Shown here piece by piece: positions 1 through 64,000 of a stretch of DNA of 64,000 nucleotides; position 1 is the stretch's first letter, and each line of letters begins with the position of its first letter. The notes beneath the pieces were generated by a model. That model worked only from the letters and a program-made list of their open reading frames with translations. It had not been told where the DNA came from and ran no database searches. The stretch lies in IMG/VR virus record IMGVR_UViG_3300010885_025649, positions 124,001-188,000 of that record; one strand, given 5' to 3'. The translations under genes and the position numbers were made by a program. Source of the stretch: a virus.

Positions 1-126
1 AAGAGCGGCCAAATCATCTTCCAATTCACAAGTTAATGAACTTACATAACCAGCATCAAGATCACTACGATTTTGTAACTGTACTATATCATTTTCAAGC
101 TTTGCAATCTGATCTATAAGTGTCAT
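1..126 (-). CDS. Partial hypothetical protein (N-terminus only)
   Basis: The gene starts at ATG 126 and runs off the left edge, giving 42 visible residues that begin MTLIDQIAKLENDIVQLQNR. The start is heptad-like and probably forms a coiled coil. It overlaps the stop of the HNH gene by 4 bases (ATGA), so the two are translationally coupled. No function can be assigned from this fragment. Confidence 0.7.
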   Translation of the reverse strand, partial: MTLIDQIAKLENDIVQLQNRSDLDAGYVSSLTCELEDDLAAL

Positions 127-596
127 ACTTCCTCTTGATTTGCTAGTAATAACATAGGATGCATTGGTGGGCCGGGTTTACGCATTAATTTCATTCCGGA
201 TTCTTCTGGAGTTTTATCTGCTTTAAAATTATTACAGGATTTACAAGCAGTAACTACATTATCCCACACATTTCTTCCCCCTCTAGAGGTAGGAATAACG
301 TGATCAATTGTTAAATACTTCTTATCTCCGCAGTACTGGCAAGTATCTTCATCCCGTTTTATAACCGCTTTGCGGGTAACCTTCGGGATCTTCCATTGCC
401 GCTCCATATTACTACTAATAAGTCTTAATCTATTAGGAATGAAATAGGTATAGTTATAACCTCTAACAGTAATTCCTTCAGTAGTACCAGGATTTAATGC
501 TACAACTTTATTTGAATACAATAACATTAAAGCCCTGCGCCACGAAAGCTTACCTAAAGGTAAATAAGTGGCACTATATAAAAATACAGTGTCCAT
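123..596 (-). CDS. HNH endonuclease
   Basis: 157 aa. The C-terminal half is a classic HNH fold: CQYC (C86, C89), the catalytic DHVIP (D98, H99), an Asn-rich WDNVV segment, then CKSC (C118, C121) forming the zinc site. The spacing and the pattern ending in KTPEESGMKL resemble the HNH proteins common in cyanobacteria and their phages (known family). It probably nicks or cuts DNA, possibly in packaging or as a free-standing homing enzyme. Start chosen at ATG 596 because AAAGG lies six bases upstream; a longer in-frame start exists at 614 but lies inside the upstream gene. Confidence 0.9.
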   Translation of the reverse strand: MDTVFLYSATYLPLGKLSWRRALMLLYSNKVVALNPGTTEGITVRGYNYTYFIPNRLRLISSNMERQWKIPKVTRKAVIKRDEDTCQYCGDKKYLTIDHVIPTSRGGRNVWDNVVTACKSCNNFKADKTPEESGMKLMRKPGPPMHPMLLLANQEEV

Positions 597-597
597 T

Positions 598-813
598 TTA
601 CACCTTTCTTTCAATTCCCAAAAGTTGTTTTAATTGAACTTCTACTTCAACATCAAGTAAATCTGCTACCATTTTCTCAATGCCGCCATAGACTCTACGA
701 ACTCTATCATATTCTACATATTCATCTTTCTTAAATAACTGAATTACACTAGTAGTAAACATAATATAAGTTACTAATGCTTTTACCTGCCCGGGTGTTA
801 ATTTTACTTCCAT
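598..813 (-). CDS. Hypothetical protein, 71 aa
   Basis: Begins MEVKLTPGQVKALVTYIMF and is predominantly helical by composition, with a charged C-terminal half. It ends one base before the HNH start, so the two are probably co-transcribed. I do not recognise the family. Confidence 0.7.
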   Translation of the reverse strand: MEVKLTPGQVKALVTYIMFTTSVIQLFKKDEYVEYDRVRRVYGGIEKMVADLLDVEVEVQLKQLLGIERKV

Positions 814-844
814 TTATATTTTACCTATGTACCGTCATCTAAAC

Positions 845-880
845 TTGACATCCTTCCCCTCCCTAAAGAAAGGGGATTCC
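845..880 (-). mobile_element. Solo hairpin resembling the 3' end of an IS200/IS605-type omega RNA
   Basis: On the minus strand the segment reads GGAATCCCCTTTC-TTTA-GGGAGGGG-AAGGATGTCAA, a near-perfect stem-loop followed by the GATGTCAA tail. This layout matches the right-end hairpin of TnpB-associated elements (known family pattern). No tnpA or tnpB gene is nearby. It lies between the metallophosphatase stop and the 71-aa gene start. Two related copies occur at 6311 and 9135. Confidence 0.5.
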
Positions 881-898
881 ACAATGTGAACTGTGCTA

Positions 899-1468
899 TT
901 AACTAGGCCACACCGTACTAATAAGCTCTTCTTCACTAATAGGAAAATAATTATTAACATCTACTCCCACATTAAACATAGGAATATTCTTATAGTATTT
1001 TAATCGCCATGCACTATGCACATGTCCATGGATTAGAATATCCTCTTCTCCTCTGACGGCAGCAAAGTGAGGATACCTCATATCATCATAAGGTACATGT
1101 GTTACAAATGCTCGTTTACCATTAGCTAAAACCAAGGATTTAGACAAGGCGACTTTAGTAAAGCCAATGTCTAAATACTGTTGTACTGTAGCAGTTTTAT
1201 CCTTGAACTTAAAGGCGGGATGACAACTATCATGGTTACCCATATATAATTGTTTATTACCTTTTAGTTTGGGTAATACTGCGGCGGCATATCTAAATTG
1301 TAAGGTGAAATCCCCTACAAAATATACCGTATCATCATCACTAATTACACTGTTGTAATTAGCTATTAAACCCGTTGTCATTTCATCAACATCTCGCCAA
1401 GGTCTAGTCTCATAGGTGATGATGTTCTTGTGACCAAAATGTTGATCACTTGTAAAATAAAGTCCCAT
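899..1468 (-). CDS. Calcineurin-like metallophosphoesterase
   Basis: 189 aa. Metal-binding motifs appear in the family order: DQH (D8, H10), VGD (G52-D53), GNHD (77-80), THVP (123-126) and HGHVH (147-151). This is the single-domain metallophosphatase fold seen in phage and bacterial phosphoesterases. The substrate could be a nucleotide, a phosphoprotein or nucleic acid ends and cannot be told from sequence. It sits just downstream of the small-protein array on the same strand. Confidence 0.88.
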   Translation of the reverse strand: MGLYFTSDQHFGHKNIITYETRPWRDVDEMTTGLIANYNSVISDDDTVYFVGDFTLQFRYAAAVLPKLKGNKQLYMGNHDSCHPAFKFKDKTATVQQYLDIGFTKVALSKSLVLANGKRAFVTHVPYDDMRYPHFAAVRGEEDILIHGHVHSAWRLKYYKNIPMFNVGVDVNNYFPISEEELISTVWPS

Positions 1469-1477
1469 GTTAAATTC

Positions 1478-1633
1478 TCAAATTACTTTCAAGTAGGTTG
1501 TTACCGCGGCCGATTTATAATATACACAATTAAATATAATTACAAATCTATCTGTATATATTACGGTAATATTAAATGTCTCATCATCATTACTAGAATA
1601 AATACCGGGAGGTGGAAAGTTAAAGTATGTCAT
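1478..1633 (-). CDS. Array member 1, 51 aa
   Basis: Starts MTYFNFPPPG. The core motif reads YTDRFVII and the usual DIRL end is missing. Its ATG shares one base with the preceding stop (TAATG). It is the last gene of the array, so it has no family member downstream. Confidence 0.7.
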   Translation of the reverse strand: MTYFNFPPPGIYSSNDDETFNITVIYTDRFVIIFNCVYYKSAAVTTYLKVI

Positions 1634-1845
1634 TATTCCCATCCTCGTTTTACGTATAATTGTATTGCACTATTATGCAAGTAAATATATTTACCCATGT
1701 AAGTATCATACCTATCATGAGGTTTATCTTGCCGGTAATTCCCAACATAATAGTTACCTATATATAATTTAAGATTTCCTGGTGGGGAAACTAATACAAT
1801 ATCAAAATCATCAAAATATTTAGTCTCAAAGAAACAATAAGTCAT
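1633..1845 (-). CDS. Array member 2, 70 aa
   Basis: Starts MTYCFFETKYFDDFDIV. It is one of the longer members, and the core is diverged (YDTYMGKYIYL). It is joined to member 3 by an ATGA overlap and to member 1 by TAATG. Confidence 0.75.
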   Translation of the reverse strand: MTYCFFETKYFDDFDIVLVSPPGNLKLYIGNYYVGNYRQDKPHDRYDTYMGKYIYLHNSAIQLYVKRGWE

Positions 1846-2006
1846 AACAAAAATATATGGTTGTGTAAAAAGATATGAGTAACCGAAAAGCCAACTGTAA
1901 GAAACCCATCTTTAAATACTTGTGTGCCAAAGTTCTCAAATCTAATAGTGAGTTTGTTGATGGTAGTGATATATTGAGGACTTGTGGAGGATTTGAATTT
2001 GAACAC
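1842..2006 (-). CDS. Array member 3, 54 aa, GTG start
   Basis: Reads VFKFKSSTSPQY from a GTG, lacks the MTYF start, and keeps the core motif FKDGFLTV. The stop overlaps the next ATG (ATGA). The missing N-terminal motif suggests a lost or replaced start. Confidence 0.6.
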   Translation of the reverse strand: MFKFKSSTSPQYITTINKLTIRFENFGTQVFKDGFLTVGFSVTHIFLHNHIFLL

Positions 2007-2017
2007 TAGAAAAACCT

Positions 2018-2203
2018 TTACGATTTCATGGGAACAACTTGAGAAATGATAACCTTATACTCTAATGGTTTACGAAAACTATCTTTGCGTATAATAAAAT
2101 AGTCCTTGTATACTATACCTGGTAACCTTGACTCGAAATTTAACCAAACAAACTTAGTAAGTTGTATTCGAGGACTATTATCCTTGCTAATAAAATAAGT
2201 CAT
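2018..2203 (-). CDS. Array member 4, 61 aa
   Basis: Starts MTYFISKDNSPRIQL. The core motif is YKDYFIIR. It is followed by an 11-base gap before member 3, one of the few non-overlapping junctions. Confidence 0.78.
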   Translation of the reverse strand: MTYFISKDNSPRIQLTKFVWLNFESRLPGIVYKDYFIIRKDSFRKPLEYKVIISQVVPMKS

Positions 2204-2376
2204 GATGGCCTAAACACATGTACTATTGCACAATTTTGTAATGTAACAACATCAGATAGACGTATATATCTATCCGAATAAAAACAATAAGCTATTGAAC
2301 TTCTATTAGATAAATTTACCTTAAGGAATTTACCAGGAATATGAACTACCGGTTGTCTAACAACTATATAAGTCAT
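2200..2376 (-). CDS. Array member 5, 58 aa
   Basis: Starts MTYIVVRQPVVHIPGKF. The core motif is YSDRYIRL. ATGA overlaps on both sides. Confidence 0.75.
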   Translation of the reverse strand: MTYIVVRQPVVHIPGKFLKVNLSNRSSIAYCFYSDRYIRLSDVVTLQNCAIVHVFRPS

Positions 2377-2549
2377 AACCGTGTAGTAATAAATATATTT
2401 GTGCCTGCATGAGCATTATTACTAGTAATAAACTTATCTTGATATAATATAACCATGTTTGTATAAGTTTCATGTAATAGATTAACTCTTAACCTTGTAC
2501 CAAGAACGATATTATATGTATCTTTTAATGCTGTTATAAAATGTGTCAT
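2373..2549 (-). CDS. Array member 6, 58 aa
   Basis: Starts MTHFITALKDTYNIV. The core motif is YQDKFITS and it ends in ITTRL. A longer in-frame start at 2567 exists but runs into the upstream member, so the MTHF start is preferred. Confidence 0.77.
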   Translation of the reverse strand: MTHFITALKDTYNIVLGTRLRVNLLHETYTNMVILYQDKFITSNNAHAGTNIFITTRL

Positions 2550-2698
2550 TTTGTACCTGCATGACAAGATCGGCCTACAAGAAACTCATCTAAATATAAA
2601 TTAGTGTAAGGAATACCTTGCCAGTAATCCGCCGCCTCTAAAACATAACTAGAACATTCTGTAAGTTTCATTGAATACTTAATAATAAAATACGTCAT
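2546..2698 (-). CDS. Array member 7, 50 aa
   Basis: Starts MTYFIIKYSMKLTEC. The core is YLDEFLVG and it ends shortly after (HAGTK). Member 6 also carries an NAHAGT segment, so the two neighbours may share a recent exchange. Confidence 0.75.
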   Translation of the reverse strand: MTYFIIKYSMKLTECSSYVLEAADYWQGIPYTNLYLDEFLVGRSCHAGTK

Positions 2699-2850
2699 AT
2701 AAACTTCCAAACTACATGACATCCATAGATACATCCAAAACATATAAACTTATCTAAATAATAATAAGTCTCTGGTATTCCCGGAGTATATATAAAGTAA
2801 ACAATACCAATCTTAATAGTATTACTATAAGAAGTTACCGCATAAGTCAT
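2695..2850 (-). CDS. Array member 8, 51 aa
   Basis: Starts MTYAVTSYSNTIKIG. The core is YLDKFICF. It is the first member downstream of the two unrelated genes at 2860-3816. The stop overlaps the member 7 start. Confidence 0.73.
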   Translation of the reverse strand: MTYAVTSYSNTIKIGIVYFIYTPGIPETYYYLDKFICFGCIYGCHVVWKFI

Positions 2851-2859
2851 AGACAGCCT

Positions 2860-3297
2860 TTAAATCCTGTAGGTTGTGATTGTTGGCTTCGGCTTAGAGT
2901 TATAATCCTTTACAGAACGGAGGATGTGCAAATACTCCGATATTTGCTTAGAAGTTTTAGCTTTAGCCTCAGCTTCAGTTATTCCCACAATTTGTTCAGA
3001 AGAATAATGAAATGTTGACACCCTTTTAGGATTAATCGGAAGAGTTATAGCTTTACGCATACCCCAATTAGGAGCAAGCATAAATCCTCCAACGTATCTA
3101 GAATGTGAACATTCATACCCTTCTGGTATACACAATAAAGGGTGTAACTTCTGACCAGAAATAGCAGGAAGAATAACAATTAATTGCACAGAGTAATTAG
3201 CCCACTGCGGAAAGATCTCAGCGGCTTTAGTTGCAGGCGGAATCAACTCAGCAGCGTGTTCAACAAACTCAATAGAAAGCTCTTCAACAGGGTTCAT
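2860..3297 (-). CDS. Hypothetical protein, 145 aa (within the array)
   Basis: Begins MNPVEELSIEFVEHAAEL, preceded by a strong AAAGGAG ribosome site. It does not share the array's N-terminal or core motifs. The base composition is less AT-rich than the flanking small genes. It includes a Cys/His-bearing stretch (LLCIPEGYECSHSRY) and a helical C-terminus. Together with the pentapeptide gene it looks like a two-gene insertion into the array. Function unknown. Confidence 0.8.
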   Translation of the reverse strand: MNPVEELSIEFVEHAAELIPPATKAAEIFPQWANYSVQLIVILPAISGQKLHPLLCIPEGYECSHSRYVGGFMLAPNWGMRKAITLPINPKRVSTFHYSSEQIVGITEAEAKAKTSKQISEYLHILRSVKDYNSKPKPTITTYRI

Positions 3298-3309
3298 CTT
3301 GGATCTCCT

Positions 3310-3816
3310 TTAAGAAGTAAATCTCACACCGTAAATCATAGCTACCCGATGTAGCTCCTTCAGCGCAGCCTCTTTAGTACACGTATATAATACCTGCAGA
3401 TTAAATTCAGGCAGAGCCTGTTTAATAATCAAACAAGCCATATTATGATTACAGTTATTAAAAGCAAGACTAACTGCCCCACCCAAACAATGTGAAGGCC
3501 CAAACCAACAACACTGATTATACCTACCAGAATTAGTATGATTAATTAATAACTGAATTAATTCTTTAGGATCAATCTGAGGAAGACCTGTAATGTTATC
3601 TAACTTAGCACTAGCAATATAACCACTTTTGAGTATAACATCAGTAAAATCCGCGCCGGTAAAATCAGCACCCCTAAAAGGGAAATTAGTCAAATCTACT
3701 CCGGCTAAGATACAGTGGCTAAAGTCAGCTTTAGTGACCTTAGTACCACCGGAATTAATCCAAGCCCATTGTGCCTCACGCATCTTATCAACTTTAGCTT
3801 GTGTGATCGTTTTCAT
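3310..3816 (-). CDS. Pentapeptide-repeat protein
   Basis: 168 aa. Residues about 28-62 contain consecutive A(D/N)LXX-type pentapeptides such as ADFSHCILAGVDLTNF, then RGADF TGADF TDVIL. These fold into a short right-handed quadrilateral helix in known proteins. The remaining C-terminal part (Cys/His-rich, CCWFGPSHCLGG) is not recognised. Pentapeptide proteins often act as DNA mimics or binding scaffolds (family knowledge), but no partner is visible. The ribosome site AAAGGAA precedes the ATG, and its stop overlaps nothing important except the start region of member 9 (4 bases). Confidence 0.85.
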   Translation of the reverse strand: MKTITQAKVDKMREAQWAWINSGGTKVTKADFSHCILAGVDLTNFPFRGADFTGADFTDVILKSGYIASAKLDNITGLPQIDPKELIQLLINHTNSGRYNQCCWFGPSHCLGGAVSLAFNNCNHNMACLIIKQALPEFNLQVLYTCTKEAALKELHRVAMIYGVRFTS

Positions 3817-4025
3817 TTCAGTTCCTTTGATTGTGGAGTTAAAGTTATATAAAAATCCTCCCCATAATCTTCTAAAACTAGCTTCTCACTTATATTTAAA
3901 AACACATCTATATATATAGGGTTGATTCTAAGTATTGTATGATTATTAGGATGTTTGCTCAAGATATAAAAATAATAGAAACCCTGATCTAGAAACCAAG
4001 TCTTATTAAAGTCAAGATAAGTCAT
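3813..4025 (-). CDS. Array member 9, 70 aa
   Basis: Starts MTYLDFNKTWFLDQGFYY. The core motif is YIDVFLNI followed by an extended acidic tail. It lies immediately upstream of the pentapeptide gene and overlaps it by 4 bases, so the inserted genes use the array's coupling. Confidence 0.75.
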   Translation of the reverse strand: MTYLDFNKTWFLDQGFYYFYILSKHPNNHTILRINPIYIDVFLNISEKLVLEDYGEDFYITLTPQSKELK

Positions 4026-4204
4026 ACTTTATTCCTACACACACTTAGATTCTCTATAACCCTAGCTTTAGGCTCTGTATGCGTCCAATAACTTAAATAC
4101 ATAAAACCATCTGAGAATATTACGGGGTTATGTATGTATTTGTCTAAGTAGAAATCATATAATTGTAAGCCGGGAGTACATCTACCCAGATTAAAGTGAG
4201 TCAT
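4022..4204 (-). CDS. Array member 10, 60 aa
   Basis: Starts MTHFNLGRCTPGLQL. The core is FSDGFMYL. The MTHF start is preferred over an upstream in-frame Met that lies in member 11. ATGA overlap downstream. Confidence 0.76.
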   Translation of the reverse strand: MTHFNLGRCTPGLQLYDFYLDKYIHNPVIFSDGFMYLSYWTHTEPKARVIENLSVCRNKV

Positions 4205-4371
4205 GTTACTTTGATTACTCGTATATACCAATTACTATGAATCCAAGAACCTATATTAACAAAGTTATCTTTAAGTGAATAATTAATTGTTATATGTATA
4301 TTAGGTGGAAGCTCAAAACCTAACCGATAGTCACACAAAAAAACTCGCTGGCCAATCCTAAAAATAGTCAT
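4201..4371 (-). CDS. Array member 11, 56 aa
   Basis: Starts MTIFRIGQRVFLCDY, a variant of MTYF. The core is LKDNFVNI. ATGA overlaps on both sides. Confidence 0.75.
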   Translation of the reverse strand: MTIFRIGQRVFLCDYRLGFELPPNIHITINYSLKDNFVNIGSWIHSNWYIRVIKVT

Positions 4372-4547
4372 AGTAATACCACATCTACATTGTTACTATT
4401 CTTCGTAACTAACCCCTTACTCTCAATAAAGTTATCTTTATACATTACTTTACCCAGTATTATCTTAGGATGTAAATAAAGGTAAAAGTTGGGAATACGT
4501 AATGTGGCATAGTTATTTCGCTTCTTGATTCTAACGAAATGTGTCAT
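4368..4547 (-). CDS. Array member 12, 59 aa
   Basis: Starts MTHFVRIKKRNNYATLRI. The core is YKDNFIES and the end is VDVVLL. It is separated from member 13 by 14 bases. Confidence 0.76.
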   Translation of the reverse strand: MTHFVRIKKRNNYATLRIPNFYLYLHPKIILGKVMYKDNFIESKGLVTKNSNNVDVVLL

Positions 4548-4561
4548 GTTAATTCTTTAAG

Positions 4562-4741
4562 TTAAAGTAAGTCAATGTAAATACCATGAGTAGTATAGTC
4601 TGGATCTAATGGCCGCTCAAACATAACAAAGTTATCTTCATAATTACCACGCGGGCCGCTATTTCTATTATTCAAGAGTATATAAAAAGGACCTGCAGCA
4701 ATATACCGGTTAAATCCAAGATGAGTAACAAAGTGTGTCAT
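4562..4741 (-). CDS. Array member 13, 59 aa
   Basis: Starts MTHFVTHLGFNRYIAAG. The core is YEDNFVMF and the end is IYIDLL, a clear version of the DIRL terminus. One base separates it from member 14. Confidence 0.77.
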   Translation of the reverse strand: MTHFVTHLGFNRYIAAGPFYILLNNRNSGPRGNYEDNFVMFERPLDPDYTTHGIYIDLL

Positions 4742-4742
4742 G

Positions 4743-4937
4743 TTAATTACTTAATCTAATAGTTATATCAGGAATATTATGCGAATAAGTATCTAAACCA
4801 ATCGTAATAAAACTGTCTGTAAAAATAACACCTATTGTCCAATTGGGATTTAATATCACGTCAGTATAAGAATTAAAACGTATATACTGAAATCGAGCCT
4901 TTAGTGGTTTATTCTTAATATAAACTGTATAAGTCAT
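4743..4937 (-). CDS. Array member 14, 64 aa
   Basis: Starts MTYTVYIKNKPLKARFQY. The core is FTDSFITI and the end is DITIRLSN. Its start overlaps the stop of member 15 (ATGA). Confidence 0.78.
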   Translation of the reverse strand: MTYTVYIKNKPLKARFQYIRFNSYTDVILNPNWTIGVIFTDSFITIGLDTYSHNIPDITIRLSN

Positions 4938-5107
4938 GTCATCCCTATAAATATACTGATATCGCCATCTTCATAACTTTTTGTGGTGATATACATAAAA
5001 GGATCTTCATACTCATTCTTTACCCCAACTGTGGAAAACATATGCGCGGCTATACCTTCACTAAGTTTTATTTCTCTAATCAAATCTTTAGGTTTAAAGT
5101 AAGTCAT
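4934..5107 (-). CDS. Array member 15, 57 aa
   Basis: Starts MTYFKPKDLIREIKL. The core is YEDPFMYI and the end is DISIFIG. It is coupled to member 14 by ATGA. Confidence 0.76.
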   Translation of the reverse strand: MTYFKPKDLIREIKLSEGIAAHMFSTVGVKNEYEDPFMYITTKSYEDGDISIFIGMT

Positions 5108-5108
5108 G

Positions 5109-5276
5109 TTAATCCATTAACTTAATATCTACTTGCTGCCTTGATTTAGCTCCAACACTAATAAAGTTATCTTCAAAGATATTACGCCGCCATGAAACAC
5201 AATTTAAATAAATATATTGGTGTTTATGTAACTGTACAAATCTACTTTGGTAATGTTCTAGAATAAAATGTGTCAT
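5109..5276 (-). CDS. Array member 16, 55 aa
   Basis: Starts MTHFILEHYQSRFVQL. The core is FEDNFISV and the end is VDIKLMD. One base separates its stop from the member 15 start. Confidence 0.77.
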   Translation of the reverse strand: MTHFILEHYQSRFVQLHKHQYIYLNCVSWRRNIFEDNFISVGAKSRQQVDIKLMD

Positions 5277-5446
5277 GGTAATCTTCCTACAAATACTGTA
5301 GTAAGTCGCCTAAACGTTGTCGCAAGTAACTTATCTTTATAAAATACTATAATAGCTGATGGATAAATTTGTTTAGTTCGCCTATAGAAATACATGTTGT
5401 TTATTATTCTCGCATCAGAATTATTAAGCGGGAAAATGTATGTCAT
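5273..5446 (-). CDS. Array member 17, 57 aa
   Basis: Starts MTYIFPLNNSDARII. The core is YKDKLLAT, with Leu in place of the usual Phe. The C-terminus is basic (RRLTTVFVGRLP). Confidence 0.75.
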   Translation of the reverse strand: MTYIFPLNNSDARIINNMYFYRRTKQIYPSAIIVFYKDKLLATTFRRLTTVFVGRLP

Positions 5447-5619
5447 ATTGTAGCTATCTCTAAAATCTTATTACCATGTACTCTAATAAACCTATCTAAA
5501 TACAATTGCTTAAATCCTATAATTACACCCCCTACATGACAAGTCATACCATATAGCTTCTGTCCGCATTTTAGATGCGTGGAATAACTAGGATGATTAT
5601 TAAGAAGAAAGTGTGTCAT
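5443..5619 (-). CDS. Array member 18, 58 aa
   Basis: Starts MTHFLLNNHPSYSTHL. The core is YLDRFIRV and the end is ILEIATI. The MTHF start is chosen over an upstream in-frame Met inside member 19. Confidence 0.76.
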   Translation of the reverse strand: MTHFLLNNHPSYSTHLKCGQKLYGMTCHVGGVIIGFKQLYLDRFIRVHGNKILEIATI

Positions 5620-5780
5620 TTTAAACACCGCGGTTTCCGCCCAATAAATAATAAACCATTAATAGTTACTTTAAGTAAACTATCTTCATAGGTTATAGGG
5701 TAATCACTCTTATTAATTCGATGGAAGAACTTTACATTGTTTATTACTTGTGTCTGAAGCCTAAGAATGAAGTATGTCAT
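5616..5780 (-). CDS. Array member 19, 54 aa
   Basis: Starts MTYFILRLQTQVINN. The core is YEDSLLKV. The ATG is joined to the member 20 stop as TAATG, and its own stop overlaps member 18. Confidence 0.75.
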   Translation of the reverse strand: MTYFILRLQTQVINNVKFFHRINKSDYPITYEDSLLKVTINGLLFIGRKPRCLK

Positions 5781-5971
5781 TAATCAAAACCCTGTTTAGA
5801 TACTATAGATAATCTTCCTTCTGATTTATACGTGTATAACTCCAATCTAACTAAGTCATCTTGATAATAGAGTAAGTCTAATTGAGGAGTCCTATCTACA
5901 TACAACCTGATAGCTATTCTTGGTATGTTAATTAAGGCTATCCAATTGTTTTCATCCATGAAATGTGTCAT
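5780..5971 (-). CDS. Array member 20, 63 aa
   Basis: Starts MTHFMDENNWIALINI. The core is YQDDLVRL. It has an extended polar tail and an ATGA overlap with member 21. Confidence 0.77.
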   Translation of the reverse strand: MTHFMDENNWIALINIPRIAIRLYVDRTPQLDLLYYQDDLVRLELYTYKSEGRLSIVSKQGFD

Positions 5972-6171
5972 AACGGCTTATTATTATTTAAGACTTCAAC
6001 AACCTGATGGCTATTTACGTAAATAAAGTTATCCGAATAGTCAATACAAGTATTATCTAAAGCGCGAGAACCACCAAAATAAAGTTTGCGATTCACCCGT
6101 TGTATGTAGAAAGGTAATTTTAAATAAGATGGATGCCCCGAAGTAAAATTACAAAAAAAGAGATATGTCAC
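5968..6171 (-). CDS. Array member 21, 67 aa, GTG start
   Basis: Reads MTYLFFCNFTSGHPSYL from GTG, giving a GTGA overlap with member 22. The core is YSDNFIYV. Confidence 0.76.
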   Translation of the reverse strand: MTYLFFCNFTSGHPSYLKLPFYIQRVNRKLYFGGSRALDNTCIDYSDNFIYVNSHQVVEVLNNNKPL

Positions 6172-6305
6172 GATAGCTTTCCTATAAATACCGCACGATG
6201 TGACCTAATAGTTACTCTAAGTAAAAGATCTCTATAAGCTGTTGGAGTATTTGACTCTCCATTTCTACAAGCGCCATCATATTTTATTTTTATCAGAGAG
6301 ATGGG
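6168..6305 (-). pseudogene. Array member 22, 5'-truncated by a hairpin element
   Basis: The frame keeps the C-terminal two thirds of a member (core YRDLLLRV, end AVFIGKLS). The MTYF start has been replaced by the hairpin sequence at 6311-6341, and an in-frame TGA lies directly upstream. No ATG, GTG or TTG start is available ahead of the core, so it is probably not translated in full. Confidence 0.65.
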
Positions 6306-6310
6306 TCAAA

Positions 6311-6341
6311 AACCCCATCCTTTAGGGCGGGGGAGTGTCAA
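6311..6341 (+). mobile_element. Solo hairpin resembling an omega-RNA 3' end (copy 2)
   Basis: Reads AACCCCATCC-TTTA-GGGCGGGGG-AGTGTCAA: a stem of CCCC/GGGG type with a TTTA loop, then the TGTCAA tail. It lies exactly at the junction between array members 22 and 23. Member 22 has lost its start here and member 23 reads into the hairpin for its stop. The structure matches the right-end hairpin of IS200/IS605-type elements without any transposase gene. Confidence 0.5.
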
Positions 6342-6489
6342 TCTCTCTTATGTCTATAGCAACCTTATTCCATTCAGTCACTGTTATAAAGTTATCCTCA
6401 AGAAGCGGGTAAATCTTAATCCAAGTAGGACTATTAAAATGCACCGTTATTAACTTACATGAGCATAAAAAGAAATTAAAATATGTCAC
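6322..6489 (-). CDS. Array member 23, 55 aa, GTG start, 3' end altered
   Basis: Reads MTYFNFFLCSCKLITV from GTG. The core is LEDNFITV and the end is IDIREI, after which four to five residues and the stop (TPPP-TAA) come from the hairpin element. The C-terminal half is nearly identical in DNA to member 24, indicating a recent duplication. Confidence 0.72.
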   Translation of the reverse strand: MTYFNFFLCSCKLITVHFNSPTWIKIYPLLEDNFITVTEWNKVAIDIREIDTPPP

Positions 6490-6641
6490 TTTTTAATCTC
6501 TCTTATGTCTATACAAATTTCATTCCAATAAGTTACCTTTACAAAGTTATCTTGGAAAAATGTATTATGCCTCCATCTTGAATTATTAAAGTATATTGTT
6601 ACTAAGTTAAATGCCTTGTTAAACGAATTGAAATGTGTCAT
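6486..6641 (-). CDS. Array member 24, 51 aa
   Basis: Starts MTHFNSFNKAFNLVT. The core is FQDNFVKV and the end is IDIREIKK. It is the closest relative of its neighbour, member 23. The start overlaps the member 25 stop. Confidence 0.77.
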   Translation of the reverse strand: MTHFNSFNKAFNLVTIYFNNSRWRHNTFFQDNFVKVTYWNEICIDIREIKK

Positions 6642-6808
6642 ATAGTTACAATATCCAAAGTCAAAGTATGAGGATCATATTGAGTTGTTCTAATATAACT
6701 ATCCTCAAATAATACTAAATCTGAGTTGGCATTTACACTATTTAAATATAAATAGTGCTGCAACTTTATTCCATGTCTATCATTTATACCAACAATGAAA
6801 TGTGTCAT
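6638..6808 (-). CDS. Array member 25, 56 aa
   Basis: Starts MTHFIVGINDRHGIK. The core is FEDSYIRT and the end is LTLDIVTI. ATGA overlaps on both sides. Confidence 0.76.
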   Translation of the reverse strand: MTHFIVGINDRHGIKLQHYLYLNSVNANSDLVLFEDSYIRTTQYDPHTLTLDIVTI

Positions 6809-6972
6809 GATCTTGCACGTAGTTGAAGCCAGTTATTATTATACAAACGGGGATTTACCCAAACAGTAAACTCAATAAACCTATCCTCATATCCTAAATA
6901 TTCACCAGGATCCCAAGGTATCGAGGTAAATTTGTATGGGAAGCCTAAATAACTATTTGCAAGGTATGTCAT
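6805..6972 (-). CDS. Array member 26, 55 aa
   Basis: Starts MTYLANSYLGFPYKF. The core is YEDRFIEF and the end is LQLRARS. It is coupled to member 25 by ATGA. Confidence 0.76.
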   Translation of the reverse strand: MTYLANSYLGFPYKFTSIPWDPGEYLGYEDRFIEFTVWVNPRLYNNNWLQLRARS

Positions 6973-7065
6973 TCTCTTGTTACCCTGAAGTCTAAAACAT
7001 AGTTATGCTTAACACAATCAAATTCAGTAGCCCTCAAATAATAATCCGGTATAAAAATATGTCAT
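6969..7065 (-). pseudogene. Array member 27, internally deleted and frameshifted
   Basis: The start MTYFYTGLLFEGY runs into TGA after 13 codons. In the +1 frame the same bases read DYYLRATEFDCVKHN and end LDFRVTRE, which is the expected core and terminus. About 30 codons between start and core are missing. Without a frameshift no complete product can be made. Confidence 0.65.
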
Positions 7066-7259
7066 GATGCTACCAATCTTATATCAATAGCATACTTTGC
7101 TATCACACCTACATTATAATCATGTACTTTAATAAAAGAATCTTTATAAAGTAAAACATCCTTTTTATTTCGGAAACCATTCTGAAAGTAAATAGATCCT
7201 TTAGAAAAAGATATATAGTATTCATTGTAATTTAAACTTAAACCAAGAAAGTACGTCAT
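7062..7259 (-). CDS. Array member 28, 65 aa
   Basis: Starts MTYFLGLSLNYNEYYIS. The core is YKDSFIKV and the end is IDIRLVAS, close to the family consensus. Confidence 0.8.
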   Translation of the reverse strand: MTYFLGLSLNYNEYYISFSKGSIYFQNGFRNKKDVLLYKDSFIKVHDYNVGVIAKYAIDIRLVAS

Positions 7260-7483
7260 GCTACTAATTTAAAATCTAATATATCATTACGCCAACCTAA
7301 TTCAGGATTAGAATCTTCTACCGTTATAAAAGCATCAGCATATACTAAACGGTATTTACCATCAGCTTCTCCACTGGCTATATCCTCATCTTCAAACTGA
7401 AAATATACTACACATTTACCTAAATCACACCAATGCATATCAGAAATATTAAATGTACGAATTGAAGGGTAAAAGTTTGTCAT
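7256..7483 (-). CDS. Array member 29, 75 aa
   Basis: Starts MTNFYPSIRTFNISD. It is the longest member, with an acidic insertion (FEDEDIASGEAD) before the core YADAFITV. It ends ILDFKLVA. Confidence 0.8.
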   Translation of the reverse strand: MTNFYPSIRTFNISDMHWCDLGKCVVYFQFEDEDIASGEADGKYRLVYADAFITVEDSNPELGWRNDILDFKLVA

Positions 7484-7686
7484 GACTGCAACCTAATATC
7501 AAGTGTTCGACTTCCCCCCCAACTATTTATACAATTTAGATGATTAAAAATATCAAGCCTCAGACAAGCATCTATATACACTGCAACATCACCAGAAGAT
7601 CGCTGCGGACTTTGGAAATATACCAGAAGCGGTCCCAAAATACATGCACTGTCATATTTTAATTTAGAACCATAGAAATGCGTCAT
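7480..7686 (-). CDS. Array member 30, 68 aa
   Basis: Starts MTHFYGSKLKYDSAC. The core is YIDACLRL and the end is TLDIRLQS. The MTHF start is preferred over an upstream Met at 7713 inside member 31. Confidence 0.78.
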   Translation of the reverse strand: MTHFYGSKLKYDSACILGPLLVYFQSPQRSSGDVAVYIDACLRLDIFNHLNCINSWGGSRTLDIRLQS

Positions 7687-7856
7687 GATAAAACCCTTAA
7701 ATCCATAGACCAATAATCTCCGGTAAGATCAAAGTAAGTAAGCTTAATAAATCTATCTTGGAAAGATACCTTATCTTCATACTCAATACCAGGATTGTGG
7801 AAGAATATAGCACCTATAGGCAAATTCACATAAAAGTCAGCGCCGCAATATGTCAT
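7683..7856 (-). CDS. Array member 31, 57 aa
   Basis: Starts MTYCGADFYVNLPIG. The core is FQDRFIKL and the end is SMDLRVLS. Coupled on both sides by ATGA. Confidence 0.77.
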   Translation of the reverse strand: MTYCGADFYVNLPIGAIFFHNPGIEYEDKVSFQDRFIKLTYFDLTGDYWSMDLRVLS

Positions 7857-8044
7857 CGGTTTGCTCGAATATCTATAATATCAGTAAACCTAATCACTCT
7901 TGGATCATATTCCTTAGTAGTTATATAAATATCCTCATACATTAAAGTATCCCGAGGGGTAGCGGCCGCACTATCAAAGCATACTCCGAGGAAATTAAAA
8001 CTAATATCAAAAACAGGAGTGGTAATAGTAATAAAGTAGGTCAT
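7853..8044 (-). CDS. Array member 32, 63 aa
   Basis: Starts MTYFITITTPVFDISF. The core is YEDIYITT and the end is IIDIRANR. Typical length and coupling. Confidence 0.8.
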   Translation of the reverse strand: MTYFITITTPVFDISFNFLGVCFDSAAATPRDTLMYEDIYITTKEYDPRVIRFTDIIDIRANR

Positions 8045-8244
8045 TCGACTAACCTGATGTCCAGATAATAGGGTGCATGAGTATGAGAATAACTAGTAAC
8101 TTCTAAATAGTTATCTAACTGTATTAATAAATCCTGTTCTGATCTACCTAAACATTGCAAGAATATAAGAATGTCAGAACTCAAATCGGGATCACCCCTA
8201 TCTACATCAGACTTATCATCACCAATATTAAAGAAATATGTCAT
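8041..8244 (-). CDS. Array member 33, 67 aa
   Basis: Starts MTYFFNIGDDKSDVDRG and is unusually acidic near the N-terminus. The core is QLDNYLEV and the end is LDIRLVE. Confidence 0.8.
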   Translation of the reverse strand: MTYFFNIGDDKSDVDRGDPDLSSDILIFLQCLGRSEQDLLIQLDNYLEVTSYSHTHAPYYLDIRLVE

Positions 8245-8444
8245 CTCGTAAACCTTATGTCTAGCACAGTAGGATTTGATAGATCAAAGTCATCTAGATA
8301 TTCTATGCAAGTAATAAAGTTATCTTGATGACGTAACTGATCCTGATTACCTCTCTGTGAGTCCTGAAAACAATAAGTCTTACATCGACTAATGTCGATT
8401 TCTATATAAAAAGTAGGGGTAACTGTGTTAATAAAATAAGTCAC
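8241..8444 (-). CDS. Array member 34, 67 aa, GTG start
   Basis: Reads MTYFINTVTPTFYIEI from GTG 8444. The core is HQDNFITC and the end is VLDIRFTR. A longer frame starting at 8486 is possible, but the family start motif places initiation at the GTG. Confidence 0.76.
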   Translation of the reverse strand: MTYFINTVTPTFYIEIDISRCKTYCFQDSQRGNQDQLRHQDNFITCIEYLDDFDLSNPTVLDIRFTR

Positions 8445-8499
8445 TTTTAAATATCCGTACTTCAGAGAGCCAAGCCGAGTCAACACAACAATAAGTCAT
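8428..8499 (-). pseudogene. Array member 35, remnant (23 codons)
   Basis: The start MTYCCVDSAWLSE passes directly into VRIFKSDLFY and stops at 8428 inside member 34. The middle and core are gone. It looks like a deletion remnant, although a 23-aa peptide could still be made. Confidence 0.5.
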
Positions 8500-8575
8500 T
8501 CTCTTGTCCGTAAAATATTTATTGTACCAAAACAAATAGCATTATGCCTTTTGAGCGTGTAGAAAAATATGTCAT
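8496..8575 (-). pseudogene. Array member 36, deleted and frameshifted
   Basis: MTYFSTRSKGIMLFVLVQ is followed by a stop. A shifted frame gives a short terminus, NILRTRE, resembling the end of member 27 (VTRE). The core motif is missing. It is adjacent to the other remnant (member 35), so this is a local deletion hot spot. Confidence 0.55.
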
Positions 8576-8751
8576 GTGCTTATATAAATAGTGACTTGGG
8601 AATAATCCTCTAATGCCCGAATAGTTACTAACAAATCGTGATATCTTGGGGTAATATATGGATTTCCTGTAGTAGATGTAAATAAACATATTCTAAAATC
8701 ACTACCCAACTTCCATTGAGTTACACCTATTCTATTAATAAAATATGTCAC
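8572..8751 (-). CDS. Array member 37, 59 aa, GTG start
   Basis: Reads MTYFINRIGVTQWKLG from GTG. The core is YHDLLVTI. It shares GTGA coupling with member 38. Confidence 0.76.
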   Translation of the reverse strand: MTYFINRIGVTQWKLGSDFRICLFTSTTGNPYITPRYHDLLVTIRALEDYSQVTIYIST

Positions 8752-8930
8752 AGTATCCTTAAAATAATAGAATTACTAACGCTATCATAACGATAACTAA
8801 TTAGTAGCGCATCCCTAAATAGTTTTTCGTGTTCACCTTCAAGCCAAATTCTGGATAAATGAATATCCAAATTCCAACTATATACAGGTAAAGTATATCC
8901 CCAACGATTCTTACCTACAAAATATGTCAT
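8748..8930 (-). CDS. Array member 38, 60 aa
   Basis: Starts MTYFVGKNRWGYTLPVY. The core is FRDALLIS and the end is IILRIL. Confidence 0.78.
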   Translation of the reverse strand: MTYFVGKNRWGYTLPVYSWNLDIHLSRIWLEGEHEKLFRDALLISYRYDSVSNSIILRIL

Positions 8931-9112
8931 GGTAAATACACATAAATACGATATTCAGCAACTATTAAGGTTTTAATGCACATAAAACTGTCTATATAAC
9001 CACAATCATCAAGTGTTCCAGCACGCAAATCTATAAGACAAATTACGTGGCGCGGCAGTGTAATATCCTCTTCGAATTTCTTGCTGTAAAACTTCTTAAG
9101 TAAATAAGTCAT
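8927..9112 (-). CDS. Array member 39, 61 aa
   Basis: Starts MTYLLKKFYSKKFEED. The core is YIDSFMCI and the end is YRIYVYLP. Its upstream neighbour is the hairpin-disrupted member 40. Confidence 0.78.
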   Translation of the reverse strand: MTYLLKKFYSKKFEEDITLPRHVICLIDLRAGTLDDCGYIDSFMCIKTLIVAEYRIYVYLP

Positions 9113-9118
9113 TCACCT

Positions 9119-9241
9119 TTACCAGATCGAGCGTAAAGCCCATGCCTTCAGGCATGGGGAGTTGTCAAGATCTAATGAACTACAAGGTGTGAATATAGAA
9201 CCTTTAAATATAATCATATCAATGTTGCGGAAATATGTCAT
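9119..9241 (-). pseudogene. Array member 40, truncated by a hairpin element
   Basis: MTYFRNIDMIIFKGSIF is a normal start, but after about 23 residues the frame enters the hairpin at 9135-9168 and ends at TAA 9119 (40 codons). The core and DIRL end are absent, so the C-terminal half was lost or displaced at the insertion. Confidence 0.6.
9135..9168 (+). mobile_element. Solo hairpin resembling an omega-RNA 3' end (copy 3)
   Basis: AAAGCCCATGCC-TTCA-GGCATGGGGAG-TTGTCAA forms an 8-bp stem (CCCATGCC/GGCATGGG) with the AGTTGTCAA tail typical of the right-end hairpin of TnpB-type elements. The sequence GATCT follows directly and a GATC lies just before. It lies inside array member 40. No associated tnpB is in the window. 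Confidence 0.55.
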
Positions 9242-9375
9242 TCCTTTTTAAACCAAGAGTAATTTAAATGGCCGTCAAACATAATCTCAAATTTTATATA
9301 ATAATCTATATAGAATACTTTGGGAGAACACCATGATATTTTATATATTAAATACCGCTTATAGAAATGTGTCAT
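9238..9375 (-). CDS. Array member 41, 45 aa
   Basis: Starts MTHFYKRYLIYKISW. It is a short version with core YIDYYIKF and an ending rich in aromatic residues. ATGA overlap with member 40. Confidence 0.7.
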   Translation of the reverse strand: MTHFYKRYLIYKISWCSPKVFYIDYYIKFEIMFDGHLNYSWFKKE

Positions 9376-9399
9376 GTTTACTTTATTCTAATGCAAACT

Positions 9400-9542
9400 T
9401 TATATTATATGCGGATTAAATATTCTAACGGTGTAAGCTAATGTAATCTTCAAGAGTTTATCTTGGTAAATTATGTCGCGGCGATGCAAAATTGGATGCG
9501 CGCTTAGTAAATAATGGATTAAACTATATCGTCATATGTCAT
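9400..9542 (-). pseudogene. Array member 42, frameshifted first gene of the array
   Basis: The start MTYDDIV ends at TAA after 7 codons. The -1 frame carries the expected body, including core YQDKLLKI and an end VRIFNPHII, but has no start codon. It is the gene closest to the presumed promoter. Confidence 0.6.
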
Positions 9543-9762
9543 CCTAGCCTCTGAATTTGTGCATAAAAAGGGCCTATTTTCGTGCAGAAAAAAGCCACCT
9601 GCATTTGCAAGTCGCTGGATGTAAATTATTAATTGCAGGGTTTTTATGCAAAAGGTTTATGTACCTATTTTTGAGGCCTATTTTTCACTTGCCTAAATTT
9701 GCCCTGTTATATCCCTTTGTGATTGCCAAATGTTATGTTACCTGCTGTCTTTGTATGTAATC

Positions 9763-9795
9763 ATTATAACGTTTAACAGGATGCGTAATCTGGTG
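9763..9795 (-). promoter_or_regulatory. Candidate promoter for the small-gene array
   Basis: On the minus strand a perfect TATAAT box (9768-9763) sits about 220 bases upstream of the first array gene. No good -35 hexamer is visible at the right distance, so this is a weak call based only on the -10 match and position. Confidence 0.25.
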
Positions 9796-9890
9796 TTATA
9801 ATTTATCGATTCTTAGATTAATGTGTATAGCATAATAAGCGCCAAAAGGCATTACAGATATCTCATCATACACGTTTATCAAACAAATGT

Positions 9891-10186
9891 GCCAGTGTCG
9901 CAGTTGTGGTAATCTAATTAAATAAATAATTAAATGAATTAATTCTGTAAAATGCTCTGGGAGCGGATTATAAAAATCATTATTAATTCAATTTAATTAA
10001 TTAATTAAATTGGAGTTGAATAAATAGTATAAGCTTGGGCAAAAGCGTGAGGACCAATGCGTGCGAGACCGTTCTAGATAGTAATCCCTGGAAGTGCTAG
10101 TCATATGGTAACCCTATGTGAAATGTGCGCTAGTGTTTCAGTTGTGGTAATGGAAAAGTAACGCTAGTGTTATAAATGTGGTAATG
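9891..10186 (+). repeat. Three imperfect direct repeats, GCTAGTGTTnnAGTTGTGGTAATG type
   Basis: Copies near 9891 (GCCAGTGTCGCAGTTGTGG), 10128 (GCTAGTGTTTCAGTTGTGG) and 10163 (GCTAGTGTTATAAATGTGG) each end in TAATC or TAATG. The spacing and conservation suggest protein-binding sites or degenerate promoter copies in the non-coding region. Confidence 0.5.
9989..10012. repeat. Perfect 24-bp AT palindrome
   Basis: The sequence from CAATTTAATTAA to TTAATTAAATTG is fully self-complementary. It could extrude as a cruciform or bind a dimeric protein. It lies between the direct repeats. Confidence 0.7.
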
Positions 10187-10239
10187 AATAAGAAACCGGC
10201 CTTTAAAATATACCATCTTGCGGTAGTATATCCGGGATC

Positions 10240-11328
10240 TTACCGTGTAACTCTTATGCCGAAGGCACTGAGTGTATACGGTATGGCTAATCCCTCTAAA
10301 CCTTTATAATACTTACCAATAAGAAACCATAAGATAGTAAAGCCGATAAATACATACGGAACATCCGTATAAAATATCGGTAATAAACTCCCAAATAAAT
10401 AAAAGTATTTGTTATTTATCGTGGGAATAAATGTAATTAAATATCCAATAATAGGGAAAGTAATAGTGATTAATCCAGCAGTAATAGCAATTAATAAGAA
10501 TATATTATTATTAAAGTTATCTGCATACTTTAAGAGTTCTGAGGTTAAGATTGAATAACCCCCGGTAATCTTTAAAGTGCTGAAGATAATACTTAAGGAA
10601 ATTATAAACCCGCGGATGAAAGCTTCTTCAGTAATATTCTTTTCCTGAGGCCGGAAGAGATCACTGTTTAAAGCTAACTGTACCGTAGGAATTAAAGTTC
10701 CTAAAGTAGAACCAATTACATTCTCTACTTTGAGATTATGTAAGTTGGCATTTAATAAAGTCGTAGGAGGTTTCTTATTACTGAATAATTGAGGATATAA
10801 TACTAACCCATTTAGTAATACCGTGATGGGAATCATGACATGACTATTACTCCAGAGACTGGTCTGTAATGTGAATGTCATGAGAAGTCCAATTGGAATT
10901 AACATTAAGGGATTCGTAGAAATTGGATGCTTAGGATCATACTTAGTGGCGGCTTGATAAATCATAGCGAATATGGCGAGTAAGGGTAAGATAATACCCG
11001 CGGATAAACTTAGCGCAAAGGGCATTAACATCCATGATGTTAAACATGCGCAAGTAATCCCGCCGCAATAACAACACACATATAAACTAATACCTCTAGA
11101 TTTAGCTAAAGGAATCCGATCAATTAATACAGACTTGTTATTAAGATTAACCGCAATAACATCTAAACTGGGTTGCCCCAAACCAATACTGATAAGATAC
11201 GCCAGGGTAAAATCAGTAGGCTGACTTACCAATAGCGGAGTAATAACCAAGAAGAAGACTGCTGTGGGAATCGGAATGATTGTTAAACCAATGGCGGTTA
11301 ACAATCCATAAATTACACCTGTTAGCAT
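10240..11328 (-). CDS. Polytopic membrane protein, 362 aa
   Basis: About nine to ten hydrophobic segments span the whole length, beginning LTGVIYGLLTAIGLTIIPI. Central loops are short and polar (FSNKKPPTTLLNAN). I cannot place it in a transporter family with confidence; the Gly/Pro-bearing helices (GTLIPTVQL) are loosely reminiscent of secondary transporters. Start chosen at ATG 11328, with GAGG six bases upstream. It lies downstream of the secreted protein at 11337 and is probably in the same operon. Membrane transporters are rare in phages, so a metabolic or host-takeover role at the cell membrane is possible. Confidence 0.8.
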   Translation of the reverse strand: MLTGVIYGLLTAIGLTIIPIPTAVFFLVITPLLVSQPTDFTLAYLISIGLGQPSLDVIAVNLNNKSVLIDRIPLAKSRGISLYVCCYCGGITCACLTSWMLMPFALSLSAGIILPLLAIFAMIYQAATKYDPKHPISTNPLMLIPIGLLMTFTLQTSLWSNSHVMIPITVLLNGLVLYPQLFSNKKPPTTLLNANLHNLKVENVIGSTLGTLIPTVQLALNSDLFRPQEKNITEEAFIRGFIISLSIIFSTLKITGGYSILTSELLKYADNFNNNIFLLIAITAGLITITFPIIGYLITFIPTINNKYFYLFGSLLPIFYTDVPYVFIGFTILWFLIGKYYKGLEGLAIPYTLSAFGIRVTR

Positions 11329-11336
11329 CACAGACC

Positions 11337-11888
11337 TCAGTTTGTAGATGTGACGATGAACCGATTATTCCGAACATAACCTCCAATATAATCTCCGGAA
11401 TGGAGAATACCTACAGAGGCATCAGCATATAATTCTACACGTTTATGGTTAGTTAATATTACCTCATAGATATAAGCATTACCTTTTCTACTCATGGTTA
11501 GTATTTCGGCTAAGCGGAAAACTTCCCGGCGTAAGGGGGCAGTAGTCCGGATGTTGTCCCACGGTTTGCGAACACTTACAAAGGCATTTGCGGTTAACAA
11601 GCCTGTTGCAGTAATAGGAGTGTTCAGCAAATAGGAAGTATCATACGAGACTGAATCTATACTTAAGGTTATGGTAACCAAATCTTTGTTTATGCAGCTT
11701 AATAATCTGCGATTTGAAGTTATTTGAGTTTGTACTTGTACTACTGTGCAAGATACAGTAACAGGAGTATTACGGGCATTATATAAATCCGTACTACTAA
11801 TGTATTGTGCGTTATAGCCAACACTAGGAAGTTGACGAAGGGCCAACAAAAGAGCACACATAAACAATAACGTCATGATGCTTTTCAT
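11337..11888 (-). CDS. Secreted or membrane-anchored protein with OB-like region, 183 aa
   Basis: The N-terminus (MKSIMTLLFMCALLLALRQL) is a signal peptide or anchor. The remainder is strand-rich with segments such as TPVTVSCTVVQVQTQI, resembling an OB-fold barrel, but no catalytic motif is visible. A strong GGAGG ribosome site precedes the ATG. It precedes the polytopic membrane protein by 8 bases, suggesting they act together at the membrane or periplasm. Confidence 0.75.
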   Translation of the reverse strand: MKSIMTLLFMCALLLALRQLPSVGYNAQYISSTDLYNARNTPVTVSCTVVQVQTQITSNRRLLSCINKDLVTITLSIDSVSYDTSYLLNTPITATGLLTANAFVSVRKPWDNIRTTAPLRREVFRLAEILTMSRKGNAYIYEVILTNHKRVELYADASVGILHSGDYIGGYVRNNRFIVTSTN

Positions 11889-11903
11889 TGGCCCCTCCGA
11901 GGT

Positions 11904-12401
11904 TTATGAACCGGTTGCCGCGCCTACAAGAGCTTTACCAACTTGAGCCATGCGGGTTAAGGCATAACCAATTAAGGAAAGACCTTTGGCTTCAGTCTCA
12001 CCTTTAGGCAGAAGCTCCGGCTGGTATTCCTCAATATGACTATCAATCGCTAAGGTTTCTAACCCCACGAATTGGTATAAGTCACTGGCCGGAAGACCTG
12101 TCTGAGCTTGCCCGGGTAAACGCTTTAGCGGGGAACGAACCATGGTATTGGCTTGAGCTTCAAACGCTACGGTTTGTAAACCATATTCGGAAATGCGTTT
12201 GAGGTCAGCGTACAATGGAGTCCCGACTTTAGCAGTGATGTTTACCTTCACTTGCTGGGCAGCGGGGATTTCCTGATCATCAATGAAGCGGGGTACCATA
12301 AGTACCGAATAGGCATCAGTGGTGATCGGGCCATTGGGGCTGTCGAAGGTGCCGTTTAGATGAGTTGGCACACTAATCGTGTTACCTTTGTAGCTCTTCA
12401 T
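11904..12401 (-). CDS. Hypothetical protein, 165 aa
   Basis: Begins MKSYKGNTISVPTHLNGTF. It is strand-rich in the first 110 residues, then has an acidic linker and a short Ala/Gly-rich hydrophobic end (RMAQVGKALVGAATG). The GGAGGT ribosome site overlaps the end of the upstream gene. The neighbouring 209-aa gene lies 2 bases upstream, so the pair is co-translated. Not recognised. Confidence 0.8.
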   Translation of the reverse strand: MKSYKGNTISVPTHLNGTFDSPNGPITTDAYSVLMVPRFIDDQEIPAAQQVKVNITAKVGTPLYADLKRISEYGLQTVAFEAQANTMVRSPLKRLPGQAQTGLPASDLYQFVGLETLAIDSHIEEYQPELLPKGETEAKGLSLIGYALTRMAQVGKALVGAATGS

Positions 12402-12403
12402 GC

Positions 12404-13033
12404 TTAGTTACCTCCGGTGGCGGCTGGGGTGGCCCAACGGTTAAAGCGTTTCTCAGAACGGGCTTCAGCATTGATGGCGCTAATTGTTGCGGATGCAGCA
12501 TCAACACCTTCACGCATTAACTGTTCTGCCCGATCTTTGCGGTTTACTCGGCGGGTATACGAAATTTCGCTTGCCCCGTCCGAGTTGGACTCCAAGGTTT
12601 GTGCGAAGGTCGCAATTTCTGGGTGTGCCGCAAGGAACGCTTCAAGCCCATTCTCAGGAGTGATCTCGGGTTGTTCCTTAGGACAGGTAATCTTGCCAAC
12701 TAGGTAAGTTAACCCGGTTACAGTTACCCGATCCTCATCCAAGACTTGGAGCTGAGTAGAGATTTCACAGTTCAGATAAACCGGACTGTAAATGCTTGCG
12801 AGTTTGCCTTCATCGACGTAAGCTTCAAGCAGCCGATAAGGAATGCCAACGGTCACTACACCTGTACCGGGAAGGCGACCTTCCAAGTTGGTGGGACATG
12901 TTGCATAGCGGCCAGCATTCCGGCGTTCACCGGGCCAACCAAAGATCCATCCACGCCGCGGGGCGCGGTTCTCGGCGCTAAATAAAGGATGATCAGGAAT
13001 GATCAGAGTCTTTTCAGCAGTTTGTGTAGCCAT
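12404..13033 (-). CDS. Hypothetical protein, 209 aa
   Basis: Begins MATQTAEKTLIIPDHPLFSA. The first 125 residues are strand-rich; the C-terminal part is helical and charged (RRVNRKDRAEQLMREGVDAA). Its higher GC content than the array marks a different genome segment. Strong GAGGAAAC leader. Its upstream region contains a G-rich repeat. Function unknown. Confidence 0.8.
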   Translation of the reverse strand: MATQTAEKTLIIPDHPLFSAENRAPRRGWIFGWPGERRNAGRYATCPTNLEGRLPGTGVVTVGIPYRLLEAYVDEGKLASIYSPVYLNCEISTQLQVLDEDRVTVTGLTYLVGKITCPKEQPEITPENGLEAFLAAHPEIATFAQTLESNSDGASEISYTRRVNRKDRAEQLMREGVDAASATISAINAEARSEKRFNRWATPAATGGN

Positions 13034-13342
13034 GAGTTTCCTCGTGTTCGTAATCGTGATCGGATTGTAGAGCTAAGTAAAACTTAACCCAATTCGACCA
13101 CAAAGGATCGAGATCAGGATAAGGCAACTTAATTCAATTCGCCTACAAAGGATAAGGATGGGGATGGGGATGGGGATCTGATAGTTCTACCTCGACTACA
13201 AGGATAGGGATGGGGATAAAGGATAAGGATGAAAAATACTCTTGGCATTATAAATTTTCCTGCCATTATAAGTTCCTGGCAGAAATATATTCCTGTATTA
13301 AGAATAAAAGTAATGGGGATTTAAACCCCCACTACTTCTACT
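13034..13342. other. Non-coding region with G-rich repeats
   Basis: About 300 bases between the polymerase-like gene and the 209-aa gene. It contains repeated GGATAAGGAT and GGGGAT units and two ACAAAGGAT repeats. The minus-strand promoter for 12404-13033 should lie here. No gene seen. Confidence 0.6.
13157..13178 (+). repeat. Potential G-quadruplex (GGGGAT repeats)
   Basis: GGATGGGGATGGGGATGGGG provides four closely spaced G tracts (one GG, three GGGG) separated by AT; a second shorter run follows near 13204. On the transcribed side it would make a C-rich 5' leader for the minus-strand gene. Confidence 0.5.
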
Positions 13343-16300
13343 CTAAATCTTCTGTTCTAACTTGAGCAGCTTAGTCTCGTATACCCCCTCAATACAATCC
13401 CTATAAGTCCCAAATCGGGTCTTTAAGAACTTTATAAGGATTGAATCAGGGCTACACACAGCTAAGTACTCATCCAACCCCTGCTCCGGTCGGGTAGCTT
13501 CACCCCGTGTCATGCGCCGAATAAGCGCAGGTAACTTGGTGATCTCTTCGTCCGACCCGTTATCCTGCAGGATTTCTAGCGCCATGGGATTGGGTTCCGC
13601 TTTATTATCAGCAGCTTGCCAAACCATGGTGATAGCTCTACCTAATAAAACCCCAGCCGTTTCGAGTTCTGTGATTTCTATCCCAGCCTCAAGAATGGCT
13701 TCGGTTAAAGTGCTAGCTAACTCATCCGCATTTAACTTGCCCGCACCTAACCGCTCAAAGAGAACATTAGCTCTCTCCTTCTTGGCTGCAAAGCATGCTA
13801 ACCATAGATGCTCATACAGTAAGAAGGCTTTGGCGGCAACCTCTAGTAAGCCCCGGTGATTTATCGATAGGGCTAAAATCAAGAGATCGTGTGCAGCATT
13901 GTAAATGCGACCAATCCCGCGAGTATTAAAGTTTGCTTGGTTGGCTAACAAACTCTTATACCCATCATTGGTAATTACCAACGGCCCTGCATACAGGTAC
14001 TTCTTGCGAAGATTGATAGGCTTTAACCAACCAATCAAGTTCTTCACAGAAGCATAACTCAGGTACGTAATGCTCTGCATACCAAAGGGACTTTGGTGTA
14101 ACAGATCTTTAGTACGTTCATAGATTAACCGGAAGTTCTCCTGGGGATCAGCAGTTAACCGAAGCTTGTCAGTTAATAAGACGGGTATCAAGTTGCCTTG
14201 ATCTCCATCAAAGTCTGCTGCACTAACAATGGCTTCTAAAGGTGAGACATAAATCTCACTGATGCCCACCATTGTTGTGGTTTTGATCCGGAGTACTGTA
14301 GAGAAGATCAGCGGATACCGCCAAGCAATTACTGGTTGTCCTTCCTTGAACCCGGCCTTTGCAGCAAATGTAGGATGTACATAGGCCCAACCGGAAGGAA
14401 TCATGTCATGCCCACGGAAGACCCCGCTGCGGCCACTCTTAGCAGTATTGCAGACTGTCTTGAGAGTGTTGGGCTGAGCACACATATTCTCAATAGCCCA
14501 TTTAACTTCGCTAATTGCCTCCAAGATTAACGTCATTTCATCAGGGGTATATTGATCAAACCCCTTGGTAAGTAACCCGAATAAGTTGCACAAGCGAATG
14601 CTTAGTACATCTACGGGTAAAACTACCGCACCATTGCTGTCATACAAGGCGCATAAATGGAGTAACACAAAGGGGTCCAGGTAAATATAACCCTGAGGTA
14701 CTCCAACATAACACCCGTCCGGATAAAGCCGACTTAACTCCTCAATCAGATGACCCCAACGGTTAACCTTGCTAACAATCTGAGAGAGACAAGGTAATTC
14801 TTTAGGAACGCCATTCTCCATGACATCCCCATTGAATTTACTATTGGCTTCTCTCATGCGGTGTAAGCGGGATAACCCATTAACCTGACTGAGAGTAGTC
14901 CGAGTATACAATGCGTTAATCCCTGCGTGTTGTAACGCCAATGCATGTGAGGGAGTTAACCTGGAGTTATTCGTCCGGTTATCTACCAGAGGAATCTCTG
15001 GGGCCATAACCATAGAACACTCCAGACATTCAATGGATTGATACACCCGATTATCTACAACCTTATGGCCGGCTGCAGTGTAAAGCTTACCCATCTCCGG
15101 AATTACCTCAAAGGAGATGTCTAAGGGTTTAATGGTGTCATTCATCCATTTCAGATAGAACTCTTGATCTTCCGGTTTTAGAGTTCCATCCATGTTAAAG
15201 ACAGTAACCTTCTTCCAAGGACAAGCAGCTAGGGTTAAAAGAGAACCCTTCATGCATTCCATGGTGATAATGATCTGAGCTTGCGGATATGCATCCCAGA
15301 TATCCTGGAATTGGTACCGATGATCCTTACCCAATGGAAGGTCTGGAGTTAAAGAGGCCTTGAGGTTAGGCCCTCTAACTTTCATGTTCTTGATAGTCTT
15401 AGCCAGATAACCGCGGATAGTAACATCGCGGAACGACTCTGGACTAAGACTATTGGGTAGCGAAGAGTACTCCGTTACGTAGAAAGTGTGATCGTACGGA
15501 TTCGCATAACCAGCTACAATCTTCTGATTGGGATAATAACCCTTGATGGGTATACTATCCGGCGCTAACTTAGCTGGAACTGTGAAGCGTTCAACCACAG
15601 GATCCTGAGCTGTTATCCCCTTAAACCGTTCAGGATGATAATAGCTCTGACCCGAACCATTCGCCGCTACGGTAGCAAACACCACATGTTCAGCTTTAAA
15701 GCCTTCACAAACAGGAAGACTATAAGCCATCTCAAGGATATCTTTGGTAAAGATACCTAAAGCATTTGCTCCCTGATTTACAACCTGATACTTAAACTGC
15801 GGGTGCGTGGCAAAGACATAATATCCCTCGGGGAATTTCCCAATAGGATAATGCAGAAGGCTTGCCTTGGGATTCATTACGGGACATGCTGGGCCAACCA
15901 TCAGAAGTGAGCGGTTGCTAGCTTTCTCAGGTACAGAACCAGCACCAGGAATTGACACGTAGTTATACTGGGTGCTGGAAAGCTGAGACATTTGTGCCGC
16001 AATAATATCTGGACTACACTCTTGAAGATCCAAGTAAACAGGACTTTCAACAGCATAATCATCGCGGAATCCCATATGAGAAAAGCAAACCCGATAATCC
16101 CGAGCTAATTGACCAAGACCACCCACAACTCCATAAGTTACCACTTTAGGAGCAAAGAGGTGACCATTACCAATTGGATTCTTATGAACCAAATCAGCTT
16201 CACCTTGGTCATCAACTTCTACCTCAAGCACCTCCTCCTTGAATCCCCGCAGTACTGCTGCGAGAAATTTACTTCCGCTCAACGCGACATACCAAAGAAA

Positions 16301-16858
16301 TAACGCCTTCATACTGTTGAGGTTATAAACGTAGCCATTGATAACCCCGACTGGACAAAGGCGATCTAATGCCTTTGTGATTGATACGGGTTTACCGCTG
16401 TCACCTAAATACGTGACCTCTTTATCTATAGAACAGGTAAACAGATTTGCTCGCGAACTAACCTGTTTGAATCCTCGACCTCTATCTGTATAAAGATAAT
16501 TGCCAAGGATCTCAAAGTGTTCCGCAAAGATCTTGCTAAGGCTTCCATAGTTGTTAGCCTTCCAAGAGATAACCGTATAACCTTTACCTTGCAGATCCTT
16601 TTCTGCTAGAGCATACGCATTAAGGCCTTTAAACCCCAACTTCTCAGAAGTAAATTGGGGCAGCTTTCTAGCAAGCTTGCCTATTTTAGGATTCGGGGCA
16701 TACTGCGGGAATAACGCGTGGATGACTTTAACCGGTAAATGTGAGTCAAGTGTACAATACCTGACATCTTCACGACTGATAAACGCGGCACTTTCACTGT
16801 TAAGGTAAAAGTACAACGGCGGGGAACTGGTGATTGTAGCTCTAACGATCTCAGCCAT
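13343..16858 (-). CDS. RNA polymerase beta'-like protein with DFDGDQ catalytic motif, 1171 aa
   Basis: Residues 882-887 read DFDGDQ inside SAADFDGDQGNLIPV, the Mg-binding signature of the second double-psi beta-barrel of multisubunit and single-chain (YonO/crAss-type) RNA polymerases. Upstream, GQPVIAWRYPLIFSTVLRI matches the R-x-P strand that precedes the motif in that fold. The rest is too diverged to align by eye; I did not find a convincing first barrel. It probably transcribes a class of phage genes. Start at ATG 16858 with AAGGAGAG upstream. It lies in a cluster with 16883 and 17757. A DNA-directed polymerase is favoured, but an RNA-dependent enzyme of the same fold cannot be excluded. 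Confidence 0.75.
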   Translation of the reverse strand: MAEIVRATITSSPPLYFYLNSESAAFISREDVRYCTLDSHLPVKVIHALFPQYAPNPKIGKLARKLPQFTSEKLGFKGLNAYALAEKDLQGKGYTVISWKANNYGSLSKIFAEHFEILGNYLYTDRGRGFKQVSSRANLFTCSIDKEVTYLGDSGKPVSITKALDRLCPVGVINGYVYNLNSMKALFLWYVALSGSKFLAAVLRGFKEEVLEVEVDDQGEADLVHKNPIGNGHLFAPKVVTYGVVGGLGQLARDYRVCFSHMGFRDDYAVESPVYLDLQECSPDIIAAQMSQLSSTQYNYVSIPGAGSVPEKASNRSLLMVGPACPVMNPKASLLHYPIGKFPEGYYVFATHPQFKYQVVNQGANALGIFTKDILEMAYSLPVCEGFKAEHVVFATVAANGSGQSYYHPERFKGITAQDPVVERFTVPAKLAPDSIPIKGYYPNQKIVAGYANPYDHTFYVTEYSSLPNSLSPESFRDVTIRGYLAKTIKNMKVRGPNLKASLTPDLPLGKDHRYQFQDIWDAYPQAQIIITMECMKGSLLTLAACPWKKVTVFNMDGTLKPEDQEFYLKWMNDTIKPLDISFEVIPEMGKLYTAAGHKVVDNRVYQSIECLECSMVMAPEIPLVDNRTNNSRLTPSHALALQHAGINALYTRTTLSQVNGLSRLHRMREANSKFNGDVMENGVPKELPCLSQIVSKVNRWGHLIEELSRLYPDGCYVGVPQGYIYLDPFVLLHLCALYDSNGAVVLPVDVLSIRLCNLFGLLTKGFDQYTPDEMTLILEAISEVKWAIENMCAQPNTLKTVCNTAKSGRSGVFRGHDMIPSGWAYVHPTFAAKAGFKEGQPVIAWRYPLIFSTVLRIKTTTMVGISEIYVSPLEAIVSAADFDGDQGNLIPVLLTDKLRLTADPQENFRLIYERTKDLLHQSPFGMQSITYLSYASVKNLIGWLKPINLRKKYLYAGPLVITNDGYKSLLANQANFNTRGIGRIYNAAHDLLILALSINHRGLLEVAAKAFLLYEHLWLACFAAKKERANVLFERLGAGKLNADELASTLTEAILEAGIEITELETAGVLLGRAITMVWQAADNKAEPNPMALEILQDNGSDEEITKLPALIRRMTRGEATRPEQGLDEYLAVCSPDSILIKFLKTRFGTYRDCIEGVYETKLLKLEQKI

Positions 16859-16882
16859 GGCTCTCTCCTTACATCTTCAAGG

Positions 16883-17701
16883 TTAATCAGCGGACTGAAC
16901 TTCTTCCCCCTCTGCCGGTGACACTTCATCCAGATCTTCATCCAAATGGTCAAACATGTTAGCTACAGAGAAGAGGGTATTATCCCGCTTGGGAATTGCA
17001 ACCCCGCGCATTTGTACCGGAACATAATCCAAGGTCAGGGAGACTTTCCCATAGAGGAATTCCGTGATATAGGGAACAGATTGAGCAATCCCTAAGGAAT
17101 CTGAGATTTGTTTCCCTAATAACCCGCGGTTGCGGGACATGCTTCTGGCTCGCTGTGGTTCTCCAGTTCTAGGATCCTGCGTCAGCACGATATTAAACTG
17201 GATCTCCATAGTGCAAATCCCGACCTGTTTCCAGAAGTCTGAGTTGCGCAACAGATAGGCAAAGATTTGCTCTTGTTGTTGCGAGGTTACCTGAAGTTTG
17301 GGATTAGCTAACCGTAACCACAATTCTTCTGGTGCCTCAGATTCCAAGGTCATGAACGGAACGGAAATATTAAAGGAGGTATGTGCACCAGGATCTCCCT
17401 TAACACGCAACGGAACTTGTAACCCAATTTCCGTTTTATAGCTATTCCGATCCGATGGGGCAAAGAACGAAAACATGGAAGCACCATAAACGTTCTTTGG
17501 CACAGGCATTCTGCGATCAGGATCAAAGCGAAGAATACCCGCCTGTATTGTTTGGATACCCTTCTCATTCCGCGCCCCACCAAACTCAGTGGTAAAGATT
17601 TCCACTAGGGTTTCACGGGGAATTTCAGATAGCCGCTGAACTTGAACTTGCGGTGTTTGTTCCGGCTCATTCGCAGGTTGATAACCCCAATTCCATGCCA
17701 T
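16883..17701 (-). CDS. Hypothetical protein with acidic tail, 272 aa
   Basis: Begins MAWNWGYQPANEPEQTPQ. The middle is strand-rich, and the last 25 residues are strongly acidic (DHLDEDLDEVSPAEGEE). A strand-rich body with an acidic tail recalls single-stranded DNA-binding proteins, but no motif confirms this. AAAGGAG precedes the ATG. It ends 24 bases before the polymerase-like gene and is probably co-expressed with it. Confidence 0.8.
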   Translation of the reverse strand: MAWNWGYQPANEPEQTPQVQVQRLSEIPRETLVEIFTTEFGGARNEKGIQTIQAGILRFDPDRRMPVPKNVYGASMFSFFAPSDRNSYKTEIGLQVPLRVKGDPGAHTSFNISVPFMTLESEAPEELWLRLANPKLQVTSQQQEQIFAYLLRNSDFWKQVGICTMEIQFNIVLTQDPRTGEPQRARSMSRNRGLLGKQISDSLGIAQSVPYITEFLYGKVSLTLDYVPVQMRGVAIPKRDNTLFSVANMFDHLDEDLDEVSPAEGEEVQSAD

Positions 17702-17756
17702 GACAATTCTCCTTTGAGTTGGTGAATAGGGGGAGGAGGCTCCCCCCAGCAGTTAA

Positions 17757-18323
17757 TTATTCCTGACCTGGGTTCTTATTTAGCAGGCTATTAAAGCCCT
17801 TGAGGATGTCCGACATGGTAAGCTGTTTAGGAACTTCCAGACGATACATGGCCTCAAATGCTTGCAAGTCTCCCGTAGCCAGAAACTGGCGAGCAGCAGG
17901 AACTAAATCGGTACCCCGAACTTGACCCAGCACATTAAGGAGTTCTGGAGTGATAATCACAACGGGACAAGGAACTTCGGAGTTCTGTCCTTTCATGCGC
18001 GCCTCAACCCGAGCCGGATCTTGTAACTGTAAATTAAGGTATTCACAGTACTCAGCAGGCTTGGTATTCAAAATCTCGAGCAGGTCAGCATCAGCCTCAA
18101 CAGCTTGCTGAAGCGTGTAAAAGTGTGTAGTCCACAGCTCCCGATATGCTCTGCGACGAGCATCAATAGTGGGGTAGTACTTGCTCCGAAGCTCTTGCTG
18201 AATGATGGCATCTAATAAACCAAGACCGCCCAATTGAGCATCTTGCGCCATCACGAATAAAACACCATTACGCAAACGCAGAGTGTTTATTTCCGCATTC
18301 AAAACCGGTAGATCATTAGACAC
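17757..18323 (-). CDS. Hypothetical protein, 188 aa, GTG start
   Basis: Begins MSNDLPVLNAEINTLRLRN and is mostly helical, including a run around residues 70-100 rich in Glu, Ala and Leu. AAGGAG lies five bases before the GTG. It is first in the cluster that contains the DFDGDQ polymerase, so it may be an accessory subunit (inference from position only). Confidence 0.78.
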   Translation of the reverse strand: MSNDLPVLNAEINTLRLRNGVLFVMAQDAQLGGLGLLDAIIQQELRSKYYPTIDARRRAYRELWTTHFYTLQQAVEADADLLEILNTKPAEYCEYLNLQLQDPARVEARMKGQNSEVPCPVVIITPELLNVLGQVRGTDLVPAARQFLATGDLQAFEAMYRLEVPKQLTMSDILKGFNSLLNKNPGQE

Positions 18324-19869
18324 AGTGGACTCCTTGTTTAGGTCGGACGGTAAACAGTTTATATTATACTGGTCTTATTCAGGACCAGTCAAACAATTCG
18401 GGTACCTTAGAGAAGGAAGAAGGAACAGCCGGCGTTAGCTTAGATGTCCTCCCAACAGCCCCGCTTTCCTCCCCGTAGCCGCCTCGCATTTCCTTCCTGC
18501 CCAATCACATCAGATTAAATCTAACAGGCCTTGTAGGCTATTTTAGAAGGGGCGCCAGTTAACTAAGTTTAATTAGTTTTCATATGAATATTAAATCTAA
18601 GTATATTCACTGAGATAACTAAATCTAAGTATATTCACTGATTTAATTAGTTTTCATATTCTAATCTGATTTATAGAAGTTATAGTTTAGCCGCATTATA
18701 GAATTTGACCTCTAAGGCCTATTAAATTAGCATCAGGCATAATCACACCAGATTAGAGTTCAAGCTTCTTCTAGAGGATTCTAGAGGCCATACAGAGAAT
18801 ATCTGAATTAGTTGCTAATAGTTTACACACCGGCGCTAAATCTAGGCCACAGTTTTAAGCTGCTTAAATCTAATCTGATTTATAGAAGTTATAAAGAAGC
18901 CACAGTTTTAAGCTGCTTAAAGAAGTTATAGAAAGCGGCGGCTACAGCCTTAGAGGTTAAAGCGGCTGAAGTTCAGACTAGCGGCTAGGAATTTTTCACC
19001 GCCGGCTAAACCTGAATAATAAATAGAAGAAGAATTCTGTAATTCAGAAGAGGAAAAGGAAGAAGCGGCGTCAAAAACGCAGCGTATAAATACTCTTCTA
19101 GAGAACTCTCTAGTATATATAATGCGCGTACGCGCAAAAGCTCTACTAGAAAATATAATAAAAAGTTCTCTAAAAGAGAACTCTATAGTAAATATAAAAC
19201 AGCCGAAGGCTGAAAGGCAAGCTAGGACTGGCTTTCCGGGGACCTCATGAACACACAGAGACCCTAAGCCCAGTCTACTACAAGGGTAGAGAAGCGGTGG
19301 TTTTATTTCTACTTTAATTAATAAGATATTAATCTAGTAGCTAGAGAATACTCTAGGAAGAAACGCCTGTTACCAACTCGGGTTTCCTTTTTCTCTGCGC
19401 AATTAAATGCAATAAGTAATTTGACTTATAGAGAGCTACTAACTGGTCGAGGGTGGCCTAATTGTCATCTCGTCGCCTACTCCTTACTGAAGGGAGAATT
19501 TTTACCCTGAAACCTGTTGCATGCGTCCTGTAGCAGTATTGTTTCTTGTAGACGCATATAAGTTCAAAACTATATAATTGGGGACCCCAAGTTACACACT
19601 TTCGACCCTATGGGGGACCAGCATCGAGAACCTTATCTCACCCACAGCCACCATTCGTTCAACTTCTCGATTCCCGAACGGTAACCCTAACATAACATAC
19701 TTTTATGTGACTTGTCAATACCTAAAGATTATATTCATCTCAGTAAATATACGTAGCCATTTAAAATGAGTTATAAGGTAGTTGATATAAGAGTTGGCAT
19801 GAAGATACCTCACACCGCCGAATAAAGGCCCGGAGGGCAAATACAGGGCGGTGGAGGTATCATCCAGGA
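18324..19869. other. 1.5-kb non-coding region with repeats and foldable segments
   Basis: No gene is credible here. Direct repeats include TAAATCTAAGTATATTCACTGA (near 18592 and 18620), TCTAATCTGATTTATAGAAG (near 18662 and 18868) and GCCACAGTTTTAAGCTGC (near 18846 and 18899). A TATATAATG box lies near 19111. From 19200 on there are foldable pairs such as ATGCGTC/GACGCAT (19524-19556) and TTGGGGACCCCAA (19577). The region separates two minus-strand clusters, so promoters, an origin, or a structured RNA are all possible. Confidence 0.6.
19804..19861. terminator. Long stem-loop downstream of the 184-aa gene
   Basis: GATACCTCaCACCGCC pairs with GGCGGTGGAGGTATC (15 pairs, one bulged A). The loop contains a second small stem, GCCC-GGA-GGGC. 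It sits just past the stop at 19870, so it probably ends or protects the minus-strand transcript, though no T-run follows. Confidence 0.5.
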
Positions 19870-20424
19870 TCAGAACGGAGCCGAAAAGAAACGGGAGAAC
19901 GCGCTTTGAGGATGAGGAGCCGGGGTAGGAGTATTATCCACAGCTTCTTCAATCATCGTATCCGCAGCATTCTTACGCTCCCAAGCATCTTTGGCCTGTT
20001 GATGCCAAGCGAGGAGGGTTTCAACCGTAAATGGGGTATCGGTTTCAGGATGATTAAACAGGTGAACCTGGGTAACCAATTGTTTGAACCCCCATTCATA
20101 ATTCAACCCACCACGATAAGTGGGTTGAAGAGGAATGGAACGCTCAAAAAGCGCGTTGAATTGAATGCGCTTTTCGTTATACCAACTGGCAACTTGTACT
20201 GAACGGACATCCGCAGCAGCAAGCTGATCAATCTTACCAGTAGTAACGCCTTCAACAAAGATCACTTTGTGACCAGTTTCCGGATCGATTTCAGCTTTGA
20301 ACTTATCCCAAGCTACGCGGCGAAGCGCATAGAACAGGGCTTTGTATTCATTGATGCCGGACTTCAGATCAGGAGCCACAGGAATCTTGGCAGCAGCGGT
20401 GAGAATGCGAAAGTCGAAAGTCAT
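19870..20424 (-). CDS. Hypothetical protein, 184 aa
   Basis: Begins MTFDFRILTAAAKIPVAPDL. It has mixed helix and strand composition; the C-terminal 25 residues are Pro/Ala/Ser-rich and probably flexible. TTTGGAGAA precedes the ATG. It is the last gene of the 20-27 kb cluster. No recognisable domain. Confidence 0.8.
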   Translation of the reverse strand: MTFDFRILTAAAKIPVAPDLKSGINEYKALFYALRRVAWDKFKAEIDPETGHKVIFVEGVTTGKIDQLAAADVRSVQVASWYNEKRIQFNALFERSIPLQPTYRGGLNYEWGFKQLVTQVHLFNHPETDTPFTVETLLAWHQQAKDAWERKNAADTMIEEAVDNTPTPAPHPQSAFSRFFSAPF

Positions 20425-20510
20425 AACTGGGATTCTCCAAAGTAAATTGACAGAGGTGTGTTAGGGATGTTGTACCTAACTTCCCTAGACAGACCTAGGA
20501 TCAAGAGTTT

Positions 20511-20594
20511 TCACTCTTTAAAGCCAATAGGCACCACAATGCCCAAAATAACCACGGCAAGAATAACCCACAAGAGAATCTGCAAAGGATCCAT
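20511..20594 (-). CDS. Small membrane protein, 27 aa
   Basis: MDPLQILLWVILAVVILGIV is a single hydrophobic helix with a short polar tail (GFKE). A GAGGTG ribosome site sits six bases before the ATG. Too short for automated calling, but the start signal and composition support it. Confidence 0.6.
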   Translation of the reverse strand: MDPLQILLWVILAVVILGIVVPIGFKE

Positions 20595-20660
20595 GAAGCA
20601 CCTCATTACGTGTGTGTGAACATTTGCTAGGGATGTTGTACCTAGCTCCTTAAGCAGGTC

Positions 20661-20765
20661 CTAAGATAATCTCGCATGAATGACACCAATAGTAACCGCC
20701 AAAAAGATATAGAAGATGAGAACAGCTAAAAGAATGTTCTCATTCGGTTGACTTGGCTTTGGCAT
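20661..20765 (-). CDS. Small membrane protein, 34 aa
   Basis: MPKPSQPNENILLAVLIFYI continues into FLAVTIGVIHARLS: a polar head, one transmembrane helix and a basic tail. The start lies inside the end of the 93-aa gene in another frame (26-base overlap). It resembles the 27-aa neighbour in layout. Confidence 0.5.
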   Translation of the reverse strand: MPKPSQPNENILLAVLIFYIFLAVTIGVIHARLS

Positions 20766-21021
20766 CTTGGTAGTCCTTTTGCTTAATCCGGAAGTGTTGA
20801 ACGCGCTCGTTCATTTCATTAAGCCGACCTTCTTCCACAACATCATCAACAGTAAAGGTGATGACGGGGAAGCTAAACACCAACACATGAAGGTGGAGTT
20901 GATTCTTTATGTACTCCTCTTCATAGTGGTGGAAAATTGGGAACTGTGCAAGTCGATTGACAATGTTATCACAAATACCAAACAACCAATCTGACAGCCA
21001 TTTAAACTGTTCTTGGCTCAT
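20740..21021 (-). CDS. Hypothetical protein, 93 aa
   Basis: Start taken at MSQEQFKWLSDWLFG, where GGAGGGAGC precedes ATG 21021 and the ATGA overlaps the upstream stop. It contains a hydrophobic strand pair (HVLVFSFPVITFTV) and a charged helical C-terminus. Not recognised. Confidence 0.75.
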   Translation of the reverse strand: MSQEQFKWLSDWLFGICDNIVNRLAQFPIFHHYEEEYIKNQLHLHVLVFSFPVITFTVDDVVEEGRLNEMNERVQHFRIKQKDYQDAKAKSTE

Positions 21022-21596
21022 GCTCCCTCCAGTTCCAACTTCTGTAGTTCTTCTTCCGTCAATAAAGGCCAATCAAACTGTAAACTACTCAAACCATCCG
21101 GCACCAACTTAAGAAAGGCCTCAAGTTGTTTAGCGCGACGGATATTCTCCTCTTTGCTTTTAGATTGGGTAAAAGTCTTCGGGTCGATGTAGATATCAAC
21201 CTTAGCTTGCCAACCAAGATTCTTCCAGAGGGCAAAAGCATTAGGACCTGACTTATTGTAAACTTCCTCTGAGACCACCTGTAAAGCAATGAGTCGGCCG
21301 TCAACTTGAACCACGCATTTAGCAAGATAGATATTAGCCATCAAGTAATCCACTTGAAGTGGAATCTTCCCCAACCGGCGAATCTGGGCTGGGGACAGAA
21401 TACGACGGGCATTATCTATCAACACTGCAGGCAACAAAGGGTTTGCTTTCTTGATGACCTTGGTGGTAAACACCATGTTCCAAAAGCCAGTTCGGACAGT
21501 TTCCAGTAAAGGAACGGAATTAACACTAACTATCCGATCCAAGTCCAGTTGGGAATAAAACAACTTATTGAATCCGCAGGGTTGGGGCTTCATCAC
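21018..21596 (-). CDS. Hypothetical protein, 192 aa
   Basis: Begins MMKPQPCGFNKLFYSQ. It includes AKVDIYIDPKTFTQSKSKEE followed by a helical Lys/Arg-rich segment. It overlaps the neighbours at both ends by 4 bases (ATGA), a compact operon arrangement. No domain recognised. Confidence 0.78.
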   Translation of the reverse strand: MMKPQPCGFNKLFYSQLDLDRIVSVNSVPLLETVRTGFWNMVFTTKVIKKANPLLPAVLIDNARRILSPAQIRRLGKIPLQVDYLMANIYLAKCVVQVDGRLIALQVVSEEVYNKSGPNAFALWKNLGWQAKVDIYIDPKTFTQSKSKEENIRRAKQLEAFLKLVPDGLSSLQFDWPLLTEEELQKLELEGA

Positions 21597-21766
21597 AACT
21601 CATCTCCTTCAATTTGCAAGAAAAGTGCATAACCCATGTTAAACTCGGCTTGAGTAACCAACATGGTATCAATGGTAACCAACTCAGGGGCTTGTTCACG
21701 AAGGGCCGTGACAACCGCCTCGACCTTTTTCCAATTAAGCTTTGGTTCAGTCTGGTCCGATATCAT
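21593..21766 (-). CDS. Hypothetical protein, 57 aa
   Basis: Start chosen at MISDQTEPKLNWKKVE because GGGAGG lies six bases upstream; an upstream GTG frame has no such site. Small acidic protein ending in FLQIEGDEL. Coupled to the 192-aa gene by ATGA. Confidence 0.68.
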   Translation of the reverse strand: MISDQTEPKLNWKKVEAVVTALREQAPELVTIDTMLVTQAEFNMGYALFLQIEGDEL

Positions 21767-21968
21767 GTGAAGCCTCCCAGTATAAGATTTCCTGTTCACG
21801 ATGCCAAGAGTACCAAGACATTAGCACAATTGGTAACCAGAGAAATACAATTACCACGTTCAGAAGAAATGGAAATGGCAATTCTCGGGTTTTGTATCCT
21901 ACTTCCAGCATGTAACAAAGCAATAGACAGACGACACCAATTCCAATGTAACAAAGCAACCAAATCAT
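21747..21968 (-). CDS. Small membrane protein, 73 aa
   Basis: Two transmembrane helices (IWLLCYIGIGVVCLLLCYM and LLNVVIVFLWLPIVLMSW) are joined by a short loop. The C-terminus is polar. AAAGGAGGAC precedes the ATG. Function unknown; a role in the host envelope is possible. Confidence 0.75.
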   Translation of the reverse strand: MIWLLCYIGIGVVCLLLCYMLEVGYKTRELPFPFLLNVVIVFLWLPIVLMSWYSWHREQEILYWEASHDIGPD

Positions 21969-22216
21969 GAGTCCTCCTTTAAATGAGATTTAACAACCTT
22001 CCAAAACTGTGGATCAGTCAACCCAGCATAAATTTCTAGCTGGACCCCAGTAGGACTGAGGATTTTAGTCACGGTAATCCCTGAGTCAGTACCTATTTCT
22101 AGAGTACAACCATCAGGCAAAGACCATTTAACATCAACTTGAAAGCGAGTAGCCACAGAAGCTTCTTCCTTTTCGCCTCTCCCTTTCTTGTTATAAGTCC
22201 ACAAGGTTATTTTCAC
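21965..22216 (-). CDS. Hypothetical protein, 83 aa, GTG start
   Basis: Starts MKITLWTYNKKGRGEKE at GTG 22216, where GTGA overlaps the upstream stop. Strand-rich middle (KWSLPDGCTLEIGTDSGI), helical end. Not recognised. Confidence 0.68.
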   Translation of the reverse strand: MKITLWTYNKKGRGEKEEASVATRFQVDVKWSLPDGCTLEIGTDSGITVTKILSPTGVQLEIYAGLTDPQFWKVVKSHLKEDS

Positions 22217-22437
22217 CGAAACCCCCAAATAATTAACCGAACAATGAGAGTTACCACCAGTACATGTACCAGCAGCGGTGAAGGAACAACGTGCACCTTA
22301 GGTTTAGGGAGATAGACCACAGTAATGGTACCGGTAGTCTGTTTCTTAACCTGAGGCACAGGTAGTTGAGGAGCAGGAGGAACTGGCGCCCCTCTAAGGA
22401 GAAGGGGGCCAGCATAAGGCGGGGCAGCGATCTTCAT
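22213..22437 (-). CDS. Pro-rich protein with C-terminal membrane helix, 74 aa
   Basis: Start at MKIAAPPYAGPLLLRG, preceded by GAAGGAGAAACC. The first 50 residues are Pro-rich (APVPPAPQLPVPQV) and the last 25 form one hydrophobic helix (LLVHVLVVTLIVRLIIW). The layout suggests a tail-anchored envelope protein (inference). Confidence 0.7.
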   Translation of the reverse strand: MKIAAPPYAGPLLLRGAPVPPAPQLPVPQVKKQTTGTITVVYLPKPKVHVVPSPLLVHVLVVTLIVRLIIWGFR

Positions 22438-22486
22438 GGTTTCTCCTTCGGGGCCAAAACACAAAGCGCGGCGGGAATTGCAAACA

Positions 22487-22846
22487 TTAACCTTCCTCCA
22501 AGGTAAAGTTTTCAGCAATTTCATCATATGACATGTGCAGGACATCCGACACGAATTGCTGGGCAAGTTCACTAGTAATTCCCTGTTCAGGTAATTGTGC
22601 AGCTAAGTCCCAGAAGCCTCGTGGAACATTATGCTCCCACACGGCCAAGTTAATTAAACCTGTAGCAATGGCAAGCTCCTTAGTCCAAGGAGCTGCCCGA
22701 AGGGTGCAGCGTTTAGGCAGTTGCACACCCACAAGATAATCCTGAACGGCTTGAACAAGCGTACGAGGATCATCCGTATTATCACGGAAGGTAATCTGTT
22801 CTCGGTCTGTGTCTTCTAGCGGGGGCACAAGCAAGTTAATTATCAT
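22487..22846 (-). CDS. Hypothetical protein, 119 aa
   Basis: Start at MIINLLVPPLEDTDREQ with AAGGAG seven bases upstream. Mostly helical, with an acidic end (YDEIAENFTLEEG). No family recognised. Confidence 0.75.
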   Translation of the reverse strand: MIINLLVPPLEDTDREQITFRDNTDDPRTLVQAVQDYLVGVQLPKRCTLRAAPWTKELAIATGLINLAVWEHNVPRGFWDLAAQLPEQGITSELAQQFVSDVLHMSYDEIAENFTLEEG

Positions 22847-22886
22847 GGTGTCACTCCTTATCACGACATGAAGCAGAAGCTTCTGT

Positions 22887-22905
22887 CAGGGGTTTAATTC
22901 CCCTG
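22887..22905. terminator. Hairpin after the 89-aa gene
   Basis: CAGGGG-TTTAATT-CCCCTG forms a six-pair stem just downstream of the 89-aa gene's end on the minus strand. There is no strong U-tract, so it may act as a stabiliser rather than a terminator. Confidence 0.35.
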
Positions 22906-22918
22906 AGAGAAGTCAGAG

Positions 22919-23188
22919 CTATACTTTAACTCTTGGTGTTCCTTTCTGGGTAGCATGTACCAAGATAGGTTCATACAAGGAAATGGTGTATAATCGTTCC
23001 CGAGAGAAGGCTTGGTAAGCAGCACAAGCCTTCTGTGCAATTTCTTGCGTGGTAAAGGTCATGGCATTGTCCCGCCCTTTAACCTCACCGATAGGAAGAT
23101 TCTGAAACACCAATTGAGGTTTCATCTTACACGCCCCCAAGTAGTGATACTTGTTCAATTGAGACTGACAGATCCACAACTTACTCAC
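22919..23188 (-). CDS. Hypothetical protein, 89 aa, GTG start
   Basis: Begins MSKLWICQSQLNKYHYLG; CTGGAG lies six bases before the GTG. It ends in a basic segment (ATQKGTPRVKV). Overlaps the upstream gene by GTGA. Not recognised. Confidence 0.7.
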   Translation of the reverse strand: MSKLWICQSQLNKYHYLGACKMKPQLVFQNLPIGEVKGRDNAMTFTTQEIAQKACAAYQAFSRERLYTISLYEPILVHATQKGTPRVKV

Positions 23189-23391
23189 GCTTCACTCCAG
23201 GTATAGGTTAATGGTGTCCTCTCCAGGCTGTGGACTAGCGGCCCGAAGATTAAGGATAAGAAAGTGGAGTGATCATACTCCACCGGGCAGTAAGGAGAAC
23301 ACCAGAACCAGTTGATGATCCAACTGGGAGCGCCAAAGCTCCTCCCTAGGGAATTACACCCCAGGAAGCAACCAGAGCGGTTACAGTACAA
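23185..23391 (-). CDS. Possible hypothetical protein, 68 aa, TTG start
   Basis: Frame beginning TTG (MYCNRSGCFLGCNSLG), Cys- and Trp-rich. It fills the gap exactly between two genes with overlaps at both ends, which supports it, but the start codon is non-standard and the start is uncertain. Confidence 0.4.
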   Translation of the reverse strand: MYCNRSGCFLGCNSLGRSFGAPSWIINWFWCSPYCPVEYDHSTFLSLIFGPLVHSLERTPLTYTWSEA

Positions 23392-23638
23392 TAATCAGAA
23401 CACTGATGGTAGCGTCATACCGTTCATTCAGCTCCAGGAATGCCGCCTCTAAATCCCCATGGGAAACGGGTTCACAACCCGGGAGAGAGATTGAGAACAG
23501 GCCAGTTTGGGTGGTATAACTAACCGTATAATCACCTACCTGGGCCAAACGCGGCGCAGGAAAAGAGATAGGAGTAAACGCATCAAACGCTTGAGCAAAA
23601 GTTATGAGCCGTTGACGAAATCCAAAATCCGTGAGCAT
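23381..23638 (-). CDS. Hypothetical protein, 85 aa
   Basis: Start taken at MLTDFGFRQRLITFAQ with GGAGG eight bases upstream. Strand-rich centre (YTVSYTTQTGLFSISL), helical end. Not recognised. Confidence 0.7.
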   Translation of the reverse strand: MLTDFGFRQRLITFAQAFDAFTPISFPAPRLAQVGDYTVSYTTQTGLFSISLPGCEPVSHGDLEAAFLELNERYDATISVLIIVL

Positions 23639-23668
23639 GTGATGATCCTCCAAGAGAGAGAAAATTTA

Positions 23669-23935
23669 TTAAAGCGAGCCTTGAACAATCTCAAGGCCAA
23701 TCAACGGGGCCAAGTGCTTAATCAAATAGGGGACGTCTCCCTGCTGAGCAGGTGCATCCGCTATTTTAACCAAGCCGTACTGTACCAGACCTTCTGCAAC
23801 AAGTTGCATATTGGCCATGGTAATTACTGGAATATCCAGCAGGTCCATGATCTGACACACCTCAGACACCAAGGGGTACAGGTATAAGTGATTCCCCTTA
23901 GCGTACAAGGTGTTGGTAACATTAGGGGTTATCAT
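23669..23935 (-). CDS. Hypothetical protein, 88 aa
   Basis: Start at MITPNVTNTLYAKGNHLY, with AAGGAG upstream. Mixed helix and strand; no motif. Overlaps the upstream membrane protein by 14 bases. Confidence 0.7.
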   Translation of the reverse strand: MITPNVTNTLYAKGNHLYLYPLVSEVCQIMDLLDIPVITMANMQLVAEGLVQYGLVKIADAPAQQGDVPYLIKHLAPLIGLEIVQGSL

Positions 23936-24161
23936 CAGAGGTCTCCTTCTTGGCCACAACCAGACAATGCTTCTCAACATCATCGACCAGAAATAAACCA
24001 AAGATAATTATGCCTAACGCGCCAGCCACTGCAAAGCAGACTTGATCATTACGGTTTGCTACTTGAGTAGCAGCCCATACACCATGTCCAGTAAACAGCA
24101 AGAAGGCCGTGTACAGTGCCGTCCACGGCCGGCACCACAGCGCGCTGAGGAAAGAACCCAC
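23922..24161 (-). CDS. Small membrane protein, 79 aa, GTG start
   Basis: Two hydrophobic helices (ALYTAFLLFTGHGVWAA and FAVAGALGIIIFGLFLV) and an acidic tail. AAGGAGG lies six bases before the GTG. Confidence 0.7.
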   Translation of the reverse strand: MGSFLSALWCRPWTALYTAFLLFTGHGVWAATQVANRNDQVCFAVAGALGIIIFGLFLVDDVEKHCLVVAKKETSDDNP

Positions 24162-24313
24162 ATGAACCTCCTTAGGGAATAAAGGCTAAGTCCCCAACCG
24201 ACTTAGCTTTGGATTGAAACTATTGAAACCACGCAAGGTTGAGTTACGTTAAGGTAGATTGGCTTAAGGTACCCATCTTGAAGCCCAGGATTGAGCTAAC
24301 CATCAAACAAAGC

Positions 24314-24454
24314 TTAAGGATTGTTTTCTTTTAGTCTACGTATGACACCTTCACGCTTAGCCCGAGCTTGGCGCATACATTCCGGTGTACTATGCTGAGA
24401 CTTTTCTAATCGTTGACCCCGGCGGTCACAATCCAACAATCTATTCAAATGCAT
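24314..24454 (-). CDS. Basic small protein, 46 aa
   Basis: Start at MHLNRLLDCDRRGQRLEK because AAAGGAGG lies six bases upstream; the longer frame above it has no signal. Strongly basic and helical (CMRQARAKREGVIRRLK). Might bind nucleic acid (inference). Confidence 0.65.
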   Translation of the reverse strand: MHLNRLLDCDRRGQRLEKSQHSTPECMRQARAKREGVIRRLKENNP

Positions 24455-24512
24455 GTGACCTCCTTTAATAAGTGCTGGTCCCAAGGGGTCGCTAATCCCC
24501 TGGAAGCAATCC

Positions 24513-24800
24513 TTAATCTTGTTTAGGTCGATCAGTTTTATAATAGTTCTCCAAGAACATATCTGCAGTATAATCAGGAAAGTACCACCGGATAAAAGCT
24601 TCAAAGAAGGCAGGATCTGTATTCTCCTGAAACCATTCTTCTTCTTTGCCATTAATCACCAAGACAATACCATTCCCTTCACAGAAGAAGTGAGTGATGG
24701 AAGCTTTGGTAATCACCGTAGCGTATTGACCCTCCCCCAACCAAATAAAGGCAGCAGGGTGATCATGGTCACTTACAGTAAATCGCATTGGTATGTACAC
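24513..24800 (-). CDS. Hypothetical protein, 95 aa, GTG start
   Basis: Start at GTG 24800 (MYIPMRFTVSDHDHPAAF) because GGAGG lies five bases upstream. The C-terminal 45 residues are acidic and aromatic (EEEWFQENTDPAFFEAF). Not recognised. Confidence 0.68.
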   Translation of the reverse strand: MYIPMRFTVSDHDHPAAFIWLGEGQYATVITKASITHFFCEGNGIVLVINGKEEEWFQENTDPAFFEAFIRWYFPDYTADMFLENYYKTDRPKQD

Positions 24801-24954
24801 AGCAACCTCCAAGTAACGTGTATTAGAGGATTAACGTACCTCCAGAAGACTCTTACGAATCAACGCCGAATGCTAGATAGCAAGAGCACCCACACGATTG
24901 CAGCTTAATCTGTGAGGTTAGACTCAGGTCAATCAGGTGACCTTTAAATTGATC

Positions 24955-25350
24955 TTAGCCTGGGATGGAGAGATACTCCCCATTCCCGAAGCGCTTGATC
25001 TGTTCAGGCAGCTCATCCAGAGCTATAGTTGGCCAATAGGGTTGTAAAACCCCCAAAGCTAAAGCGGCCTCCCACACCGCTTTATTATCAACCAAGGGTA
25101 GCGTGACCAACACCTTGTGGTGCGCCGGGATGTCTTTGAGGTCTGATGGGTGACGGAGATAGAACTCCGCTCCCAGGTCTTCATCTTCGTCGAGATTGGT
25201 GTGCCCTGGGCAGGGCTTGAATACCACCTGGGTCTGAGGATTCTGGCGGCGTGCCTCCTCCTCAGCTACAAGTTCACGGCTACGGACTTGAATGCGGAGC
25301 TGGCGCTCCAATGGATACTCAGACATGATCTCTTGAACTGTACGTCCCAC
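24955..25350 (-). CDS. Hypothetical protein, 131 aa, GTG start
   Basis: Begins MGRTVQEIMSEYPLERQLRI; GGAGAAG lies before the GTG. The first 40 residues are helical and charged, followed by a possible metal site (CPGHTNLDEDEDLG). Not recognised. Confidence 0.7.
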   Translation of the reverse strand: MGRTVQEIMSEYPLERQLRIQVRSRELVAEEEARRQNPQTQVVFKPCPGHTNLDEDEDLGAEFYLRHPSDLKDIPAHHKVLVTLPLVDNKAVWEAALALGVLQPYWPTIALDELPEQIKRFGNGEYLSIPG

Positions 25351-25469
25351 GAGTCTTCTCCAACTAGAGTTAGTAATGACCCGTCTCAGTATCGTCCCCC
25401 AGGCGAGGCCGGATCAAGCGCCCTGGGTGTACGGCTAGGAGTTAAAGGCATCCAAGCTAGCCTGCTAAA

Positions 25470-25757
25470 CTAAGAGAAACTGTCTAACATAGCCTGCACA
25501 GCAGCATAGTCCTCTCCCATAAGCTGCTGTAACAGCGGCTCATAGTTAGAGTTACTATACCAACCTGCCAAAGCAAGGCTGAGGGCTTGACGTTGCCGAC
25601 TACTCAGGTGAGCAATGTCTGCCTCACAAAGGCAGATATCTAGTAGGCCAGCTTGACCAAAAACATTATCCCACAGAGGGAATGCTACCGCTGCAGGCCA
25701 ACGGCGGCATCCGGTCTCCTTCTGGATCTTATCAATCAACTGTTCAACTAATTCCAT
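25470..25757 (-). CDS. Hypothetical protein, 95 aa
   Basis: Begins MELVEQLIDKIQKETGCRR. All-helical and acidic, ends DYAAVQAMLDSFS. AGGAGATC precedes the ATG. Not recognised. Confidence 0.72.
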   Translation of the reverse strand: MELVEQLIDKIQKETGCRRWPAAVAFPLWDNVFGQAGLLDICLCEADIAHLSSRQRQALSLALAGWYSNSNYEPLLQQLMGEDYAAVQAMLDSFS

Positions 25758-25821
25758 GATGATCTCCTAAAGTAATGTAAACAAGTATTATTAATTCAAC
25801 TCCCCTAGGAGAGCATGTAAC

Positions 25822-25918
25822 CAATACCCCAGTCAGGAGTCGAACCTGACTGACTGCCTTTGCTAGAGGGAGTCACCGGATGGGGTTGGTGCTCTGTCAT
25901 CTACAGTTAATTCCGGTA
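25822..25918 (-). tRNA. tRNA-like segment, probably degenerate
   Basis: Minus strand contains GATGACAGAGCACC (D-arm style), an anticodon-like loop CC-CAT-CC flanked by imperfect pairs, and TCAGG-TTCGACT-CCTGA, a textbook T-arm. The acceptor ends pair poorly, the segment between anticodon and T arm is unusually long, and its 5' end overlaps the last codons of the gene at 25907. It may be a decayed tRNA or tRNA mimic rather than a functional gene. Confidence 0.35.
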
Positions 25919-26290
25919 GAACCCTAAGCACCCAATGGGCTTAGGCTCAGTCGCACTCTTGTACACAGTGCCTCGAACAGTAAGTAGACGATCTGTGCGC
26001 AAGCCTAGCGCTTTACACGCGCTAACGTATAAGGCAGAGACCACGTAGTAATGATCGGTATCTTGTGGATAAGCATCCACCGATGTAAACTCAAACGTTT
26101 TGCATGGTATACCATAGACCGCCTCTGTAAAGCGTTCCTCTTGTTTAGCATTGAGGAGGGTACCCGATGGCTCAATAACTTGTGCAGCCACCTGACCATC
26201 TTTTACAAGTAGCTTCCGAATCGAAGCATCAAATACAGTACTGTCCTCACGAAACAAGTTGATAATGTGCGGGGTCATGTTGTTGATCAT
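25907..26290 (-). CDS. Hypothetical protein, 127 aa
   Basis: Begins MINNMTPHIINLFREDST with AAAGGAG upstream. Strand-rich with a Cys near residue 120. It overlaps the tRNA-like segment at its end. Not recognised. Confidence 0.72.
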   Translation of the reverse strand: MINNMTPHIINLFREDSTVFDASIRKLLVKDGQVAAQVIEPSGTLLNAKQEERFTEAVYGIPCKTFEFTSVDAYPQDTDHYYVVSALYVSACKALGLRTDRLLTVRGTVYKSATEPKPIGCLGFYRN

Positions 26291-26401
26291 GTCAGCTCCT
26301 TTAAAGCAAGGTTTGTTCGCAGGGTTAGGAAACCTGCTCGCCTTGGTCGGTCCAAGGACGGCTCCTTTTATTTAAAGCCCGTGGAGTCAGGGCTGTTAGA
26401 T

Positions 26402-26713
26402 CTAAAGGATGTAACCATCCTTAGGCATGTTAGCCTGAAGGAATTCCAGAATTCGCTGCTGCTGTTGCTGCGTGGTTTTGGGGAAATGATTAAAGATAGG
26501 TCGGCGCCCATCTTTGTTGTGGATAGAATCCACTCTGACAACAATTTGAGAATCGTTCTCCTCAAGAACCCCGCTTGTCTTGTACATCCCACCCCAAAGG
26601 TGGGGGAAGTACCAGGTTATAGCTTCCATCTCCAACGTCGCACCATTGAAACGCAGCTCGCTAATCCGAGCATTATCCCGTTCAACTAACTGTAAGTCAG
26701 TAACAATGTTCAC
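26402..26713 (-). CDS. Hypothetical protein, 103 aa, GTG start
   Basis: Begins MNIVTDLQLVERDNARISE; AAGGAGAG lies before the GTG. It contains TTQQQQQRILEFLQANM, a Gln run leading into a helix. Not recognised. Confidence 0.7.
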   Translation of the reverse strand: MNIVTDLQLVERDNARISELRFNGATLEMEAITWYFPHLWGGMYKTSGVLEENDSQIVVRVDSIHNKDGRRPIFNHFPKTTQQQQQRILEFLQANMPKDGYIL

Positions 26714-26842
26714 GATGCTCTCCTTATCCCGTATCGTGGGTATCCGCCAGTCAGGTCAGACTGGATGACCAGGGCTTAGGACCTGGACCCCAGCAGGTGC
26801 TAGGGTGACCTTCATGCCTACCGGAGCAGGCACCCTTCGGTA

Positions 26843-27031
26843 TTAAGTTGCAGATTCAATAGTATATTGAAGTTTATGAGCTATTGCGTATGCTATAACT
26901 CCTTCAGCTTCCTTTTCATCAAGAGCGCACCGATCCTCATAATGGCTAGTTAGCCAAAAGCACCGCTCTGATAAAGTAATAACCCAACCATTCAAGACTT
27001 TGTTCCCCACCAACAAAATGGCGTATTTCAC
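26843..27031 (-). CDS. Hypothetical protein, 62 aa, GTG start
   Basis: Begins MKYAILLVGNKVLNGWVI with AAAAGGAGAG upstream. Small two-layer composition (strand, then helix EAEGVIAYAIAHKL). Not recognised. Confidence 0.65.
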   Translation of the reverse strand: MKYAILLVGNKVLNGWVITLSERCFWLTSHYEDRCALDEKEAEGVIAYAIAHKLQYTIESAT

Positions 27032-27308
27032 AGCGCTCTCCTTTTGTTCCGCAACGTGCTTAGGGGCGCATGCACAATAAGCCCTCAGTCCAGCAACACC
27101 AAGGGGTGCTGCTACACCACAGCGCTCCGGGGTTTACCCCTGTCATGCTGCAATGCTGGAGGCCCGAGCCGTACTCCTGGCCAGACCTCCAAAACCCTCA
27201 AGAGGATTTGGCTGTTAACCCTCAGGGGAGCCAGCCCCCCAGGAGGAAGGCTGTTTGGGCCGAAGGCGAAGACTGAGGGCGAAACTTCGGGTCGGTACTA
27301 ATAAAAGG
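27032..27308. other. Non-coding GC-richer stretch
   Basis: About 280 bases between two minus-strand genes, with no gene. Foldable pieces such as GGGCCGAAGGCGAAG and CACCCCTTGG-type repeats suggest a structured leader or untranslated region. Plus-strand frames here lack ribosome sites. Confidence 0.45.
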
Positions 27309-27346
27309 GTCGGTAGACCCTAGGGAAACTAGGATAATCTACCGAC
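27309..27346. terminator. GTCG...CGAC hairpin downstream of the 935-aa polymerase-like gene
   Basis: GTCGGTAGA-CCCTAG-ggaaa-CTAGGAT-AATCTACCGAC folds back through its whole length. It lies just downstream of the stop at 27357 and is the left-most member of the hairpin family found through 40 kb. Confidence 0.65.
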
Positions 27347-27356
27347 GCGTTAAGTG

Positions 27357-30164
27357 TTAGTCAATGCCTAGGTCAACCACACGGTTATATTCTGCTACAA
27401 CTTGTTTCTCCACCCCAAGGGTCAGAGCCACAAAGTAGAAGAAGCCTAGGTGTTTGATGCTACCTTCTCCTTGTTTAACCTTATCTGCTGTAAGAGCAGT
27501 AAAGTACAGGAGTTGGTCCTCAGAGAAGCCAAGAGTGTAAGCTTGAAGCTTATGCTCAATAGCAACCATGAGCGCACCATAGTTAGCCCCTTGAGACACT
27601 TGATCAAGGAGGATACGGTAGTCCACCTCAATAGCCTTATAGGCAACCCGAACATCTTCATACTCATCAGTGGGCAGAGCTTGACCCATGATCTCCCAGC
27701 GAGAGAGGTTAGAGGTCAAGGTATCCACATCAAGTACAGGATGCTCAGTCAAGTTGGTGAGGGTTGACCACACGTAGTCTGCTACGTGACCATAGCCTAG
27801 AGAACGAATCTCCGCCAAGTGGGGAGACAATTTCTCATAGGTGGTAGCTTCTGCCACAGCCAAAGCCCGTGCTTTGGTAGCAGTAAAGCCTTGATCACGC
27901 AGCTCATTAACCCGATCTACCAGCCCATGATCTTTCCACACTTCCTTAAGGTGGGAAATAGCACTAAGGATTGGGCTGATATCTTTGTAGGGCATTTCAC
28001 CCACGCCACCCAAAGCTTTCCACAACTTAGTAGCTTCAAGACGAAAGGCATGTAAGCTCAAAGAGCTATCAACCGTCTTCTTCATGCTGTTGAGGACCGC
28101 TTGGATGTAACGAGCGAACTTGAACCTGATAGATGGCACCGCGCCTTCAGCACCGCTATCATCACCTTTGGTAAAGGCGGCAATCAGACCTGCACTATGG
28201 TACAGGAACATCAAGGCCTTACCGAGGTTAACAGCGACGCCCACTTTAGCATCCCCTTCTTTGACCACCATAGCCATGACGTTCTTCCACGTAGAGTCTC
28301 CACTATTGGAGTGCTCAGTCTTCGTGGTAAGCGAACCATGGTTGCTGATGCGGGTATCATTTAGGGTAAGGAACTCAGGTAAGATCCCCCCTTCACAATC
28401 CCCGTCAAAGTCACCTTGAATTTGCCCTTGAGTATAGGGAGTCATCAAGAACGCTGTTTGCTCGCCATGATCAATGACCTTTAAGGCCACCCAGCTAAAG
28501 TCAAACAACGCGGGTGCGCGATGGAAGATCATCACAGAACCCAGGGGGTATTTCCCTTTCAGTTCTGCTGGAACAATTACTTCATCATCTTTAATCCCGG
28601 TGTGGGGTAGGATGGGAAGATTGTATCCAGGCAAGCGATGAGTCAACATACGCTTCTTGAAGGCGTTAGTGAACTCGCTTGTGACATCTTCAAGGATGGA
28701 CTTGGCCAGCGGAAGACCAGCAGCTTGCATACGTAAGGCTAAACCTTGCGTACCAAACTGAGAACCGGCCTCATGCTCTTTGGCCAACGTGAGGAACTTG
28801 CCCTCATCCCAGAGCTTAGCCATCGCTTGCACCTCTGCAAGAGAGGATACATGGTAGGCAGCTTTTAACTCAGGGTGGGCAAGAGTATCCATGAAGCGCA
28901 GATCTACCCCAAAGTTCAGAAGAGTCTGACGGGGATTAATCCACACGTTCATGATCAACAGTTCCTCAGGTTTGAGGGTGAGCTGATCCCCGTGCTTGGG
29001 CAAAGCGGCACCTTTTGCGCATTGGGTGAAAGCCTCCACAATAAAGCACAAAGAAGCCTCAGGATTGATCTCACGCGCCGCTGCTACCAAGCGTTTCTGC
29101 TTGTGATCAGTAGGCTTATTGATCATACCTTTGGCATTCAACATGCCGTGGTTAAGGAGAGCCGTACCTTGAGCAGGCGTGCAGGTATGCCCCACAGCCT
29201 CAAAGATTTGCTCATCATCAACCACTAACGCAAAGGGGCCATCCATGCTGACCTTGTATTTAATGCCAAGCTCTTTCGCGCTGACAAATACAATGTTAGC
29301 CAGGGAATGAAACAGGGGCGCACCAGGACGAAGGAGCGTTCTAGCCAGTTTATTAGCTAGGGCTGCATCCTCAGTCTGCTGAGGTTTATCTGTCCACACA
29401 TAGGTCCCAGATGCACCTTTAACCCCTAACAGGTATGGGTGATTAGGGAACGCTGCATGAGCATGCTCAGCAACAGGAGCCATGAAATGCTCTTTGCCTA
29501 CATAGGCTTGAGTCAGTTCCGCGCTTTCGATCTGGTACGTTGAAATAGGCTTGTTGGCCCGCACCGCTTCTGCCTCAGCCTTCTTAACGGCCTCATGATC
29601 TTTGAGGACACTAGCTTTATAATCAAACATGTCAGCGCCCGTAGGACGACCAACTTGTTGAGTAATCAAGCCATTCTCAAACACCATAGGTTTGTACCAT
29701 CCGGCCGCAAATGGGTCAGAGGTTTTAACCTTAGGCAACGGTTTCTGTGGCTGATTGAACGCACCCTTGGTAAAGCTGATGCTATCTTTCCGCGTTACTT
29801 CAGAAGCATGTGCTTCTTTTTCACACGGGAATTTCACATCAGCATAAGCCCGAGGGAAGGGGCGCTCTTGCTGAGTCCATGCGCGCACTACGCCGTTGTG
29901 GAGCTTCTTAACGCTAACAATCTTATCCAGATTACCATCAGCTTCGATCTTATACAAGATCTTAGCGACAGAGCTGAATGCAGACTGCGGCATTTTGAAG
30001 CCGTCAATAAAGAGGATAGGGTTACCCCGATCATCCCGGACGATTTCCACAAGGTGCGACGAGATAGCCTTCTTGTAGAAGAAGTCAATCACGTAGCTGC
30101 GTACAATCTCATCGGTCTCGGAGACCAATTGAATGCGCGCTTTGACGTTCATGGTTTTAGCCAT
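27357..30164 (-). CDS. RNA polymerase beta'-like protein with DFDGD motif, 935 aa
   Basis: Residues 585-589 are DFDGD within QIQGDFDGDCEGG, and about 40 residues upstream VMIFHRAPAL matches the R-A-P strand of the beta' double-psi barrel (compare NRAPTLHR in cellular enzymes). The order and spacing of the two motifs are as in the known fold. It differs in sequence from the 1171-aa protein, so it is a separate polymerase rather than a second half. It lies next to a basic Ala-rich protein and among short genes punctuated by repeated hairpins, which may be its own signals (inference). Start at ATG 30164 after AAGGAG. Confidence 0.78.
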   Translation of the reverse strand: MAKTMNVKARIQLVSETDEIVRSYVIDFFYKKAISSHLVEIVRDDRGNPILFIDGFKMPQSAFSSVAKILYKIEADGNLDKIVSVKKLHNGVVRAWTQQERPFPRAYADVKFPCEKEAHASEVTRKDSISFTKGAFNQPQKPLPKVKTSDPFAAGWYKPMVFENGLITQQVGRPTGADMFDYKASVLKDHEAVKKAEAEAVRANKPISTYQIESAELTQAYVGKEHFMAPVAEHAHAAFPNHPYLLGVKGASGTYVWTDKPQQTEDAALANKLARTLLRPGAPLFHSLANIVFVSAKELGIKYKVSMDGPFALVVDDEQIFEAVGHTCTPAQGTALLNHGMLNAKGMINKPTDHKQKRLVAAAREINPEASLCFIVEAFTQCAKGAALPKHGDQLTLKPEELLIMNVWINPRQTLLNFGVDLRFMDTLAHPELKAAYHVSSLAEVQAMAKLWDEGKFLTLAKEHEAGSQFGTQGLALRMQAAGLPLAKSILEDVTSEFTNAFKKRMLTHRLPGYNLPILPHTGIKDDEVIVPAELKGKYPLGSVMIFHRAPALFDFSWVALKVIDHGEQTAFLMTPYTQGQIQGDFDGDCEGGILPEFLTLNDTRISNHGSLTTKTEHSNSGDSTWKNVMAMVVKEGDAKVGVAVNLGKALMFLYHSAGLIAAFTKGDDSGAEGAVPSIRFKFARYIQAVLNSMKKTVDSSLSLHAFRLEATKLWKALGGVGEMPYKDISPILSAISHLKEVWKDHGLVDRVNELRDQGFTATKARALAVAEATTYEKLSPHLAEIRSLGYGHVADYVWSTLTNLTEHPVLDVDTLTSNLSRWEIMGQALPTDEYEDVRVAYKAIEVDYRILLDQVSQGANYGALMVAIEHKLQAYTLGFSEDQLLYFTALTADKVKQGEGSIKHLGFFYFVALTLGVEKQVVAEYNRVVDLGID

Positions 30165-30202
30165 GAGTTGGTATTCTCCTTACTAGTGATAGCTTAGTTG
30201 AG

Positions 30203-30778
30203 TTACGCAGCCAATTTGACTGCAAACGCAACAAGGCTAGCAAAGGTGTCTTTGGTGACAACCTTTTTAGCTGCAGGCTCCTTCACTTTAGTAGCAGAAG
30301 CTACCGCAGTAAAGAGTGGCACGGCCACCATTTTGATTTGGCGAGCCGCCCAAGCAGCCGCAGATGCAGCTACTTGTTTGCGTGCCACGCTGGCCGCTAC
30401 TTGAGCGCGACGGACTTGCGCCCGCGCAGTCAATACCGCCTGAGCCTTGCGGCACAGTTTGGTGAGCTTATTAACCAACTTGGCTACGGTAGCACCCAGC
30501 AAGCGCTGTTGCGCCCACTGGTACATACCTTTAGTAGCCAGGGCTTTAAGCCCCTTGTTAGCCCGGGCCAACACGGCTTTCACCGCATTGGTTGGTAGGC
30601 TCGCCACGTTACCGTGGAAAGCCCCTTGTTCCGCAACTGCAAGGGCAGCACGAAAAGTAACCGATTTGGCCAGAGTGGCCTTAATGCTGGCCGCTTTAGC
30701 GACCTTTAAAGCCGTAGCTGCAGAGCAGCCACGGAAAGCCACCATATAGGCGGCTAAGTTGTTAACTGTGTTTGACAT
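30203..30778 (-). CDS. Basic alanine-rich protein, 191 aa (possible DNA-binding protein)
   Basis: About one third Ala, with many Lys/Arg and almost no acidic residues; begins MSNTVNNLAAYMVAFRGCSA and ends in a KEPAAKKVVTKD-type segment. This resembles histone H1-like or chromatin-condensing proteins in composition. Strong AAAGGAG site. Directly upstream of the DFDGD polymerase gene, so it could coat phage DNA or act with transcription (inference). Confidence 0.72.
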   Translation of the reverse strand: MSNTVNNLAAYMVAFRGCSAATALKVAKAASIKATLAKSVTFRAALAVAEQGAFHGNVASLPTNAVKAVLARANKGLKALATKGMYQWAQQRLLGATVAKLVNKLTKLCRKAQAVLTARAQVRRAQVAASVARKQVAASAAAWAARQIKMVAVPLFTAVASATKVKEPAAKKVVTKDTFASLVAFAVKLAA

Positions 30779-30885
30779 GGTTTATTCGCTCCTTTAAAGT
30801 AACGGGTTACCACAACCCACACGCCCAGAAGGAGGGGTGCAAATAAAAAGTCGGTAACCAAAAGGAGCAACCACATACACAATAA

Positions 30886-30984
30886 CTATTGAAGCTTATA
30901 CTTGGGTCGTTCTAAGGGGCCGACCAAACCTCCACGGTCAACAGCAATCACCAAACCGAGCTCAACACTGCTAACAACAGTCAT
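30886..30984 (-). CDS. Small protein, 32 aa
   Basis: MTVVSSVELGLVIAVDRGGL, a short hydrophobic stretch followed by a polar basic tail. AAGGAGGATTAGAC precedes the ATG. The sequence around its stop (TATACTTGGGTCGTT) recurs at 32081, near the end of another small gene. Confidence 0.55.
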   Translation of the reverse strand: MTVVSSVELGLVIAVDRGGLVGPLERPKYKLQ

Positions 30985-31044
30985 GTCTAATCCTCCTTCA
31001 AGAATAGGCAGAGAGAAGGCTCCCTGCCTACAAGTTAAAGGAGT

Positions 31045-31341
31045 TTATTTGGCAACAAATTCCCTGCAACCTCTATCTACACTGTGCGGATTAACCGCAC
31101 ACGACAACGCGGAGCTAAAGCTGTAATACTTACAGCCATAACAAGGCCTTAAAGCCTTTACAATCTCCCAGTCTTCCTCCGAACAGTAGCCTGAGGCTAG
31201 AAAGAAACTAACCTCCTGCTCCGCATACTCAGCTTGACGCTCTTCCTCTTGAGCACAGAGAAGGGCAAGGGCATCAGCCATAATCTCCCCTTGAGATTGA
31301 TCTTTGATTCCCTGTGCTTCAGCGTGTGTGTAGTAACCCAT
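31045..31341 (-). CDS. Hypothetical protein with C-terminal Cys motif, 98 aa
   Basis: Begins MGYYTHAEAQGIKDQSQ. The last 35 residues contain CYGCKYY...CAVNP...GCREF, a four-Cys pattern shared with the genes at 32447 and 35099. The pattern (CxxCxY, CxVNP, CRD/E) resembles a small zinc-binding tail that I associate with cyanobacterial proteins of unknown function. GGAGATG precedes the ATG. Confidence 0.75.
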   Translation of the reverse strand: MGYYTHAEAQGIKDQSQGEIMADALALLCAQEEERQAEYAEQEVSFFLASGYCSEEDWEIVKALRPCYGCKYYSFSSALSCAVNPHSVDRGCREFVAK

Positions 31342-31406
31342 GGTGCATCTCCATTACGCCACAAATCGAGGTGGCTAAATAAAGAGTCGGTATATACAGA
31401 AAGAAA

Positions 31407-31444
31407 GTCGTTAACTCCTAGGGAAACTAGGATAAGTTAACGAC
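31407..31444. terminator. GTCG...CGAC hairpin
   Basis: GTCGTTAACT-CCTAG-ggaaa-CTAGG-ATAAGTTAACGAC; on the minus strand it is followed by TTTCTTTCTG and then the TATATACCGACTCTTTATTTA leader of the next gene. It sits between 31045 and 31453. Confidence 0.65.
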
Positions 31445-31452
31445 TAGATTAA

Positions 31453-31758
31453 TTAAGCGGTGTAATAGTCAACTACAACCAAATTGCCTTTCAAGAAGGC
31501 AACAAGATCATAGTACTCGCCTTTATTAACATAAATCAAAACCTTCTTAGCCCCAAGAGCCAAGAAAGCTTGAAGCATTTCGCATGCGGTTGCATGTGAG
31601 AGGTTTTTGAACTTGGTGCGATTAGCACCAGTGTTGTAATCTTGCTTAGCCGCACGGAAGCGATTATGCTTGAGGACTAGCACTTGGCGATCCTCCACCT
31701 CTGAAAACGAGATGCAAAAGGTCAACGCTGGGGTGATAACATTATGTTCTTGTAACAT
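31453..31758 (-). CDS. Hypothetical protein, 101 aa
   Basis: Start at MLQEHNVITPALTFCIS, with GGAGAGACAC directly upstream. Strand-rich first half; later a helix (ACEMLQAFLALGAKKVL) and an ending KGNLVVVDYYTA. Not recognised. Confidence 0.72.
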   Translation of the reverse strand: MLQEHNVITPALTFCISFSEVEDRQVLVLKHNRFRAAKQDYNTGANRTKFKNLSHATACEMLQAFLALGAKKVLIYVNKGEYYDLVAFLKGNLVVVDYYTA

Positions 31759-31807
31759 GTGTCTCTCCAATAAGCCGCCTTTAAAAGAGGGCGAACTCAA
31801 ATAAAGA

Positions 31808-31825
31808 GTCGGGGTTTCCCCCGAC
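31808..31825. terminator. Short GTCG...CGAC hairpin joined to a TCTTTATTTG tract
   Basis: GTCGGGG-tttc-CCCCGAC; on the minus strand TCTTTATTTG follows directly. A compact version of the repeated intergenic element, downstream of the 55-aa gene. Confidence 0.6.
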
Positions 31826-31833
31826 TTGTTTAT

Positions 31834-32001
31834 TTAGATCTTACCATTCTTAAGAATGGCCTCCTCCCATTCTTGCATAGCCATCCCGAAGACGATCTCC
31901 TGATCATCTTCAGGCGCAGCAGCGGCTGCTGCATATGCTTTGCACACTAGCATAAATAACAACCACTGCTGAGCAGTGGGAGTTACACAATAAACTCTCA
32001 T
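31834..32001 (-). CDS. Hypothetical protein, 55 aa
   Basis: MRVYCVTPTAQQWLLFMLV begins the frame; Ala-rich middle, then acidic and helical (DDQEIVFGMAMQEWEEA). TTGGAGAGAAC precedes the ATG. Small, not recognised. Confidence 0.6.
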   Translation of the reverse strand: MRVYCVTPTAQQWLLFMLVCKAYAAAAAAPEDDQEIVFGMAMQEWEEAILKNGKI

Positions 32002-32094
32002 GTTCTCTCCAATAAGCCACCTTTAAAAGAGGGTAGCTCAAATAAAGAGTCGCGTTATCACACACAATAATTATGGAACTCTATACTTGGGTCG

Positions 32095-32172
32095 TTATAG
32101 GTAGGCAACAGCCACACCAACGCTAGCGTTAACCAAACTAAACATGTAACAACTAATCAAAAGCCTGCTCAT
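32095..32172 (-). CDS. Small membrane protein, 25 aa
   Basis: MSRLLISCYMFSLVNASVGV ends in AVAYL, a single hydrophobic helix. TTTGGAGG precedes the ATG by 7 bases. Its 3' flank repeats the sequence seen after the 32-aa gene (30886). Confidence 0.5.
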   Translation of the reverse strand: MSRLLISCYMFSLVNASVGVAVAYL

Positions 32173-32225
32173 GATTAACCCTCCAAAGTAAGTGGGAGGA
32201 AGGCCCCCCACTTTAGACAGGTTAA

Positions 32226-32369
32226 TTATTTCTTAGCTGCGGCAGCTTCTTCATCACGCTCATCTTGAAGCCATTGCTCCCAGTAAGCATCCATCTGGAG
32301 CTTATGAATCCACAGATTCCAAGCCAGTGTGTGGTTCACCAACTTGACAATCATCTTCACTTTAGTCAT
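32226..32369 (-). CDS. Hypothetical protein, 47 aa
   Basis: MTKVKMIVKLVNHTLAWNLW then a charged helical C-terminus (QDERDEEAAAAKK). GGAGAGTACC precedes the ATG. Confidence 0.6.
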   Translation of the reverse strand: MTKVKMIVKLVNHTLAWNLWIHKLQMDAYWEQWLQDERDEEAAAAKK

Positions 32370-32446
32370 GGTACTCTCCAATGACTCACCTTTAAAAGAG
32401 GGCAAGTCAAAGAAAAGGTCGGGATTTCTCCCAACCTTTTAATCAA

Positions 32447-32869
32447 TTAAACAGTGTAATCACGGCACAAAGTGCCAAACCCTAGGGGGTTTACAGTACA
32501 CGGAAGCCGCCACTCCCCGGTGGCGTATTTACACGCCTCACAGGGATTAGGTTCCTGTTCCGCACACCAACGGTTGTAAGCTTCTACCGCATCTGGCTCA
32601 AGCTGTTCATCTTGAGCAAGGTGGTAGGCCTCCCGGCGCTCTTGCTCCGTCAGCTCCCGCGGGTCTAACCATGCGTCATAAGCGGGAGAGTTCTCCCAAA
32701 GACACATAGCGATTTCTTCCCGAATCGCCCGTTGGCGATCAGTGAGCAGACGAGTTGGAACTCCGACCCAAGGATCTTGCAGCACAGACTGCTTAGCAGC
32801 CCAGCGCTCAAAATCCCAGTGGTTTTGGTTGACCAAAACGATCTTGGTAGCCTGAGTAACTTTAAACAT
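32447..32869 (-). CDS. Hypothetical protein with C-terminal Cys motif, 140 aa
   Basis: Start at MFKVTQATKIVLVNQN (AAAGGAG upstream; MFKV starts recur at 33620 and 35672). The C-terminus NPCEACKYATGEW followed by LPCTVNPLGFGTLCRDY is the four-Cys tail shared with 31045 and 35099. The middle is helical and charged. Confidence 0.75.
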   Translation of the reverse strand: MFKVTQATKIVLVNQNHWDFERWAAKQSVLQDPWVGVPTRLLTDRQRAIREEIAMCLWENSPAYDAWLDPRELTEQERREAYHLAQDEQLEPDAVEAYNRWCAEQEPNPCEACKYATGEWRLPCTVNPLGFGTLCRDYTV

Positions 32870-32930
32870 TTGCGCTCCTTTAATAGTGGAGGACAAATAA
32901 AGAGTCGATAATACTTATCCTAGAAAAGAA

Positions 32931-32968
32931 GTCGGCAATCCCTAGAGAAACTAGGATAGATTGCCAAC
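32931..32968. terminator. GTCG...-type hairpin
   Basis: GTCGGCAATC-CCTAG-agaaa-CTAGG-ATAGATTGCCAAC; the last arm ends CCAAC instead of CGAC. Downstream of the gene at 32974. Confidence 0.6.
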
Positions 32969-32973
32969 TCAAA

Positions 32974-33486
32974 TTACCACTTCATGGTAGCCTTAGACCA
33001 GCCATCCGGAGCTGCATCTAATACTTCCATCAGATCTCCCGCCAGGTGGTAGCTAGCAGGAGAGGGCTTTCCAGAAGGCAAGGTCAGCTTCTGAGGCTCT
33101 TCAGCCTCGAAGTCAACCTGAAGAAATAAACGCACCATTGCATCTATTCCTATAGCTTTGGAAAGCCGAAAGGGAGGTAAGTTGCCCCGGTACGAAACCG
33201 GCGATAGCGTCACGTCAACGCCAATCACACGATTCTCATACTGAAAGACCACATCAGCACCGTATACCCAATCCAGAATGGACCGGGCAGAACAGGTGTT
33301 GATAGGTCTCCCAATGATCCCCTCCAAGCTTTTCAGCTTACGAACACCTAAGAACCGCTGAGCGGTAGCTAGAAGTTCGACTTCGCTTGGACGAGGCCAT
33401 GAGGCAAAGGTAGAGGGATGCAGCTCAATCAAACGAATGAACTGCAACTCAACTACCTTAGGATCGTAATACCCATCTTGGGACAT
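32974..33486 (-). CDS. Hypothetical protein, 170 aa
   Basis: Start at MSQDGYYDPKVVELQFIR, with GAGGAAC upstream. It includes SILDWVYGADVVFQYENRVIG, where acidic residues in strand positions (D-V-V-F-x-Y, then IGVDVTL) loosely recall restriction-type nuclease cores. This is weak and untested. Confidence 0.72.
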   Translation of the reverse strand: MSQDGYYDPKVVELQFIRLIELHPSTFASWPRPSEVELLATAQRFLGVRKLKSLEGIIGRPINTCSARSILDWVYGADVVFQYENRVIGVDVTLSPVSYRGNLPPFRLSKAIGIDAMVRLFLQVDFEAEEPQKLTLPSGKPSPASYHLAGDLMEVLDAAPDGWSKATMKW

Positions 33487-33574
33487 ACGAGTTCCTCTTG
33501 TATTGTGCCAACTCTTGGACGACCACACCAAGAGTAAGAACTACTGACACAGGATTGTAGGACTCAGAAAGAAA

Positions 33575-33612
33575 GTCGCTAACTTCTAGGGAAACTAGAA
33601 TAGGTTAGCGAC
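33575..33612. terminator. GTCG...CGAC hairpin
   Basis: GTCGCTAACTT-CTAG-ggaaa-CTAG-AATAGGTTAGCGAC. It precedes the TTTCTTTCTG tract on the minus strand. Downstream of the 84-aa gene. Confidence 0.6.
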
Positions 33613-33619
33613 TAATTAA

Positions 33620-33874
33620 TTACGCGTAGTAACGGCAGGAGCTGCCATTAGCACGGGCGGTACGGCCCGCACGATCAAACTTGACGCGGCTTTTGCCGTC
33701 ACGGTTGTTTTTGCTACGGCTAAAGCAGGAACGGCAAGCGCTGGGATTACCCCAGAACCCGCCGTCAAACTTGGCATCGCCTGCCAAGAAGGTTCCGGAA
33801 GCAACGTAATAAAAGAAGGTGTTACCACCTTTCCCGTATACGTAGCTTTCCTCATCGTGAGTAACTTTAAACAT
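33620..33874 (-). CDS. Hypothetical zinc-ribbon-like protein, 84 aa
   Basis: Start at MFKVTHDEESYVYGKGG (AAAGGAG upstream). It contains NPSACRSCFSRSKNNRDGKS: one CxxC followed by a basic stretch, then RAGRTARANGSSCRYYA. A minimal zinc or RNA-binding module is possible. The overlapping frame at 33616 is rejected. Confidence 0.65.
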   Translation of the reverse strand: MFKVTHDEESYVYGKGGNTFFYYVASGTFLAGDAKFDGGFWGNPSACRSCFSRSKNNRDGKSRVKFDRAGRTARANGSSCRYYA

Positions 33875-33958
33875 TTGCACTCCTTTAATAGTGGAGAACA
33901 AATAAATAGTCGATATATACAGAAAAGAAGTCGAGGGAAGGCCCCTCAACTTCATTAA

Positions 33959-34531
33959 TTAACGTTTACGCGCCGCCCGAAGGTGGAATACAAAACGACT
34001 GGGTAAACGATAGCGTTCTGTAAGCGGATCACTCAGGACTGAGATCAGAAGATCCCAATCCCTCTTGGGTAGGGAAGCCACCTTAGGCATTATATCAAAT
34101 AACACCCCTGCATCACAAACCCTCCATCTATACCTGATGAAGTTCAGATCTCCATCAAGAAGGTATTCTCTACGCAGGCAAGGTTTTACCTTACCATTGT
34201 AGTAAACAGAGATTACTCCTCCATCCCGGCGAATGCCAAAGTATGCATTTCTCATTTGTATGAGAATGTATACTAAAGCATTAATTAGCATAAAGTGCGC
34301 ATGCACTCGCCCATTATACTTGAAGGGAACTTTAGGCCCCACATCAAATATAATGTCAACATCTGGAAGAAACCCATAGTGGCAGGCTTCCCAAGCCGTG
34401 GCCACCCCGGAGATGGGGAGCCACACCAACACATCCCCTGTAGACAGGGTTACTGTCCGAGTGATTTCAAAATCAAAGGGACACGAAATAAACTGAGCAT
34501 ACTGCTCATTTGAAAGCATGTAGTGTTTCAT
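33959..34531 (-). CDS. Hypothetical protein, 190 aa (paralogue of 35672)
   Basis: Begins MKHYMLSNEQYAQFISCPF. The C-terminus (PKRDWDLLISVLSDPL then HLRAARKR) aligns with the end of the 35672 protein (SKREYDTLIGILSGP then RLRAARKA), so the two are paralogues. GGGAG lies 11 bases upstream of the ATG, which is far. Function unknown. Confidence 0.72.
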   Translation of the reverse strand: MKHYMLSNEQYAQFISCPFDFEITRTVTLSTGDVLVWLPISGVATAWEACHYGFLPDVDIIFDVGPKVPFKYNGRVHAHFMLINALVYILIQMRNAYFGIRRDGGVISVYYNGKVKPCLRREYLLDGDLNFIRYRWRVCDAGVLFDIMPKVASLPKRDWDLLISVLSDPLTERYRLPSRFVFHLRAARKR

Positions 34532-34604
34532 GGCTTTTTAAACTCCCTTTAGAGTACAGGTAACCACACCTGGAGTCCACAAAAGGGATGAACTCAGAAA
34601 AGAA

Positions 34605-34640
34605 GTCGTAGCTAGCCCCATCATGGCGTTCAGCTACGAC
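34605..34640. terminator. GTCG...CGAC hairpin
   Basis: GTCGTAGCTAG-ccccatcatgg-CGTTCAGCTACGAC. A variant without the CCTAG core but with the same GTCG/CGAC ends. Confidence 0.5.
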
Positions 34641-34731
34641 TATCTTAGATATACTCTCTCCTATGCGGTTATTGCAGTAGTACGAGAGCTTCTGTTCCCA
34701 GGCTTATTCAGCCCGATGTATAGAGAAACTC

Positions 34732-34926
34732 TTAGCGGATGTAGATCCGTTTCTGAGTTTTCTCTACTGTGCAAGTTGCGCTATTAAACGCAGGATCGCA
34801 CAGGGTATACAACAGTTGATATTCTTGGCGAACATCTTTGTACTGTGTATTACCTACATACACACTATATCCTTGGTACATGACCAAGTGGATAAGTGTG
34901 CTTAGAGAGATTAGTAATGGGTGCAT
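34732..34926 (-). CDS. Small membrane or secreted protein, 64 aa
   Basis: N-terminus MHPLLISLSTLIHLVMYQGY is a hydrophobic anchor or signal; the remainder has two Cys (TLCDPAFNSATC) that could form a disulfide. GGAG lies six bases before the ATG. Confidence 0.6.
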   Translation of the reverse strand: MHPLLISLSTLIHLVMYQGYSVYVGNTQYKDVRQEYQLLYTLCDPAFNSATCTVEKTQKRIYIR

Positions 34927-35052
34927 TACTAACTCCGTAAGTCCCTCCGAGTAACGTCCTTAGGGGTCTACGTATCCGCTATTAATTCTCTTCGACAAGA
35001 GAACCACAGGTTAAACCCGGAGTTGACGGATAAAGTGCAACTCAAATAAAGA

Positions 35053-35090
35053 GTCGGAACTTCCTAGGGAAACTAGGATAAAGCTCCGAC
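35053..35090. terminator. GTCG...CGAC hairpin
   Basis: GTCGGAACTT-CCTAG-ggaaa-CTAGG-ATAAAGCTCCGAC. Nearly identical in sequence to the hairpin at 35630. Downstream of the gene at 35099. Confidence 0.65.
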
Positions 35091-35098
35091 TATATCAC

Positions 35099-35554
35099 TT
35101 AAACTGTGTAGTCACGACACCCCTGCCCAAAGGCCAGGGGATTTACGCCACAAGGGAGGAGAGCCTCCCCTGTGGCGTATACACAGCCCTTGCAAAGGTT
35201 TTCCGACTCCGGATATGCCGGTGGCGGACTATATAATTGGTATGCCGGGTGAAGGGCAATATTGCCCTCAAATACCGGTGGCAGATCTTGCCACCGGTCC
35301 TCCCACACCCATACCGTTATGTGACATGCCCAGAAGGGCAGTAACGGTATGGCACCGTCTGCATCCTGCACAGGCAGGATGACCATATAATTATTAAATT
35401 GCGGATCCTGATAGTGGATCCGAACGCGGGGAGTTTCCCTCGCCTCAATCTTAGCCGTGCTAAGATTAAGGTTGGCTTGGGCTTTCGCCCGTTTTGCTGC
35501 ATACGCAGCGTATCCGGGAAACGTAGCCAATGTAGCCAGGTTGGTACGTGCCAT
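35099..35554 (-). CDS. Hypothetical protein with C-terminal Cys motif, 151 aa
   Basis: Start at MARTNLATLATFPGYAAY (GGAGAGACAC upstream). The C-terminus NLCKGCVYATGEALLPCGVN continues to CRDYTV, the same tail as in 31045 and 32447. The middle has VRIHYQDPQFNNYMVIL, strand-rich. Not recognised beyond the tail. Confidence 0.75.
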   Translation of the reverse strand: MARTNLATLATFPGYAAYAAKRAKAQANLNLSTAKIEARETPRVRIHYQDPQFNNYMVILPVQDADGAIPLLPFWACHITVWVWEDRWQDLPPVFEGNIALHPAYQLYSPPPAYPESENLCKGCVYATGEALLPCGVNPLAFGQGCRDYTV

Positions 35555-35629
35555 GTGTCTCTCCAATAAGCCGCCTTTAAAAGAGGGCAGCTCAAATAAA
35601 GAGTCGATAATACTTATCCTAGAAAAGAA

Positions 35630-35667
35630 GTCGGAACTTCCTAGGGAAACTAGGATAAAGCTCCGAC
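35630..35667. terminator. GTCG...CGAC hairpin
   Basis: Same sequence as the 35053 hairpin. On the minus strand it is followed by TTCTTTTCTAGGATAAG and the TATTATCGACTCTTTATTTG leader of the next gene. Confidence 0.65.
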
Positions 35668-35671
35668 TTAG

Positions 35672-36310
35672 TTATGCTTTACGAGCAGCACGAAGGCGCG
35701 CCACTAAATCTTTAGGCACTTGACGACAAGGACCAGACAAGATACCTATCAAGGTATCATACTCTCGCTTTGAAAACGCGTCCATCCCAGCGATTAGCCA
35801 GGACTCTCCATCGGGACGTTCAACCCTCCAACCGGTGTTAACCGGCACTGGGGACCAAGTCCACCAGCTACCATGAGGTAAGGTAGACTTATGCAGCAAG
35901 GCATAAATCTTGTTACCCCGCTCTAAGTAAAGCGTGTTTCCACTAATTTCTAGCCTCAAACTAAACCTGACCAAGATCTTGATCACCGTGGCAAGGTGCC
36001 ACTTATATACGTAAAGCTTAACATTGTAGCGGTTAATCTCCGGTGGCTCAACGGGAGCCAACATTACTGCGGCTACCCAAAGGAGGCAGCGCACCGCTGC
36101 TGGAGGGCAACTTACACCCTCCGCATAGTACGAGCCAGGGGCTAGACACCCCGGAATTTGTGATACCTGTAGGAGAGCGGTATAGCCCTCCTTGGGAATG
36201 AGTAGAATAACTCGACCCATGGTTGTGGGCACGACGGCCCTCACATTAAAGTCAAACATCCCGGTCAGGATGGACGAAACTTTTTCTTCGGTCACGTTTA
36301 CTTTAAACAT
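35672..36310 (-). CDS. Hypothetical protein, 212 aa (paralogue of 33959)
   Basis: Begins MFKVNVTEEKVSSILTGMF with GGAGAC upstream. Mostly strands and helices without a known motif; a C-terminal basic helix (LVARLRAARKA). The relation to the 190-aa protein suggests local gene duplication. Confidence 0.73.
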   Translation of the reverse strand: MFKVNVTEEKVSSILTGMFDFNVRAVVPTTMGRVILLIPKEGYTALLQVSQIPGCLAPGSYYAEGVSCPPAAVRCLLWVAAVMLAPVEPPEINRYNVKLYVYKWHLATVIKILVRFSLRLEISGNTLYLERGNKIYALLHKSTLPHGSWWTWSPVPVNTGWRVERPDGESWLIAGMDAFSKREYDTLIGILSGPCRQVPKDLVARLRAARKA

Positions 36311-36387
36311 CTTGATGTCTCCAATAAGCCGCCTTTAAAAGAGGGCGAACTCAAATAAAGAGTCGATAATACTTATCCTAGAAAAAC

Positions 36388-36416
36388 TGTCGAATGTAGT
36401 GCTAGTACATCCGACA
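36388..36416. terminator. Hairpin CTGTCG...CGACAG
   Basis: CTGTCG-A-ATGTA-gtgctag-TACAT-C-CGACAG, a nearly perfect stem and a member of the intergenic hairpin family. Confidence 0.55.
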
Positions 36417-36473
36417 GCTTGGTGGTCAGTTATTTAGATTGTCTATCCTCGCAGACCTACGAGGGTTAATTGG

Positions 36474-36917
36474 TTACGGGCTATCCGCGCATAAATCTTC
36501 AATGATGCTTAATACATCATCAAAGTCCTGTGCAGGAAATACAACCCCTAACGAAGTGATGACAGCCCAATTAAAGCCATCATGTTCGTAGAAGCCGTAC
36601 ACACCCAACTTAAATGTGCCGATAACGACATCTAAGCTAAGTGGTTCCACCACAGGAGGTGCCACAGAATAACCCATAAGTACCTGTCCCCAGATGCCCA
36701 GGTCCGTGGCATAACCCTGAATAGCAGGATTAAGCCCATCGCCATAGGCCCAGTGCAGATGCAGGTCTTCAATAACCTCATGAACGGTAATACGAGTACC
36801 ATCCTTGAAGGCCTTGAATCCCCACACCTCACCTTGTGGGTTATAGATTTGCTCAACAGTAATGTTAAGCTCCTCTACAACCCCAACTGGTGGCAGGAAG
36901 AAATGGAGTTTATCCAT
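36474..36917 (-). CDS. Hypothetical protein, 147 aa
   Basis: Start at MDKLHFFLPPVGVVEELN with AAAGGAGAAC upstream. Strand-rich, acidic end (DFDDVLSIIEDLCADSP). Not recognised. Confidence 0.72.
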   Translation of the reverse strand: MDKLHFFLPPVGVVEELNITVEQIYNPQGEVWGFKAFKDGTRITVHEVIEDLHLHWAYGDGLNPAIQGYATDLGIWGQVLMGYSVAPPVVEPLSLDVVIGTFKLGVYGFYEHDGFNWAVITSLGVVFPAQDFDDVLSIIEDLCADSP

Positions 36918-37018
36918 GTTCTCCTTTCTCCCGCGTGCAGATAACCAGCTAGTTATCCTACGTCTTATGGAGTTCAATCAACAAATAAAGAGTCGATAAT
37001 AATTAATCTAGAAAAGAA

Positions 37019-37053
37019 GTCGCTAACCCCTAGAGACTAGGATAAGTTAGCGA
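37019..37053. terminator. GTCG...CGAC hairpin
   Basis: GTCGCTAACC-CCTAG-agact-AGGATAAGTTAGCGAC, lying between the 147-aa gene and the 24-aa gene. Confidence 0.6.
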
Positions 37054-37061
37054 CTTAACTT

Positions 37062-37136
37062 TTAGAAGCTAAAGTACGCGATGATCATCGCTATAATAGC
37101 GATGAACAAAGAACCTTCAGCAATCTTCTTCAACAC
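37062..37136 (-). CDS. Small membrane protein, 24 aa, GTG start
   Basis: MLKKIAEGSLFIAIIAMIIA continues YFSF: two Lys, then a single hydrophobic helix. AAGGAGGTGATTTCT precedes the GTG. One of several such peptides in the region. Confidence 0.55.
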   Translation of the reverse strand: MLKKIAEGSLFIAIIAMIIAYFSF

Positions 37137-37172
37137 AGAAATCACCTCCTTAGGTGTGTACCTAAAGAAGAG

Positions 37173-37191
37173 GTCGGGGTATTCCCCCGAC
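37173..37191. terminator. Short GTCG...CGAC hairpin
   Basis: GTCGGGG-TATTC-CCCCGAC between the 182-aa gene and the 24-aa gene; the minus strand continues into a CTTCTTTAGG tract. Confidence 0.55.
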
Positions 37192-37197
37192 CTACTA

Positions 37198-37746
37198 TTA
37201 ATCTTTACTAAACGTTAAGACACCTCCAGTATCAAGGTAGATACGAAGGATTTCCCAATCGCTTTTATACGATAGGTGTGGAAGGAGTTTTTGAAGATCT
37301 CCTTTCATACCCATACGTATAAGCAAATCTGGGGTTTGGAGCCACGAACTCCAGTTGAGTTGGTTTGTGCAGTGACTAAACCAATCATTATCTAAATTGC
37401 CCGTACGAGCAAGTTGACTGATTTGGGAATCAGTCAAGGTGTAAAACTTCTTATCCCGCGCTTTAAGCGGGACAATGAGTTTCCCGGGTAGAGCATTAGG
37501 CCCCACCTGTGCAGCAACTCTCTGCTGTACCCGGATCTCCCCTAAAGGAGTGCCCACGATTCCCCACCAAAGATGGAACAAATCATGAACAGAAGGTACT
37601 GCTGCCCCCTGTTCAATGTACCACTGACAAAGGGAACCCCCCCCTTGTAGTCTAAATAACTTTATGGGACATTGTTGCTCCGCGTCATCAACGCGGATAA
37701 ACAATAGCGAGCCCATCCGGTGACCACTCTTCTTAGATAATCCCAT
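37198..37746 (-). CDS. Hypothetical protein, 182 aa
   Basis: Begins MGLSKKSGHRMGSLLFIRV. Mixed composition with several Trp and His (LFHLWWGIVGTP); last third helical. Not recognised. Confidence 0.72.
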   Translation of the reverse strand: MGLSKKSGHRMGSLLFIRVDDAEQQCPIKLFRLQGGGSLCQWYIEQGAAVPSVHDLFHLWWGIVGTPLGEIRVQQRVAAQVGPNALPGKLIVPLKARDKKFYTLTDSQISQLARTGNLDNDWFSHCTNQLNWSSWLQTPDLLIRMGMKGDLQKLLPHLSYKSDWEILRIYLDTGGVLTFSKD

Positions 37747-37800
37747 GATCCTCTCCCTGGAGTACCTCTACGAAATTGTAGAGCAGTAGTCCAAGAAAAA

Positions 37801-37827
37801 GAGTCGGAGGTTGCTAGCCTCCAACTC
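37801..37827. terminator. GAGTCG...-type hairpin
   Basis: GAGTCGGAGG-ttgcta-GCCTCCAACTC; compact hairpin after the 2H phosphoesterase gene. Confidence 0.5.
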
Positions 37828-37836
37828 TTTATTTAC

Positions 37837-38232
37837 TTATTGCGGTGGGAATTCAAAGAACTCCACGATGGTAGTCAACGGGAGGTGCACCCATTTAGAG
37901 TAATGCACCTCCGTTAACATAACATTTGACGCATAGGGCAGGGTGCCCTCAGTCATGGAGAGTGTAATATGAGGGTGCGTGTTATCGCACACCTCCTGGA
38001 TCTCCTCAGGAAGGAGAACTGACAGGGCTTGCACCCTATCATCGTGGTGTGACAGCATAGCTGTCACAATAAGCTGCTGACCAAGCAGGTGTTGATAGCC
38101 GACGCTATCAACCCCGAACTTGAGCGTGCAATGGAAGTGTTTAGCTTCCACTGGAAACTCGAAGTTCACAGCAGCTTTGACTGCTGCGATGGCCTCAGCA
38201 GTCAAAGAAAGCCAAAGAATTCCCTTTGCCAT
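37837..38232 (-). CDS. 2H phosphoesterase-like protein, 131 aa
   Basis: Two HxT motifs: H34-C-T36-L (FHCTLKFG) and H88-I-T90-L (PHITLSM), spaced about 50 residues apart as in the 2H phosphoesterase superfamily (LigT, and also phage Acb1-type nucleases that destroy cyclic oligonucleotide signals). The size matches a single 2H domain. Candidate roles are RNA end processing or anti-defence cleavage of cyclic nucleotides; sequence alone cannot decide. Start at ATG 38232, since AGGTG lies about six bases upstream. Confidence 0.72.
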   Translation of the reverse strand: MAKGILWLSLTAEAIAAVKAAVNFEFPVEAKHFHCTLKFGVDSVGYQHLLGQQLIVTAMLSHHDDRVQALSVLLPEEIQEVCDNTHPHITLSMTEGTLPYASNVMLTEVHYSKWVHLPLTTIVEFFEFPPQ

Positions 38233-38272
38233 GTCATTCACCTGGGGTGTGAAAGATTTGCCCCAGAAAAGA

Positions 38273-38310
38273 AGTCGGTAATCCCTAGAGAAACTAGGAT
38301 AGATTACCGA
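38273..38310. terminator. GTCG...CGAC hairpin
   Basis: GTCGGTAATC-CCTAG-agaaa-CTAGG-ATAGATTACCGAC between the 115-aa and 2H phosphoesterase genes. Confidence 0.62.
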
Positions 38311-38317
38311 CAGCTAG

Positions 38318-38665
38318 CTACAGGTAGACCCTGCAGTTAGTCAGGAGTATAGGATACTCCTCTCTTAACCAATCTCGATCCTCCTCTAAAAGAGGGACAG
38401 GATCCTCATTATCAATACGATAATGAGTGGCACGATTGCACACCTCATCACCGTTCATTATATCTTCAACAATGTAACCATCTAAGGTTACAAACTCACT
38501 GTTAAACATGGAGCAAAGCTCCTGTGTAATATAGCTCTTACTCCTAAAAGGAGTAATGGGGCCTAAGTCCCCATTGTTAATTTGATCTCTCTCGACTGTA
38601 TCCCGGGTAACTTTACCCACAGCCAGTAAACAAAACTCATAGGCCTCAGCAGTAAACTTGATCAT
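38318..38665 (-). CDS. Hypothetical protein, 115 aa
   Basis: Begins MIKFTAEAYEFCLLAVGK; acidic C-terminal half (DEVCNRATHYRIDNEDPVP). AAGGAGG precedes the ATG. Not recognised. Confidence 0.72.
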   Translation of the reverse strand: MIKFTAEAYEFCLLAVGKVTRDTVERDQINNGDLGPITPFRSKSYITQELCSMFNSEFVTLDGYIVEDIMNGDEVCNRATHYRIDNEDPVPLLEEDRDWLREEYPILLTNCRVYL

Positions 38666-38730
38666 GGTGAACCTCCTTGACAGAGAGGGGAACCACCCCG
38701 AGATCTTTAATAGAGGATCTCAGAAAAAGA

Positions 38731-38768
38731 GTCGAAGACTATAAGAGGAGGCTCTTACAATCTTCGAC
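38731..38768. terminator. GTCGAAG... hairpin
   Basis: GTCGAAGA-ctataagaggaggctctta-CAATCTTCGAC; the stem ends share the intergenic family's GTCG/CGAC arms. Confidence 0.5.
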
Positions 38769-38773
38769 TCCAG

Positions 38774-39112
38774 TTAGGCATCATAAACAAGGGTATTACC
38801 CCCAGCTTTCTGAAAGCCTAAACTTAAGAAGGCCAAGCTCCGATGCTCAGCCAAGCCATCCCCCTCATAAGGAATGGCCATTACTTCAACCCCAGCCAAG
38901 GGGCCAGCGGTCCATTGGCTGAAGGTACGACAAAGCCATCGTACAATCCGGACTTTCGTCCTAACTTCAGCACTAACAATAGTATAACTATTATTAATGC
39001 TAAAGCTAATAGACCCCGAGCTTGCAGTCCCACGGAACTCAAGCTCAACGGCAACCCCATCAATTAGGGTTACCGCTTTGATAATGTCTAGTTCCATATT
39101 AGAAACTATCAC
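38774..39112 (-). CDS. Acetyltransferase-like protein, 112 aa (paralogue of 39411)
   Basis: The ending VMAIPYEGDGLAEHRSLAFL then LGFQKAGGNTLVYDA aligns with the 39411 protein (FPCDGDGHHSVRCKFLDSLG). The x-LGF-x pattern after a helix is typical of GNAT acetyltransferase C-termini, but the acetyl-CoA loop is not clear, so activity is doubtful. No strong ribosome site upstream of the GTG or ATG candidates. Confidence 0.6.
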   Translation of the reverse strand: MIVSNMELDIIKAVTLIDGVAVELEFRGTASSGSISFSINNSYTIVSAEVRTKVRIVRWLCRTFSQWTAGPLAGVEVMAIPYEGDGLAEHRSLAFLSLGFQKAGGNTLVYDA

Positions 39113-39188
39113 AACAGAAAAAGAGTCGAGGCAGTTGCCCCGACATCTTAGTTAGAATTTCTTACCCGCGCTAACTACGCGGACACCC

Positions 39189-39344
39189 CTAAAGTCCAGC
39201 CCCAAGCTGGTCTAGGGTGATGAACCCTAGCCTCCAAGCTTGAAGCCAACAGTTGGAAGGGGTGCACTCCTCAACTGTTGTGAACATCTTCACTACCAAC
39301 TGGCGCTCAGCATCAGTCAGTAACAAAGCTAACTGTGGGCACAT
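39189..39344 (-). CDS. Hypothetical protein, 51 aa
   Basis: MCPQLALLLTDAERQLVVKM starts the frame, helical and Cys-bearing (EECTPSNCWLQAW). AAGGAGGTGATTC lies before the ATG. Confidence 0.6.
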   Translation of the reverse strand: MCPQLALLLTDAERQLVVKMFTTVEECTPSNCWLQAWRLGFITLDQLGAGL

Positions 39345-39410
39345 AAAGAATCACCTCCTTAAGGTTATGCTCACAGAAAAGAAGTCGAAGGGAAGGCCCT
39401 CCAACTTCTT

Positions 39411-39803
39411 TTAGGTGATAAGAAAATAACTATCACCATACTCGGCAAAGCCGAGTGAATCAAGAAATTTGCAGCGGACACTGTGATGGCCATCACCATC
39501 ACAGGGAAACGCGCAAACAATGGTGTTTGCGGGGAGACCCGCGATGTGTGCTTTTACAGCACGGTACGCGGTACGGACCGCGCTTGTTGGGACGACGCTG
39601 TGGTTAGCAGCATTGTAACCAACGGAGCCATTAACATCTGCATCGAGGACGATGCAGCTGACGTAATCATCACCGAAGAAGTCTTCGGTGACGAAGAAGT
39701 TGACGCTAAGCGCGCCAACGGTGATATCAGCATTGAAGCTGACATCAACAGGAGTATTAGATACTCCTGCTTTGAGATTAGTAAGTTGGCGAATGGTATT
39801 CAT
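39411..39803 (-). CDS. Acetyltransferase-like protein, 130 aa (paralogue of 38774)
   Basis: Begins MNTIRQLTNLKAGVSNTP. The C-terminal half matches the 112-aa neighbour and looks like the end of a GNAT fold (DSLGFAEYGDSYFLIT). The first half is Val/Asp-rich strands. Not a classic catalytic GNAT. Confidence 0.62.
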   Translation of the reverse strand: MNTIRQLTNLKAGVSNTPVDVSFNADITVGALSVNFFVTEDFFGDDYVSCIVLDADVNGSVGYNAANHSVVPTSAVRTAYRAVKAHIAGLPANTIVCAFPCDGDGHHSVRCKFLDSLGFAEYGDSYFLIT

Positions 39804-39869
39804 TCCCCCCCTCCTTCTGTTACCCAGATTAGGTAACTCAAATAAAAAGTCGGAGGATACAGAAAGAAA

Positions 39870-39907
39870 GTCGTTAACTCCTAGGGAAACTAGGATAAGT
39901 TAACGAC
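39870..39907. terminator. GTCG...CGAC hairpin
   Basis: Same sequence as the 31407 hairpin, GTCGTTAACT-CCTAG through GTTAACGAC, between the 130-aa and 40-aa genes. Confidence 0.65.
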
Positions 39908-39914
39908 TAGTCAC

Positions 39915-40037
39915 TTAAGGGCAGCGATAAACGATGCAGATGGCTGCATCGAGAGTAGCCAAATACAGGGCTAATCCAACGTTGACAAGAATCGCGGCGA
40001 GGGCCGCGATTAAAATATCCAATGCGTATTTGCGCAT
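39915..40037 (-). CDS. Small membrane protein, 40 aa
   Basis: MRKYALDILIAALAAILVNV runs into one or two hydrophobic helices and ends CIVYRCP. AAGGAGACACC precedes the ATG. Confidence 0.6.
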   Translation of the reverse strand: MRKYALDILIAALAAILVNVGLALYLATLDAAICIVYRCP

Positions 40038-40099
40038 GGTGTCTCCTTGTTACCCAGATTAGGTAACTCAAATAAAAAGTCGGTATATACAGAAAAGAA

Positions 40100-40123
40100 G
40101 TCGGTAACCAAGGGGTTACCGAC
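40100..40123. terminator. GTCGGTAACC hairpin
   Basis: GTCGGTAACC-aagg-GGTTACCGAC, a perfect 10-bp stem downstream of the 68-aa gene. Confidence 0.6.
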
Positions 40124-40130
40124 TATGAGA

Positions 40131-40337
40131 TTAGAATCCAAGGGCGCTAAGGCCATCTTGGATTGTCTTGAGTCTAGTTGGGGTGGTACGATACCCCCCT
40201 GCTAGACAGACAAGATGAAAATATAAATCTGGGTTTTTTGTACAAAACGGATTTGCCGAGTATACGGTATCCACCGAAGGGGTGAACACGGAAACGGAAA
40301 CGGAAACAATCAAAACAAAACGGATTAACTTTGACAT
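40131..40337 (-). CDS. Small secreted protein, 68 aa
   Basis: MSKLIRFVLIVSVSVSVFTP is a signal peptide with a likely cleavage site around residue 28 (TVYSA-N). The mature part has two Cys (C32, C44). AAGGAG precedes the ATG. It is the first gene of the minus-strand cluster, opposite the LOV gene. Confidence 0.65.
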   Translation of the reverse strand: MSKLIRFVLIVSVSVSVFTPSVDTVYSANPFCTKNPDLYFHLVCLAGGYRTTPTRLKTIQDGLSALGF

Positions 40338-40560
40338 TTGAACTCCTTAATAGTGGAGGACAAATAAAGAGTCGAGGCACAGAGGCTCCCAGTGTCAAGG
40401 GTATGAGCTAAAAAATCTAGACGAAAACACATATATGCCGGGGGGGTATAGCAAGTACATATATGGCCTATTCAGAAAATTTCTAATTTTTTGGTGGGAA
40501 GTCGGAATTTCCCGATTCGAATCTGATATGGTTAGAAAGTATACACCGGAGAGTTGCCTT

Positions 40561-41304
40561 ATGCCATTTTTAAATACCCTAATCGGATTCCTATCCGAGA
40601 ATACTAACGGTGGGGTTATTGTAGATGTAACTCAGAAAGATTCACCAATAATCTACGTGAACAAAGCTTTTGAAGAACTTACAGGATATAGCGCTACAGA
40701 AGTAATAGGAAAGAACTGCAGATTTTTACAAGGCGGCGACAAGAATCAAGTCGGCATTCTACAATTAGGATTAGCGATTAACCAAGGAATAGGCTGTAAA
40801 GTATTGCTCCGCAATTATAGAAAAGACGGCTTAATGTTTTGGAATGATTTAGCAATCACGCCAATCAAAGATGACGAAGGAAAGGTAAAATATTATATAG
40901 GAATTCAATCCGATATAAGTGCAAGATTAGAAGGAACAAGAAGTTCTCAGGATACTTTAATCAAGTTCACTAAACTGGACATGGAGTTATTACAGATCCA
41001 AAGAGACATAAGTAATCTATTAAAGATTGTACAGATTGGAAATGGTAACCCGAGTTTAATTCGTAGAGTGGACAAAGTGGAAACAAGATTAGATGACGTG
41101 CAAAAAGATATCTCTGAGTTAAAAGCTTTATATATAAGTGAAAGTGAATCTATCAGAGATACTTTAGGAACAATAGTAGAGAACACGCAGACTAATAAGG
41201 GCACAACCAGTGCAGCAATAATTACAGCAATAGCCACAACAATCATAGGATTACTAACTATTTTTGGTCCTCAATTAGTAACCTTATTACATTTAGTTAA
41301 GTAA
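40561..41304 (+). CDS. LOV-domain protein with coiled coil and C-terminal membrane segment, 247 aa
   Basis: Residues about 15-125 are a LOV (light, oxygen, voltage) domain: NKAFEELTGYSATEVIGKNC with the flavin-binding Cys53 in the photoactive NCRFLQ motif, then LLRNYRKDGLMFWND and the YIGIQSDIS strand. A coiled coil (DMELLQIQRDISNLLKIV through VDKVETRLDDVQKDISELK) follows, and a hydrophobic helix near the end (AIITAIATTIIGLLTIFG). No kinase or DNA-binding output domain is present. The protein could sense blue light at the host membrane and signal by oligomerisation (inference). Start at ATG 40561 with GGAG nine bases upstream; an earlier in-frame ATG at 40435 is less likely. Confidence 0.88.
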   Translation: MPFLNTLIGFLSENTNGGVIVDVTQKDSPIIYVNKAFEELTGYSATEVIGKNCRFLQGGDKNQVGILQLGLAINQGIGCKVLLRNYRKDGLMFWNDLAITPIKDDEGKVKYYIGIQSDISARLEGTRSSQDTLIKFTKLDMELLQIQRDISNLLKIVQIGNGNPSLIRRVDKVETRLDDVQKDISELKALYISESESIRDTLGTIVENTQTNKGTTSAAIITAIATTIIGLLTIFGPQLVTLLHLVK

Positions 41305-41328
41305 CCTTAATACCCGATATTACTTTCC

Positions 41329-44300
41329 TCAAGTAGTCATTACAGACATATCATTCCCGGCCACATCTTGGAAGTGGTATTCATATTCCTGATTATTAAT
41401 AGAACTAAGATAAGAAGTCTGATTTAATTCAGAATCATCATATTCATCAATAGAATCAGTAATAGAGACCTCCGCGATATTAAGAACATCAGACTCTCCA
41501 GCAGAGTTAATAAGCTCAAGCCGATATCTTTCAGCTTGGGCTTGTTCATATTCATTCTCAATAGCTTGAGCAGTCAAGGAAGTAACAGGGGATTCTTCTC
41601 TAGTAGCTGTCCGGACAGCCATAGCCGCAGATAACCCCGCGGCAAGCGCACCAAACGCGGCAGTAATAAGTCCGGATCCCATATTAGCAAGACCACGAGA
41701 AGCAAGTTCTCCAACATTAGTACCTTCTTTCCCTATAAATTTAGCAATAGGTGTTGTAATAACATCAGATAGGATAGTACTACCAACAATATTTCCTGCA
41801 AGACCGAGGGCATAGCCCCCTAAGATTTCATGTCGGGTATCACTATCAGACATATCCCTCATAGATTTAACTGCAGAGGTAATATCCGAGGCCATCATAA
41901 AAGCGGATCTCATAGGAGCGAAAGTATTAGAAGACATAAGGCCATGACCAACAGATCTACCTAATTCAGCAGGATCAGTATTAGACTCTCTACCTAAAGC
42001 GCCACCAACAATAGAAGCACCGATAGTAGTAACTGCCAGCATACCATATCCAAGGAATCCCATAGGAGTATTATTAGACATAGCATTTTTAAAGTTTCTA
42101 ATAAGGCCACTAGGAGGATTAATATGTGCGCGCAGTTCATTAGATTGCGCTAATCTAGTAACCATTTCATTAGCTTCATAAGGATTCATTTGTTTAATAT
42201 TATTATGTAAAGCATTAGAGAGATCCACAAGATTTTGATTATGTTCATTAGAATCTGGTGCTGAAGTAGACTCATAAGCAGCTTGTGCAATAAACATCAT
42301 AGTTTCCTTAGCAGTTTGTCCAGAGATACCTAATCTAGAAGCATCACTAATAGCACGATCAATAATAAGTTTTCTACCTACAATTCGTTTAGCCGTTTCA
42401 TAATCAATTACTTTGCTTTGTGGTCCAGCACTAGTAGAATATTCATGAGTATAACTTGCAGTACTGGGGTCAGTACCAATCATACCCGTAGCTCTAATAT
42501 AAGAAACACCATTAACAATTTTACCAGAACCATTAACATAAATTTCCCCTGGGAAAGCTCTAGGACCATGGCTAGAATATTCAAGAATTTTATCAACAGC
42601 ATCACTAAAAGTCTTAGTCTTCATAGTCTCATCAATAGAGGCTCTAAAGCCAGACATAATTTCTTTAATATTTACATTATGTAATTTACCTCTACCAAGG
42701 ATATCAGTAATAGTAGTACCAGCACCTTCACGGCTAGCAAAGTTTACTGATTCCGTAATAAGGGCTTGACCAATATGTGCAGCGGCCAAAGCCAAATCAC
42801 CAATATCAGCTTTACTTTCAGTAGTTAAAGCTTTCTGAACCCCATACATCTTTTGAATATTAAGTAATCCTTTATGCATAAGTTCATTAACTTTATTACG
42901 GGCATCAGGAACAGAAAGGGGATCAAAGTCAATAGAACCCAATCCAGCTTCACCAAAAGGAGCAATAGTATTACTAGTATTAATACGACTAGCCATAAGT
43001 TCACGCTCATTTAAAGTAGAAGTAACAAACTTAAATAGATCATGATACTGGTGTGCTTGTAGAACTCTATTCATAGTATCTTGAAGATCCTTAGTATAAG
43101 TAACAGTACCAGTAGTATCAGTAGCAAAAGCTCTAAGAGCAGCAATATCAGAATTATTCATTGCCGATCTACCCAGACTATCTTCTGCAAGCGTAACCAA
43201 CCGGGTAATCTTCTCACTACTCCCTCCAGTAACTAATTCTTCATCTAAGGTTTGGAATAAGTTAGCCGCAATTCTACGAATAGTTTGCAGTTTAGTATGA
43301 GGAACTTCTTTAGCAAAGTCATGAGCAATTTCATCACTACTAAGAGATCCCACATGTGCTGCAAGAGCACCATAGCTTAAATTTGTAAGGATTTTATTAG
43401 AGATAGATTCTGTAAGTGGAGTACCGGCATTACCTTGGACAGCAGATATATAATCTGCAACAGGATTAAGAAGCCCAGTAGCTTGAACAGCTTGATCAAG
43501 AGCTGCAGGTTGCAACTTAGTTTTAGTAGGCTTGTCTTCATAAGCATTCTCATACAATTGATTTAATGCAGTATACATTTCGCTAGGAGATACTCCGGTA
43601 GCAGCATTAGGTTTAATACCTTCTCTTCCCAGCATTTGCATTTGATAAGCAATACGAGATACAGACTCAATCGTTCTAGCTTTAGCTTTACCCATACTAT
43701 CCGCTTGTAAAAACTCATGACTAAATATATGAGAAGTAGTATCATAAAGCATACCCATATACTTAGTAGCCACTTGAGCAGTTTGTTGAGTAGCAGCCGC
43801 GGCTATATTTTGAGGCATAATAACAGGGAACATTAGTTTAAGGTAACTATTAACAGTTCCTTCATTAGCAGAATACGCAGCCAAATGTTGGCTTAAGGTT
43901 GGATTACCTTGTATAGTATTAAGTTTATCTTCAACAGAAGCAGATTTAAAAGCTGCGGCGCCTGCCGCTCCAAGTTCTGTTGAGACAACAGTTTCAAACT
44001 CAGCACTATGAAAGTGATCAATAATTTTAGTAGTAGATTCATACTGTGCTCTACCAAACTTATTAAGAAGAATAGAGTCTTCAATTGTTTGGGCATTAAG
44101 TCCAGAAAGAACTCTTGATTGACGTTTGAAGGTAGCTAAGATATTAGTATCAGAGGTAACATTTGCTGTTACTTGTTCATGAAGACTAACAATACGTTTA
44201 TCCTCCATAATTCTTTCAGCAGTTTCTTCAGCAGATGTTGGGCCAAGTACACCATAAAGTGCATCATAAGTACTATGAACCGCATCAACTCCTGAAGTAC

Positions 44301-47300
44301 CATAAGGAATAACAGTAGTATTTACCGCTTGTCCAGCGCTACGTAATCTATTAGTAGAATCTGTTACAGCTTGACTAATATCTGTAGTAGTAGGTGTTCT
44401 ACCCAGGCGTCTACCAATAATAGCATCACGTTCAGCCATTGCTTGTGCGCTACTAGTAAGAGCTTGAATGGTAGCCATATCCCCGTCATAATCCCCTTGC
44501 TGGTAGCCCATAGCAAACTTAGACACGAATATACTATCAGAATTATTCGCGAATCCTAGCTGCACTCCGCGTCTTCCAGCAGCACGATTATTAAGAGTTC
44601 TCAGAGTAATAACCTTCAAAGCGGCGGGGGCAACACCCTGAGGTGCTCCTGCTCTTAGGAACATACTAAAGAATCTATCACTATATGCATCCACCTTAAG
44701 CATACTAAAAGTGTCATTAATAACACCTAATAGATTACGATCATAGCCTTGTTTAGTAGTAGGATCTAAGATACCATAAGATTCCGCATGATGACGAAGA
44801 CTATAGCCATTAAGTTTAATATCATCTAATATAGAACTGCCAGCAGTAGAACCAACCAAAGTACTCTTTAGAGTAGTTTCATCTAAAGTAAAGGGATTTG
44901 TAACAAAAAACTTAGGGTTAGTATAAGTATGAGCTTTAGTTAAAATATCAAACCCACTATCTAAGATTTCTTGATCTGCTCCCCCAGAGTAATAAGATTT
45001 ATTAGATTTAGCTTTAGTAACATAATCATTCACCACACGTAATGCAGGATTAAGTCCCAGAGCAATTTCTCCCAACTTAACCTGATTAGATTCCATAGTA
45101 ACACCAGAACCCCCGGCCGCTCTATGAATAGTGGTAGATAAGTATTGTTGATAAGTATCAGAATCAAGTAGGTTAGAAAGCGCTGTAATATAATTCCTCT
45201 TAGCCTCATTAAGAGATTTCAGGTAAGAATACTCTTCAATAGATAACCCGTAGTTAATAAGCTTTTTACCATTAGCATTACTAACATTCTGACTCATATA
45301 TTGAATCTTAGACATATTAGTATCAGGATCTATTTCCTTTAAGGAAGTCGGCATTTGGTTAAAGACTTTAGTAATCTCTTGTTGACTTAGAACAAGTCTA
45401 TTAATATATTGATCTGCATTATCTCTATTAGGATTTACATTAATAGATAATTGTTTAAGTTGTTCTGCTCCCAGTACAGGAATAAGTTCAAAGTCTAAGA
45501 TAGTAGATTCAATATTTCTATGTACTCTAACTGCATTAGGAATAGCGGCCCCTAATTCAAATGTAGGAATCAGGACAGTACCCTTCTGCCTTGCGGCAAG
45601 TACTTCCTGTCTATATTTATACATATCAGTTTCATTAATTCCACCTGCTGTTCTATCTGCCGCAGAGGTATTAACTAAGGTTTGTATTTTAGTATTTAAA
45701 TCTATTTTATTAGTACTAGATAATACATAACCAACAGCAGATTCTTTAGCTGATCTATACATAGAATCATACAAACTATGAATAGCCATAGCTTGATTTC
45801 TTGTCTCTTCATTTACGACCAAGTGAGTAAGATCTAATCCACCATGCCATTGAGTATCAAAGGCAGGAGCAAATTCAGTTAAGCCTTGACTAAAAGCGCC
45901 GACAAGGAACATTCTCCCAATAGCTTGTTGAGTTAATTGTCTTAAGAGACCTATCTGTGATTGTTCACCGACAAGATCAGCAAAGGGAGTATTAGCAGTA
46001 AAGCCAAGGTGATCTGAATCATTAGCATAGTGTTCATATAAAGAAGCGTACTGACTAAACATATTAGCAGAAGTCTTGCGGCCAAATCTGGTATCATCTG
46101 CTCTAAAGGTATCTTGAGATAAAGTAATCAGATTAAAGTTAGGAATAATCTGTTGTAATCTTTGTAGAGCTGTATTATCTTTTGGTTTAGCCCCGAGCAT
46201 TTGTCCTAATACAGAAGAGACTAAACCATCTAGTTCCTCATTAGCTGGGATTCTACTAGCTCTAACTTGTGTTTTAACCTGAGTATATAAAGAAACAGCT
46301 TCAATCAAGTAATAAGTAAAGTCTAATTTATGAGCTTGTGCTTGTTTTGCAGGAAGGATAAATCCAAACTTCTGACTTTGAGGACTCATTACTTCTGTAT
46401 AAGCCTCTTTAAACAACTGATTAATATATTGTGCAGGATCAGCATGTTGTATAAACTGATATAATTCATTATAGAAACCATGAGGAGACCCCGCAGTATA
46501 ATAACTTTGCATAGCTGCCTTGACTTCAGGAGGTGTTTTATTATAGAAATCAATTTGCTCCTTAGACATTTTATTAACTAAACTTTCAGTAAGCTTTTTA
46601 ACATCCTCAATAACTTCTTGAGTAAGTGTCTGCAAATGTTTAGTAGAACTATGTGTTTGAAGATTTCTTAATTCCATAATCTTCATGAAATCATCTTCAT
46701 TAGTAGCCATTAACGCGCCATATCTAAGTTTAAGGGCACCAGACATTTTAGGTTGTGTCCCATACTTAAACTGTTTAGGAGATACAAGTCTATTAATAAG
46801 AGGGCTAGCTGTTGCCAAAGATCCCTTAAGTTTTGTTCTAAAGTCAGCACCATCATTAACAAAGAGTTTATCTTCATCAAAGACATCATTATTCATCAAG
46901 ACATCTTGAACAGCATTACTAAGTCTAAGGAATCTTCTAGCCCCAATACCTCCATAAATACCATCTAAGGCATTTGCTTGCGTTTCGGCATAAGTTCTAT
47001 TCATACCTGCGGTAGGACCTTTAGTATCAAGCAATCTAGCAGTAGGATTAGTATAAAGTTTAGCTTTAAAAGTGACAGCAGTATTACCAGATTGTTCTGG
47101 ATCCACATTAATCATAACAAACTGCATTTTAGCGCCGGTTCTATTTTCAGCTAAGTTAGGAACTTCAACAGTAAAACCTGCCCCCATACCAACAGATTTC
47201 TGTAGATTAGTAACAGCAACTTTAAATTCATCTTCAGTATAAAAGTTACCCGCAGTAACTAAATCTCTTAGTTTAGTAACTAAGTTATTATGTGTGTTTT

Positions 47301-50300
47301 GATCTGCGGTTGTTTTATAGGGTTGGAATCTGATAGTAAGATCTACTAACCGCACTTGTGTAGTATCTAAAAGATCATAACCTATTTCAGGATTAAGTCC
47401 GGCCTCACCAGTCGTAAGTGCAACCACTTGCAGTGGTTCCCGAGGTCTTTCTATAGCAGCAAGCTGAGCTAATCTTAAAGCATCACTAGCTTCACCATAA
47501 CCCATATGATAAACGGGTTCAGGCAAACCTGTTTCTCTAAACTGATTAGTAGCAGGATTAAACTGCCCATATTGATAAGAGAATCTAGGCGAAGCCAAGT
47601 TCTTAGTTCTTTGTCCTAATTGCCCAATAGATTTATGTGCTGTAAGAACGGCAACCATAGGAATTCTAAAAGGAGTTCCCGCGGCAGTATTACCGGTAAC
47701 ATCATCAAGTTTGTCATAAGCCTGCATTCTAAAAGCAGCTTCCATAGTAAGAATAGAAGCAGCAGGATCTCCAATCTGAGTAATAGCTCCAAGCTTCTTA
47801 GCTTTATATCCTTTAGTTAATTGGCTTTGCATAGACAGAGAATACATAGTCTCTGAAGTACCATCAAGGTTATAAACAACTCCTTCAACTCCTGGAGAAT
47901 CCGGACTAACTGGAGCCACTTTAATAACTTGTTCATTAGTAGTAAATAGATCATCATACATAAAAGGTTGATACTTATTACTATCCCCAAGTTGAGAATA
48001 CCCCATAGTTTTAGTAGGGATAGGAACAGAAGCTTTAGTAAGCATTTTAAAGATAATACGCATCTCTTCGGTATTAAATCTACTCAGATCTTCGTTAGTT
48101 CCGGTAGATTTAATAATTCTATATTTCATCAAGCGCATTTTATCAACAGTATCAGTAAGAGTAAGATCAGGATTATCCAATGCTCTATCATAAGCGCGTA
48201 ATCTTTGTACCAATTGATATTCCGCGATCTGTCCTAAAGCAATAATAGCTTGAGCGGAATTAAGTTTAACAGTTTGATTAGCCCCAAAAGTTCTACCAGC
48301 AATAACACGTTCTTTATCTCCGGTATTAATAAGCATACTTGAGATTAAGGTGTCATATTTCTGCATATAGATATCACCTTTTTCAGTGAACCCAATATCA
48401 TAGTTAAATACATCTTCCCCTGCATATTTAAGTCTAATTCTAAGACCTGATTGCGGTATTCCTGGTAAATGTTCTTGCATAAAGAGTTTAGAATTTAATC
48501 CACCCTTTTGATTAAATTCCATAGTTTGTCTAATAAGCTCACTAGCTTTATTCCAAGAAGCTTTAGTACCAAATGCTTGTCTAGCCGCATTATTAAACTC
48601 CGCAGTACTACTATAAATAGGACTACGACCACTAAGGGTATCTTCTCTAAAGAGTCCAAGTTCTTGTAGTCCTGATTTAAGTTGCCCTAATAATTGTGGA
48701 TCATGTGAGTCTTTATTACCAATAAACAAACCAGTCTCAGTATTACTGCGCAAAGCTCTAGCACTAATATTAGCCGAGGTCATCAATCCATATTGGGCAT
48801 CACCATACTGATTAGTAACCAACATACTAGTTTGGTGTTGAAATCTTTGTGTAGACGAAAATCTAATCTTCCCGGCGGCAACAAGTCTATCAAATTCCCC
48901 GGGGTTAGTAGTATCAAAATATCGTCTAGCTTGTTCTAATCTAACATCCCCCCCAAGTTCTAATGGAGATCCCAGCATTAAAGTAAATCTATCTGTATTT
49001 AAAGCCTTAAGTATCTTAGTACTTATACCCGAAATAGTATTAGAAGATAGATCTAACTGATTAGTTAGTAAGTATCCTCTAGAAGTGCCCTCATCTAAGA
49101 CAGTTTGTAATAATTTATCCAGAGCAAGTTCATTAAGGTTACTACCCGTAGTACCAATAGGCCCTCTAGTATCTATAAGAGCAGTAGTTTGATATTTAGT
49201 AACTGCATCTATAGCATCAGTAACCAATAATTGTTGATACTGGGTACCAAGGCTAGCTCCAGTAAACACAGATTCCACCCCAGCGCTATATTGTCTAATC
49301 TGTTTACCAACCAAAGTACTATCATTAAGCAGATTAGAGCCATGTAAACCAACAAACATTTGGTTAAACTGTGATGGATTAGTATAAGGTTCAGACATTC
49401 TACCAGTAGCACTAGGAGTTAAGTTCTGTTTACCCAACCCAGCAAATGCTATAAGTTGCCCATCCCCATACACAGATATATTCTTTTGGTGTTCAATTCC
49501 GCCACTAGAACCACTACTAAGATCTTCATGGAAAACCCCAGAGGCACGAATCATATCATCAATAGCATTTACATTTCCACTAGTAAACGCATCCAGATAA
49601 GTTCTACCCCCAACAATAGATCTTAAAGCATCACTATTAAGAACAATAGAGCCACCCCTACCTTGTTGTAAGAATGCTAGATTAATATCTAGTTTACCCC
49701 CATATTCAGCATCAGCCAATTGTAATAAGTTCTTAGCCATAGCAAAGACTTCCAAGTTACCTGAGGTAATACTACTAGAAGGTGCTTGCACAGTTAAGTT
49801 AATAGTTAATTTATTAAGGCTATTCTTAACAGTACTTCTAGGATTAAGTAGATAATCTGTAGCTGCGATCAGCATTTGATTAATCTGCCCTTCTTGTTGG
49901 AAGAAGGAGCTAAAGATAGTCGCTTCACTAAAAGCAACAGGACCAATACCCGCAGCAGCAAACACATTAGCAAAGCTAGCTAAAGTAGGAGCACTAAGAA
50001 TACCAGTAGGAGTTTCAGTAACATTTAGTAGAGATCTAAACCCCAAAGGATCCTCATTAAACTTAATACCTTTACGAACACTAGCAATACCCACAGTATC
50101 AAGCAAGAAGTGATTAGCCATAACAACCTGCATAGCACTAGAAGCAATGGCACTCATATTCAAATAGAAGTCATCATTAGCAAGCCTATCTGAGTCAAGA
50201 GTATTAATAGCAACTCCAGACTTAGTATAGAAATTTCTAAGTTCAGAGCTATAACTTTCTACAGGTTTAAAGAATGGTTGTAATGCACGTTTAAGTCTTC

Positions 50301-50880
50301 TATTAGGTTCTTGAGTAGGGTCAAAGTAATTAAATGCATTAGTGCCGGCCTCCATAAACAAGCTCAAACCTTCTCCTAAAGTTTGTCTATAAGATTGAAC
50401 TTCAGCAGTTTCTTGGAATTGATAAGCATCCGCAGCTTCAATATTAGCTTCCAAATCTAAGAATGCCGTTTCAGAGGCGGAGCTACCAGCTCTATCAACA
50501 TGATATTGTCTAGCAGCTTGACTAATAGCAGTAGCTAAATCCTTATTACTACTCATTGCAGTAAGTCTGAACTTTCTAATAGTACTACCATCAGGAGCTA
50601 ATTCGCTTTGCACAACTAAGCGATTATCTACAAAGTAATTATCTTGCCCAAATGGAGACGCACCTCTACGATAATAATAGGGGTTACTATCCCCGGACAT
50701 ATCAGTACCAGGAGACTGGAACATCTTATCTCTAAAGACGCGTCTATTAGCATTTCTAGTATCATAGACCCCAGCAATACCTTTATCAATAAGCGCAGCA
50801 ACATTATCATCAGAGGTAATGGCATAACCGCCCTGATAATACTGTCCTGTTATTTTATTCAAGAAACTATTATTGCGCAT
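41329..50880 (-). CDS. Giant protein, 3183 aa, with polymerase DYDGD motif and phospholipase D-like region
   Basis: Residues 2130-2134 are DYDGD inside GYQQGDYDGDMATIQAL, with an upstream RAGAPQGVAPAALKVIT strand, the layout of the catalytic double-psi barrel of RNA polymerases. Around residues 464-700, EHQKNISVYGDGQLIAFAG followed by HQTSMLVTNQYGDA and GLMTSANISARALRSNTE resembles the paired HxK motifs of the phospholipase D superfamily (H464, H682), the second with T replacing K. The last 350 residues have Gly/Ala-rich possible membrane helices (GMLAVTTIGASIVGGALG). It lies between a membrane LOV protein and the virion operon, so a virion-packaged, ejected polymerase is plausible. Start ATG 50880 (MRNNSFLNK) preferred over TTG 50895. 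Confidence 0.75.
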   Translation of the reverse strand: MRNNSFLNKITGQYYQGGYAITSDDNVAALIDKGIAGVYDTRNANRRVFRDKMFQSPGTDMSGDSNPYYYRRGASPFGQDNYFVDNRLVVQSELAPDGSTIRKFRLTAMSSNKDLATAISQAARQYHVDRAGSSASETAFLDLEANIEAADAYQFQETAEVQSYRQTLGEGLSLFMEAGTNAFNYFDPTQEPNRRLKRALQPFFKPVESYSSELRNFYTKSGVAINTLDSDRLANDDFYLNMSAIASSAMQVVMANHFLLDTVGIASVRKGIKFNEDPLGFRSLLNVTETPTGILSAPTLASFANVFAAAGIGPVAFSEATIFSSFFQQEGQINQMLIAATDYLLNPRSTVKNSLNKLTINLTVQAPSSSITSGNLEVFAMAKNLLQLADAEYGGKLDINLAFLQQGRGGSIVLNSDALRSIVGGRTYLDAFTSGNVNAIDDMIRASGVFHEDLSSGSSGGIEHQKNISVYGDGQLIAFAGLGKQNLTPSATGRMSEPYTNPSQFNQMFVGLHGSNLLNDSTLVGKQIRQYSAGVESVFTGASLGTQYQQLLVTDAIDAVTKYQTTALIDTRGPIGTTGSNLNELALDKLLQTVLDEGTSRGYLLTNQLDLSSNTISGISTKILKALNTDRFTLMLGSPLELGGDVRLEQARRYFDTTNPGEFDRLVAAGKIRFSSTQRFQHQTSMLVTNQYGDAQYGLMTSANISARALRSNTETGLFIGNKDSHDPQLLGQLKSGLQELGLFREDTLSGRSPIYSSTAEFNNAARQAFGTKASWNKASELIRQTMEFNQKGGLNSKLFMQEHLPGIPQSGLRIRLKYAGEDVFNYDIGFTEKGDIYMQKYDTLISSMLINTGDKERVIAGRTFGANQTVKLNSAQAIIALGQIAEYQLVQRLRAYDRALDNPDLTLTDTVDKMRLMKYRIIKSTGTNEDLSRFNTEEMRIIFKMLTKASVPIPTKTMGYSQLGDSNKYQPFMYDDLFTTNEQVIKVAPVSPDSPGVEGVVYNLDGTSETMYSLSMQSQLTKGYKAKKLGAITQIGDPAASILTMEAAFRMQAYDKLDDVTGNTAAGTPFRIPMVAVLTAHKSIGQLGQRTKNLASPRFSYQYGQFNPATNQFRETGLPEPVYHMGYGEASDALRLAQLAAIERPREPLQVVALTTGEAGLNPEIGYDLLDTTQVRLVDLTIRFQPYKTTADQNTHNNLVTKLRDLVTAGNFYTEDEFKVAVTNLQKSVGMGAGFTVEVPNLAENRTGAKMQFVMINVDPEQSGNTAVTFKAKLYTNPTARLLDTKGPTAGMNRTYAETQANALDGIYGGIGARRFLRLSNAVQDVLMNNDVFDEDKLFVNDGADFRTKLKGSLATASPLINRLVSPKQFKYGTQPKMSGALKLRYGALMATNEDDFMKIMELRNLQTHSSTKHLQTLTQEVIEDVKKLTESLVNKMSKEQIDFYNKTPPEVKAAMQSYYTAGSPHGFYNELYQFIQHADPAQYINQLFKEAYTEVMSPQSQKFGFILPAKQAQAHKLDFTYYLIEAVSLYTQVKTQVRASRIPANEELDGLVSSVLGQMLGAKPKDNTALQRLQQIIPNFNLITLSQDTFRADDTRFGRKTSANMFSQYASLYEHYANDSDHLGFTANTPFADLVGEQSQIGLLRQLTQQAIGRMFLVGAFSQGLTEFAPAFDTQWHGGLDLTHLVVNEETRNQAMAIHSLYDSMYRSAKESAVGYVLSSTNKIDLNTKIQTLVNTSAADRTAGGINETDMYKYRQEVLAARQKGTVLIPTFELGAAIPNAVRVHRNIESTILDFELIPVLGAEQLKQLSINVNPNRDNADQYINRLVLSQQEITKVFNQMPTSLKEIDPDTNMSKIQYMSQNVSNANGKKLINYGLSIEEYSYLKSLNEAKRNYITALSNLLDSDTYQQYLSTTIHRAAGGSGVTMESNQVKLGEIALGLNPALRVVNDYVTKAKSNKSYYSGGADQEILDSGFDILTKAHTYTNPKFFVTNPFTLDETTLKSTLVGSTAGSSILDDIKLNGYSLRHHAESYGILDPTTKQGYDRNLLGVINDTFSMLKVDAYSDRFFSMFLRAGAPQGVAPAALKVITLRTLNNRAAGRRGVQLGFANNSDSIFVSKFAMGYQQGDYDGDMATIQALTSSAQAMAERDAIIGRRLGRTPTTTDISQAVTDSTNRLRSAGQAVNTTVIPYGTSGVDAVHSTYDALYGVLGPTSAEETAERIMEDKRIVSLHEQVTANVTSDTNILATFKRQSRVLSGLNAQTIEDSILLNKFGRAQYESTTKIIDHFHSAEFETVVSTELGAAGAAAFKSASVEDKLNTIQGNPTLSQHLAAYSANEGTVNSYLKLMFPVIMPQNIAAAATQQTAQVATKYMGMLYDTTSHIFSHEFLQADSMGKAKARTIESVSRIAYQMQMLGREGIKPNAATGVSPSEMYTALNQLYENAYEDKPTKTKLQPAALDQAVQATGLLNPVADYISAVQGNAGTPLTESISNKILTNLSYGALAAHVGSLSSDEIAHDFAKEVPHTKLQTIRRIAANLFQTLDEELVTGGSSEKITRLVTLAEDSLGRSAMNNSDIAALRAFATDTTGTVTYTKDLQDTMNRVLQAHQYHDLFKFVTSTLNERELMASRINTSNTIAPFGEAGLGSIDFDPLSVPDARNKVNELMHKGLLNIQKMYGVQKALTTESKADIGDLALAAAHIGQALITESVNFASREGAGTTITDILGRGKLHNVNIKEIMSGFRASIDETMKTKTFSDAVDKILEYSSHGPRAFPGEIYVNGSGKIVNGVSYIRATGMIGTDPSTASYTHEYSTSAGPQSKVIDYETAKRIVGRKLIIDRAISDASRLGISGQTAKETMMFIAQAAYESTSAPDSNEHNQNLVDLSNALHNNIKQMNPYEANEMVTRLAQSNELRAHINPPSGLIRNFKNAMSNNTPMGFLGYGMLAVTTIGASIVGGALGRESNTDPAELGRSVGHGLMSSNTFAPMRSAFMMASDITSAVKSMRDMSDSDTRHEILGGYALGLAGNIVGSTILSDVITTPIAKFIGKEGTNVGELASRGLANMGSGLITAAFGALAAGLSAAMAVRTATREESPVTSLTAQAIENEYEQAQAERYRLELINSAGESDVLNIAEVSITDSIDEYDDSELNQTSYLSSINNQEYEYHFQDVAGNDMSVMTT

Positions 50881-50895
50881 ATAGTTAACTAACAA

Positions 50896-50996
50896 CTTAC
50901 TATACTATATAGCAAAAGTATGGTAATATCTAAGGATGCGCAGATTACACAAGGCGCAGGTACTAAAATAAAACTAGTTTACAACGGACACACAAA
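50896..50996. promoter_or_regulatory. Divergent promoter region between giant protein and late operon
   Basis: A bidirectional 100-bp gap. On the minus strand GCTATATAGTATAGTAAG and on the plus strand TACTATACTATATAGC are nearly palindromic AT boxes. The same TATAGTAT core occurs upstream of the protease gene (about 57190) and near 60341. Probably promoters or operators for both directions. Confidence 0.35.
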
Positions 50997-51416
50997 ATGA
51001 GAAAGGATAAGTTTTACAAGATCACGCTACCAACCGGGTTAGTAATTGAATTCAGAGAACCATTATTCAAAGAAGTAGAAACATTAAAGCATCAGTGGAA
51101 GAGCAAATTAGCAGCTAAGCAAATTGTATTAACCGATTTAGTTCCGGCCGCATGCATTGAAACTATTAATGGACAAGCTCCAGAAGAGCCAGATCCTATT
51201 GCATTACTAAGCACAATGGTATACAGAGATGTATGTGCTTACACTAACTTCTTCAATGGAATGTGTATGCCTCCTGACTTGGCCAAACAGATTGAGGAAG
51301 CAGATTACAATAGTTTTTTCGAGACGGGGGAGATCAACTTCCAGACCAAGAACAACTTCGAGACTTCCGATGGCAAAGAGACCGTAGTCGTCAAGAAAAC
51401 CGCCCAGAAACCTTAA
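50997..51416 (+). CDS. Putative tail-assembly chaperone-like protein, 139 aa (frameshift upstream part)
   Basis: Begins MRKDKFYKITLPTGLVIEFR, an LPSG-type pattern seen in tail-assembly chaperones. Codons after about 51320 switch to unusual C-ending usage, as expected if a second frame is read. Within it lies U-UUU-UUC (51314-51320) and G-GGG-GAG (51326-51332). A -1 shift leads into the open frame that ends at 51913. Function as a tail or baseplate chaperone is inferred from this layout. Confidence 0.65.
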   Translation: MRKDKFYKITLPTGLVIEFREPLFKEVETLKHQWKSKLAAKQIVLTDLVPAACIETINGQAPEEPDPIALLSTMVYRDVCAYTNFFNGMCMPPDLAKQIEEADYNSFFETGEINFQTKNNFETSDGKETVVVKKTAQKP

Positions 51417-51913
51417 GTAAATATCGGCATAATCGTATAACCACTTGGGAAAAGAGAGTATTTCCTACACCTGTACAGTTTGCTCATCTTTCCCCAATTG
51501 GCCCAATATTCCCGGAAGTAACTATATTAGATGGAATCTTCTACTTTGTATATAGTCACTTCTTATATAGACGAACTACAAAGTTTCGAGATAACAAGTA
51601 CGATTTAACCAGGGCAATACAAGAAAGATTAATTGATGACTATATAAATAGTTATGAGTTGCGAGATCTATATGAAATAAGTAAAGGTTGGGGAATGCCT
51701 GCTTTTGCTGAGCCATTAACTGAGTTATCATATTTCTTAGTAGCCGCATTAAACTCAATACATTTAGAATATGTAGCAAAACTAAATAGACAGAAACAGG
51801 AAGAAGAACAAAAAATATTTAAGAAGTTTGAAGAAGTTAATAAACCTGCACCTCAAGGTCCACCAAGAGTTGAGAGTGCATTAACCAAAGTACATGTACG
51901 AGGATTAAGTTAA
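51320..51913 (+). CDS. -1 frameshift extension of the 50997 gene
   Basis: The -1 frame is open from before the slippery site to TAA 51913 (about 197 codons) but has no ATG or GTG start with a ribosome site for its first 240 bases. Read as a fusion it gives a protein of about 305 aa ending VRGLS just before the portal gene. It includes KYRHNRITTWEKRVFPTPVQ and a charged helix KLNRQKQEEEQKIFKKFEEV. Confidence 0.55.
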   Translation, partial: RDGGDQLPDQEQLRDFRWQRDRSRQENRPETLSKYRHNRITTWEKRVFPTPVQFAHLSPIGPIFPEVTILDGIFYFVYSHFLYRRTTKFRDNKYDLTRAIQERLIDDYINSYELRDLYEISKGWGMPAFAEPLTELSYFLVAALNSIHLEYVAKLNRQKQEEEQKIFKKFEEVNKPAPQGPPRVESALTKVHVRGLS

Positions 51914-53416
51914 ATGGCACAAAGAGGAAGGCCTAAAGGCAGTACCGTTAGAAATAATAACTCATCAGAGTTTGATTTTAGCGCAATGAATAAGCCAGTC
52001 TCTGGGGCAAAACAAGTAGGTACAAATCTAAATCCATTTAATGCAAGTCTAGTCCAAAGTTATTATAGATTACCTACGAATGCGATTCAGAGTTATATAT
52101 ACGCAGCAACAGTAGAACCTACTATTCACGGAGCATTAGAATTAATCATCCGTAGTTTAGTAGGTGCTATTGGTAGTTATGAACACCCCAATAAAGAAAT
52201 ACAAGATTTTGTTAGACAGAACTTATTAGAATTAGATGAAAGTTTAAGTAATATCTTTTATAACTTAACCTATAATAATTTAACTGCGGGATATGCAGTA
52301 GGTGAGAATATTTGGGCTTTAAAGAATGAGCAATGGTGGTTAAAGAATGTAGCTTGTTATCACCCTGCATCAATATTCTTCAGTGTTAACCACAGAGGAA
52401 TTCTAACAGAAGGTGAAGCCAGTTTATTCGGCCCCTATACTACTGGAGTTTGGCAGCATCAATTCATGGGTACACCAATGAGACTACCCAGAAATAAACT
52501 AATAATCACCGCTCACAAGAAAAGAGATAATAATTATTATGGGGAGTCAGCTATCAAACCCATATATAATCATTACTTAGCTAAAGGTCAAGTACTGCCC
52601 ATGCAGTTAGTAGCATTAGATAGATATGGTAGTCCATTAATCCATGCTAATGTACCTGCAATGCCTACAACCAGAATGTTAGAAGATCCAATTACTAAAG
52701 AGATTCGTCCTATGAGTATGGCAGAAGATCTAACAGAGAAAGTTAGCAATCTACAAACCGGTAGTACTATTGTTACAGAGCAGCCGCCAGGAGCTAACAT
52801 TCAACCAATCAAGATTGAAGCTATTACAACCAGTAATAACTTTGGTAAGTCTTTTGATAATGCTACCCAACAATACAATAGAGAAATCTATAGAGGCTTA
52901 TTAGTTCCGCAGTTATTATTAGAAACCCAAACCGGAGTAATCGGACAAGGCGGGGCACCAATACACTTTGAAGTATTCAAGATTATGTTACAGAGTTTAT
53001 ATGAAGAAGTAATGGGGCCATTTCTAAGAGAGACTATTGGATCATTAGTATGGTATAACTTTAATGAGCGTAATCCGGGTAGCTTTCCTTTTATGCACAA
53101 AGATATTGCTACACAAGAACGCATTGCAGCATTACTAAAACAAGCTGTAGTGGATGGATTCCTAGACTACAATAATATTCAAGATCTAGATTATGGCAGA
53201 AGACTATTAGGATTACCACAATCTAATACGGATGAATTAGCCTCACATGCTAAACAGGTAAGAGATAGAACTAGTAGCAAGCCTGAAGAAATTAAAACAG
53301 CAGGACAAGTCTTGAAGCAAGGATTAGCTGCACAAGACTTTACACCAGAACAGATACAAGCAATCTATCATTGGTTAGAAGAAGCATTAGATTTAAATAA
53401 GGAAGAAGAAGAATGA
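51914..53416 (+). CDS. Portal protein
   Basis: 500 aa. Features of phage portals: a Met-rich, Gln/Asn-containing N-terminus, a stem of IYAATVEPTIHGALELIIRS, the YYGESAIKPIYNHYLAKGQV block and the following LDRYGSPLI, which match the Mu gp29/DUF935-style portal family. C-terminal residues after 450 are helical and acidic. It forms the dodecamer through which DNA enters and leaves the head. It starts immediately after the frameshift gene, as expected for a packaging-head operon. Confidence 0.85.
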   Translation: MAQRGRPKGSTVRNNNSSEFDFSAMNKPVSGAKQVGTNLNPFNASLVQSYYRLPTNAIQSYIYAATVEPTIHGALELIIRSLVGAIGSYEHPNKEIQDFVRQNLLELDESLSNIFYNLTYNNLTAGYAVGENIWALKNEQWWLKNVACYHPASIFFSVNHRGILTEGEASLFGPYTTGVWQHQFMGTPMRLPRNKLIITAHKKRDNNYYGESAIKPIYNHYLAKGQVLPMQLVALDRYGSPLIHANVPAMPTTRMLEDPITKEIRPMSMAEDLTEKVSNLQTGSTIVTEQPPGANIQPIKIEAITTSNNFGKSFDNATQQYNREIYRGLLVPQLLLETQTGVIGQGGAPIHFEVFKIMLQSLYEEVMGPFLRETIGSLVWYNFNERNPGSFPFMHKDIATQERIAALLKQAVVDGFLDYNNIQDLDYGRRLLGLPQSNTDELASHAKQVRDRTSSKPEEIKTAGQVLKQGLAAQDFTPEQIQAIYHWLEEALDLNKEEEE

Positions 53417-53694
53417 TAAAAGAATATAAAGAGTTTCTACAAAAAGCAATGAATTCAAATACTTTAATAGGTCTAGATACTGTGGAATATCCTGGGTTAA
53501 GATTAATGAATATCTTAACTTTAGGTAGAGAAACCTTTGTAGCAAATGTTATCTGTGCAAAAGACTTAAAGACTTATTTATATAGAGTAATGTTACCTTA
53601 TACAGCTATTCAAAGTGTAATATATTATCCTGCAACTTGGGAAAGTTTATTTGGGGATGATGATTTAGAATCAGAAATTGAATACGAGGATTAA
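53413..53694 (+). CDS. Hypothetical protein, 93 aa
   Basis: Begins MIKEYKEFLQKAMNSNTL; ends with a highly acidic stretch (GDDDLESEIEYED). Overlaps the portal stop by 4 bases. Probably a minor head or packaging protein. Not recognised. Confidence 0.7.
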   Translation: MIKEYKEFLQKAMNSNTLIGLDTVEYPGLRLMNILTLGRETFVANVICAKDLKTYLYRVMLPYTAIQSVIYYPATWESLFGDDDLESEIEYED

Positions 53695-54639
53695 GTGAAT
53701 ATCATTGATGAAACCACAGCAATAGAACTTATTAAAAATATCCAATTACTTTCTAACACAGAGCAATTAGATATTATTAATAAGTTCTATTATCGTTTAA
53801 GTAATCATATGAATCCTACAGAAGATATTATTGCAGCAACAGCAGTATTAGCTAACTACTTAAGAACTAAGAATAATAAATTAGATATCTTTACAAACTA
53901 TCTGGCAAAGAGGCAAAAAGTTCTCTTTATATGCACCTCTACAAGGTATGAAAAACACAGCGGGGATATTCCCAAGAGTACTGAACTTGCATATATTGTG
54001 CAACGTAAACTTGGACAAGACAAGGTGACTGTGATGGATGCATATAAGCTGAACATTTATGTCTGCGAAGGTAATGTGTCAGCAAGGGAAGGAAACAATT
54101 GTGGTGTAAAAGAAGCCAAGCTTATAGATAGCACAAAGAATCCCACAGGCTATCATAGGTGTTGGGCTTCTATAAATAATCCCACAGATGAATTATGGAA
54201 GATCAGTAAAGCTATATTTGAAAGTGATGTTATAGTATTCTGTTTATCAAATCGCTGGGGTAGTGGTTGTGCAATATATCAAAAGATTAAAGAGAGATTA
54301 AACTGGATTATTAATAGAGTAGACACCTTAAAAGAAACTCCGATAATAATTAATAAAGACTTAGGATTAATAATCACAGGACATAACTGGGGCACAGAAG
54401 AGTTACTTCTTAAAGAACAACAAGTGTGGAATATGTTTGGATTTAATACCCCTAATGAGCTACAGATTAGTTATCAATTTAGTAATGATATTACTACAAC
54501 AACTCCAGAAAGTTATTCAGAAACATATAAGAAGTTTGAACAAGTCTTTAATGTTAATTTAATAACAAATGATTATTTAGCAAGAATTATAATAAATCCA
54601 TACACAGGATTAAAACAAGATGGAGCCGATTTAAAATGA
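53695..54639 (+). CDS. Flavodoxin-like FMN reductase-type protein, 314 aa, GTG start
   Basis: Residues about 80-270 look like the NADPH-dependent FMN reductase/flavodoxin fold: VLFICTSTRYEKHSGDIPKS at the phosphate-binding loop, then CEGNVSAREGNNCGVKEAKL, RCWASINNPTDELWKISKAI and NRWGSGCAIYQKIKERLNWI. Its place between portal and head genes is odd for a metabolic enzyme. It might alter host redox or act in a modification step (inference). Acidic, helical N-terminus. Confidence 0.65.
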   Translation: MNIIDETTAIELIKNIQLLSNTEQLDIINKFYYRLSNHMNPTEDIIAATAVLANYLRTKNNKLDIFTNYLAKRQKVLFICTSTRYEKHSGDIPKSTELAYIVQRKLGQDKVTVMDAYKLNIYVCEGNVSAREGNNCGVKEAKLIDSTKNPTGYHRCWASINNPTDELWKISKAIFESDVIVFCLSNRWGSGCAIYQKIKERLNWIINRVDTLKETPIIINKDLGLIITGHNWGTEELLLKEQQVWNMFGFNTPNELQISYQFSNDITTTTPESYSETYKKFEQVFNVNLITNDYLARIIINPYTGLKQDGADLK

Positions 54640-54830
54640 TAACAAGAAAAGGATTAAATGTCCAAGCAAGAAAGAATACAAATAATAAATATCAAGCTTA
54701 TTTATATTGGGAGAACAGGCCTATTAGTATTAAAGCTTTAAGTGAAGAAGAATTTGAAACCGAAGCAGATGTATTAATAAACTTTAAAGATAAGATAAAA
54801 GATATTAAACTTAAACATAGGGATTTATAA
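54636..54830 (+). CDS. Hypothetical protein, 64 aa
   Basis: MITRKGLNVQARKNTNNKYQ and an acidic middle (SEEEFETEADVLINFKDK) with a Lys-rich end. Overlaps the reductase-like gene by 4 bases. Confidence 0.65.
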   Translation: MITRKGLNVQARKNTNNKYQAYLYWENRPISIKALSEEEFETEADVLINFKDKIKDIKLKHRDL

Positions 54831-56272
54831 TGAACAGTTTTGAATGGAATGGCTTAACTATAGTTATTGAATATAACGAAGGGGATATTCGCTTTGGCCG
54901 ATATTGGTCTTGTAAGTATGGTTATATAGAAGACTACTTAGGAGAAGATGGTGTAGAGTTAGATTGTTATGTTGGAGATAACTTAGATAGCCCCAATCTA
55001 TTTTTACTACAGCAAGTACGCTTAGATGGTACTCCGGATGAATCTAAAGTAATGATTGGATTTAATGATATTGATGAGGCTAAACAAGCTTATATTAGAT
55101 GCATGCCTGTAAGATTCTTTGGGGGCATTAAACCAATTAGTTTTGATAGCCTTGAATATTTTCAGAACAAGATCTATACAACTACTCAACCGGTAAGATT
55201 TATTATTGATTATACTGTTCCTAATACTATAGAAGGAATTGATGCATATTTTGCAGATCCATTCTGTAAGGAATTAACCCAAGCACAGATCGCAGCTATT
55301 GCGGATAGCCCTGCAATGTATGAATGTTATTCTAATACTGTCTTTATAGATAAAGCTATCCATGCTAAAGCTGTAGCTAAAGCTAAGAATAAGTTTGATG
55401 TATGGCCTAGTGCATATGGCAGTTTATACATGACCAAATTATACAAAAGTATGGGAGGAAGATTCCGTGCGGAGAAGAACTCAACTAATGCTTTAAGTAA
55501 TACTACTATTAGTTGGTCTAGTGGTTGGCAAGTATTAAGTAATAAAGGAGAAGTCTTAGAAGTAAAAGACAATACTACTAGACCTAAATGTTTATCTTAT
55601 GATACCTGGAAAGCATCTATTTCTCCGGAGATCCTAAGTGCTTATACTACAAAGTATGAAGTTCAAAGTAATACCGTAGAGTTAAAAACCCGTGCTGAAA
55701 AATACTCATCTTTATCAGAAGAATTATTAAGTATGTTTAATTTAAGTGATGGTGAAGATGACGATGCAGATTTACTTGAAGATTATATCCATCACAACTG
55801 CACAGATTATACATATGATCAATTAGCAGAGATGCAAGATGAAGATCATATTCTTAATACTTTAATGGAATTATACGGTACAGAATATAATGATAGTGAA
55901 ATAGAAGGGCTGGAAGAAGAGTTATCTGCGAATTATTATATTCCTAGTAAGTACAAAGATAAAGAAAGTGGAGGACTAACCAATAAAGGCATCTCGTATT
56001 CCAATAGGAAGTTTGGCACCAAGTTAAAAGCAGGAGTGCAACACAAACCCCGAAGTCCTGAAGAGTTTCGTCGTCAAGGATTATTCTTAACTAGAATGTA
56101 TGGTCCTAATTCACATGGCCCTTTAACCAATGCAGATGGTACTCCAACCCGCCGAGCATTACAGGCAAAGAAGTGGAATAGTAAGATTCCTAAAACGGCC
56201 GATGATGTTAGGGTATTATATAAAAAAGGCAAACGGTTATTAGAAACTTATAGTAGATTAAAGGATAAATAA
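54830..56272 (+). CDS. Phage multidomain protein with inorganic pyrophosphatase-like N-terminus, 480 aa
   Basis: N-terminal residues 1-110 contain GYIEDYLGEDGVELDCYVGD, then DESKVMIGFNDIDEAKQAYI and FFGGIKPISF, resembling the pyrophosphatase-like module of phage structural proteins. Mid-region KAKNKFDVWPSAYGSLYMTK then LYKSMGGRF matches a domain (DUF5872-like) common in phages. The C-terminus (GGLTNKGISYSNRKFGTKLK followed by RMYGPNSHGPLTNADGTPTR) resembles a DUF6321-like domain. It probably belongs to head assembly. The domain names are from memory and need checking. Confidence 0.65.
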   Translation: MNSFEWNGLTIVIEYNEGDIRFGRYWSCKYGYIEDYLGEDGVELDCYVGDNLDSPNLFLLQQVRLDGTPDESKVMIGFNDIDEAKQAYIRCMPVRFFGGIKPISFDSLEYFQNKIYTTTQPVRFIIDYTVPNTIEGIDAYFADPFCKELTQAQIAAIADSPAMYECYSNTVFIDKAIHAKAVAKAKNKFDVWPSAYGSLYMTKLYKSMGGRFRAEKNSTNALSNTTISWSSGWQVLSNKGEVLEVKDNTTRPKCLSYDTWKASISPEILSAYTTKYEVQSNTVELKTRAEKYSSLSEELLSMFNLSDGEDDDADLLEDYIHHNCTDYTYDQLAEMQDEDHILNTLMELYGTEYNDSEIEGLEEELSANYYIPSKYKDKESGGLTNKGISYSNRKFGTKLKAGVQHKPRSPEEFRRQGLFLTRMYGPNSHGPLTNADGTPTRRALQAKKWNSKIPKTADDVRVLYKKGKRLLETYSRLKDK

Positions 56273-57186
56273 TGCATACCGGAACAACTGTTGCAGTAGA
56301 AGAAGCTCCAGATTCTATAGCACCTGGACAAGATAGTGAGGATTGTCTAAGCACAAACTATAAGAAAGTATTTAATAATGATCAGTTATCAAAACTTTCA
56401 GATAAAGTAACTGAGGCATTAACTATTCACATGGGATTAAAAGAGATCTTAACTAATACTGAAAAGTTAAGTGAAGAATATAGTAATTACTTAGCAAAGA
56501 CTTTAACATTAACTAATCAGCTATTAAGCTTAGGTATTAATCAAGATTTAAGCCAGCTAAGTAGCTTAGGTAAAAGTAATCCAAAGAATCAATTTAATTT
56601 TATAGCAACTAGTTTACAAGCAGTAAGTACAGAATTGCAGGAATCACTTAGTATTAATGTTCCTGGTAGTGTTTATACAATGACCTTAGATAATCCGCTA
56701 CCAGATCAAACTCCTTTAGACAATGAACCGGCTAAGCCACAAGAAGATGCATTATTCAAAGTGCAAGAAGAGATGGATTCTAAACAAAATGGTTACGATA
56801 AGACTGGCTTAAAGAGTTTATATACCGGGCAACAATTCTATAGTAATTTAGTGGATGCGGCTGATTATAATTGTGGATTTGACGAATGCCCATTATTTAG
56901 TTATAGTATGGATGTACTCGGGGTACCAGAAGATGAGGTAGATTTAAGTACATTCGTATTAAGTAAACTAGATGGTAGTGCTAGAAAAGCTTTAGCTGCC
57001 AGTGAATTTGGATTACCCAAAGAGCGTAGGTTTCCTTTAAATGATAAAGCCCATGTATTAGCAGCCTTACGCATGTTTAAGTTAGGTAAGAATCTAAGTG
57101 ATGCACAAAAGAGCAGTCTAAAAGCTAAGATACATGCTAAAGCTAAAGAGTATGGAATTGAAGTAGCAAGCGCAGAAAAACCCTAG
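56272..57186 (+). CDS. Head-associated protein with C-terminal SAP-like region, 304 aa
   Basis: Helical N-terminal half (KVTEALTIHMGLKEILTN). The C-terminus contains SEFGLPKERRFPLNDKAHVL and LAALRMFKLGKNLSDAQKSS followed by a Lys/Ala-rich end, a pattern typical of a small domain next to phage head proteases. Upstream of the protease/scaffold gene. Confidence 0.6.
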   Translation: MHTGTTVAVEEAPDSIAPGQDSEDCLSTNYKKVFNNDQLSKLSDKVTEALTIHMGLKEILTNTEKLSEEYSNYLAKTLTLTNQLLSLGINQDLSQLSSLGKSNPKNQFNFIATSLQAVSTELQESLSINVPGSVYTMTLDNPLPDQTPLDNEPAKPQEDALFKVQEEMDSKQNGYDKTGLKSLYTGQQFYSNLVDAADYNCGFDECPLFSYSMDVLGVPEDEVDLSTFVLSKLDGSARKALAASEFGLPKERRFPLNDKAHVLAALRMFKLGKNLSDAQKSSLKAKIHAKAKEYGIEVASAEKP

Positions 57187-57224
57187 CAATTAGTATATAG
57201 TATAAAGAAGTTAGAGAAATAGTA
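57187..57224 (+). promoter_or_regulatory. Candidate late promoter (TATAGTATAAA box)
   Basis: TTAGTATATAGTATAAAGAAG precedes the protease gene; a TATAGTAT core also occurs near 60341 and, on the minus strand, upstream of the giant gene. Short gap with ribosome site AAGAAGTTAGAG. Confidence 0.3.
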
Positions 57225-58514
57225 ATGGCAGACAAACTACCAGATTTGAAAATCCCAGTTGCCAGATTAGGTACATGGCACCACCCCCGTTATGGCAGAG
57301 TTTCCTTCCGCCAATCCGACTTCAATGACATGAAAAGGAACTTTACTAATAGTGAGGCGGGGTTTAAACCTTATTTAACTTATGGACATGTACAAGGTGC
57401 TCAGGAACATTTAGAGAAGTATCCACCTACAATAGATGGATCTATTTCTAGAGGCACTTTAAAAGAATTACTACAAGAAGGGGATGTATTATATGGAATC
57501 TTTATTCCAACAAATCAAACAATTGTTGATCAGATTAAAGAGTCTGGATACAGACATGCTTCTGGGGAATTTACAAGAGGTGCTATGTCCAAGAACAGTG
57601 GTCAGAATATTGGTACATTATTAACAGCAGTCGCATTAACCAACGCACCATACTTACCAAACTTACCTTTAGCAACAACGCTAAGCATAAGCACAGATTA
57701 CCCCAAGGATTTTATGCTAAGTTCTTATACAGATGAAGAAGTTCTAACCTATGGAGCTTCTGTTTTAGAAGAACTGTCAATGTTATTAAGCAGTAGTCAA
57801 ATAAACGAGGACAAAATGGATTTAAACGCAGTAAGAGTAGTCGAAGGCCACGAACAATTAGATGGAGTTATTAAGCCTCCAACACTAGACGGCCCTAACG
57901 TTCCTAAATATCCACCAAACGCAGACATGGCCCCAGTAGATTATCCAATCCTTCCTACTCAAGTACAGCAAGAAAATGTTACTACTTTGAGTGCGAATCC
58001 ATTTGCTGCCAAGCCTGCTGATGAAAAAGCTAAGGATAAAGATATGGAAGACAAACTTGAGAAAATGTCTGCAGCAATCGCAACATTAAGTAGTACTGTA
58101 GCTACATTATCTCAAGCCAACGCTAATTTACAGACCCAGTTAAGTAATACTCAGCAAGAAGCCTCAAGATTCACTCAGTATGAAAGAGAAGCTAATAGAG
58201 CAGCAATCAAATCTCAATTGTTATCTGAAGGTATTCCTTTAGGAATGGTTGAACAAGTATTTAGACTTGCTACCAGTTCATCTTCAAATACTATTAAGTT
58301 ATCTAATGGTGCCGACAGTGACTTATTTGCTTGGGGTGTTGACTTGTTAAGATCTATTCCTTCTACCATGAGAGTAAATCCTAGCCAAGTTGGTCAGCAA
58401 TTAAGTAGTAATGCCGTAGCTCAAGGTCAAGAAAACATCTTCGCAAAAGTGGTTAGTCCTGAGCATGCTGAAGCATTACGTAAAGTAAAGATTAATTATA
58501 ACGGAGTATACTAA
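57225..58514 (+). CDS. Prohead protease with internal scaffold, 429 aa
   Basis: The N-terminal 170 residues match the Mu gpI-type head protease: FKPYLTYGHVQGAQEHLEKY, GDVLYGIFI, YRHASGEFT and TLLTAVALTNAPYLPNLPL. The remainder (residues 198-429) is a helical scaffold with a coiled coil (KMSAAIATLSSTVATLSQAN). An internal ATG at 57816 with GAGG upstream likely gives the scaffold alone. Confidence 0.85.
   Translation: MADKLPDLKIPVARLGTWHHPRYGRVSFRQSDFNDMKRNFTNSEAGFKPYLTYGHVQGAQEHLEKYPPTIDGSISRGTLKELLQEGDVLYGIFIPTNQTIVDQIKESGYRHASGEFTRGAMSKNSGQNIGTLLTAVALTNAPYLPNLPLATTLSISTDYPKDFMLSSYTDEEVLTYGASVLEELSMLLSSSQINEDKMDLNAVRVVEGHEQLDGVIKPPTLDGPNVPKYPPNADMAPVDYPILPTQVQQENVTTLSANPFAAKPADEKAKDKDMEDKLEKMSAAIATLSSTVATLSQANANLQTQLSNTQQEASRFTQYEREANRAAIKSQLLSEGIPLGMVEQVFRLATSSSSNTIKLSNGADSDLFAWGVDLLRSIPSTMRVNPSQVGQQLSSNAVAQGQENIFAKVVSPEHAEALRKVKINYNGVY
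57816..58514 (+). CDS. Internal scaffold protein in the protease frame, 232 aa
   Basis: In-frame ATG (MDLNAVRVVEGHEQLDGV) preceded by ACGAGGACAAA. Same frame as the protease. Such nested scaffold starts are known in lambda and Mu-type head genes. The product would be the assembly scaffold without the protease domain. Confidence 0.6.
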   Translation: MDLNAVRVVEGHEQLDGVIKPPTLDGPNVPKYPPNADMAPVDYPILPTQVQQENVTTLSANPFAAKPADEKAKDKDMEDKLEKMSAAIATLSSTVATLSQANANLQTQLSNTQQEASRFTQYEREANRAAIKSQLLSEGIPLGMVEQVFRLATSSSSNTIKLSNGADSDLFAWGVDLLRSIPSTMRVNPSQVGQQLSSNAVAQGQENIFAKVVSPEHAEALRKVKINYNGVY

Positions 58515-58516
58515 CA

Positions 58517-59674
58517 ATGGCTGAATTAGCAACAGGCTTATATACACCATTTACTAGTCAAGGTGACATTCTACAAACGGGTACTACACAACTAACTGAA
58601 CTTGCCCGTTCTTACGAGCAGCTTGGTAGTAGTAGTGTTTTAGATATTTTCTTCCCTGTAAGAAATGTCCCAGAATATAGAGTTAATATTGAACGTAAGA
58701 AATTCGGTGTGGGACTTTCCCAATTAGTTGATCCAGTATCTCGTTCTAGTTTCTTGCCAAAAGCTAAGTTTGAAAGACTATCTGTAGAACCTTTAACTAT
58801 TAAAGAAGCAGGTACAATCTCTCAATACGATATCAACACTGCTCGTAGAGTTGGTACTTTGAATGAGACTGCTGGATTGCTAAACATTGTAGAATTAGTC
58901 CAAATGTTAGTTATGCGCAGAAACAACTTGTGGAACTTGTTAAAGTCTCAAGTATTACTTGGAACCATTAATTATAGTGATCCTTCAAGAGGTGTTACTA
59001 AAGTCATTTCCTCAGGTATTCCTTCTGGTAACTTTAGAGATATTGTTACTAACTATGGAGCTTCTGGAGCATGGTCTCAATTAGATACTGCTAGAGTGAT
59101 TAGTCAGTTGTTATTTGAATACACAAGATTGCTAGAATCTGGTAAGGCGCAACCTTCTCACATTATTATGCATCCTAGACTAGTAACTATTCTAACCATG
59201 AACCAAGAGATTCGTGAGTTAGGTTCTAGAGAATATCACACTCAAATGGGATTAGTTTCCTATGAGAATGGTAGATTAGCTGGGTTGGCAGGTTTGCGTA
59301 TTGTAGAACAGCAAGGTATTTATGAAGATCCTGCTGATAACACTGTAAAGAGTATTTGGCCTATTAACCAAGTAGTTATCATTTGTAAGACTTCTTTTGA
59401 TAGTTCAGCAATTGCTCCCACTGTAGGTAGAATGCACTATACATTATCTGAAGCTCCTGATGGACTTCCTGGAATGTATATTAGAGTTAGTCCTCCTAAC
59501 CAAATCCCTGAACCTCAAGGTATCTCTATTGAATTAGGTGATTCTGGATTGCCTTTCCTAGTGTATCCTGAATGGGTAGCTGTATTGACTGTTGATACTG
59601 CTGCTGCGCTTAACGCCATTATTCCTAGTGCTGTTGCGAATAACGTTGCAGTTCTTGGTCCTAACAGTAAGTAA
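58517..59674 (+). CDS. Major capsid protein
   Basis: 385 aa starting MAELATGLYTPFTSQGDI. Position directly after the protease/scaffold gene, size and content (IFFPVRNVPEYRVNIERKKF, EAGTISQYDINTARRVGT) fit the HK97/lambda-E style major capsid family. Late segments (GLRIVEQQGIYEDPADNTVK) fit the capsid P-domain. It would form the icosahedral head. Confidence 0.85.
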   Translation: MAELATGLYTPFTSQGDILQTGTTQLTELARSYEQLGSSSVLDIFFPVRNVPEYRVNIERKKFGVGLSQLVDPVSRSSFLPKAKFERLSVEPLTIKEAGTISQYDINTARRVGTLNETAGLLNIVELVQMLVMRRNNLWNLLKSQVLLGTINYSDPSRGVTKVISSGIPSGNFRDIVTNYGASGAWSQLDTARVISQLLFEYTRLLESGKAQPSHIIMHPRLVTILTMNQEIRELGSREYHTQMGLVSYENGRLAGLAGLRIVEQQGIYEDPADNTVKSIWPINQVVIICKTSFDSSAIAPTVGRMHYTLSEAPDGLPGMYIRVSPPNQIPEPQGISIELGDSGLPFLVYPEWVAVLTVDTAAALNAIIPSAVANNVAVLGPNSK

Positions 59675-59694
59675 CAATAAGGTAGGTAAAACAA

Positions 59695-60330
59695 ATGCCA
59701 AATATCACATATCTGCAACAATTAGGTTCTGGCGATCAACAAAGAGTAAACTCCTTAGGTACTTCTTACGGTATGATCAGTGGTAACAGTGGGATTCTAA
59801 TTGGTCCTGAATGCAGCATTACTTCTAATGCTTTAACTGTTCCCGATCTTCAAATCAAGTTTGAAGGACTTGTATATTTTATTACTGGTGCTAACTACAC
59901 AACTACATCTGTACTTAATGGTTATGCTTCTGCTCCTGATACCCACTCTGGCGGATACAACGTTTATATTCACCCTAAGTTGGCAGCAACTGGGTCTGAA
60001 TTACTAGACGCCACCACTCCACTAGAAGTTAAGATTGCTAGCTTTGCGTTTGCAACATATCCTACAGGAACGTCAACCTATAACATAGCTAACGCCACTG
60101 GCCCTGCTGGTGTACTAGCAACCCTTCCTGGAAGTTATCCTGCTATTCAATATGATTCATTTAACACAGCGAATCCTATTCCTGAAGCTAACGTGTTTAC
60201 TTCTGATGCAGTCAATGGTACCCGTAGAATTAGATACTACTCTAGAGATATTCTATTGTGCAAAATCTATCTAAATGCTAGTGGACAAACTGTAGTAGTA
60301 GATAACAACGCAAGACAAGTCACAATCTAA
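59695..60330 (+). CDS. Head decoration or head-fibre-like protein, 211 aa
   Basis: Begins MPNITYLQQLGSGDQQRVNS. Strand-rich, Gly/Thr/Ser-rich, without a known motif; ends DNNARQVTI. Directly after the capsid gene, so a decoration or fibre role is likely (position only). Confidence 0.6.
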   Translation: MPNITYLQQLGSGDQQRVNSLGTSYGMISGNSGILIGPECSITSNALTVPDLQIKFEGLVYFITGANYTTTSVLNGYASAPDTHSGGYNVYIHPKLAATGSELLDATTPLEVKIASFAFATYPTGTSTYNIANATGPAGVLATLPGSYPAIQYDSFNTANPIPEANVFTSDAVNGTRRIRYYSRDILLCKIYLNASGQTVVVDNNARQVTI

Positions 60331-60348
60331 GCTAAACAATGCTATAGT

Positions 60349-60386
60349 ATGGGTGGTAGGGGGAGACCTTATCACCCATTTTTATT
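60349..60386 (+). terminator. Rho-independent terminator after the head genes
   Basis: ATGGGTGGTA-gggggagacct-TATCACCCAT pairs with one G-T wobble, followed by TTTTTATTT. It separates the head from the neck/tail genes. Confidence 0.7.
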
Positions 60387-60398
60387 TAGGAGTATTCT

Positions 60399-60800
60399 AT
60401 GTATTATGTAAAAGTATTAGTACCAATTCCAGAACAACCCTCTTGGGCTGTAGGAAAGATTATGCAAGTATCTGCTAGAAGTTATAATGAAATATTATCT
60501 GATCCTAAGCTAAGAGCTAAGTTTGAACCACAACCAGTTAAAATAGCTACACCTTCTTTAAGTACTAATACTTTAGATTACTTAATAGATACGTTAGCTC
60601 ATACTGCAGAACAACAAGTCACACAAACAATAGAACAAGAACTATCTCAAGTAGTAGCTGATATTGCTCCTGCAGTTAAACCAGTAGAAGATGTCATTGA
60701 TATTGTTAATAATCCTGTAAACGCAGTGGTATCAGAACTATTCCATCTTATAGATCCTAAGATTAAATCTCCTATAGATGATTTGATTAATCCTAAATAA
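60399..60800 (+). CDS. Hypothetical structural protein, 133 aa
   Basis: Begins MYYVKVLVPIPEQPSWAV; acidic and helical C-terminal half (DIAPAVKPVEDVIDIVNN). TAGGAG precedes the ATG. Possible neck or head completion protein (position). Confidence 0.6.
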   Translation: MYYVKVLVPIPEQPSWAVGKIMQVSARSYNEILSDPKLRAKFEPQPVKIATPSLSTNTLDYLIDTLAHTAEQQVTQTIEQELSQVVADIAPAVKPVEDVIDIVNNPVNAVVSELFHLIDPKIKSPIDDLINPK

Positions 60801-60817
60801 TAAGGATATAATATTAA

Positions 60818-62626
60818 ATGCAAGATATATCAAGGTTTAGACTTACAGTAAGTTTCCCAGATATAACATCTGGGTTAACTGTTACTGATATGCAATTAAC
60901 TATTAATATGGTACGTAGTCTAAACGTAGTATTTAGTAGTACAGTTAGTCCTACAGATGCTGAGATACAGAATATTATAGTTAACTTTGGAGACCCTCAA
61001 GTAGCAATCTACTTACAAGCTTGTCAAGATGTAAATGGAAAGTATTTATTTGCAGATTACAATTCTTTATCCGGTGCTCTACAGAATAACCAGAGTTTAA
61101 GAGATGGTTTAAGAGCAGCGACTGCTCATTTCTCTGCAGCTTATTTAATCAATTCTAAAGTTGGTCAGATTGAACAGCAACAAAAGATTGCTAAGCAGCA
61201 TGAAGATACAGCTATTAGAATACTAACCCTATTACTAAAACCACAAGTACTTACTACTATGAATACTTCTAGTAGTACTACAGGAACTGCTAGTGATTAT
61301 GTTAGTATGTATTTCTCCATGGCGCCTCAAGTAATCTTTAATAATAATATCCTAAATGATTTAGTTCCATATCCGTATATAACCTTAGTAAGAAATAAAC
61401 AGAGAGCACAAGCAGTATTAAACTACGGTGGTAGAGTAAGTACTGTTGAGTTTGCTAATGGTGATAATAGTATTGATATTATTAGTAAGATCTCAGATCA
61501 AATTAATAGTGAACCCAATCTAAACTTAATCACAGTACCGCATCAAGATAACGATACTCCTACTACTATAGTTAAGTTTGGTTATAGTTCTATTCAAGAC
61601 TTTAGTGCAGATCAACAAAGTATACTATTAAGTGCACAGAATTATATGCCTGTTAGTATCGATGAATTAAGAATTCATGGTAGATTATTAGATGCGCTAC
61701 AAGATACAGAAGCGGTTACAATATATCTACAAAGATTAACTAATGGCAAGGGGACAATAACCTTAGGCAGTAACACAAGTTTTGATAATATATATACAGT
61801 TACAGGAACCAGCACTTTATTTACCCAAGAAGTTAGTTTAGGCGATTCCATTATAGTTAATGGCAATACATATCAAGTAGTTAATATAACCAGTGATACA
61901 GACTTAGAGATAAAGAGTTTATCAGGAACTCCTAGTTTTACCGCAGCCAGTTATACAATACAAGAACCCGGAATACCAGAAGTAGTTTATGGAACACAAC
62001 ACGATTATAATACTTTAACTAAGACTGGACCTTATGGATTACTAATCAATATAACTAATTCTAATGGTACAGTAGTTACCACCAATACTAATGCTAATAG
62101 TGTAATTAATACATTCTATTTCAGCGGCACTACCACAGCCACGCGTACTTTACAATATAGAATATCTACGACTCCTAGTGGGGCAATACCTCCTCAAGGA
62201 ATCTATACAATAAATGTTACTACAGGCACTACTGCAGAGCAATTAGTATTATTATTACTTAATGATATTTACAGTAACAGAAACACTAATTTCCTTTTAG
62301 GAGCATTAACTAGTATCAGCACTGCTATACAAATGACAGGTTTCAGAAGAACAGATCCACAGTATCAATTAATCATAGATATATTAGTAGTACCTACAGG
62401 AATAACATTTGCTAGAGGTACTACAAGTGTTGTTAGAGGTTCTTTTAGTACAAGTGCTAAGAGTTTAATACTAGATACCTCTTTAGCTGCGGGTAATGTA
62501 AGTAATGATGTTAGTCCAAATACAGGAATTCCTGTAGGAACTTTAATATCTAAATATAAACCAAATAGTGATATGCAACGGGTATTAGATCGAATTAATG
62601 ATTCTTATGGATTACGAGGCTACTAA
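60818..62626 (+). CDS. Putative neck/tail or base structural protein, 602 aa
   Basis: Begins MQDISRFRLTVSFPDITSGL. Largely strands and Thr/Asn/Ser-rich turns, with an IVNGNTYQVVNITSDTDLEI segment typical of phage adhesin or neck proteins. No domain named. It overlaps the next gene's start by one base (TAATG). Confidence 0.55.
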   Translation: MQDISRFRLTVSFPDITSGLTVTDMQLTINMVRSLNVVFSSTVSPTDAEIQNIIVNFGDPQVAIYLQACQDVNGKYLFADYNSLSGALQNNQSLRDGLRAATAHFSAAYLINSKVGQIEQQQKIAKQHEDTAIRILTLLLKPQVLTTMNTSSSTTGTASDYVSMYFSMAPQVIFNNNILNDLVPYPYITLVRNKQRAQAVLNYGGRVSTVEFANGDNSIDIISKISDQINSEPNLNLITVPHQDNDTPTTIVKFGYSSIQDFSADQQSILLSAQNYMPVSIDELRIHGRLLDALQDTEAVTIYLQRLTNGKGTITLGSNTSFDNIYTVTGTSTLFTQEVSLGDSIIVNGNTYQVVNITSDTDLEIKSLSGTPSFTAASYTIQEPGIPEVVYGTQHDYNTLTKTGPYGLLINITNSNGTVVTTNTNANSVINTFYFSGTTTATRTLQYRISTTPSGAIPPQGIYTINVTTGTTAEQLVLLLLNDIYSNRNTNFLLGALTSISTAIQMTGFRRTDPQYQLIIDILVVPTGITFARGTTSVVRGSFSTSAKSLILDTSLAAGNVSNDVSPNTGIPVGTLISKYKPNSDMQRVLDRINDSYGLRGY

Positions 62627-63843
62627 TGAAACCTTTAATATTAGGCTTAACTAAAATCAACTTTACTACTAACACCTTTCCAATAGTACAGTTTTATGGA
62701 ATTAACTTTACTAATATACAAACTATACAAGTTTATAATCTTAGTGGAATTACTTTTAATATAATTAAAGAATCTTTACAAGATAACTTCTTTGAAGCAG
62801 TTGCAGTAGTAGCTTTACCTAATGGCTATACGCCTGTATATGCAACGGGATATGTAACTGTAGTAAATAACTTAGGAGAAGAAAGTAATACAGTTCCTAT
62901 AAATATAACTAAGACTACAGATTTAATAACTACACAAGATTTAATCTATAATACTTTATTAGGATTAGCCAACAATCCTTTATTAACCAGTCCTCCATTT
63001 AAAAATGCTGATGGTACCGATCAATATCCTGATCCAGCCACTGGAAAGAATTATGTATTGTCCACCATTAGAGATTACGCAGGATTTGCTCCTGATCCGG
63101 GATTAACCCTATCTGTATATCCTTATTCAACTAGAGAGAATAAACTCTTACCAGCTATTACAACAAACACTGGGACCTATTATAAAGACTACACATTAGC
63201 AGGAAATAAAACTCTTGGACAATGTAAAGAGATAACCATGTTAGTAATTGAATTAAGATTAACTGGGCCGGCATTAGATAATCAAACTACTATAACAACA
63301 GCATCTGGAAAAGTAACACAGAAGTTAGACACATATGAAGGTGTAATAAGAGCTTACACAGAACTAATCAGAAGAATCTTACAGTATGATTTATTTGGGA
63401 TTAACAACTTAGCCAAAGCTACCACATTAATTAAAGTAGATTATAAGAGTTCTAGCCCTTTTACTGACTCAGGTATTTATTTCCACTTAGTAGAAATGTA
63501 TTGGGAAGTAGAATTGTTCAAGACTAATTATTATGCATATACAGTTCCTGCTACTACAATTGATATTCAGTATAGTTTAGATGATATCTACCCGAGTACT
63601 TTACCAGCTAACAGTATTATAACAATTACACAATTAGCAACTACCATACCATTACCAAGTCAGTGGTTACCAGGAAACACAACACAATACAACAGCAGCT
63701 TTACATTTATATATACAATAGGAGATCCTGGACTTGCAGGAGCTTTTACATCAGTTAATATAACTTGCCCAGATAATACAGGGTATTTATTATATTATGA
63801 CAACAGTGGTTTACTAATAAACAAGACTATTACAACAGGATAA
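62626..63843 (+). CDS. Structural protein, 405 aa
   Basis: Begins MKPLILGLTKINFTTNTF; beta-rich with IPT/Ig-like first 100 residues (YATGYVTVVNNLGEESNTV). Followed by helical and strand segments. Probably a neck, tail completion or baseplate component; not recognised. Confidence 0.6.
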   Translation: MKPLILGLTKINFTTNTFPIVQFYGINFTNIQTIQVYNLSGITFNIIKESLQDNFFEAVAVVALPNGYTPVYATGYVTVVNNLGEESNTVPINITKTTDLITTQDLIYNTLLGLANNPLLTSPPFKNADGTDQYPDPATGKNYVLSTIRDYAGFAPDPGLTLSVYPYSTRENKLLPAITTNTGTYYKDYTLAGNKTLGQCKEITMLVIELRLTGPALDNQTTITTASGKVTQKLDTYEGVIRAYTELIRRILQYDLFGINNLAKATTLIKVDYKSSSPFTDSGIYFHLVEMYWEVELFKTNYYAYTVPATTIDIQYSLDDIYPSTLPANSIITITQLATTIPLPSQWLPGNTTQYNSSFTFIYTIGDPGLAGAFTSVNITCPDNTGYLLYYDNSGLLINKTITTG

Positions 63844-63847
63844 TCAT

Positions 63848-64000
63848 ATGGCAACCGACCAAAGAACTCCACGGGTATTAATTTCAGAACCAACTAATAC
63901 AATAGTTGCTCCACGTACGGTAAATTTAAACCGCATTGGAGTTTATGGCAGGTTTAGAAGAGGCCCTGCAAATACCCACACAACATTATCATCTAGAGAT
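63848..64000 (+). CDS. Partial tail sheath-like protein (N-terminus)
   Basis: MATDQRTPRVLISEPTNTIV continues LNRIGVYGRFRRGPANTHTT. The G-x-x-RRGP-x-N motif near residue 40 is typical of contractile-tail sheath N-terminal domains. It runs off the right edge (51 codons). It implies a contractile tail. Confidence 0.6.
   Translation, partial: MATDQRTPRVLISEPTNTIVAPRTVNLNRIGVYGRFRRGPANTHTTLSSRD

Follow-up and report, generated by a model that had tools for sequence, protein, structure and literature searches.

A tandem array of about forty diverged mini-genes in a large tailed phage and the predicted beta-sheet family that it encodes

Phage genomes are short of space and seldom retain a gene in many copies. 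The locus described here raises the question of what a tailed phage retains when about forty small genes follow one another head to tail within 8 kb, and of how so many short frames are translated. The array (1478-9542, minus strand, thus reading right to left) lies in a window of 64,000 nucleotides, the whole stretch of DNA analysed, which corresponds to bases 124001-188000 of the 212,497-base IMG/VR virus record IMGVR_UViG_3300010885_025649. Coordinates refer to this window unless given as those of the record.

The virus and the array

Among the genes of the record are those for a major head protein, a portal, rIIA, ribonucleotide reductase, RNA ligase and nicotinamide phosphoribosyltransferase. 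Capsid and portal comparisons place it nearest, among named viruses, to Microcystis and Microcoleus phages around Ma-LMM01 (26-27% and 27-28% identity, respectively), and the virus is therefore likely a freshwater cyanophage. A second contig, IMGVR_UViG_3300009154_002711, is nearly identical, with two differences in 10,195 bases, none of them inside the array, and no differences over 2065-9760; the two samples may not be independent. Because the array is the same in both contigs, random assembly errors are an unlikely source of the damaged copies described below.

Several other features of the record were observed. Adjacent paralogous genes also occur at record positions 61310-62440, 110814-111612, 118746-119158 and 191431-193480, and tandem duplication is therefore common in this phage. 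A block at about 11000-40300 with many unknown genes has a GC content of mostly 40-51%, against 31-39% on either side, and looks like DNA of different origin. Another small paralogous set is encoded on the minus strand at 31045-31341, 32447-32896 and 35099-35566; its products have a common Cys-rich end, C..C...NPxxxGxxCR(D/E)(Y/F), and two of them were linked by all-versus-all BLAST. At 13343-16858 and 27357-30164 (minus strand) lie genes for two large proteins that match nothing in Pfam or PHROGs and carry DFDGD motifs (AADFDGDQG and QGDFDGDCEG), which resemble the RNA polymerase beta-prime catalytic motif. The 27357-30164 product has a weak PDB match to the RNA polymerase largest subunit (E=0.04), and the pair may possibly represent a very divergent phage RNA polymerase. 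A PAS-domain protein with a LOV-like NCRFLQG motif (40435-41304, plus strand) is perhaps a blue-light sensor, and the nicotinamide phosphoribosyltransferase (record 121437-122870; phrog_448, E=1e-155) suggests NAD salvage. NAD salvage is tied to counter-defence in some phages.

The array consists of 36 open frames of 45-75 codons and five or six damaged ones. Its products begin with MT(Y/H)F or a near variant, share a Y/F-x-D-x-F/Y/L-I/L/V core and in many cases end in DIR(L/V) or similar. The first-pass annotation had placed 42 tandem family genes here; its coordinates, count and motifs hold, with damaged copies at five sites, whilst two of the genes lying within the array (2860-3297 and 3310-3816) proved not to be members. 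All members lie on the minus strand and, unless stated otherwise, each open frame was assigned by profile. The array begins with a damaged member at 9403-9542 (start MTYDDIV at 9542; core IYQDKLLKI in another frame, E=1e-4 in a gap-frame search), the first open frame, a short one of 45 aa (9238-9375), and a truncated member at 9119-9241. Members at 8927-9112 (61 aa), 8748-8930 (60 aa) and 8572-8751 (59 aa) precede one or two damaged members at 8445-8578, with starts MTYFSTRSK at 8575 and MTYCCVDSA at 8499. Open frames then follow at 8241-8444 (67 aa), 8041-8244 (67 aa), 7853-8044 (63 aa), 7683-7856 (57 aa), 7480-7686 (68 aa), 7256-7483 (75 aa) and 7062-7259 (65 aa), up to a damaged member at 6972-7065 whose start and end pieces are in separate frames. 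Beyond it are 6805-6972 (55 aa), 6638-6808 (56 aa), 6486-6641 (51 aa) and its closest paralogue 6322-6489 (55 aa), then a weak damaged member at about 6171-6305, seen as the core AYRDLLLRVT only. Next come 5968-6171 (67 aa), 5780-5971 (63 aa), 5616-5780 (54 aa), 5443-5619 (58 aa), 5273-5446 (57 aa; ranked first in the core test only), 5109-5276 (55 aa), 4934-5107 (57 aa), 4743-4937 (64 aa), 4562-4741 (59 aa), 4368-4547 (59 aa), 4201-4371 (56 aa), 4022-4204 (60 aa) and a divergent member at 3813-4025 (70 aa; assigned by start, core motif and position). These are followed by the embedded non-family genes, a pentapeptide-repeat protein at 3310-3816, which is ATGA-coupled, and a 145-aa protein of no known identity at 2860-3297 (both minus strand). 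The array resumes with 2695-2850 (51 aa), 2546-2698 (50 aa), 2373-2549 (58 aa), 2200-2376 (58 aa), 2018-2203 (61 aa), 1842-2006 (54 aa; GTG start, without MTY) and a divergent member at 1633-1845 (70 aa; start, partial core and position), and closes with a 51-aa member at 1478-1633 that has a strong Shine-Dalgarno (SD) pairing (-8.3 kcal/mol). Nine nucleotides downstream lies a metallophosphoesterase gene (899-1468, minus strand; PHROGs match, phrog_547).

The damaged copies lie between open frames and consist of start segments lacking a core or of cores shifted into a different frame; they show birth-and-death of the array genes. The first-pass annotation had recognised damaged copies; what it had not seen is that the 9119-9241 copy is cut by an apparent transposon end. 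This copy runs into a palindrome of the IS200/IS605-end type, which forms its second half, and the right-end remnant (9130-9165, plus strand) reads as the palindrome CCCATGCCTTCAGGCATGGG and then GAGTTGTCAAG. Three TnpB (OrfB_IS605) genes lie in the same genome (record 93511-94701, 115395-116657 and 193580-194806). No plasmid was found to match the IS605-like end, so the identification rests on the form of the end and on these TnpB genes.

One protein family under constraint

In order to assess whether the frames belong to one family or to several independent ones, profiles were built with each member left out in turn and searched against 4811 background ORFs. Of the 36 held-out members, 33 ranked first; with the first six residues removed, 19 of 36 did, whilst random ORFs handled identically ranked first in none of 36. 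The full profile missed three frames (5273, 3813 and 1633), of which 5273 was regained by the core and the other two are members by position, start and motif. Together with the structure models below, these results bear out the earlier proposal of one diversified family of small beta-rich proteins. Divergence is high, with a mean column identity of 18% and members roughly 20-30% identical to one another; a single recent pair is visible at the DNA level (about 81% over 57 nt). Standard annotation would show unrelated orphans, since all-versus-all BLAST linked only two member pairs.

The conserved first residues had been suspected of reflecting a shared start context rather than function, which the codon usage does not support. 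Their codons vary synonymously (TAT/TAC for Tyr, CAT/CAC for His, TTT/TTC for Phe and ACA/ACT/ACG for Thr), which argues that the start is selected as protein, and the members whose start lies outside an overlap (9238, 8927, 6805, 4934, 4562, 4368 and 2695) mostly retain the start residues. The same codon pattern largely refutes the idea that the repeat is a nucleic-acid signal, such as a start/stop context, recombination site or leader, with the peptides incidental. Conservation is indeed strongest at the start codon and overlap, as that idea would have it, but the core is conserved as amino acids once the start is removed and no Rfam match was found, making it highly improbable. A recoded genetic code is not needed to read the frames.

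In the four closest pairs pN (0.32-0.47) was below pS (0.51-0.82) in every case, with dN/dS of about 0.28-0.54 where calculable, and the third codon position of the array frames is T-rich; both indicate that the frames are protein-coding, and the closest pairs, together with the synonymous variation in the start codons, point to purifying selection on the protein. No nonsynonymous excess was seen between these pairs, in which synonymous sites are near saturation. These data also bear on a mostly neutral accordion, in which repeated duplication of an ancestral gene left a few copies that matter among decaying passengers. The damaged copies, the transposon-end scar, the truncated frames and the high divergence would all suit such a history. 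However, neutral copies should lose their frames well before reaching 20-30% identity, whereas 36 frames are still open, pN remains below pS and the start and core motif are kept in nearly all copies, and we consider this explanation unlikely.

Single-chain AlphaFold2 models on the family alignment gave five beta strands for the 7062-7259 member (pLDDT 81) and five strands in the same order for the distant 4368-4547 member (pLDDT 68). In these predictions the Y-x-D-x-F core forms the turn between strands 3 and 4, and the N terminus and this hairpin are kept across members. All 212 of the inserted residues mapped on the first model fall outside strands, so that length variation lies in the loops, and the family is predicted to be a five-strand scaffold with variable loops. 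Foldseek returned no PDB or BFVD fold match with E<=0.001; scattered 27-column matches to Hfq (E 5-9) were not significant.

The net charge of the members spans -9.7 to +6.3, suggesting that they have no one common surface. A range of this order (-10 to +6), with varied loop lengths, is not expected if all members share one task, for example sequestering one host molecule, with their variation serving only to block recombination between repeats. Such a dosage effect would account for the common scaffold and start and for a DNA divergence that holds recombination low and leaves just the one recent pair, but synonymous change by itself would be enough to avoid recombination. We regard dosage as distinctly improbable.

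Gene junctions and translation

Stop-start overlaps join most members, as the first-pass annotation had it: 27 of 36 junctions, counted with the truncated 9119-9241 frame included, have a spacing of -4 (25, as ATGA or GTGA) or -1 (two), the others being five gaps of 1-14 nt and four long breaks. Of 124 pairs of same-strand neighbours formed by the larger ORFs of the phage, only 3 have a -4 overlap. Three of the long breaks hold damaged copies and one holds the two embedded genes. Coupled paralogues form unbroken runs of 6 to 9. The mean SD pairing of the members was -2.9 kcal/mol, weaker than the -4.2 of 126 other genes (MWU p=0.003) and stronger than the -1.4 at random positions; the embedded genes have strong SDs of their own (-5.8 for 3310-3816 and -8.8 for 2860-3297). 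The 25 ATGA-type overlaps, combined with SDs weaker than those of the larger genes, suggest that translation is probably relayed by termination-reinitiation. The members nonetheless retain an SD signal somewhat above the random level, so that routes other than coupling may contribute, and the longer breaks would interrupt the relay and split the array into blocks. Consensus promoter matches were no commoner than in shuffles. A polyprotein made by -1 frameshifting is not favoured, the junction sequences having no common slippery site.

In experiments with E. coli and Haloferax, 13 of 14 overlapping gene pairs showed strict coupling (PMC6728339), and termination-reinitiation requires very short distances (PMC10666635). 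These systems share the -4 overlap with the array but were studied as gene pairs, in contrast to the runs of coupled paralogues seen here.

Coupling could also set stoichiometry if the members co-assemble into one large hetero-oligomer, such as a shell, filament or scaffold. Small beta proteins often oligomerise, and the retained N terminus and hairpin would fit such an assembly, as would the enrichment of overlapping genes for subunits of heteromeric complexes (PMC10666635). Against this, a complex of forty different subunits would be extraordinary, the members differ widely in charge and loops, five or six of them are broken with the rest retained, and the array lies on the strand opposite to the head genes found in the window. 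We therefore think co-assembly rather improbable. Of the roles raised earlier for the family, inhibitors or decoys that act on variable host targets are plausible, and structural adaptors are less likely.

Relatives, precedents and a possible role

Searches with 35 members against Pfam, PHROGs, NCBIfam and PADLOC gave no family that was hit by two or more of them (best E=0.002), and no known inhibitor or anti-defence protein appeared among the sequence or structure matches of any member. None of the libraries searched contained the protein family. Pattern scans, checked by profile, returned the sister contig and chance matches only in IMG/VR and, among the matches listed, only chance matches in GTDB. 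A search of 386 genomes from the cyanobacterial phylum to which a Gastranaerophilales genome belongs yielded four matches, each weak and single, two of which contained internal stops, and tblastn of one member against named phages found nothing credible. These searches may miss very diverged families. A profile search of 44 capsid-related IMG/VR records and four named cyanophages found no member, and no comparable array of paralogues emerged from a chain scan of Ma-LMM01 and three large relatives. The Ma-LMM01-like cyanophages are the nearest named relatives by capsid and portal, but the four that were searched have no array that could be found, suggesting that it is not essential to this phage group. 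Partial literature coverage, using crude terms, yielded no described equivalent.

Viral multigene families are a known kind. The multigene families of African swine fever virus and the gene accordions of poxviruses are tandem expansions with gain and loss of copies and roles in host interaction. They resemble the array in this respect but involve unrelated proteins and separately expressed genes of eukaryotic viruses, whereas the present family is a phage run of about 40 overlapping mini-genes. Amongst phages, T4 amplifies the counter-defence gene tifA in tandem (PMC9391042), and SegB drives tandem amplification, as for T6 tRNA-Tyr (PMC13096335). These are likewise tandem copies of small phage genes, and counter-defence genes can be among the loci amplified. 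Just beyond the present array lies a gene for an HNH endonuclease (123-614). Their copies, however, are recent and lab-selected, in contrast to about 40 copies at roughly 20-30% identity. A recent segmental amplification of a counter-defence gene was rejected here, there being no near-identical copies and only the two BLAST-linked pairs.

The reading that we tentatively favour, at somewhat less than an even chance, is a lineage-specific family of diversified small binders with which a large tailed phage would take over its host or counter defences. About 40 copies of a beta-sheet scaffold of 50-75 residues, with loops differing in length and sequence among copies, would have arisen as genes duplicated in tandem, diverged and decayed. 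One transcript would probably carry all copies, reinitiation at the ATGA overlaps would mainly pass translation from gene to gene, and each member would most likely bind a different host or competitor protein, making the array a standing repertoire in which selection keeps useful binders. The absence of a nonsynonymous excess in the closest pairs is a point against binders, as strong arms-race selection might give one. The more specific form of this proposal, a heritable polycistronic library of loop-diversified mini-binders against host defences, translated by relayed reinitiation, is doubtful.

About 40 diverged and still constrained mini-genes in 8 kb would represent an unusually large expansion for a tailed phage within the reach of our searches. 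Pairwise comparison all but misses the family, and other arrays of this kind may therefore be hidden among orphan genes that lack annotation. The array lends itself naturally to testing over what distance translation can be relayed by termination-reinitiation, and directly to testing whether phages maintain diversified binder libraries.
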